Part shown: positions 1 through 21,490 of the stretch, piece after piece
How the letters are laid out: every line of letters begins with the position of its first letter
How positions within the stretch are numbered: the first letter of the stretch is position 1
Virus record (IMG/VR): IMGVR_UViG_3300027659_000246
Coordinates: 1-21,490 of that record
DNA: 21,490 nt
DNA from: a virus
Reading direction: 5' to 3' (one strand)
The notes under the pieces: generated by a model
Databases searched by the model: none
What the model saw: only the letters and a program-made list of their open reading frames with translations
What the model was told of the DNA's origin: nothing
Translations under genes and position numbers: made by a program

Positions 1-888
1 GTTAGAATTAATTGTGGAGATTCCGTCTCGAGACAAATTAGACGTTGATAAAACAATAGATCGCAAATTATTAGTATTAGATCCACTTACCGTTGAAGAT
101 AATGCAATATAAGAATTAGCCCCGCTAATTGTAAATGCGGAAACACTATTCACTGAATATTGAATTGTTTCTCCAGAAGAAAATCTGTTATTTGCTATAA
201 CGTCTGCAGCATTCTTTTCGTCAACATAGTATCGTGATAAATTCCAAATAGAACTCTTAGAAGAATCTGTTACATCAGTTGCTAAAGATCCAGATAATGG
301 TTCAATAACCAATACACCAGTTGAAGAATCAATAAATCTCCATTTTTTAACTCTTCCAAAAAACGTATATGCTGGAGTTATGCTGTTACTATATTCTAAG
401 AAATCGTAAATTGAACTGTCTGTCGTTTGATATACCAAATCATCTTTTTGGAAATCTGTTATCGATAATGATGCTGCACCAGCGCCTTTTTGAATTTTAA
501 CACTGATAAAATTATCATTAAGATAAATTTGATTGTCTGTTGCATTAATTGAGGTGCCGAGAACTTCAGCATAAGCATTTGATGATGCTCCAAACAAACC
601 TTCATTTATTCGAAGATTTGCTATAGCTGTAGATGATGTTACATTGATGTAAGATGCTCTTTGACAAAAATTATTAACTTTAATTTCATCGAAGAAAATA
701 TTTGCTGTGTTATCTGGCTTTACCCCTAAAACTGCAAAATTAATATCATTTTCTCTAATAAAAGGTGTTAAACCAGCAGTTACTTGAGGAACAACGGGAT
801 CATTTTGAAGTGAGCGAGGATTAACAGCGCTTAATCCAGATAACTCAAGTTTTCTTAATGCTAAAAAATTTTTTGCAGGATTACCCAT
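1..888 (-). CDS. Probable tail/fibre structural protein, 5' part only
   Basis: This frame is open from an ATG at 888 to the left edge, giving 296 residues with no stop, so the gene continues outside the window. The start is supported by a GAGGA ribosome-binding site at 895-899, six bases upstream, and by the stop of the preceding gene 13 bases away. The protein begins MGNPAKNFLALRKLELSG. Around residues 42-70 it has a segment with FIREN, then GVKPDNT and FFDEIKV. This resembles the 'GLKPNT...FFDG' segment I associate with long tail or fibre proteins of myoviruses (from memory). The rest is rich in Ser, Asn, Thr and beta-prone sequence, with no enzyme motif. Lying just after gp8 and the DUF4815 gene, it occupies the place where T4 has its outer baseplate and fibre genes. 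A role in the outer baseplate or fibres is inferred. Confidence 0.75.
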   Translation of the reverse strand, partial: MGNPAKNFLALRKLELSGLSAVNPRSLQNDPVVPQVTAGLTPFIRENDINFAVLGVKPDNTANIFFDEIKVNNFCQRASYINVTSSTAIANLRINEGLFGASSNAYAEVLGTSINATDNQIYLNDNFISVKIQKGAGAASLSITDFQKDDLVYQTTDSSIYDFLEYSNSITPAYTFFGRVKKWRFIDSSTGVLVIEPLSGSLATDVTDSSKSSIWNLSRYYVDEKNAADVIANNRFSSGETIQYSVNSVSAFTISGANSYIALSSTVSGSNTNNLRSIVLSTSNLSRDGISTINSN

Positions 889-894
889 GTTTTT

Positions 895-899
895 TCCTC
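895..899 (-). promoter_or_regulatory. Strong ribosome-binding site for the leftmost gene
   Basis: On the minus strand the sequence reads GAGGA, then AAAAAC, then the ATG at 888. This is one of the few clear Shine-Dalgarno sites in the window. It lies in the 13-base gap after the DUF4815 gene and fixes the start of the leftmost protein. Confidence 0.7.
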
Positions 900-901
900 A
901 A

Positions 902-3900
902 TTAATCTCTGTCTTGTCTAAAACTTGAAAAGTCGCTTAATCCACCACTTAAACTCAAAGAATCTGGTGCAACATATATAGATTCTTCTCTCCAACCTGG
1001 TTGATATACAGGCTCTTCAGGAGTCGTAGAATTTATTGGAACGGCGACGCCTGTCCAATTAGTTAACATTGTAGTTGGCGCCACAGCTGTTACACTGATA
1101 TTTACTTCAGTTGTAGTTGTTGGTTCTGTTGCAGTAGGTAGATTTGAAAAATCAGGAACTGTTATAGTTCTGGTTACCACTGCTGGGAAATCAGATCCCA
1201 CTAAAATATAATCATTATACAACAAATTATTATAGTTATTAGCACCTAATTGATAGACCAAATCTTGATCGATTGCAGGATTCAATGGAGGTGGAGTTTG
1301 AGGTAGTTCAAATCTTCTTCCATATGAATCTGTAATGGCAGGTTGATGTTCAATTGAATAGAAGTAATCGCTCTCTGGTGTTAAAGTAGCAAATCCTTCA
1401 AACTTGGCTATAATTGCTGTTTGAACTACAGAATTTCCAGTGTTTGAATAATTTCCTTGAGAGACAACTGGTGTTTCATTATAATTTAATGTAATAAATT
1501 TATCACGAATTTTGACATCAGATGTATTTACAGTTGAAAGTGAAAATACATTTGGTATTTTAATCGCAGATAATAACCCATTTTCAATAGATGATTTAAA
1601 ATCATTATTAACATCAACAACAGAAAGATCAACAAATTCATCAACAACCATTCCATAGATTGGTTTATTGATTGTTGGAGTTTCTGGCGACTTTGGTGGA
1701 TCAGCAATGGTATCATTTTCGAGTTTACGCAACTCAATATCTTTTTCAACTAATGCCAATCGTTCATCGATTTTTGATATATCTCTCATAGTATATCTTC
1801 TATTTTCGAGATATTCTAAATCAACTGACTGCAACGTTGCGGTATAAGCTGGGATTTTCAACTTATAAATTGTCATTGCATTTTCGTCAACAAATGGTTC
1901 TTGTGGATTTAATGAAGGAACACCGCTAATTAATTTAAATTCTTTTTCTTTTGTTGCAATGACTTTATCTATTCTAGGCAAATAGTATTCGAAATCTAAT
2001 TCAAACGGCGAATCAGGTTTGTGTAAGAAACTGCTTTGTAGAACAATGCTTGGCGTGACGACTGATATTGTTCCATTTGTGCAAGAAGTTGCGAATGCAG
2101 AGGAAACAGAAATCGTCGTGGCATTAATGACAGAGTTTACAGTCTTTTGCTCTCCATTAACTCTAATGATGGTTCCTTCTTTGATTGGAGGATTTAGTGC
2201 GTTAGAAGTTAATGATGTATTTGCAACAATTAAAACACTATTGACTGCAGTGTTAACTTTAGCTGATAGGTTAGTTAACACATATGGATTTGCGTCAACG
2301 CCAGATGTTCTGACTGGTCTAAAGTCAATCGAATCGCGAAGGTTATACAATTCGCCAGAAGAACTCTTATAAATTGGAATTTGTTCTGATTCATACAATG
2401 TATTATTATATGACTTACCAGAGATATACCCACCAGGGCTCGTGCTGTGCGTAAAGTAATCTAGGAACACTACAGTTTGTCCACTAGGTGGCTGTGATCC
2501 TGGCTTTAAAATTATTGAAGCGTGATCGTAATATCCATCTTTTTGACCACTATCAAATGTATATCGATCAGTAACATCAATTTTATTGCTTACGTTAGGA
2601 GCGTGAGAAACGTTTCCAGAATCGTAAATCTTATTAATTCGAATTACATCAGATAAAAACAATGGTTGTTTTTCGCCTGGAATTTTATTTACAACATTAG
2701 CACTAGTGTGCCAAACTATTCCGTTTGAAGAATTAATCTTAACTTCACTAAATCCATTTACAGAGGTCGCAGATGCTAACGTATCAAATGCAGTAATTGC
2801 AGCATTCGATTCAATTAGCGTTTTACTTCTGCTTGCTGCTGTATTTGCATTGGTGATTTTAGTTGTTAAATATACATCACCAGTAAATGTTGAGCCTGAA
2901 CCACCATTTGTATACAATACTATTTCTGACGCGCTAGTTCTATATACACTTCTAGCACCTTCAGTCATATCTAATATTTTGCCAACATTTGCACCAGAAG
3001 ATGCAACAACAATAATATTTTTATTGATAGCTGAATCAGATAATGTGCTTCCATTAGTTCCAAAATCAAATGTTTGTCCTGATGCTAGAGAAACTGTAAG
3101 TGCACCATTTCCTGTAAAAGATTGCTCTCTTAGAACTAATCTTCTATAAAACTCAACATTAACATCGCTGGAACGTTTAATATAATAATTTGGTAGCGGA
3201 TACACCATAATATCATATGATGAATCTTCAATAAATGTATTTCCTAGTGTAGTTTTACTTCCAACAGAAACATTAGACTGTAGGTTTGCTGCGCTGAAGG
3301 ATGTAGTATTAGCAACCACTAATGATTTTGTTGAACTCAATGGCATTGTCAAAACAAATCTATCTGAATCAACGACCGAGGTCTTGAATGCAGGAGAAAT
3401 ATATGCTACTTTAGCAGTTCCGTCGTAGGAAACAATTTTAGCTGTATTCCCAACAGAACCAGATGTGTCTATTAATGTAATTGTTCCATTTTGATACGCA
3501 TTAGCTGTGCTCGAAAAATGCGGCTTGAATTTAACAGCTGTTGTATTTGATGAGCCATTTGCGCTGCTGATAATTGGATCAAAATTTACATCCGTCAAAT
3601 AAGTGTAGAATACTTGATCGCTTCCAACTCTATCGATATTTCTAATTTTAGCTGTTCCAATTCTGGTAGAGAAATACTTCTCGCTTGTTCCAGAAAGATT
3701 AACCTCATTATTGGAGACGCAATGAACATCAACAGTCGTGAGACCATCAGAAATAACAATACCATTAGCACCGCCGAACACATTAGCAAGTTGTATTCTA
3801 TTGCCATAATAAACACTCAAATTATAATCTAAATGCGATTTTGTTGTTCTGGCTCTTGGTGCAGGAATTTTTGTGGTGCCGATAGTTTCAAATTCGAATC

Positions 3901-4873
3901 CATTTACATATGCTTTTCCTGGTTCGACATTAATAATAAATGTGCTAGTATTTTCAGAAGCTCCAGCAGGAGTATTAGCGGACAGATTAATTCTAAATGG
4001 TCTTACTGCATAATTTCCTGACTCATCATATGTTCTGCGCGCAAAAGTTTTTTCTAATTCTGAATAAATTGGATAACTTACTTGTTTTGTTATAATGCCA
4101 TTTTCAACTCTAAGTAATTCAAAAAATCTACTATCATCCACAGAATCTAATGTTCGTTTGGCTAGATTTAATGCAAATTGATAACGATGTGCTCCTGGTG
4201 CTTGATAATTGAATGCCTCTTGAGCTGGATCTAACAATGCATTATCTACTGATTCAGTCACAATTTCGTCATCGATTTCTAAGCCAATTCTATATGTTGG
4301 CGTGCTGCTGTATGGATCCAAAACAATAGTTTGTTTTGGAACTGTCACGAAAAATCCATCTACATAGAAAACACCATCATTGATAGTTGCAATAGAACCT
4401 ATTCCAGTAAAATTCGAAGCAACAACATTTGCTGAACTGCCACCAGCTGTTGATATAGTTTGCCCACCAGTAAATCCTGATCCACGGAGATATCTGATTA
4501 GCAATGTTCTGTCGGTAGATGAAGAAAACGTTTGAATAACTTTAGCTCGTGTTTTAGGTGAGCCTGTGTTGAAAACTGTTAATCCCAAAAAATCTTCTAG
4601 ATCAATGTCTAGGTTTTGAAATAATTGTTCTAATTTAATGTATTTTACGCCAGTATCTAATGTTAGATGCCCACCTAAAACTGGAGAACCATCTTTAAAA
4701 ATATGGTCTCCAAATAACTTAATTTGATTCTGAATGATCGATTGTATTTGCGTAAGTTCTCTAGCCTGAATTGCAAATCCAGGGCGAAAGAGAATTCGCA
4801 TGTAGTTTTTTTCTAAAGCACCATTAGTTGCTTCAAAATCGTCCCAATATGGGCTTGCATTAAAATCTGGCAT
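902..4873 (-). CDS. DUF4815-type virion structural protein (1323 aa)
   Basis: The N-terminus (residues 1-68) has the features I recall for DUF4815 phage proteins: PDFNASPYWDDF, then NYMRILFRPGFAIQARELTQIQ, then FGDHIFKDGSPVLGG. Near residues 1020-1050 a charged helical stretch, RRYTMRDISKIDERLALVE, is also typical of the family. Between them lie hundreds of residues of Ser/Asn/Thr/Val-rich beta sequence, including a 'GTIIRVNGEQKTVNSV' module near residues 865-930. The C-terminus is rich in Pro and Thr. The gene follows gp8 after 17 bases, with a weak AGG-type ribosome-binding site. Proteins of this family are virion components in marine T4-like phages; their exact place is not established as far as I know. 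Its position after gp8 suggests an outer baseplate part, perhaps replacing the T4 gp9-gp12 set. That placement is inference. Confidence 0.82.
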   Translation of the reverse strand: MPDFNASPYWDDFEATNGALEKNYMRILFRPGFAIQARELTQIQSIIQNQIKLFGDHIFKDGSPVLGGHLTLDTGVKYIKLEQLFQNLDIDLEDFLGLTVFNTGSPKTRAKVIQTFSSSTDRTLLIRYLRGSGFTGGQTISTAGGSSANVVASNFTGIGSIATINDGVFYVDGFFVTVPKQTIVLDPYSSTPTYRIGLEIDDEIVTESVDNALLDPAQEAFNYQAPGAHRYQFALNLAKRTLDSVDDSRFFELLRVENGIITKQVSYPIYSELEKTFARRTYDESGNYAVRPFRINLSANTPAGASENTSTFIINVEPGKAYVNGFEFETIGTTKIPAPRARTTKSHLDYNLSVYYGNRIQLANVFGGANGIVISDGLTTVDVHCVSNNEVNLSGTSEKYFSTRIGTAKIRNIDRVGSDQVFYTYLTDVNFDPIISSANGSSNTTAVKFKPHFSSTANAYQNGTITLIDTSGSVGNTAKIVSYDGTAKVAYISPAFKTSVVDSDRFVLTMPLSSTKSLVVANTTSFSAANLQSNVSVGSKTTLGNTFIEDSSYDIMVYPLPNYYIKRSSDVNVEFYRRLVLREQSFTGNGALTVSLASGQTFDFGTNGSTLSDSAINKNIIVVASSGANVGKILDMTEGARSVYRTSASEIVLYTNGGSGSTFTGDVYLTTKITNANTAASRSKTLIESNAAITAFDTLASATSVNGFSEVKINSSNGIVWHTSANVVNKIPGEKQPLFLSDVIRINKIYDSGNVSHAPNVSNKIDVTDRYTFDSGQKDGYYDHASIILKPGSQPPSGQTVVFLDYFTHSTSPGGYISGKSYNNTLYESEQIPIYKSSSGELYNLRDSIDFRPVRTSGVDANPYVLTNLSAKVNTAVNSVLIVANTSLTSNALNPPIKEGTIIRVNGEQKTVNSVINATTISVSSAFATSCTNGTISVVTPSIVLQSSFLHKPDSPFELDFEYYLPRIDKVIATKEKEFKLISGVPSLNPQEPFVDENAMTIYKLKIPAYTATLQSVDLEYLENRRYTMRDISKIDERLALVEKDIELRKLENDTIADPPKSPETPTINKPIYGMVVDEFVDLSVVDVNNDFKSSIENGLLSAIKIPNVFSLSTVNTSDVKIRDKFITLNYNETPVVSQGNYSNTGNSVVQTAIIAKFEGFATLTPESDYFYSIEHQPAITDSYGRRFELPQTPPPLNPAIDQDLVYQLGANNYNNLLYNDYILVGSDFPAVVTRTITVPDFSNLPTATEPTTTTEVNISVTAVAPTTMLTNWTGVAVPINSTTPEEPVYQPGWREESIYVAPDSLSLSGGLSDFSSFRQDRD

Positions 4874-4890
4874 TAAAGTTACCTATAACG

Positions 4891-6519
4891 TTAAAATTCT
4901 ATAACTAATTTTACAGTTTCTGTTTGCTCTGTAGATCTATAGATTGGAGCTCGATTTTCCACATAAAACATTTCGCCTGAAAATATATTTATATCTGGTT
5001 TTGCAACCGAGTATATTGTGGATGTTATAGATGGAAAATCTTTTTGTGTGATTTGTTCTGACAAAATAGCATCAACGTTACCGCTTATATTGTTTAGATA
5101 CAGTATATTGTCCGTGTTATTAAAGTGCACCACCCTGGCTTTAAATATTGCATTGTCATAACTGTTGCCAACGTAAACTTCCGAATTCTCAGAAAAATCT
5201 GATCCACTGGCAGGAGTTGATGTATACACAAGAGTATACATTGGTAGATATGTTTGAGTCGCAAATACACCATTGCTTGCGTATTTCGGATCTTTCACAA
5301 TGCTTATTTGACGAATAGAATCTTCATCAGTATTTACAATAGGATAATTTCCCTCTAAATCGCCCTCAAAGTCCAAACTAATCATTCTATATGATGCGCC
5401 TAATTCTCTAGCCACACTTGAACCATGTCCATATTGTGGGCTCACCACCACTCTAAACGATGCTTCTTCTCCGATAGTAGTCTGAAGTGGGTCATCAACA
5501 GTAAATGTAGCAGTTGTGTAATTATTGCCACCATTTACAATATTAACATCGTTGATAACACCCGAGGCAACATCTACAGTAACATTCGCGCTGGTTCCAT
5601 CTCCAGTAATTGTGCCAATTGCGTAATTGTTAACAGATCCACCTGCATAGTAGCCAGTGCCACCAGATAATATTCTAACGATATCTATTCTACCGTTTCG
5701 CGTATTGTCAAATACAATTGACTCTTCAACCACAGGCATAAATTTGTTTGTAAAGAATTTATTTTTTAAACCAGAAGTAATCGTATACATATACTTCCAC
5801 TTATAACCATCGCCTGTTTCGATAAATGGATTTTCTGGCAACTGACCACCAATAGTTATTTCTGGCATAATGGTAGATTGACCGTTAGCATTATTATCCA
5901 AACATTTAAACACCTGATCGTATGTGTTTCTTACATAAAATTTATTGTAATATTGAACATCAGAAGTTGATACTTTAAATAAGTTAGCAGAAGTATATGC
6001 TGAAGAAAAATTAGTATTAACATATAAGAAAGAACCATTCGGTGTGATAAAATGGATTTCTTTAGTTTCTTCTCCAATTCTAATAAGTCCACCAACTGTT
6101 AAATTTGCAGAAACAGAAGAAAGATTAATTCCATTTGCAAATACAGTATTAGATGAACTTACATTTACGTTGCCACCTGAAATTTGAGTTGCGACGTTTT
6201 TAGTAAAAACATTAAGAGTTTGATCATATGCCGCATAAATTGTTGTATTAGCCCAATCGACGCGAGGAATAACAGGATGGATGTCATTATCTGTTAATCG
6301 CTTCATTATAACGCCGTCGCGCGACACTTTATATCGATAATCCGTAGTGTCATTCGGTTTTTCTATGGTAACGTCATCTAATAAATTTGTGTTAGAAACG
6401 TTTGGCCAAGGAACAGTGCGCGAAAGCATAACATATACGTTTGCCAATGGCAATGATATCATTTGAGAAAAATTTTTTGCGTTTGTTACGCCGAAGTCTT
6501 TATAGATTAATGATGGCAT
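4891..6519 (-). CDS. 8: Baseplate wedge protein gp8
   Basis: gp8 is a wedge component that binds gp7 and gp10 in T4. The protein has 542 residues against 334 in T4. Segments matching T4 gp8 as I recall it, in order: SRTVPWPN (about 33-40; T4 GRSEPWS), VIPRVDWANT (83-92; T4 VIPRRDWGDT), ETGDGYKWKYMYTI (234-247; T4 EPGDGYVWEYLFEI), SIRQISIVKDP (401-411; T4 GFRQISIITNP), and the end FSGEMFYVENRAPIYRSTEQTE (513-534; T4 HSGEMIYMENRPPI...DQTE). The extra length is mainly two beta-rich insertions, at residues about 109-190 and 283-355, each related to insertions in neighbouring baseplate genes. It starts 3 bases after the stop of gp7. The ordered matches at both ends make this call firm. Confidence 0.93.
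   Translation of the reverse strand: MPSLIYKDFGVTNAKNFSQMISLPLANVYVMLSRTVPWPNVSNTNLLDDVTIEKPNDTTDYRYKVSRDGVIMKRLTDNDIHPVIPRVDWANTTIYAAYDQTLNVFTKNVATQISGGNVNVSSSNTVFANGINLSSVSANLTVGGLIRIGEETKEIHFITPNGSFLYVNTNFSSAYTSANLFKVSTSDVQYYNKFYVRNTYDQVFKCLDNNANGQSTIMPEITIGGQLPENPFIETGDGYKWKYMYTITSGLKNKFFTNKFMPVVEESIVFDNTRNGRIDIVRILSGGTGYYAGGSVNNYAIGTITGDGTSANVTVDVASGVINDVNIVNGGNNYTTATFTVDDPLQTTIGEEASFRVVVSPQYGHGSSVARELGASYRMISLDFEGDLEGNYPIVNTDEDSIRQISIVKDPKYASNGVFATQTYLPMYTLVYTSTPASGSDFSENSEVYVGNSYDNAIFKARVVHFNNTDNILYLNNISGNVDAILSEQITQKDFPSITSTIYSVAKPDINIFSGEMFYVENRAPIYRSTEQTETVKLVIEF
4986..4993 (-). promoter_or_regulatory. Possible internal T4-type late promoter (TATAAATA)
   Basis: On the minus strand this reads TATAAATA, the T4 late -10 sequence. 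It lies in the gp8 coding region about 113 bases upstream of the DUF4815 start, correctly oriented to feed that gene and those after it. In DNA this AT-rich a few such octamers are expected by chance, so only the position supports it. Confidence 0.25.
5455..5673 (-). repeat. GG-x-GY module inserted in gp8
   Basis: It encodes residues about 283-355 of gp8. It runs ILSGGTGYYAGG, then an Asn/Ala/Val stretch with GTITGDGTSANVTVDV, then NGGNNYTTATFTV. The pattern G-G-x-G-Y ... G-x-G-x-x-A-x ... G-I-x-x-(V/I)-x-(I/L)-x-N-x-G-x-x-Y recurs in gp7 and in gp6. T4 gp8 as I recall it has no equivalent. Confidence 0.6.
5950..6195 (-). repeat. NANGINL-type module inserted in gp8
   Basis: It encodes residues about 109-190 of gp8: GGNVNV, then NTVFANGINL, then LIRIGEETKEIHFI, then NGSFLYVNTNFSS and LFKVS. 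The closest relative is in gp7 at 9304-9537, with a weaker one in the 666-residue protein at 13507-13749. The gp8 and gp7 copies share an identical 16-base string, attaattccatttgca (6124-6139 and 9472-9487, plus-strand reading), so the similarity reaches DNA level. Confidence 0.65.
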
Positions 6520-6522
6520 TTT

Positions 6523-9500
6523 TTATCCATTAGTGCTAATAATTTTATATTCTACAACATTCAAACGTGGGTTTCTTAAATACATAACATTTGCATTTGA
6601 AAATCCGACAGAATTATTAAGAATAATTTGCGTATTTGAAACATCAGAAAGAAGATATCGATCATAAATTGTTCCGCTAATATTGAAAGAAATATTATCT
6701 CCAGCTTCTAAACTTTCGCTACCAACATAAGAATTAGCAAACAACGTTACATTAGCGTTTCCGCCGCTCGAGTTTGCGATAATTCTTAACCTTCCGTCAC
6801 CAGGACCACCGATTGGACTCTCAAGCCAAACAATATTTGCATTAACAACATTAGCAACAACTCTAGTATATTGCTTAAGAGTTGCAGTTTCAGTGCTATT
6901 TATTAGTAATAAATCACCAACATTAACAGTAGATGTAAAGTTAGCATTGTTACCGTATACAACGTTGCTTGCATAACTAGTATTAATGTTTGATCCTATT
7001 AATGTATTTGATATGTGTATATTTGAAGTAATTTTGATACTTTCATTTAAATCGTTTTTAATTAAAAACTTAGATAATAATTGAGTTCCGACAGGATGTA
7101 TAATTTTATTGATAGTTTCTTTATAATTATACAATGATTTCTCTGAACCTATCTCGTATGAGAAATTATGATAATAATCATCATTTTGAATTCGTTTGTC
7201 TGAACTTGGGAATCCATCAGTGTTCAAATAGAATCCAGTATATTTGATTAATCCTCTTAAAAATTCTGCATTCGCTTTTGCTAATCCATTACCATAATAA
7301 TGAGGATATGCTCTTTCTACAGCATCGTTTATATCATTAAATGAAACCGTTGCATTTGCTGTAAATAAGTTTACAGTTAAATTGCCAGACGAAGTCGCTA
7401 AATTTACTGGCAGTGACGTATTCAATAATCCACTGTATCCAAAGACACGAATAACTGAATTTTGTGAATCTGGTCTATACACATCATCAATAACGCCTGT
7501 GAATGTGGCATCAACATTTGTTGCGCCTCCTTGCCAAACTGTCTCACCAGAAACAACTATAGTTCCTGCAGGAAGATTATCAGTTAAGATATCTACAACT
7601 TTTAACGATACTACTGGAGTTTGTTCGTAATCTAGCCCACGACTTATTATTCTAAAGTCTTGAATTCTGCCTATATCATCTGTTTCTGCAGTTATAATTT
7701 CTCCATCGCTCAATCCATACAGGATAAAATCAGCATTAGAGCCAGCAGATACATTCGAACCATTAGCATTTAAAATTCTAATGGTTGGCATTTCATAATA
7801 CCCTTCACCACGATTATCTAGATTTATTCCTGTAATAGAACCATTTGCGTCTACTGTTATGGTAGCATTCGCGTTACATCCAGTGCCAATAAAATCTACT
7901 GAATCGGTGCTTGAATATCCACTACCGCCTCTATTAATAATTATCTTACCAATTTTACCAGTTCCGCGAACATTTGGTCTATAATCCAATATTAATTGGA
8001 AATTTAAAATATTTACAGCAGAAATATTATTGGCAAAAGCTCTATCTAGATATAGCGTTTTAACATTAGAGCTAGTATTTGCGTTAGTTACGACGTAGTC
8101 AATAACTTTAGAATAGTGAGAAGTTGTTCCAACATCTAAGAATAATCTTGTTCCAGTATAAAATCCATTTGCTAAACTATATGATGAATTGGAAGAGCTT
8201 AAACGAATAGATGGCGGTGTTCCAGTTTTATTGTAATTCGAAAATTGCCCTGATGGAATCAACATCAACCCTTCATCTGTTGCATAATCTGAATCATGAA
8301 ACGATTCAACATCAAACGTTGGAGGTTCTTCAAAAAATGATCCACCATTTAATAGAGTTAGTTGACGAATCGACCCAAGTAATAGCGATTCATATGTAAA
8401 TGCTGTTCCTATTTGAGTTTGCGCATTCGCAATCAAAAGAACATTGCTAGTTGCATTTGGCGATACAGCCAAGGCAGTTGATAAAGTTGCTATTTTGCTC
8501 ACACCATTATACGAAGCAATAGTAGCCGCATTCGGGCTATTAGCAGCACCTGTTCCACTTGTTATTTTTAATACCAATGTATTATAGTAGTTATTTGCAG
8601 AACTTGCTGTAAATGTTGCTGTATTTAAATTAACAGCTGTTGTAGTATTTCCAGGATTAGTTATTAATCCGACTCTAGCAGACGCATTGTCAAAATCATA
8701 TCCATTTTCGTTGTTTAATGTAATATCTCTTTTATACACAATTGAATCTGTATTGAATTGAATTGTGTTAGAGTTAGATGCATCTTCCCATATTCTAGAT
8801 ACAACAACGTTTGCGCCAATACCTGTATTGGAAAAAATTCTAACTTGAGAATTAGGTGTTGCTCTGAAAAGATATCCACCAGAATTAACTGTCAAAGATT
8901 GAATTGCACCAGTTGAAACATTGTTAACAACTGCTATGGCTTTTTGTGCATCAGGTGTGTCAGCAAGACCACCGAAAAATACTACAGGATCACCAGTTTT
9001 ATATTTTCGACCAGTTTGAACTATTCCAGATCTATTTCTGAACAACGTTAAATTTGAAATTAAAGATGCAATTTTAGATTTAAATGTTCTAGAAACACCC
9101 TCTGCATCTTCATATTGAACAATTAAATTTTCACCTTCATTAAACAATCTAGTAACATTTGAAACATATAGTTCGACTATTTCTCTACCAGTTGTTTTGT
9201 CAACTGTTTGAACAGCCTTTTCTATAATACAAGTTGTTCTAGAAATTTCTCCAATACCTTGTCTGCGCTCTAAAAGAGTTACATTAAAATTAGAATATTC
9301 GCTTAAAGTTACTCTGTATAACTTTTGTGTATTATATGTTTGTGCATTAGATGTATTGGCGAATGGTATTTCTACTCTTAAAAAATTACCAACAGAATTA
9401 ACACTGGTTACCTTTCGTTTTTCTAATCCAATTTGGATATATGAATTAGCTGTAATTCCTGCTGATACTAAATTAATTCCATTTGCATTAACTGTGTTAG

Positions 9501-9981
9501 CAGTAACAGCAAATACGTTTACATTTCCGCCAGTAACTAAAGTTAGTTTATCAGAAAAAATTAATCTTAATGCTTGAGGTAATTTCCACTTACCATCAGA
9601 TGCTTTAATAATATCTTCTTTTGGAAAATATACATCAATATCTTGATTATAGAGAACACTAAACAAAAATTTAAAAGAATCTGGCGTTCCTTTTTTAGCA
9701 TAAAAATCACGCGCAGCTTTTATAATTTTTTCTTTACTTAACGCAGTTTCTTCTGGAAAATTTGGTATAATCCGCTCTTTAAAATATTTTAAAAGATCAG
9801 ATCTAGTAGAGTCAACATCAATAAAATCGTATAATTTTTTATTTACATCTAATACTTTACCTGAACGTTCTAGATATTCATAGTATTTTTTTAATAAACT
9901 GACAAATTTAGGGTGATCTGCTCTTACGAAATCTGGTAATTGTGTTTCTACAATTGCGGATGTAAAGTTATTTGCAAACAT
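6523..9981 (-). CDS. 7: Baseplate wedge protein gp7-like, heavily expanded
   Basis: The 1152-residue protein starts in a TAATG overlap with gp6. In T4, gp7 (1032 residues) is a long wedge protein that joins gp8, gp10 and gp53. Two parts match the C-terminal third of T4 gp7 as I recall it. Residues about 26-118 run FVSLLKKYYEYL ... RDFYAKKGTPDSFKFLFSVLYNQDIDV (T4 ...YDFYSTKGIEASYKFLFKVLYNEEVEI). Residues about 936-975 run YYHNF ... YKETINKIIHPVGTQLLSKF (T4 ...WKSDVIRFVHPVGFGF). Between them are about 820 residues of Asn/Ser/Thr-rich beta sequence with a NANGIN module (149-226) and several GG-x-GY units (366-396, 683-737, 777-795). After residue 985 there is a further beta-rich tail. Nothing matches the long N-terminal region of T4 gp7. 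The call rests on the two conserved segments and on the order gp25-gp6-gp7-gp8, which is that of T4. Confidence 0.85.
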   Translation of the reverse strand: MFANNFTSAIVETQLPDFVRADHPKFVSLLKKYYEYLERSGKVLDVNKKLYDFIDVDSTRSDLLKYFKERIIPNFPEETALSKEKIIKAARDFYAKKGTPDSFKFLFSVLYNQDIDVYFPKEDIIKASDGKWKLPQALRLIFSDKLTLVTGGNVNVFAVTANTVNANGINLVSAGITANSYIQIGLEKRKVTSVNSVGNFLRVEIPFANTSNAQTYNTQKLYRVTLSEYSNFNVTLLERRQGIGEISRTTCIIEKAVQTVDKTTGREIVELYVSNVTRLFNEGENLIVQYEDAEGVSRTFKSKIASLISNLTLFRNRSGIVQTGRKYKTGDPVVFFGGLADTPDAQKAIAVVNNVSTGAIQSLTVNSGGYLFRATPNSQVRIFSNTGIGANVVVSRIWEDASNSNTIQFNTDSIVYKRDITLNNENGYDFDNASARVGLITNPGNTTTAVNLNTATFTASSANNYYNTLVLKITSGTGAANSPNAATIASYNGVSKIATLSTALAVSPNATSNVLLIANAQTQIGTAFTYESLLLGSIRQLTLLNGGSFFEEPPTFDVESFHDSDYATDEGLMLIPSGQFSNYNKTGTPPSIRLSSSNSSYSLANGFYTGTRLFLDVGTTSHYSKVIDYVVTNANTSSNVKTLYLDRAFANNISAVNILNFQLILDYRPNVRGTGKIGKIIINRGGSGYSSTDSVDFIGTGCNANATITVDANGSITGINLDNRGEGYYEMPTIRILNANGSNVSAGSNADFILYGLSDGEIITAETDDIGRIQDFRIISRGLDYEQTPVVSLKVVDILTDNLPAGTIVVSGETVWQGGATNVDATFTGVIDDVYRPDSQNSVIRVFGYSGLLNTSLPVNLATSSGNLTVNLFTANATVSFNDINDAVERAYPHYYGNGLAKANAEFLRGLIKYTGFYLNTDGFPSSDKRIQNDDYYHNFSYEIGSEKSLYNYKETINKIIHPVGTQLLSKFLIKNDLNESIKITSNIHISNTLIGSNINTSYASNVVYGNNANFTSTVNVGDLLLINSTETATLKQYTRVVANVVNANIVWLESPIGGPGDGRLRIIANSSGGNANVTLFANSYVGSESLEAGDNISFNISGTIYDRYLLSDVSNTQIILNNSVGFSNANVMYLRNPRLNVVEYKIISTNG
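7771..7935 (-). repeat. GG-x-GY tandem units in gp7
   Basis: This encodes residues about 683-737: NRGGSGYSSTDSVDFIGTG, then NATITVDANGSITGINL, then NRGEGYYEMPTIRI. It is the clearest full copy of the module also found in gp8 and gp6. A partial unit follows at about residues 777-795 (ISRGLDYEQTPVVSL). Confidence 0.65.
8794..8886 (-). repeat. Single GG-x-GY unit in gp7
   Basis: It encodes residues about 366-396: VNSGGYLFRATPNSQVRI, then SNTGIGANVVVSRI. It follows the same GY ... P ... V-R-I ... G-x-G-A pattern as the other copies, at lower similarity. Confidence 0.45.
9304..9537 (-). repeat. NANGINL-type module inserted in gp7
   Basis: It encodes residues about 149-226 of gp7: GGNVNV, NTVNANGINL, YIQIGLEKRKVTSVNSVGNF, LRVEIPFANTS, KLYRVT. 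It lies directly after the N-terminal conserved block of gp7 and aligns by eye along its full length with the gp8 module at 5950-6195. Confidence 0.65.
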
Positions 9982-12053
9982 TAATCTAGAGGCGTCATAG
10001 TTATGTTAATTGAGCCCAAACTTTCATCATCAATAGTTAAAATTCTGCTTCTAGCAGATTCAAAACTAGTTTTTGCTGGTTTGGCGTTGAATCTTAAAAT
10101 TTTAAGCGGATCTTCGATGCTAGTTGGATCAAATTGCCTTAAAGTTATCTTACCCAACAAATAATCAACAACACCTGCTTCTGGATTTAATATCGTTTTG
10201 ATGTTATTGTCGTCAAAGAAGAAACTACGAATAACACCATATCGACCTTGAATTGCTGTTGTTAATGAAACAGTAGTATCTAATTCGTCTTCATAATATA
10301 TGTTAGCCGCTGCAGTTCTGTAATTGACACCTGGATTGTCAACAATAATTTGTGTTATTTTTCCATTAACAATTATAGGGTATGCATTTGCACCAACACC
10401 ATCTCCTGAGATAACGATAGTTGGAGCAGTCAAATAGTCTGTTCTTGGAGCAGTAACAATTCTAACTGCCTCAACACCTGAAGATGTGCCTGGAACTTCT
10501 TCGAAGAAACAACTACGAACAACCCCTTCATTGTCAAATTGTTTAAATGCTGGCGTTGAACTTATTTTGAATTTTGGATCTTCTCTACTCAATTCAGTTC
10601 CGTAATCAAGTGTGTAGTTTCTTGCTGCGCCTATCTGCGGAATTAATCGTTTTTCTATAACAACTTCTGCATCACTATAGTTGATAGATGCATCTGCGTC
10701 GTCGATATTTCTTAATAATCTAGACAGTTTAAATTTGCTATTAAAATTATCTAATTGTTTATCTCTAAAATCCACCACAGAATTTCTAATAATTGTTTTT
10801 AAATCATCTGTTGATCTATTGGTCTTAGATTTAGTATAAAATACTTCTATAAACAATCTTATATAATTATAATCCACATCAACGAATTCTGGGATTACTG
10901 TAACGACACAAATTGGTTTAATAACATTATTAATAACATTTAATTTTTCTGATTCTGTAATCTCAAACCCAATTGATGGTTTTGCGGCAACGAATACCTT
11001 ACCATAAATTGGCGGATCATTATCTTCGCCGCCCCAAACATTAACAGCTTCGAAGTATGGATATTTTTGATTTATAATACCAATAATATCATCTTTCGTC
11101 ACACCTCTGTTGTTTGAGATATATGCTTTAGGTGCACTAAATCTAATTCTATCTATAGGTTCGCGATCTGAACCACCAGAGGCAGCTTTTACTGGAAATA
11201 TAATGCTATTTGTAAATCCACCGACTGAATCTATTAATGAGAATGCATTGACTTTATTTGCAGCAGCACCGTCTGTTTTGATGTATGTTACGATAACAAT
11301 GTTACCGTTTACTAATTTTTTACCTATAACATCGTCACCAAAATATATTTTATACTTACCATCTTTTGATTCGTCTAGATAATATACGTTTGAGGTTGAG
11401 GTTACTTCAGTCGCATCAGTTGCAAGTATATAATTTTCTTTTCTTAAACTTGTCGCGGAATCTTGCACAAACACTTGTATTGATGATACATCAATTCCAG
11501 CATCTGGCAATTCAAATGACTGTGTTATATTAGAAGCTGCATCATATGTAAAAGAATATGTCAACGGTTGACCTTGGTAGATGAATAAATCCCCAAAACA
11601 AAAACGATCACAAGTAGAATCATATTCTGCTACCTTAGATGTTAAATTTACAAATGTAAATGAGACTCCGTTGAATGGAGCTGATTGAAATCTAGAAAAT
11701 TTTGGTAGAGTTAGTGTAGTTTGCGTATTTCCAGATGGTCTAGAAATTTGCAAATTAACAGTCGCACGAGAACCAACTGTAGAACCAGGAGTATATCCCA
11801 GCATTTTTGCATGGGAGACCACAGAATTTCTTAAAACTGCAGTATCCAAAAACATTTCATTAGCAATCATATTATTATAAAAAGACATATAGTGCGTGTT
11901 ATACGCAAGTATGTCTAAAAGCACACTCATGCCAGATGCTTCGAAATCGAAATCTGAAAATTCTTGTTGATCGCGTAAAAAATTCTTTAAATTATTTTTA
12001 ATGCCATCAAAATCTAATTCTGTGACAATTAGTTTTTGGTCTGTATTTGCCAT
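9981..12053 (-). CDS. 6: Baseplate wedge protein gp6
   Basis: gp6 forms the inner ring that holds the six wedges together; its family is related to gpJ of phage P2. At 690 residues it is close to T4 gp6 (660). The N-terminus matches T4: FDGIKNNLKNFLRDQQEFSDFDFEASGMSVLLDILAYNTHY (about 15-55; T4 ...IKQNLIEWLNGQNEFLDYDFEGSRLNVLCDLLAYNT), then LRNSVVSHAKMLGYTP (74-89). Further on are YYLDESKDGKYKIYFGD (224-240), SGGSDREPIDRIRF (292-305) and YGKVFVAAKPSIGFEIT (350-366). The C-terminal part (about 529-588) carries a GY-type module with APTIVISGDGVGANAY and GKITQIIV. It starts in a TAATG overlap with gp25 and ends in one with gp7, so the three are probably translationally coupled. Confidence 0.94.
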   Translation of the reverse strand: MANTDQKLIVTELDFDGIKNNLKNFLRDQQEFSDFDFEASGMSVLLDILAYNTHYMSFYNNMIANEMFLDTAVLRNSVVSHAKMLGYTPGSTVGSRATVNLQISRPSGNTQTTLTLPKFSRFQSAPFNGVSFTFVNLTSKVAEYDSTCDRFCFGDLFIYQGQPLTYSFTYDAASNITQSFELPDAGIDVSSIQVFVQDSATSLRKENYILATDATEVTSTSNVYYLDESKDGKYKIYFGDDVIGKKLVNGNIVIVTYIKTDGAAANKVNAFSLIDSVGGFTNSIIFPVKAASGGSDREPIDRIRFSAPKAYISNNRGVTKDDIIGIINQKYPYFEAVNVWGGEDNDPPIYGKVFVAAKPSIGFEITESEKLNVINNVIKPICVVTVIPEFVDVDYNYIRLFIEVFYTKSKTNRSTDDLKTIIRNSVVDFRDKQLDNFNSKFKLSRLLRNIDDADASINYSDAEVVIEKRLIPQIGAARNYTLDYGTELSREDPKFKISSTPAFKQFDNEGVVRSCFFEEVPGTSSGVEAVRIVTAPRTDYLTAPTIVISGDGVGANAYPIIVNGKITQIIVDNPGVNYRTAAANIYYEDELDTTVSLTTAIQGRYGVIRSFFFDDNNIKTILNPEAGVVDYLLGKITLRQFDPTSIEDPLKILRFNAKPAKTSFESARSRILTIDDESLGSINITMTPLD
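10290..10469 (-). repeat. GY-type module in gp6 C-terminus
   Basis: It encodes residues about 529-588: VRIVTAPRTDYLTAPTIVIS, then GDGVGANAYPIIVNGKITQI, then IVDNPGVNYRTAAANIYY. It has the same arrangement as the gp7 and gp8 units: aromatic Y, then P-x-V/I, G-x-G-x-x-A, G-x-I-x-x-I, then G-x-x-Y. Confidence 0.55.
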
Positions 12054-12445
12054 TAACGGACCTTCTCTAAGAAAAAGTTAATTGTAATTGGTGATTCTAG
12101 GTTATTTATGAAAAATCTAAGAGTAATGTCATATCGTTGTTGTTCTGGATTAGCCTGAACTTGAACCGCATCAACGCCAACGCGAGGCTCAAAATTCTTA
12201 ATGGAATCCTCAATCTCAGATTGAATTATGTTTGCAGTAATAAACGAAACATCTTCAAACAGCAATGACCTAATTCTAGATCCGAATGCAGGTTGAAATG
12301 GTTTTTCACCGACATTGGTTAGCATTAAATTTCTAAGCGCACCGATGATTGAAGAATTGCCTATTCTCTTAACCACATCTTTTGTGACTGGATGAACGCT
12401 GAAATTTAAGTCTAAGTCTTTATATGTTCTGGTTTCAATCGCCAT
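12053..12445 (-). CDS. 25: Baseplate wedge protein gp25
   Basis: gp25 (132 residues in T4; 130 here) is the conserved wedge protein at which sheath assembly starts, the counterpart of TssE in type VI secretion. The visible family motifs are KPFQPAFGSRIRSLLFEDV (about 48-66; usual form PWxPxFGxxIxxLLFE) and the EPR motif in NFEPRVGVDAVQV (about 88-100). The protein ends IRFFINN-type: ITLRFFINNLESPITINFFLEKVR. The start ATG lies 20 bases after the stop of the 666-residue gene, with an AAGG element at moderate spacing. The next gene, gp6, starts in a TAATG overlap. The older 'lysozyme' label of this family is historical; no catalytic motif is visible. Confidence 0.95.
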   Translation of the reverse strand: MAIETRTYKDLDLNFSVHPVTKDVVKRIGNSSIIGALRNLMLTNVGEKPFQPAFGSRIRSLLFEDVSFITANIIQSEIEDSIKNFEPRVGVDAVQVQANPEQQRYDITLRFFINNLESPITINFFLEKVR

Positions 12446-12465
12446 TTATATGCCTTTTTTTATAT

Positions 12466-14466
12466 TTAGCAAGGTTTTGCGCATGGATCTTCTGGGATTA
12501 CAACATCTGGATTTTGATCGTCAATTCCACCACCGATTACATCGCCACCAGCTGGATTTCCATCTTGTCTTGGGAACGGACCAGATATACTATCTAATTC
12601 GTCGAATAAATTATTTGCAGAAGGAATATTGGTGTCAATATCTGGGCTATTAGGAGTGTTTAGATTAGGATCATTGTATTCACGATCGAAATCATCTAAT
12701 ATGTCAATAAAATCGCTGGTTGTCGCGTCGCACCCTTGTCTTTCTGGATTAGGCTGCAAAATTAAATCCAAATAATCGTCGGAATCAGTTGCATTTCCGC
12801 CTTGGTCTTTACGTTTTTTCTTAGAACAAGACATTGAGAATAACTTAATCATTCCCTTTACTAAACTTTTAACTTGATTAATTACAGCAAGATCTTGCTC
12901 ATAGATATTCTTCGCATCATTTTTAATTGCTGTTAGTCTGTTTATAGATCCATTAATTGCAATAACAACGTCAGTGTTGCTCAAGGATCTCAAAGCATCA
13001 TCTCTTAAATCATATTTCATTTGAGTCAATGCATTTTTAGCTCTTCTCAACAACTCTTCTTCGAGTAATGACTGGGCAGCATCTGTTGGTTTAGATGCAT
13101 TAACGCTCTGATATGCTCCATTAGCTCTTCTAACTTTAACAGTAAGACCATTTAATAATGTTGTGTCGCCCATTATTTGCCCAGGCAAAGTAAATGCGGT
13201 AATTATGCCATCTGGGTCAACCAAATCTTCTGTCAAATCAAGATACGGAACTTCATTTGTTATTTTAAAGATTGGCATTCTTTCAGTGTATCTTAAAGAA
13301 TCGTCCACAGTTATAGAAGTATTAGTGACAGAAACTACATTGTATTCTTTATTATCATAATAAATTTTATTATTTGCTTCTAAGACGCTTGTAAATGTCG
13401 TTCCAACTCCAGTAATTACATTATCTAAACACAGTGAATTAGCCACAAATGGAGTCTTGACTGATATCAATCTTTCATTTGTAAATGTGAACGCTGTATT
13501 GACATTAAATGAACTTTCTTTTAACAAAATTGTATTTGATACGGAGTTATTAAATGGTAAATATACTGTTAGATAATCTCCAAGCGAATTAATGGTATTA
13601 ATTTGACGAACTTCACCATTTACTGAGATAAACATTCCAGAACTGAGTAAAATATTTCCAGTTTCGTATCCCCCTATTCCACCATTAACCGAAAGATTAC
13701 AACTTGTTAAATTTAATGTAGATACAGAAGCTGTGGTGACTTTAACATTATTTGTTGTTGTGTCTATAGAAACTGTTCCATGGAAAGTTGGAGTAAACTT
13801 TTTACTTATGACTGTTCGTTCTTCTGTATCGACTACTATTACATCTCCTATATTTACAATAGGATAAACTCTATTGCTTAAATTTGGATACACCACATTT
13901 GAAGAAATAATATGAACTGAAGAATTTTGAATAGTGACATTACCGTAAATTCTTTGAAATTCAAACTTTACTGTGGCGCCTCCTAATCCTGAAAGACTAT
14001 CTGTGTGCTGCTCCATAGTTCTAAACGTAGAAGCAAAAGAATCTTCTGCCGCTGCCAACGAAGATAGTTCTCCAATACTAAATGGTCCAAGTTTGTAGTT
14101 CGTATTTGCCGAAAATTCCACTACCTTGCCAAGTCTATCTAATAATTCTGTTCTAGCGCTTACAATGCTTGGTGCAGTATTACTGAATAAACCTGGCAAT
14201 GCAGCCTGAAGCCCAGCATAATTATTTGCTGTTAAAGAGTCTAAATCAGCATTTAAATCATTAAATCTAGTTGCTAGTGGATTTAAAAAATCCTTTGCGA
14301 ATAAATTTCTAACAGCATCTGATACTCTTTGCGCGTCTCTTTTAATGCCTGCAAGAAATTGCCCCAGCGTAGTGTTTGCAAACATTCCACCCAATTTCGC
14401 GAATGGAATGGGCTTCCCTGTAAACATAATTGCCAAGGTCTGAAGAAGCGGTAATCCTCCGATCAA
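12466..14466 (-). CDS. Unassigned structural protein between gp5 and gp25 (666 aa)
   Basis: I do not recognise this protein. As called it starts at a TTG (14464-14466); the first ATG is codon 14 (14427). The in-frame sequence upstream is open back to 14517 and looks protein-like (RVFLGKIIGKIIKIILC), so the true N-terminus is uncertain. Residues 1-30 are hydrophobic. Residues 30-160 look helical and Ala-rich, with repeated Leu. Residues about 170-400 are Val/Asn/Thr-rich beta sequence with at least one NANGIN-related module (about 240-320) and a GVGTTFTSVLEANNKIYYD unit (353-371). Residues 460-545 are probably coiled coil or helical, ending SMSCSKKKRKDQGG. The last 110 residues are acidic, rich in Pro, Asn and Asp, and end DPCAKPC. 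Its place between the hub (gp27/gp5) and wedge (gp25/gp6) genes argues for a virion protein near the baseplate centre; the function is unknown. Confidence 0.75.
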   Translation of the reverse strand: MIGGLPLLQTLAIMFTGKPIPFAKLGGMFANTTLGQFLAGIKRDAQRVSDAVRNLFAKDFLNPLATRFNDLNADLDSLTANNYAGLQAALPGLFSNTAPSIVSARTELLDRLGKVVEFSANTNYKLGPFSIGELSSLAAAEDSFASTFRTMEQHTDSLSGLGGATVKFEFQRIYGNVTIQNSSVHIISSNVVYPNLSNRVYPIVNIGDVIVVDTEERTVISKKFTPTFHGTVSIDTTTNNVKVTTASVSTLNLTSCNLSVNGGIGGYETGNILLSSGMFISVNGEVRQINTINSLGDYLTVYLPFNNSVSNTILLKESSFNVNTAFTFTNERLISVKTPFVANSLCLDNVITGVGTTFTSVLEANNKIYYDNKEYNVVSVTNTSITVDDSLRYTERMPIFKITNEVPYLDLTEDLVDPDGIITAFTLPGQIMGDTTLLNGLTVKVRRANGAYQSVNASKPTDAAQSLLEEELLRRAKNALTQMKYDLRDDALRSLSNTDVVIAINGSINRLTAIKNDAKNIYEQDLAVINQVKSLVKGMIKLFSMSCSKKKRKDQGGNATDSDDYLDLILQPNPERQGCDATTSDFIDILDDFDREYNDPNLNTPNSPDIDTNIPSANNLFDELDSISGPFPRQDGNPAGGDVIGGGIDDQNPDVVIPEDPCAKPC
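13507..13749 (-). repeat. Diverged NANGIN-type module in the 666-aa protein
   Basis: It encodes residues about 240-320: NVKVTTASVSTLNL, then GMFISVNGEVRQIN, then TINSLGDYLTVYLPFNNSVS. The string I-(S/Q)-(V/I)-x-x-E-x-R-x-(I/V)-x-x-(I/V)-N-S-(L/V)-G-(D/N)-(Y/F)-L-x-V-x-(L/I)-P-F-x-N matches the gp7 module at 9304-9537. Confidence 0.5.
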
Positions 14467-14504
14467 ACAGAGAATTATTTTAATAATTTTGCCTATAATT
14501 TTAC

Positions 14505-14690
14505 CTAGGAAGACACGTTACTCCCATAAAATGTTTCTTTTATTTTTAAAAGAATTAAATAAGAATCATATTTTTGTTTTAGTTCATGAGAATACATAAA
14601 ATCCTTATCAGATTCTGACAAAGGTAAATGTTTAATCATTTTTGCTAAAATTAAATTATACTGTTTGATATCATCTTGTTGTATGCACAT
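14505..14690 (-). CDS. Small hypothetical protein (61 aa)
   Basis: The protein begins MCIQQDDIKQYNLILAKMIK, is about 61 residues, mostly helical and charged, and ends TFYGSNVSS. I recognise no family. I chose the ATG at 14690 because it lies 10 bases after the stop of the gp5-like gene. The frame is open to an earlier ATG at 14780, but that would overlap gp5 by 80 bases in a run of genes where overlaps are 8 bases or fewer. The bases just upstream read AATAAATACA with no Shine-Dalgarno site. It ends at TAG (14505-14507), inside the upstream open region of the 666-residue gene and in a different frame. The small size, the AT-rich composition and the missing ribosome-binding site leave real doubt that it is expressed on its own. 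Confidence 0.5.
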   Translation of the reverse strand: MCIQQDDIKQYNLILAKMIKHLPLSESDKDFMYSHELKQKYDSYLILLKIKETFYGSNVSS

Positions 14691-14692
14691 TG

Positions 14693-14700
14693 TATTTATT
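14693..14700 (-). promoter_or_regulatory. AATAAATA element before the 61-aa gene
   Basis: The minus strand reads AATAAATA directly after the stop of the gp5-like gene and two bases before the ATG at 14690. It fits the NATAAATA late-promoter form reported for T4-like cyanophages. With normal T4 spacing, however, transcription would start just inside the ATG, so it may simply be an A-rich initiation region. Confidence 0.2.
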
Positions 14701-16284
14701 TCAAGTTTCGGCAGCTTTATATGCGCTAGTGTCTGGCTCAGGGTCTCTCGTATTGGATGATTCCTCAAATCCAGTAACATTGATTAAATTATCATTGTCT
14801 TGTTTCAATTCATTTTTAGGTAGAGTTACATCTACCTTAACTGATTTCGTTGCTTCCTCAATCACTGCAAGCAATTCGGCGCCAGTTTCAGTAGGTAATG
14901 TTTTCTTTTTTCCAGTAACTGTCACTGGTTCTAGAACATCAGTCCCTTCTCGATCTTTTGCTAATTTTGAGAATACATCAGTTTTTGGCGGCTGAGCTGC
15001 AGGAGCAACCTTTGCTAAATCCGCTCCAGCCTTCATATCTGGACCACTAGCAAACGAAGCAGTTGGACCAACTTTACCAACTGCTGGTATATTGGAATTT
15101 AAATCTTGAATTCCAGCAGTCAATAACAATTGTGTGATTAATTCAATAACGCTACTTTCAATGTGAGTCATAGCTCCACCAACAGAAGTCACGCCAGAAC
15201 TTTTAAGAACTGTTTGGAATCCACCATAAATTTTAGCGGCATTTGCTGCAGCAATATTTACATCTGCGCCACTTAAATGAGCCAGTAGCCCCGCGAGATG
15301 AAGACCACCAGCTGCCTTTATTTTTGTGTCGCTGGAAGAAGCCATTTGAATTTTGTCGGCAGAAATTAATTCCAAACCACCACACTCTATTCTTAACTTA
15401 CCATTTACACGCAAATACATGTCTGAGTCAACAGTTTCATATTTTTCACCATTAACATAACTTCTGTGGTCGCCCATCGTTACATCATAGCGACTCTTTT
15501 GTGATTTAATTTTTGTATGCCCTTCTGGTAAAAATTCCAAAGTTGATCCAGTTCTGTGAGATAACTGAACTCTTTCATATCCTTCTGTGTCATCCATCTC
15601 AAAGGCATGACCAGACTCAGTTTCAGTCACATTATTAAATGGATACATGGCATTGTAAGATGGGTATGGCTCATCCCACGTTACACCTCTAGCTGTTTGG
15701 ATGTCGGGGATTCTTGTTTTTCTTTGTATATCAATGCTTGTATTTGCAATAGAACTTGGTTCTATTCCTTGATAAGCACCATTCGCAGTTGATCTATTTG
15801 GTCTAGCCAACCTTGAGACTGTAGGCTCATCTAATACAGAAGGATTTCTTTTTGCTGTATCATTAACAACATTAATTCCTCTGCTGTCTCTCTTTACGCT
15901 AAATTCTTTTATTTTTCTGGGAAAATCTTGAGCAGCTTTTTCAGCATCTGTGTATGGGTCTGTAAATCCTGCATTATTCTGGCGAATCTCTACTGGAATT
16001 CCAGGAACAGTTCCAATTATAATAGGATATTCCCCATGAGAACCATCTGCGAAAAATCCAAATACCATTGTTCCTTCTGCTGGCGCTTGCACAGACTTAA
16101 CTCCATATGGAACAATTGGATGCGCCCATGGAAGTTTATCTATTGGCAATTGATTAATATCGTCAGAATGCCAACCAAAACATCTTATTTGGCATCTTCC
16201 TAATTCTAGTGGGTCTAATCGATTTTCGACTACACCAAACCACCAAACAAAATTGTTTAATCCTAGAAAATCGTTGTTGTTCAT
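14701..16284 (-). CDS. 5: gp5-like baseplate hub/spike protein, no lysozyme domain
   Basis: T4 gp5 is the membrane-piercing spike: an N-terminal OB fold, a lysozyme domain and a C-terminal triple beta-helix. This 527-residue protein has the OB part (about 12-100): FVWWFGVVENRLDPLELGRCQIR (T4 WFVGVVEDRMDPLKLGRVRVR), then LPWAHPIVP, and EGTMVFGFFADG. It also has the segment just before the helix (about 209-260): SYNAMYPFNNVTETESGHAFEMDDTEGYERVQLSHRTGS (T4 YPYVHTMETESGHIQEFDDTPGQERYRLVHPTGT). Between them are only about 110 low-complexity residues with no lysozyme-like sequence or Glu/Asp/Thr catalytic layout. The beta-helix is short (VNGEKYETV, LRVNGKLRIEC) and is followed by an Ala/Gly-rich region and a charged, disordered tail containing LEPVTVTGKKK. 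It starts in an ATGA overlap with the gp27-like gene. Confidence 0.88.
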   Translation of the reverse strand: MNNNDFLGLNNFVWWFGVVENRLDPLELGRCQIRCFGWHSDDINQLPIDKLPWAHPIVPYGVKSVQAPAEGTMVFGFFADGSHGEYPIIIGTVPGIPVEIRQNNAGFTDPYTDAEKAAQDFPRKIKEFSVKRDSRGINVVNDTAKRNPSVLDEPTVSRLARPNRSTANGAYQGIEPSSIANTSIDIQRKTRIPDIQTARGVTWDEPYPSYNAMYPFNNVTETESGHAFEMDDTEGYERVQLSHRTGSTLEFLPEGHTKIKSQKSRYDVTMGDHRSYVNGEKYETVDSDMYLRVNGKLRIECGGLELISADKIQMASSSDTKIKAAGGLHLAGLLAHLSGADVNIAAANAAKIYGGFQTVLKSSGVTSVGGAMTHIESSVIELITQLLLTAGIQDLNSNIPAVGKVGPTASFASGPDMKAGADLAKVAPAAQPPKTDVFSKLAKDREGTDVLEPVTVTGKKKTLPTETGAELLAVIEEATKSVKVDVTLPKNELKQDNDNLINVTGFEESSNTRDPEPDTSAYKAAET

Positions 16285-17639
16285 TGTTTTTGCGCTAATT
16301 TATATTGTTGATTTTCTGCTGATAAATCTAATGGAGAAGAAACTGAGTTCTTAGATAACTCTAATTCAGTTTGTAATGAACCAGGAGTTATGACATGACG
16401 AACTGCTGTAATTAAATATTTACCAGAATAATATGGATCATTTACTCTTTCATTTTGAAAATTTGATGTAAATGCTGGGATAGTAAAATCAATCGTGTAT
16501 CCAGCAGAATACTGAGGATTCCCTGGAACAATACAATGTATCTCTGTGTTGTTTATTAAATCTATCTGCATCATTCTTTGTGCTAATGTTTCTTCCACAT
16601 GAGTATCTCTAGATCGTATGCCTTTTGACACAAAATAATTTGAATTAGTTCTGCCTTTATTTGTTAACCAATACTTCATGTTAGAATCATACTCTTGAAA
16701 CAATGTTTTATTATTTCTATTTGTTGCATTATTAAATGGAAAATATCCATCGATCATAACATCAGCATTTAATTCGTTTAGAAGTGAAACATTGTGTTTT
16801 GTATATTTTTGTGTTATCAAATCTAATGTGTGAAGTTTACAAGAATAAGTTCCATTTTTTACATTTTTATTCACGTCAAAACATTTGTTAAATTTAAATG
16901 TATTAACGTCAGTAGAATTTATAAATGGAGATTCATCTAACTCAGAAGTAAATTTTGCAGTATTATACTTTACAGATGCGACCACGTCTTTTCTATATAA
17001 CGTTTCTAACGACAGTAAGTTAAATCCATCTTTATTTTCAAAAAATAAAAATGGAGACAAAGATTGACTGAAGGATTGAGAGGCAAGATATTCAATTGCT
17101 TCTAGAGGTTTTTGATTTGTTATTGCAAATTCATTACAGCCAAAAGAATTTTCAAAATCTGCTATTTTATTCACTCTCGTTTTTAAATCAAATAAACAAA
17201 TATTAAAAATATAATCAGAAGCATTTCCTCCTGATAATGATCTTGAGATAAGTTGTTGATTTGAAAAAATTTGTTCTTCAGAACAAAAATGTAACACATA
17301 AGTTTGATCTTGGCTGTTTGGAACTTTTTGACGATCTGTCACTTTAAATATTCTAAACGTTTTGGAGTATCGTTGGTCTCTTAAAGTTTCTCCAGGTCGA
17401 CCAAATGTGATATACAAATACTCATTACCATGAATAGCAAGATCCATAAACATACCAACACCATCTCTGATGTTAATTGTTCCCGTGATTACAGGTTTAA
17501 ATATATCTTCAAAAATATTAATAGCATTGAATAATCGTTCTTTATCTAAATCTCTGATTTTGCCATTAGAGCCTATTAACTTTAACTCTAGTATGACAAT
17601 ATCACGAGAAGAATTAATTTTATCTACTGAATCAACCAT
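16281..17639 (-). CDS. 27: gp27-like baseplate hub protein
   Basis: The protein has 452 residues (T4 gp27 has 391). Its N-terminal part has KERLFNAINIFEDIFKPVITGTINIRDGVGMFMDLAIHGNEYLYITFGRPG (about 38-88), the beta-barrel pattern of the gp27/gpD hub family, in which an early strand is followed by a 'G-N-E-x-(I/L)-x-I' segment. Later come FLFFENKDGFNLLSLETL (about 206-223) and, near the C-terminus, GYTIDFTIPAFTS and YSGKYLITAVRHVITPG, matching the family's 'G..I.F..P' and 'GkYlIt.V.H....' strands. In T4 three gp27 copies form the torus that carries the gp5 spike. Here it overlaps gp53 by 8 bases upstream and the gp5-like gene by 4 downstream, which fits that partnership. Primary-sequence similarity to T4 gp27 itself is weak, so the call rests on pattern and position. 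Confidence 0.8.
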   Translation of the reverse strand: MVDSVDKINSSRDIVILELKLIGSNGKIRDLDKERLFNAINIFEDIFKPVITGTINIRDGVGMFMDLAIHGNEYLYITFGRPGETLRDQRYSKTFRIFKVTDRQKVPNSQDQTYVLHFCSEEQIFSNQQLISRSLSGGNASDYIFNICLFDLKTRVNKIADFENSFGCNEFAITNQKPLEAIEYLASQSFSQSLSPFLFFENKDGFNLLSLETLYRKDVVASVKYNTAKFTSELDESPFINSTDVNTFKFNKCFDVNKNVKNGTYSCKLHTLDLITQKYTKHNVSLLNELNADVMIDGYFPFNNATNRNNKTLFQEYDSNMKYWLTNKGRTNSNYFVSKGIRSRDTHVEETLAQRMMQIDLINNTEIHCIVPGNPQYSAGYTIDFTIPAFTSNFQNERVNDPYYSGKYLITAVRHVITPGSLQTELELSKNSVSSPLDLSAENQQYKLAQKQ

Positions 17640-18315
17640 TTAAAATATTTTCCAATTCTAACAACACAGATGCAATATATTGTTTCTTTAAGATTTTAAT
17701 CTCTCGATATCTTTCGTTTAATTGTTCTTCATGCTCGTATACATAGACAGGTTTATACGTCGAAACTGTGGATAAAGTAGCAACTATTCCACTATTTGCA
17801 TTAGAATTATTTGCATAAAAACTAATATTACTTGTGACTGGATTATTAATATTGTTTGTTGTTATTGTATTTGACGTATAATCAAACTGGTCTAATGTCA
17901 CTATCGTATTTGAAGTTGTTACTGTTGTTGGACCCTCAAGTTCAGATAAAGTTTGTTTGACTTCAAGAACATAGTGGTGTATGGTTGAATATGCATTCGC
18001 GATAGTTGGATAATTATATTGCTTGACTACCTTTCTTTCAAATGAATCTCGAGGGAGCGGCAAATTAAATAGTGGATCATCAAGTTGATTCACCATATTA
18101 ATTATCCAATGATATTTAACGTCGCCATAAACTTTGAATGATATGATCTCAGGTGTATCTAAATCTTCGCATTGATATTTGTAAAAAGCCAACGCATTAT
18201 TCAATACGCTATCATTAAATCTAAATCTTGTAAAAATGTTAGTGACAGTTTTTACAGAAGAATTTGATGTAAAATCGAATCCATATAGAGTTTTAGGAAA
18301 TTGACTAAACAGCAT
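17632..18315 (-). CDS. 53: Baseplate wedge protein gp53
   Basis: gp53 is a LysM-like wedge protein that clamps neighbouring wedges in T4 (196 residues; 227 here). The start MLFSQFPK resembles T4 MLFTFFDP. The core at residues about 24-76 aligns: VTNIFTRFRFNDSVLNNALAFYKYQCEDLDTPEIISFKVYGDVKYHWIINMVN (T4 MTDIFRNY ... YYIKGSPRPEELANAIYGNPQLYWVLLMCN). The C-terminal helix NERYREIKILKKQYIASVLLELENIL (200-225) also aligns with T4 ENEKLRQIKIIAKSDINSFMNDLIRIM. Residues about 129-187 are a Thr/Asn-rich insertion. It starts in a TGATG overlap with the stop of gp48, and its last codons overlap the start of the gp27-like gene. Confidence 0.9.
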   Translation of the reverse strand: MLFSQFPKTLYGFDFTSNSSVKTVTNIFTRFRFNDSVLNNALAFYKYQCEDLDTPEIISFKVYGDVKYHWIINMVNQLDDPLFNLPLPRDSFERKVVKQYNYPTIANAYSTIHHYVLEVKQTLSELEGPTTVTTSNTIVTLDQFDYTSNTITTNNINNPVTSNISFYANNSNANSGIVATLSTVSTYKPVYVYEHEEQLNERYREIKILKKQYIASVLLELENILNG

Positions 18316-19691
18316 CAGAATCCCTCTTGTATTGCTTCTCTATCAATGAATACAGTTTCTCTAAATTTCAGAGATAGCCTGATTGCTACAGGAGCACCAT
18401 CGTAAAATGTTGTAAATACGCCATTTTCTGTGTAATCAATTGAAACATCTTCTAATACACATTTCTTAGTTCTGAATAAAAATTGATTTCTAGAATTATT
18501 CGCATCATAAAATTCTATCTCAAATTGCGCTGGCGGAATGAAGTATCTTCCACCCGTTTCTCTGGGAATTTGCGGTGCTGCATAAAATTTTAAATTCTTA
18601 ATAATTGATAAAATTGTTCCTGACTCAGCTTGGTTTCTAGGAACTAATCTGAAATCCATAACAAATTGTCTAAAATCTGGATTAGAATAAATCATTTCCA
18701 TTTGAGGGTTAATGACTCTTCCAGTTGTTGCGAATAATCCAGCTGCAGTAAATTTTTCAGAGCTGCCGATTAATTTTTCTGCAAGTCGACCAGCTGCTTC
18801 CATAATATATGGGTCTTGACCTGCCCCACCATTAGTTGATCCTAATGCTTGCGCAACTAATCCATAATTTCCTGTCTCTCCAGTCAAGGAAATTTCTTCA
18901 TATCGATTAGAGTAAGAAACTGCTAATGTTTCTGGCATTAATAATGCTATTGCTCTGTCGAGTTGTTGTAAATTTCGTTTCAAAGCAAATTGCGAAATGA
19001 GTTCTTTGGATCTAGACCCAGCGTTTGTGAATCCAACAGAATTTCCCAAAGAATCCAATGCTGTTTGAAGTGCTTCGCCTCCAAAATTTGCAGCTGCAGC
19101 TCCTGCAGCAGCACCAGCAGCAACAGTGGCTGCTCCAGCAACAGCTGCAGGAACAACGCCTCTTCTGCCTAATGCCAACAATGCTAATCCAGCAGCATTT
19201 ACTGCTGTTCCGCTACTTACTGCAGCGCCTCCAACAGCTCCGATTAGAGTAGCATTATTTGCTATCACCCCAGCAGCACCCTGCGCTCCAGCTACTAGCG
19301 ACTGTGTGGTTAAATCTTGTCTCGGCACAGCTCCTGTTTGAGTTTCAAATATCTTAATTAAAACATAAGGGACTGGTGCATTTTCGATATCGAGAGGAAA
19401 TTTTAATACTGTTAAATCTGCTCTGTTTAAAGATCTTATCGTTTCTGGTGTATTAATGTTGTTTGTGGAGGTGGTTTCATTTCCTGTTTGCCGAGCTGCG
19501 TCAACTGCATTCTTCATTGCTTGATCTATAGAAACAAATGTTGTTGTGGTTGCTGCTGCAGCACCAGTCGCTGCAACAACCCTTTGGGCGTTTTTATTTG
19601 TTCCTATATTTCGAAAAAAATTGGTTATCGAAGAAACACCAGGTATTCTAGTTGCAAATTGAGATAATGTTCGAACAGCTGTTAGTGCCAT
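18315..19691 (-). CDS. 48: Baseplate tail-tube cap gp48
   Basis: gp48 sits on the completed baseplate and, with gp54, starts the tail tube. The C-terminal half matches T4 gp48 in order: NPDFRQFVMDFRLVPRNQAESGTILSIIKNLKFYAAP (about 337-373; T4 RTKVFTWDLTPRSTEDLMAIINIYQYFNYFS) and RTKKCVLEDVSIDYTENGVFTTFYDGAPVAIRLSLKFRETVFIDREAIQEGF (407-458; T4 ...CQIQSIRFDKTPNGNF ... PSTFTLEITMREIITLNRASLYTGTF). It has 458 residues against 364 in T4. The excess includes an Ala/Gly-rich hydrophobic region at about 132-206. The ATG at 19691 has an AGGAA ribosome-binding site at 19699-19703 with seven-base spacing. It is the first gene of the minus-strand run, and any promoter must lie inside or beyond gp4. Confidence 0.92.
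   Translation of the reverse strand: MALTAVRTLSQFATRIPGVSSITNFFRNIGTNKNAQRVVAATGAAAATTTTFVSIDQAMKNAVDAARQTGNETTSTNNINTPETIRSLNRADLTVLKFPLDIENAPVPYVLIKIFETQTGAVPRQDLTTQSLVAGAQGAAGVIANNATLIGAVGGAAVSSGTAVNAAGLALLALGRRGVVPAAVAGAATVAAGAAAGAAAANFGGEALQTALDSLGNSVGFTNAGSRSKELISQFALKRNLQQLDRAIALLMPETLAVSYSNRYEEISLTGETGNYGLVAQALGSTNGGAGQDPYIMEAAGRLAEKLIGSSEKFTAAGLFATTGRVINPQMEMIYSNPDFRQFVMDFRLVPRNQAESGTILSIIKNLKFYAAPQIPRETGGRYFIPPAQFEIEFYDANNSRNQFLFRTKKCVLEDVSIDYTENGVFTTFYDGAPVAIRLSLKFRETVFIDREAIQEGF
19074..19298 (-). other. Ala/Gly-rich hydrophobic segment of gp48
   Basis: Residues about 132-206 of gp48 are almost entirely Ala, Gly, Val, Leu and small polar residues (for example GAVGGAAVSSG, AAVAGAATVAAGAAAGAAAA), with GxxxG-like spacing. 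At DNA level this is a GCA/GCT-rich tract (about 19090-19150), simple enough to create Ala- or Gln-rich open frames on the other strand. It looks membrane-compatible, which is unexpected in a tube cap. Confidence 0.6.
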
Positions 19692-19698
19692 TAAAAAA

Positions 19699-19703
19699 TT
19701 CCT
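19699..19703 (-). promoter_or_regulatory. Ribosome-binding site of gp48
   Basis: AGGAA on the minus strand, followed by TTTTTTA and the ATG at 19691. It occupies part of the 23-base divergent gap and touches the plus-strand TATAAATA of gp4. Confidence 0.65.
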
Positions 19704-19710
19704 ATAAATA
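19703..19710 (+). promoter_or_regulatory. TATAAATA late-promoter-like element before gp4
   Basis: This is an exact copy of the T4 late -10 sequence, followed by CTTG and the gp4 ATG at 19715. It is the only such element in the divergent gap, and there is no Shine-Dalgarno site for gp4. With T4 geometry the start of transcription would fall at about 19716, within a base of the ATG, so the message would be leaderless or the match is fortuitous. Confidence 0.45.
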
Positions 19711-19714
19711 CTTG

Positions 19715-20149
19715 ATGGCTTATAGTGGTAAATTTAGTCCTAAAAATACTAATAAATATTTAGGCGACTTCACAAACATCTGGTATAGATCTCTTTGGGA
19801 GCGCAGAGTTATGCTGCACCTAGACGAAAACCCAAATGTTATCGGTTGGTCTAATGAGGAAATTGTAATACCATATTTATCGCCAGTTGACAATAAGTGG
19901 CATCGATACTTTCCAGATTTTTTCGTCAAACTAAAGAATAAAAATGGTATAATAGAATGTATCGTATTAGAAGTTAAGCCCATGCACCAAACACAACCCC
20001 CACAACAAAGAAGCAGAATGACAAAACAGTATATACGAGAAGTTGTTACATGGGGCGTAAATGAATCTAAATGGCAAGCTGCACAAGAGTATTGCCAAGA
20101 CAGAAATTGGATTTTTAAGGTTATCACCGAAAAAGATTTAGGAATTTAA
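19715..20149 (+). CDS. 4: Head-completion protein gp4 (PD-(D/E)XK nuclease-like)
   Basis: T4 gp4 (150 residues) acts on the filled head before the tail is attached and is thought to trim DNA. This protein has 144 residues and begins MAYSGKFSPKNTNKYLGD, as in T4 (MAYSGKF-PKN), which decides the start although the frame is open further upstream. It contains WYRSLWERRVMLHLDENPNVIGW (23-45), EEIVIPYL (48-55), RYFPDFFVKL (64-73), LEVKP (85-89), QTQPP, REVVTWGVNESKWQAA (108-123) and WIFKVITEKDL (132-142). PD at 67-68 with E86-x-K88, plus the earlier E29, form the PD-(D/E)XK layout seen in TnsA-type nucleases. It is the first gene of the plus-strand set and shares a TAATG overlap with the next gene. 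Confidence 0.93.
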   Translation: MAYSGKFSPKNTNKYLGDFTNIWYRSLWERRVMLHLDENPNVIGWSNEEIVIPYLSPVDNKWHRYFPDFFVKLKNKNGIIECIVLEVKPMHQTQPPQQRSRMTKQYIREVVTWGVNESKWQAAQEYCQDRNWIFKVITEKDLGI

Positions 20150-20697
20150 TGCCATCATTAATCGATAAATTAAACAAAGAAATGGCGCTGGCTAATATAA
20201 AGCCAAGAACAGATTCAGCCAGAAGTTGGTTAGCTGGCAAAATATCTAGACTCACAATCCCAACAGATCGATCTAATGTATTGAACGACGCAACAAGAAT
20301 CACTGGAAGAACGTTTGTTGGGAGAATGTATTTTTATGCATATGACCCAAAAGGAAAGGAAACTTTACCCGTATACGACAAATTTCCTCTTGTAATTCCA
20401 ATGGAGATTTATCAAGATGGATTTTTAGGATTAAATCTACACTACCTAGACCCATATAGTCGTTTGGTGTTGTTAGACAAATTGATGGATTTTGTAAATA
20501 ACGATAAATATGACGATACAACAAAATTTAATTTATCTTACGATTTACTATCACAATCTCGTCGATATAAAATTATAGAACCGTGTATAAAACGATATTT
20601 AACATCGCACATTAGATCATCAGTCTTATACATTGAACCCAAAAGTTGGGAAACAGCAATATTCTTACCAACAGCTAAAATGGTGTATAGAAAATAA
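20149..20697 (+). CDS. Unassigned phage protein between gp4 and gp54-like (182 aa)
   Basis: I cannot name this protein. It begins MPSLIDKLNKEMALANIKPR. Its central part (about 54-107) looks like a small beta barrel: RTFVGRMYFYAYDPKGKETLPVYDKFPLVIPMEIYQDGFLGLNLHYLDPYSRLVLLDKL. The aromatic 'YFY-DPK-LP-YD-FPL' and 'GFLGLNLHYL' strings look strongly constrained. The C-terminal third is basic and helical (SQSRRYKIIEPCIKRYLTSHIRSS). It overlaps its neighbours by one base on each side (TAATG both times), so it is probably co-expressed with gp4 and the tube-like protein. In T4, gp4 lies near gp2 (DNA-end protector) and gp3 (tail completion, about 176 residues). Position and size would suit gp3, but I see no sequence match I can vouch for. 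Confidence 0.8.
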   Translation: MPSLIDKLNKEMALANIKPRTDSARSWLAGKISRLTIPTDRSNVLNDATRITGRTFVGRMYFYAYDPKGKETLPVYDKFPLVIPMEIYQDGFLGLNLHYLDPYSRLVLLDKLMDFVNNDKYDDTTKFNLSYDLLSQSRRYKIIEPCIKRYLTSHIRSSVLYIEPKSWETAIFLPTAKMVYRK

Positions 20698-21371
20698 TGG
20701 CATTATTCGATATCTTAAAAAACACTTTATTGGGTCAAGGAACTCAAGCAGCAGAATCTGCATCGCCTTTAGATCGATTAGATGAGGTAACTGTTAGAGC
20801 ATCTCCTAATGTAGACTACGATTTAAGTCGCTTTACTAATCAAAATTTTTTAAAGAGCGCTAAATTTGCTGTTAGATTTTTAACGATGCCTTCTTTCGTT
20901 GTAGATAATGCAAACGATCTAAGAAAACTTACATATTTGTGCGATTCTATAGAGTTTCCAGGACAAACTATTTCAACAACAGATTTTAGAATACCAGGAA
21001 AATTAAAAGTAAGAGCTCCTTACATGCGTGATATTAATGAAGTTTCTTTTACATTTTATCATAGTGCAGATATGCCTGTGTATGAATTGTTTAACACTTG
21101 GATAGGCAGCATATCACCGACAACTGCTCTTAACAGTTACTTCGATGAAATAGTTGGATACATATCTCTATTTCAATTTGAGGACACATCAACCTCCGTC
21201 GTGCTGCCAGGAAGAGGCGCAATACAAAATATGCGAGTTAATTTAATAGACGCATATCCGTTAAGTATACAATCTATGCCGTCTAATTGGATGGATGATG
21301 GATTCCATAAAGTAAACGTGTCATTCTTTTTCAGAGACATTGAAATTGTTCCAAAAAATACTAAATTTTAA
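20697..21371 (+). CDS. 54: gp54-like tail-tube initiator (tube-fold protein)
   Basis: The 224-residue protein has a tail-tube-type core: FAVRFLTMPSFV (about 57-68), LTYLCDSIEFPGQTISTTDFRIPGKLKVRAPYMRDINEVSFTFYHSADMPVYELFNTWIGSI (78-139), and VNLIDAYPLSIQSMPSNWMDDGFHKVNVSFFFRDIE (181-216). The order 'initial strand, small-to-large W in an F.tWi segment, then hP.si......s.d.....v.VtF.yr' matches both T4 gp54 and the tube protein gp19, which share a fold. I prefer gp54 because the neighbours are baseplate genes and T4 gp19 is shorter (163 residues). T4 gp54 is longer (320), so the reading is not certain. The N-terminus carries a flexible stretch with LDEVTVRASPN (28-38). It starts in a TAATG overlap. 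Confidence 0.7.
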   Translation: MALFDILKNTLLGQGTQAAESASPLDRLDEVTVRASPNVDYDLSRFTNQNFLKSAKFAVRFLTMPSFVVDNANDLRKLTYLCDSIEFPGQTISTTDFRIPGKLKVRAPYMRDINEVSFTFYHSADMPVYELFNTWIGSISPTTALNSYFDEIVGYISLFQFEDTSTSVVLPGRGAIQNMRVNLIDAYPLSIQSMPSNWMDDGFHKVNVSFFFRDIEIVPKNTKF

Positions 21372-21376
21372 TAATT

Positions 21377-21380
21377 GGAG
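21377..21380 (+). promoter_or_regulatory. Ribosome-binding site of the gp26-like gene
   Basis: GGAG, then TTATT, then the ATG at 21386. The gap after the preceding stop is 14 bases. It supports the start of the right-edge gene. Confidence 0.6.
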
Positions 21381-21385
21381 TTATT

Positions 21386-21490
21386 ATGCCATTACCAAAA
21401 ATTGATTTGCCATTATTTGAGATAAAGTTGGCTTCAGTGCCAAGGGTTATACAGTTCAGACCATTCTTAGTAAAAGAGGAAAAATTACTT
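21386..21490 (+). CDS. 26: gp26-like baseplate hub protein, 5' end only
   Basis: Thirty-five codons are visible before the window ends. The protein begins MPLPKIDLPLFEIKLASVPR and continues VIQFRPFLVKEEKLL. This is the characteristic start of the T4 gp26 family (T4_baseplate domain): a short proline-rich lead, a 'lP..g..i.fRPF.VKEEK.LL' segment, then a helical body. In T4, gp26 is a small hub-assembly protein of about 208 residues. The gene lies downstream of the gp54-like gene with its own ribosome-binding site, in keeping with a baseplate role. Only the N-terminus can be judged. Confidence 0.75.
   Translation, partial: MPLPKIDLPLFEIKLASVPRVIQFRPFLVKEEKLL

Follow-up and report, generated by a model that had tools for sequence, protein, structure and literature searches.

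Four proteins of the tail-baseplate gene cluster of a T4-like phage, the wedge subunits gp8 and gp7, a 666-residue protein (p666) and a DUF4815/VrlC-like protein, share, as judged by profile and shuffle comparisons, a single homologous module roughly 60-75 residues long. We favor the reading, with a probability of roughly 0.6, that this module is a passive decoration or contact domain on the outer baseplate, a mobile seven-strand barrel inserted in protein loops and presumably lying at the surface. The phage is known from sequence alone, as IMG/VR record IMGVR_UViG_3300027659_000246, and the window, that is, the whole stretch of 21,490 nucleotides that was analyzed, is positions 1-21,490 of that record.

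When the window and its 12 nearest relatives were kept out of profile training, the resulting profile (the leave-out profile) found seven copies in the window (Table 1), all internal to their four host proteins and not at a fibre N terminus; the original prediction had listed four. Its shared module in gp8, gp7 and p666 is homologous by both the leave-out profile and the shuffle tests, and its "possible fourth" copy, in the DUF4815 protein, is real because the leave-out profile matches it at iE 3.6e-8. The copies beyond that list are the partial first and the third of p666 and, at the gp7 C terminus, one strong copy and one doubtful segment. Decoys gave no match to the full profile at E < 1e-3. 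When one partner of each pair was shuffled 1000 times with its composition preserved, no shuffle scored as high as gp8 with the N-terminal gp7 copy, gp7N (score 125, top shuffled score 68), or as gp7N with p666 (score 90), while five did so for gp8-p666 (score 60), five for gp8-DUF4815 (score 54) and six for p666-DUF4815 (score 54). The strong pairs are therefore better than shuffled sequence, though gp7N-DUF4815 (score 38, 224/1000) is not significant. Among the 14 window proteins, phmmer linked gp8 to gp7 with an E of 6e-11.

Table 1 Host genes and module copies, in window coordinates (aa, residues of the host protein)
Feature	Position	Strand	Evidence
DUF4815/VrlC-like protein (module host)	902..4873	(-)	PF16075 2e-49; phrog_358 2.3e-195
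DUF4815/VrlC-like copy, aa 873-933	2075..2257	(-)	leave-out profile iE 3.6e-8
gp8 baseplate wedge subunit (module host)	4891..6519	(-)	PF09215 2.8e-13; phrog_438 8.2e-75; family profile vs T4 gp8 1n7z 9.1e-16
gp8 module core, aa 116-177	5989..6174	(-)	leave-out profile iE 3.4e-10
gp7-like baseplate wedge subunit (module host)	6523..9981	(-)	PF23786 2.4e-7; family profile vs T4 gp7 residues 648-758, E 3.7e-6
gp7 C-terminal copy 2, doubtful module-like segment, aa 1072-1131	6589..6768	(-)	full profile iE 0.0019; leave-out iE 1.3 (aa 1079-1131)
gp7 C-terminal copy 1, aa 998-1060	6802..6990	(-)	leave-out profile iE 4.4e-12 (aa 999-1062); strong
gp7 N-terminal module core (gp7N), aa 152-213	9343..9528	(-)	leave-out profile iE 6.1e-6
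p666, 666-residue protein, predicted helices flanking beta region on both sides	12466..14466	(-)	predicted model
p666 third copy, aa 343-394	13285..13440	(-)	leave-out profile iE 2.1e-9 (aa 349-394)
p666 middle copy (third copy of the original prediction), aa 230-311	13534..13779	(-)	leave-out profile iE 7.6e-4; gp7N-p666 0/1000 shuffles as high
p666 first copy, partial, aa 175-221	13804..13944	(-)	leave-out profile iE 7.9e-5, profile positions 1-40 of 60

Comparison with relatives identifies the gp8 and gp7N modules as clean insertions, since both sites are empty in four sister phages (empty gp8 site: L022, L023, L026 and L028). These empty sites place the gp8 insert at 5974-6198 (aa 108-182), against the 5950-6195 first proposed, and for the gp7 insert they agree with the proposed start at 9304 and move its end from 9537 to 9552 (aa 144-226). 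The gp7N copy is absent from 10/10 aligned gp7 proteins outside the clade and present in 3/3 inside it. Among the 43 representatives on a gp8 tree, 23 carry the module and 20 do not, a presence pattern that requires two changes, and all nine clade representatives have the gp8 copy. One insertion in a neck protein was also seen, and there too relatives have an empty module site.

The identical 16-base string on which the idea of copying had partly rested is indeed present at 6124-6139 and 9472-9487. It was not matched twice in any of 100 shuffles, but the 16-mer was picked post hoc, three repeated 16-mers and one repeated 17-mer are present in the window, and an exact repeat of at least 16 bases occurred in 20 of 100 dinucleotide-shuffled windows, so that it was rejected as evidence on its own. 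Of 90 loci other than the window's own pieces, none contains it, and in 12 relatives from the clade (some near-identical to each other) neither the gp8 nor the gp7N module has it. DNA identity between gp8 and gp7N copies is 62.0% within the same genome (13 pairs) versus 63.5% between different genomes, same-genome copies thus being no more alike. Because of these three results (0/90 loci, 62.0 versus 63.5%, 20/100 shuffled windows), the 16-base identity is no proof of recent copying; the absence of the 16-mer elsewhere and the identity comparison led to the rejection of recent copying or gene conversion.

Copying among neighboring genes nevertheless stands in an older form. In the trees the modules cluster by gene and site, with the clade's gp8, gp7N and middle p666 copies still united (97/84), which indicates old copying within one lineage, the spread being older than the divergence of the clade. 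The gp8 copy may have arisen once or more than once: the gp8 tree requires two changes, and AU tests did not reject monophyly of all gp8 copies (p 0.078) or of those of the window's clade (p 0.12), the tested groups having been defined with earlier trees already in view. For the trees (alignments of 64-65 columns), modules of 29/81 sequences were left out and short matches were dropped. The earlier tree omitted four long-branch rows, the p666 third copies and, except from five sequences, the gp7 C-terminal copies; it mistakenly included the p666 third copy of L038 as a middle copy, and its bootstraps were unconverged. The later tree, which gave the 97/84 support and the AU tests, omitted six named rows, the VrlC aa-873 copies and further gp7 C-terminal copies.

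The stand-alone model of the gp8 copy is a seven-strand barrel of high confidence (pLDDT 92.8), and LKA1 gp49 (4ru4), phi92 gp150 (6e0v), JBD30 (8rk3) and Chi (8vjh), which are among its best fold matches, have Z scores of 7.3-8.2, the maximum of 8.2 being a level that the tool rates common, with ATPase and Uba1 barrels coming next. Foldseek alone returned chiefly V- and F-ATPase barrels, with no match at E <= 0.001, and it was the second fold comparison that ranked phage chains first. The model of p666 is weak (mean pLDDT 55), with strands at 165-408. Its fold list is headed by the same chains as that of the gp8 module (4ru4_B, 6e0v_A, 9n71_A, 8rk3_D), in alignments that span residues 167-415, more than one copy, and so are not specific to the middle one. 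Alignments in which some 67 residues are spread over 170-405 and over 176-339 hint that the p666 modules may be nested. For p666 there was no PHROG match at E <= 0.1 and no solved relative at E < 0.1.

No family model fits the modules generally, as none of at least 25 of 27 Pfam families (E <= 0.1) or of four NCBIfam models (E <= 0.01) matched more than 1 of 55 copies, and no description of the module was found in the literature at the level of titles and abstract openings. Against all PDB sequences, the module profile matched residues 6-70 of the F2-pyocin side fibre (25ve_A) at E 2.7e-4; the next rows were Cas9 chains at 0.023 and worse, taken as chance. The leave-out profile matched the cut 65-residue F2-pyocin piece at E 1.5e-5 for the same database size. 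The module consensus matches phrog_1980 (E 3.9e-7, positions 7-70), as does the F2-pyocin piece (positions 7-73). Among single modules, 9/55 match phrog_1980 and 6/55 match phrog_17834, and the window's gp8 copy alone matched no PHROG at E <= 0.001. The fold matches listed did not include 25ve, from which no inference was drawn.

Across 81 sequences, 356 of 363 module matches fall in the ORFs of gp7, gp8, the DUF4815/VrlC-like protein and p666, the remaining seven in four unlabelled ORFs, and none in those of gp6, gp25, gp5, gp53, p452 or the partial ORF at 1-888. Copying between adjacent genes of one assembly, as originally proposed, does not cover the full range of the module, which extends to arrays at the gp7 C terminus, to VrlC of cultured pelagiphages, to tail-fibre families and to a neck protein; in relatives, copies also stand in tandem. 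Searches of phages by tblastn with single modules (nothing at E <= 1 for the gp8 copy, one record for the L037 copy) were too insensitive, and whole records were therefore searched by profile. HTVC008M, Mosig and S-PM2 gave two matches each and P-HM2 none, so such baseplates can do without the module. In the cultured pelagimyophages HTVC008M and Mosig, VrlC has a copy.

In gp8 (30/36 pairs), gp7 (35/36) and the VrlC-like protein (28/36), the module evolves more quickly than the remainder of its protein, and 55 copies have no nearly invariant column, so there is no sign of an active site. In p666 the module is slower than the rest (56.5 versus 42.7%; 27/28 pairs), which would fit a structural core better than decoration.

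Decoration of the baseplate rim, as originally suggested, fits this distribution because the module occurs in homologues of gp7 and gp8, which with gp10 are peripheral in T4, and is missing from gp6, gp25 and gp53, which are central, according to the part of PMC3004832 drawn on here. That part also has T4 gp8 lying slightly inwards and assigns VrlC and p666 no place; we infer exposure in the particle and a peripheral place for these two proteins. All copies would belong to a single mobile domain, a small beta barrel of seven strands for which loops of other proteins can serve as insertion sites; in the clade's ancestor it would have entered gp7, being common to gp8 and p666, and the gp7 C-terminal and VrlC-like copies are found in other lineages as well. 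The added surface might touch neighboring wedge proteins, fibres or the cell envelope. The slightly inward T4 gp8, the Z scores at a common level, the slow p666 module, the weak p666 model with fold matches wider than one copy, P-HM2 without the module and the gp8 copy without a PHROG match of its own count against decoration.

Alternatively, wedge-protein and fibre-front copies could bind each other or a common partner, so that the module would serve to attach fibres and wedges. Among solved structures the nearest relative by sequence is the N-terminal part of a side fibre, the tail-fibre families phrog_1980 (7-73) and phrog_28473 (14-80) are matched near their front, fibre N termini generally attach to the tail (in the part of PMC10684548 used), and T4 gp8 contacts gp10, gp7 and gp6 (PMC3004832, likewise in part). 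We consider docking unlikely, however, given that the family best matched by the F2-pyocin piece, phrog_2712, carries it inside the chain (382-446 of 700), that 356/363 matches lie in the four host ORFs, and that one 178-kb record has a single match (E <= 0.001), in gp8. A bolder picture, which we hold improbable, has the outer baseplate studded with fibre-type docking barrels, spread by repeated insertion (possibly nested in p666) into gp7, gp8, VrlC-like, p666 and neck proteins, with a shared like-to-like contact unit holding wedges and fibres. Weak binding of glycans or the host envelope, as proposed for phage Ig-like domains in work cited by PMC10721106 (seen in part), would suit the tailspike enzyme domains among the gp8-module fold matches (4ru4, 6e0v, 7w1d) and the faster change of the module in gp8, gp7 and the VrlC-like protein; it is made equally improbable by the lack of a nearly invariant column and of any carbohydrate-binding family among 25 of 27 Pfam families listed. 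That recombination has spread the module as filler which its hosts tolerate, without a selected role, agrees with its variable presence among related gp8 and gp7 proteins but is very unlikely, as an open frame and the core pattern are retained across wide divergence (mean identity of clade copies 51-57%) and the gp8 copy persists in 9/9 clade representatives. Chance resemblance of Asn/Ser/Thr-rich beta sequence, for which the non-significant gp7N-DUF4815 pair and the three moderate pairs (5, 5 and 6/1000) could be cited, is scarcely credible and was rejected, being contradicted by the strong pairs, the decoy-controlled profile and the clade-left-out profile (iE 6e-6 to 4e-12 in gp8, gp7, p666 and DUF4815).

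With a related module present in known tail fibres, this one seems to be a mobile component of the tail exterior that is old and not a new machine. The family lacks a fitting Pfam or NCBIfam model; it has entered conserved baseplate proteins several times and, among the sequences covered here, a neck protein a single time, and it ties tail-fibre front domains to wedge proteins. The clean empty sites in relatives provide before-and-after pairs for what decoration does to a baseplate and, should the modules turn out to be contact units, they would offer a simple way into the diversification of the baseplate exterior.

T4 gp8 and gp7 are homologues of the host proteins described here (gp8 family profile versus 1n7z, E 9.1e-16) but the T4 genome, unlike this phage's gp8 and gp7, has no module match (profile, E <= 0.01), in line with the original expectation that T4 gp8 lacks the insertion. 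The tailspike and baseplate barrels 4ru4, 6e0v, 8rk3 and 8vjh are 11-24% identical to the gp8 module, a fold-level likeness only and possibly a common arrangement. The role may be likened to that of a tail-fibre front domain or of the lambda gpJ HDIV loop domain, in the parts of the sources used an additional beta-sandwich domain at 483-569 (PMC10721106) and a domain named OB (PMC11101478), which we read as one domain. The latter is likewise an inserted domain in a larger tail protein, insertion here being evident from the empty gp8 and gp7 sites; gpJ (8iyk_F 492-567) aligns with the gp8 module at Z 6.8, below the tool's trusted level of 8 (rmsd 2.6, 65 aligned), and with no module match in the lambda genome at E <= 0.01 no sequence relation was found. 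The F2-pyocin side fibre (25ve), phrog_1980, phrog_28473 and phrog_17834 belong by profile to the same sequence family as the module, but whereas F2-pyocin and phrog_1980 fibres carry one copy near the front end, this phage carries several inside wedge and other baseplate-cluster proteins.

Judged by sequence comparison, the module, a small beta-barrel segment of about 60-75 residues, is real: it is homologous across proteins of the T4-like baseplate cluster on the minus strand of the 21,490-base window, inserted in gp8 and gp7, and older than the original prediction supposed. Among the 14 window proteins, gp8 and gp7 matched with a phmmer E of 6e-11. When local alignment scores were compared with 1000 shuffles, none was as high for gp8 with the N-terminal gp7 copy (gp7N) or for gp7N with the 666-residue protein, p666 (0/1000 each), and gp8-p666, gp8-DUF4815 and p666-DUF4815 were moderate (5, 5 and 6/1000), while gp7N-DUF4815 was no better than shuffled sequence (224/1000). 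Profile searches resolve the weak pairwise cases. A leave-out profile, built on 7 gp8 copies after the window and the 12 relatives closest to it had been set aside, recovered seven window copies, confirming the module common to gp8, gp7 and p666 as well as the copy suggested as a possible fourth in DUF4815. The full profile, iterated from 16 gp8 copies for six rounds over 1087 ORFs of the window plus the 80 best IMG/VR loci with gp8 relatives (of at least 595 relatives among 600 stretches), gave 363 domain matches in 143 proteins from 79 of the 81 sequences. In all, 296 of the 363 covered 70% or more of the profile with an independent E (iE) < 1e-3, a level at which reversed and block-shuffled decoys gave no match in any round (best decoy 0.0024). 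The gp7 proteins of two related loci, L030 and L037, had nine and seven matches, respectively, some in tandem, with borders overlapping by a few residues as if adjacent copies share a strand.

Module copies (residues) and baseplate genes (window positions), with the basis of each assignment
Feature	Position	Strand	Basis
Module	gp8 aa 116-177		leave-out profile iE < 1e-3
Module	gp7 aa 152-213		leave-out profile iE < 1e-3
Module	gp7 aa 999-1062		leave-out profile iE < 1e-3
Module, partial	p666 aa 175-221		leave-out profile iE < 1e-3
Module	p666 aa 230-311		leave-out profile iE < 1e-3
Module	p666 aa 349-394		leave-out profile iE < 1e-3
Module	DUF4815 aa 873-933		leave-out profile iE < 1e-3
Eighth candidate	gp7 aa 1079-1131		leave-out profile iE only 1.3
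DUF4815/VrlC-like	902-4873	minus	Pfam/PHROG
gp8	4891-6519	minus	Pfam/PHROG
gp7-like	6523-9981	minus	Pfam/PHROG
gp6	9981-12053	minus	Pfam/PHROG
gp25	12053-12445	minus	Pfam/PHROG
p666	12466-14466	minus	no PHROG match
gp5	14701-16284	minus	Pfam/PHROG
Tail protein	16281-17639	minus	Pfam/PHROG
gp53	17632-18315	minus	Pfam/PHROG

Matches to gp8 occurred in 476 phage records; cyanophages make up most of them, and pelagiphages and methylophages a small number. The DUF4815/VrlC-like protein matches the first part of phrog_358; an incomplete ORF at the edge of the window (1-888) weakly matches positions 1199-1294 of that family (E 1.9e-5). VrlC may be split into two genes here: the window protein has 1323 aa, whereas many other loci encode one of about 2020-2120 aa. 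The gp7-like family profile is similar to T4 gp7 residues 648-758 (E 3.7e-6), although PMC7029224 describes T4 gp7 as missing in pelagimyophages, where VrlC appears to take its place.

Empty sites bore out the predicted insertions. Compared with the uninterrupted chain of four sister gp8 proteins (L022, L023, L026 and L028), the window gp8 has 75 extra residues (aa 108-182), and the gp7 insert is absent from 10 of 10 aligned gp7 proteins outside the clade of the window and its close relatives, with borders at aa 144-226 in most comparisons and 157-226 against L016. The module (E 6.2e-16 in a profile search of the record) is also carried by a neck protein in the record of locus L054 (L091:963-1916; phrog_211, head-tail adaptor, E 2.8e-41), as a clean 70-residue extra stretch relative to the neck protein of Methylophilales phage Melnitz-3, which is without it. 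The T4 genome had no module match at E <= 0.01, in agreement with the original statement that T4 gp8 has no such insertion.

The 16-base string shared by gp8 and gp7 is not evidence of recent copying, as it is absent from 90 other loci and the gp8 and gp7N copies have a DNA identity of 62.0% when they come from one genome versus 63.5% when they come from different ones. The longest exact direct repeat in the window is 17 bases (at 5331 and 13851), and shuffles reached up to 18. On a tree of 145 modules, gene-and-site labels required 13 changes, against an average of 66.1 after shuffling, with 10 versus 52.9 and 8 versus 42.5 on trees of 85 and 62 modules; the copies are thus inherited in place. 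In the 62-module tree, the gp8, gp7N and middle p666 copies of the clade form one group (support 97/84), with gp7N and p666 copies joined (98/86) and placed among the gp8 copies. Copying among neighbouring genes, as originally proposed, is therefore likely, but predated the clade split. AU tests, on few columns, gave p = 0.078 for all gp8 copies as one clade and 0.12 for those of the window clade as one clade, and so rejected neither grouping.

Structure prediction from the gp8 copy and 55 aligned modules gave a seven-strand model (mean pLDDT 92.8, pTM 0.79). The p666 model was weak (mean pLDDT 55, strands at 165-408), and its fold list was headed by 4ru4_B, 6e0v_A, 9n71_A and 8rk3_D, all of which also rank among the first seven matches of the gp8 module. 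Because these chains align across p666 167-415 and not to one copy, the predicted fold of the middle copy is supported by its sequence, not by structure. Best Z values were 8.2 (gp8 module) and 9.0 (p666), a level that may reflect a widespread arrangement; next came barrels of ATPase and Uba1 and, in the case of p666, of riboflavin synthase. In the same weak p666 model (aa 165-408, window 13243-13974), about 67 aligned residues are spread over 170-405 and over 176-339 in the fold alignments, a hint of one module nested inside another. Foldseek alone found no match in the PDB at E <= 0.001; among viral predicted structures eight passed that threshold, including one with the annotation baseplate wedge subunit, and many tail fibres narrowly missed it.

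Across the 81 sequences, matches fell in gp7 (250), gp8 (53), p666 (31), VrlC-like proteins (22) and four unlabelled ORFs (7), with none in about 92,000 residues of gp6, gp25, gp5, gp53, p452 and the partial ORF 1-888. In the T4 baseplate as described in PMC3004832, gp7, gp8 and gp10 are peripheral, with gp8 a little further in, and the centre contains gp6, gp25 and gp53. Compared with the remainder of the protein, the module evolves more quickly in gp8 (identity 51 versus 60%), gp7 (53 versus 62%) and VrlC-like proteins (54 versus 60%), and more slowly in p666 (57 versus 43%). These rates, and the lack of a nearly invariant column among 55 copies, fit a structural domain that has no active site. 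The module would act as a decoration and contact domain, to which we give a probability of roughly 60%; a docking role and glycan binding are the rival explanations.

No Pfam or NCBIfam family matched more than one of the 55 modules, and the window gp8 copy alone matched no PHROG, including phrog_1980 and phrog_17834, which single modules matched in 9 and 6 of 55 cases, a poorer result than that of the module consensus. T4, lambda and P-HM2 had no module match, and the module was present in four of the seven named phage records searched: HTVC115P (structural protein, E 2.0e-17), HTVC008M (VrlC, E 2.4e-9), Mosig (VrlC, E 1.8e-7) and S-PM2 (two partial matches, E 3.8e-5 and 7.7e-5). Among solved proteins, residues 6-70 of the F2-pyocin side fibre come closest in sequence (E 2.7e-4); the N-terminal regions of phrog_1980, phrog_17834 and phrog_28473 match both this piece and the module consensus, though the family that the piece matches best, phrog_2712, contains it at positions 382-446. 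The small extra beta domain in the HDIV loop of lambda gpJ, described in PMC10721106 and PMC11101478, may serve as a model for the module (fold match Z 6.8). Overall, the module is a domain of a known kind that occurs in unusually many places.

Follow-up and report, generated by a model that had tools for sequence, protein, structure and literature searches.

A protein family of the baseplate locus in uncultured T4-like phages, encoded by a gene that lacks a canonical start codon

Results

A conserved gene linked to gp25

The window, by which we mean the whole 21,490-base virus record analyzed here, carries a T4-like tail locus that is read in the minus direction. Its genes follow one another in the order g48, g53, PHROG-350, gp5, a small and a large open reading frame (ORF), gp25, gp6, gp7, and gp8, and then a gp10-like gene; the names gp6, gp7, gp8, and gp10 were given from order and size, without a profile search. 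The g48-like gene corresponds to the tube cap, g53 to gp53, and PHROG-350 to a tail protein; the PHROG-350 and gp5-like genes are both separate from the large ORF. The large ORF and its neighbors are located as follows.

14701 to 16284, minus strand: gp5-like hub/spike gene, upstream of the large ORF (PHROG 430, 8.1e-62; Gp5_OB)
14505 to 14690, minus strand: conserved small ORF of 61 aa (MCIQQDDIKQYN...NVSS, then stop), in another frame, overlapping the head of the large ORF
12466 to 14517, minus strand: large-protein ORF of 683 codons, stop at 12466 to 12468; inferred first codon GTC at 14514 to 14512, giving 682 aa
12053 to 12445, minus strand: gp25-like baseplate wedge gene, directly downstream of the large ORF (PHROG 261, 3.5e-41; Pfam GPW_gp25)

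On the minus strand the large frame is open from codon 14517-14515 through the stop at 12468-12466, 683 codons in all; the plus direction of 12466 to 14517 is riddled with stops. It is a real gene. Chance is excluded because about 74 IMG/VR contigs encode full-length relatives, down to about 30 to 40% identity; repeated profile and pattern scans of IMG/VR added few more.

Outside this group, searches of 50,697 phage records, PHROGs, Pfam, and PDB sequences gave no match to the large protein that passes as homology, and no relative was found in GTDB species genomes. The nearest isolates are remote, with gp5 about 34% identical to that of Vibrio phages and g48 about 31% to that of Pelagibacter phage HTVC008M. 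Neither the interval between gp5 and gp25 in HTVC008M nor the region before gp25 in the cyanophages S-PM2 and ACG-2014d gave a tblastn match to the large protein, and nothing similar is annotated in either place. The large protein thus defines a previously unclassified family restricted to one uncultured T4-like phage group. The preliminary description had suspected as much, finding no T4 counterpart and proposing a protein specific to its phage group, and both views are borne out: the family is locked to the baseplate operon and has no known relative. psbA, sought as a hint to the host, was absent in five contigs.

The same description had placed the protein in a conserved neighborhood between gp5 and gp25. 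Its gp25 side held without exception, with gp25 lying no more than 100 nt downstream of the large ORF in 52/52 testable relatives, that is, those with enough downstream sequence. The presence of gp5 is usual and not obligatory; its distance from the large ORF is at most 450 nt in 28 relatives and about 580 to 1,075 nt in 22, and in L175, L188, and L253 it is not adjacent, with other ORFs intervening. Since the linkage to gp25 is strict and that to gp5 variable, the linked unit consists of the small ORF, the large ORF, and gp25. In L188 (161 to 3412), L175, and L253, which form one derived clade, the place directly upstream of the small ORF is taken by a group of other ORFs; in L064, from the same contig as L175, a 1,884-codon open frame follows gp5. 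The gp5-like protein of the window has an OB domain and a needle part, with no lysozyme domain match in Pfam.

Anatomy of the large protein

Counting residues from codon 14514, the large protein can be divided into the following parts.

14422 to 14478, minus strand: membrane-type hydrophobic helix, residues 13 to 31 (IILCLIGGLPLLQTLAIMF); KD19 2.27, next best KD19 window 1.15
13993 to 14274, minus strand: helical region, residues 81 to 174 (AlphaFold2 model)
13246 to 13971, minus strand: beta-rich region, residues 182 to 423 (AlphaFold2 model)
12808 to 12978, minus strand: long single helix, residues about 513 to 569 (AlphaFold2 model)
12469 to 12822, minus strand: KKKRK basic stretch, then acidic tail, probably disordered (conservation; low pLDDT)

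Lysines precede the N-terminal helix, within which the motif ILCLIGG.PLLQ is nearly invariant among relatives. The acidic tail has the conserved motif SDDYLDLI..PNP.RQGC.AT..DF...LDD and then the final DPCAKPC (DPC..PC in the family). All of the parts that had been described from the letters of the gene (hydrophobic N terminus, helices, beta part, long helix, acidic tail, and DPCAKPC) are present. AlphaFold2 modeled residues 75 to 575 from 41 sequences with a mean pLDDT of 81.6 and a pTM of 0.78; the full-length model, from 21 sequences, was poor (58). A Foldseek search with both models gave no credible fold match.

One segment of the beta-rich region recurs in the neighboring wedge proteins.

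13543 to 13671, minus strand: shared beta module, residues about 282 to 324 of the large protein
9328 to 9456, minus strand: matching module, residues 176 to 218 of the gp7-like protein
5965 to 6111, minus strand: matching module, residues 137 to 185 of the gp8-like protein

A profile of residues 262 to 342 matched the gp7-like protein at 5.7e-9 and the gp8-like protein at 1.5e-5, compared to a best score of 0.03 for shuffled sequences, so that the large protein carries the beta module of the gp7/gp8 type first noted from the sequence. From this module the protein had been argued to be part of the baseplate structure. The sharing with wedge proteins stands, but the module, which also occurs weakly in the gp10-like protein (2.6e-3), does not serve as a marker of position. 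The large protein has in common with gp7 and gp8 one beta module of about 45 residues and the same operon; the remainder is unrelated, and its helices, membrane-type helix, and tail are different. Among the wedge proteins themselves, gp7-like (6523 to 9981) and gp8-like (4891 to 6519) have a 100-residue stretch in common (36%, 1.5e-9), and gp6 (9981 to 12053) and gp8-like have another (33%, E 0.004).

The missing start codon

The most unusual part of the finding is that the gene has no start codon; this and the overlapping, conserved 61-aa ORF are new beyond the preliminary description. Three sequence elements lie at the junction.

14693 to 14699, minus strand: ATAAATA, similar to T4-type late promoters, with the small-ORF ATG 2 nt downstream (consensus match only)
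14521 to 14524, minus strand: Shine-Dalgarno-like GGAG, 6 nt before GTC 14514 and 4 nt before an out-of-frame GTG
14512 to 14516, minus strand: GTGTC, in which the out-of-frame GTG 14516-14514 (frame of the small ORF) overlaps the in-frame GTC 14514-14512

A canonical start, that is, an in-frame ATG, GTG, or TTG near the conserved N terminus, was not found in the window: from the last upstream stop (14520-14518) to the conserved N-terminal stretch, no NTG codon occurs. The ORF at 12466 to 14517 was correctly recognized at the outset, but the 666 residues then assigned to it are obtained only from TTG 14466, and this start is wrong; from codon 14514 the protein has 682 aa. At the position of that TTG, relatives have TTA, CTA, CTT, CTC, or CTG, and the codons before it are constrained at the protein level. 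Over codons 5 to 16, the 12 codons directly upstream of TTG 14466, pN/pS is 0.07, and therefore these codons are translated.

Other candidates fared no better. The downstream ATG of IMFTG is not conserved in L030, L037, and L055. The out-of-frame GTG (14516) opens a frame that closes two codons later in the window; it is also replaced by CCG in several lineages, and L113 and L253 have no NTG there in the small-ORF frame. Because dozens of separate contigs show the same arrangement, an error in sequencing or assembly where the ORF begins can be set aside. Among the distinct junctions listed, only L037 (TTG), L170, L175, and L188 have an NTG before the conserved N terminus.

At the codon aligned with 14514, most members have GTC, others GCT, GCC, or GCG, and L170, L175, and L188 have GTG; GTGTC is retained in most clades. 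In nearly all members without a start, GGAG or GAGG precedes the aligned codon by 5 to 6 nt (L037 has AAGAG), and this Shine-Dalgarno-like sequence is kept among relatives although the small-ORF residues encoded there differ. The other genes of the window, read from their upstream sequences, start with ATG about 6 to 8 nt after any visible Shine-Dalgarno sequence; for gp25, ATG is the start in nearly all relatives. In a family tree (midpoint root, short search), the three sequences of the GTG clade are nested inside the start-less family and need one change, and GTC and GCN must have been exchanged on several separate occasions; judged from these sequences, the start-less state looks old.

A homologous small ORF with an MC start is present in the 40 junctions tested (pN/pS 0.34). 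It spans the start site and stops a few codons after it, except in L181, whose copy ends just ahead of the site. In every pair examined, the large ORF reads in frame -1 relative to the small one. A TAAATA-like sequence occurs at the matching position in most relatives, and CTAAATA precedes gp25 in many. In the window, ATAAATA overlaps the boundary between gp5 and the small ORF; should it act as a promoter, its transcripts would start within the small ORF.

A phage tRNA with an odd anticodon was rejected as an explanation, none being present among the tRNAs of two relatives. L219, L220, and L221 are rich in tRNA genes, with 26 to 27 in a 197-kb contig and 18 to 19 in an 84-kb contig. A tRNA-Met(CAT) at L220 (170 to 244) and L221 (267 to 340), in contigs G001 and G002, lies outside the phage tRNA cluster or at its edge; its U1.U72 mismatch is of the kind seen in initiator tRNAs, but at 11:24 in the D stem it is elongator-like.

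Discussion

What might the large protein do? Because of the linkage to gp25, the module in common with wedge proteins, and the position beside the hub genes, we read it as a lineage-specific structural protein of the T4-like baseplate center, a reading to which we give an even chance. The confident model of helices, beta region, and long helix over residues 75 to 575 and the nearly invariant hydrophobic helix speak for it; the fold searches, in which no solved or predicted structural relative appeared, speak against it. We imagine that the protein would most likely sit at the junction of the central hub (gp5/gp27-like) and the inner wedge (gp25/gp6). Its N-terminal membrane-type helix, placed in the hub or tube end, might be buried together with the tape measure or, upon contraction, be released into the membrane of the host. 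The beta modules, of the kind also present in the gp7-like and gp8-like wedge proteins, may make contacts inside the baseplate, with the long helix as a possible oligomerization element and the acidic, Cys-ending tail as a possible anchor.

The membrane helix also fits a nonvirion assembly factor. T4 requires gp51 for assembly, and gp51 is not found in the particle (PMC3004832). One can envision a similar membrane-anchored protein acting catalytically and in small amounts on the hub or baseplate, and the lysines before the helix, the precedent of gp51, and a weak, non-canonical start, as would suit a low-copy catalyst, are consistent with this. However, the protein is large and beta-rich and shares its module with structural wedge proteins. 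It has no match to the gp26, gp28, and gp51 families in PHROGs or Pfam, and none of these is named among the weak matches of 21 relatives; we regard such a role as improbable. The T4 hub (gp5/gp27/gp29) and its factors (gp26/gp28/gp51) resemble our protein in their position near hub genes and in the suspected central location or hub role; they differ in that no sequence family is shared and that the gp5-like and PHROG-350 genes are present separately in the window.

Somewhat less probable still is that the protein is an ejected pilot or spike-associated protein, one that moves through the tail tube or beneath it and makes a pore in the host membrane. The membrane-type helix, the long helix, the Cys-ended tail, and the usual place downstream of the spike gene gp5 would all suit such a protein, but the beta module matches wedge proteins and not the spike, and the strict linkage is with gp25, not gp5. 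The window protein also has no PAAR-repeat match in Pfam, where a beta-solenoid match was sub-threshold only, and no match to a tape measure family in PHROG or Pfam; 2 of 21 relatives match a tape measure PHROG, at 7e-4 only. With its large beta region, it is not the long, mostly helical protein expected of a tape measure.

That leaves the question of how the large frame is translated. Our leading guess, which falls slightly short of an even chance, is Shine-Dalgarno-directed, non-canonical initiation on the aligned codon. The large protein would then be its own chain, starting around codon 14514 (GTC, with the Shine-Dalgarno sequence 6 nt upstream), and initiation there would be weak and yield few copies. 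The spacing of 5 to 6 nt in nearly all start-less members is consistent with this, as is the small ORF of L181, which ends just before the site. L170, L175, and L188 have GTG at the aligned position, and therefore a free start at that codon gives a working gene. Against it, the GCT, GCC, and GCG of several lineages are very poor start codons. In E. coli, a mutant initiator tRNA is known to permit initiation at GUC, and ribosomes also initiate at non-canonical codons when ribosome recycling factor is lost (PMC2268962). A single Shine-Dalgarno sequence can serve two overlapping starts (PMC9841429). Like the ambiguous AUGUG/GUGUG starts of E. coli in that study, the phage site has overlapping candidate triplets two bases apart behind one Shine-Dalgarno sequence, a setting in which the choice of frame depends on spacing; unlike them, its in-frame triplet is GUC or GCN and not GUG.

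Ribosomes might instead slip at the overlap, fusing the small and large ORFs by programmed -1 frameshifting. Relative to the small ORF, the large one is constantly in frame -1, and it has no start codon of its own; a Shine-Dalgarno-like stimulator lies upstream, and most relatives have the frame-0 stop at p+9. Programmed -1 frameshift gene pairs are familiar from phage tails, where the lambda G/GT type precedes the tape measure gene. Such pairs also have a small upstream ORF overlapping a larger one in the -1 frame, but the site of our family has no slippery heptamer (X XXY YYZ) and sits between gp5 and gp25. In several clades the 0-frame codons cannot re-pair in -1, and the derived clade possesses its own GTG start. 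The upstream frame is open in the others tested, but in L181 it closes before the site. Synonymous constraint is confined to the first 9 or so codons and does not extend downstream, which speaks against an extended RNA structure as the shift signal. We consider a frameshift rather unlikely, and less probable than initiation at the aligned codon.

The most far-reaching picture, to which we again give a little less than an even chance, is of a conserved baseplate-locus gene translated without NUG by an old, maintained mechanism, be it Shine-Dalgarno-directed initiation at GUC/GCN or a new kind of frameshift from the overlapping small ORF; the phage would thereby make a new baseplate protein with a membrane helix in a small and fixed quantity.

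For annotation, automatic start calling (TTG here) leads to a wrong N terminus and hides the overlapping small gene. For some baseplate parts of uncultured T4-like phages, T4 supplies no name, and this family, a fixed part of one such baseplate locus, offers a clear target for proteomics and cryo-electron microscopy. The absence of a start codon, kept across many lineages, would provide a natural case for NUG-less starting or shifting by bacterial ribosomes.
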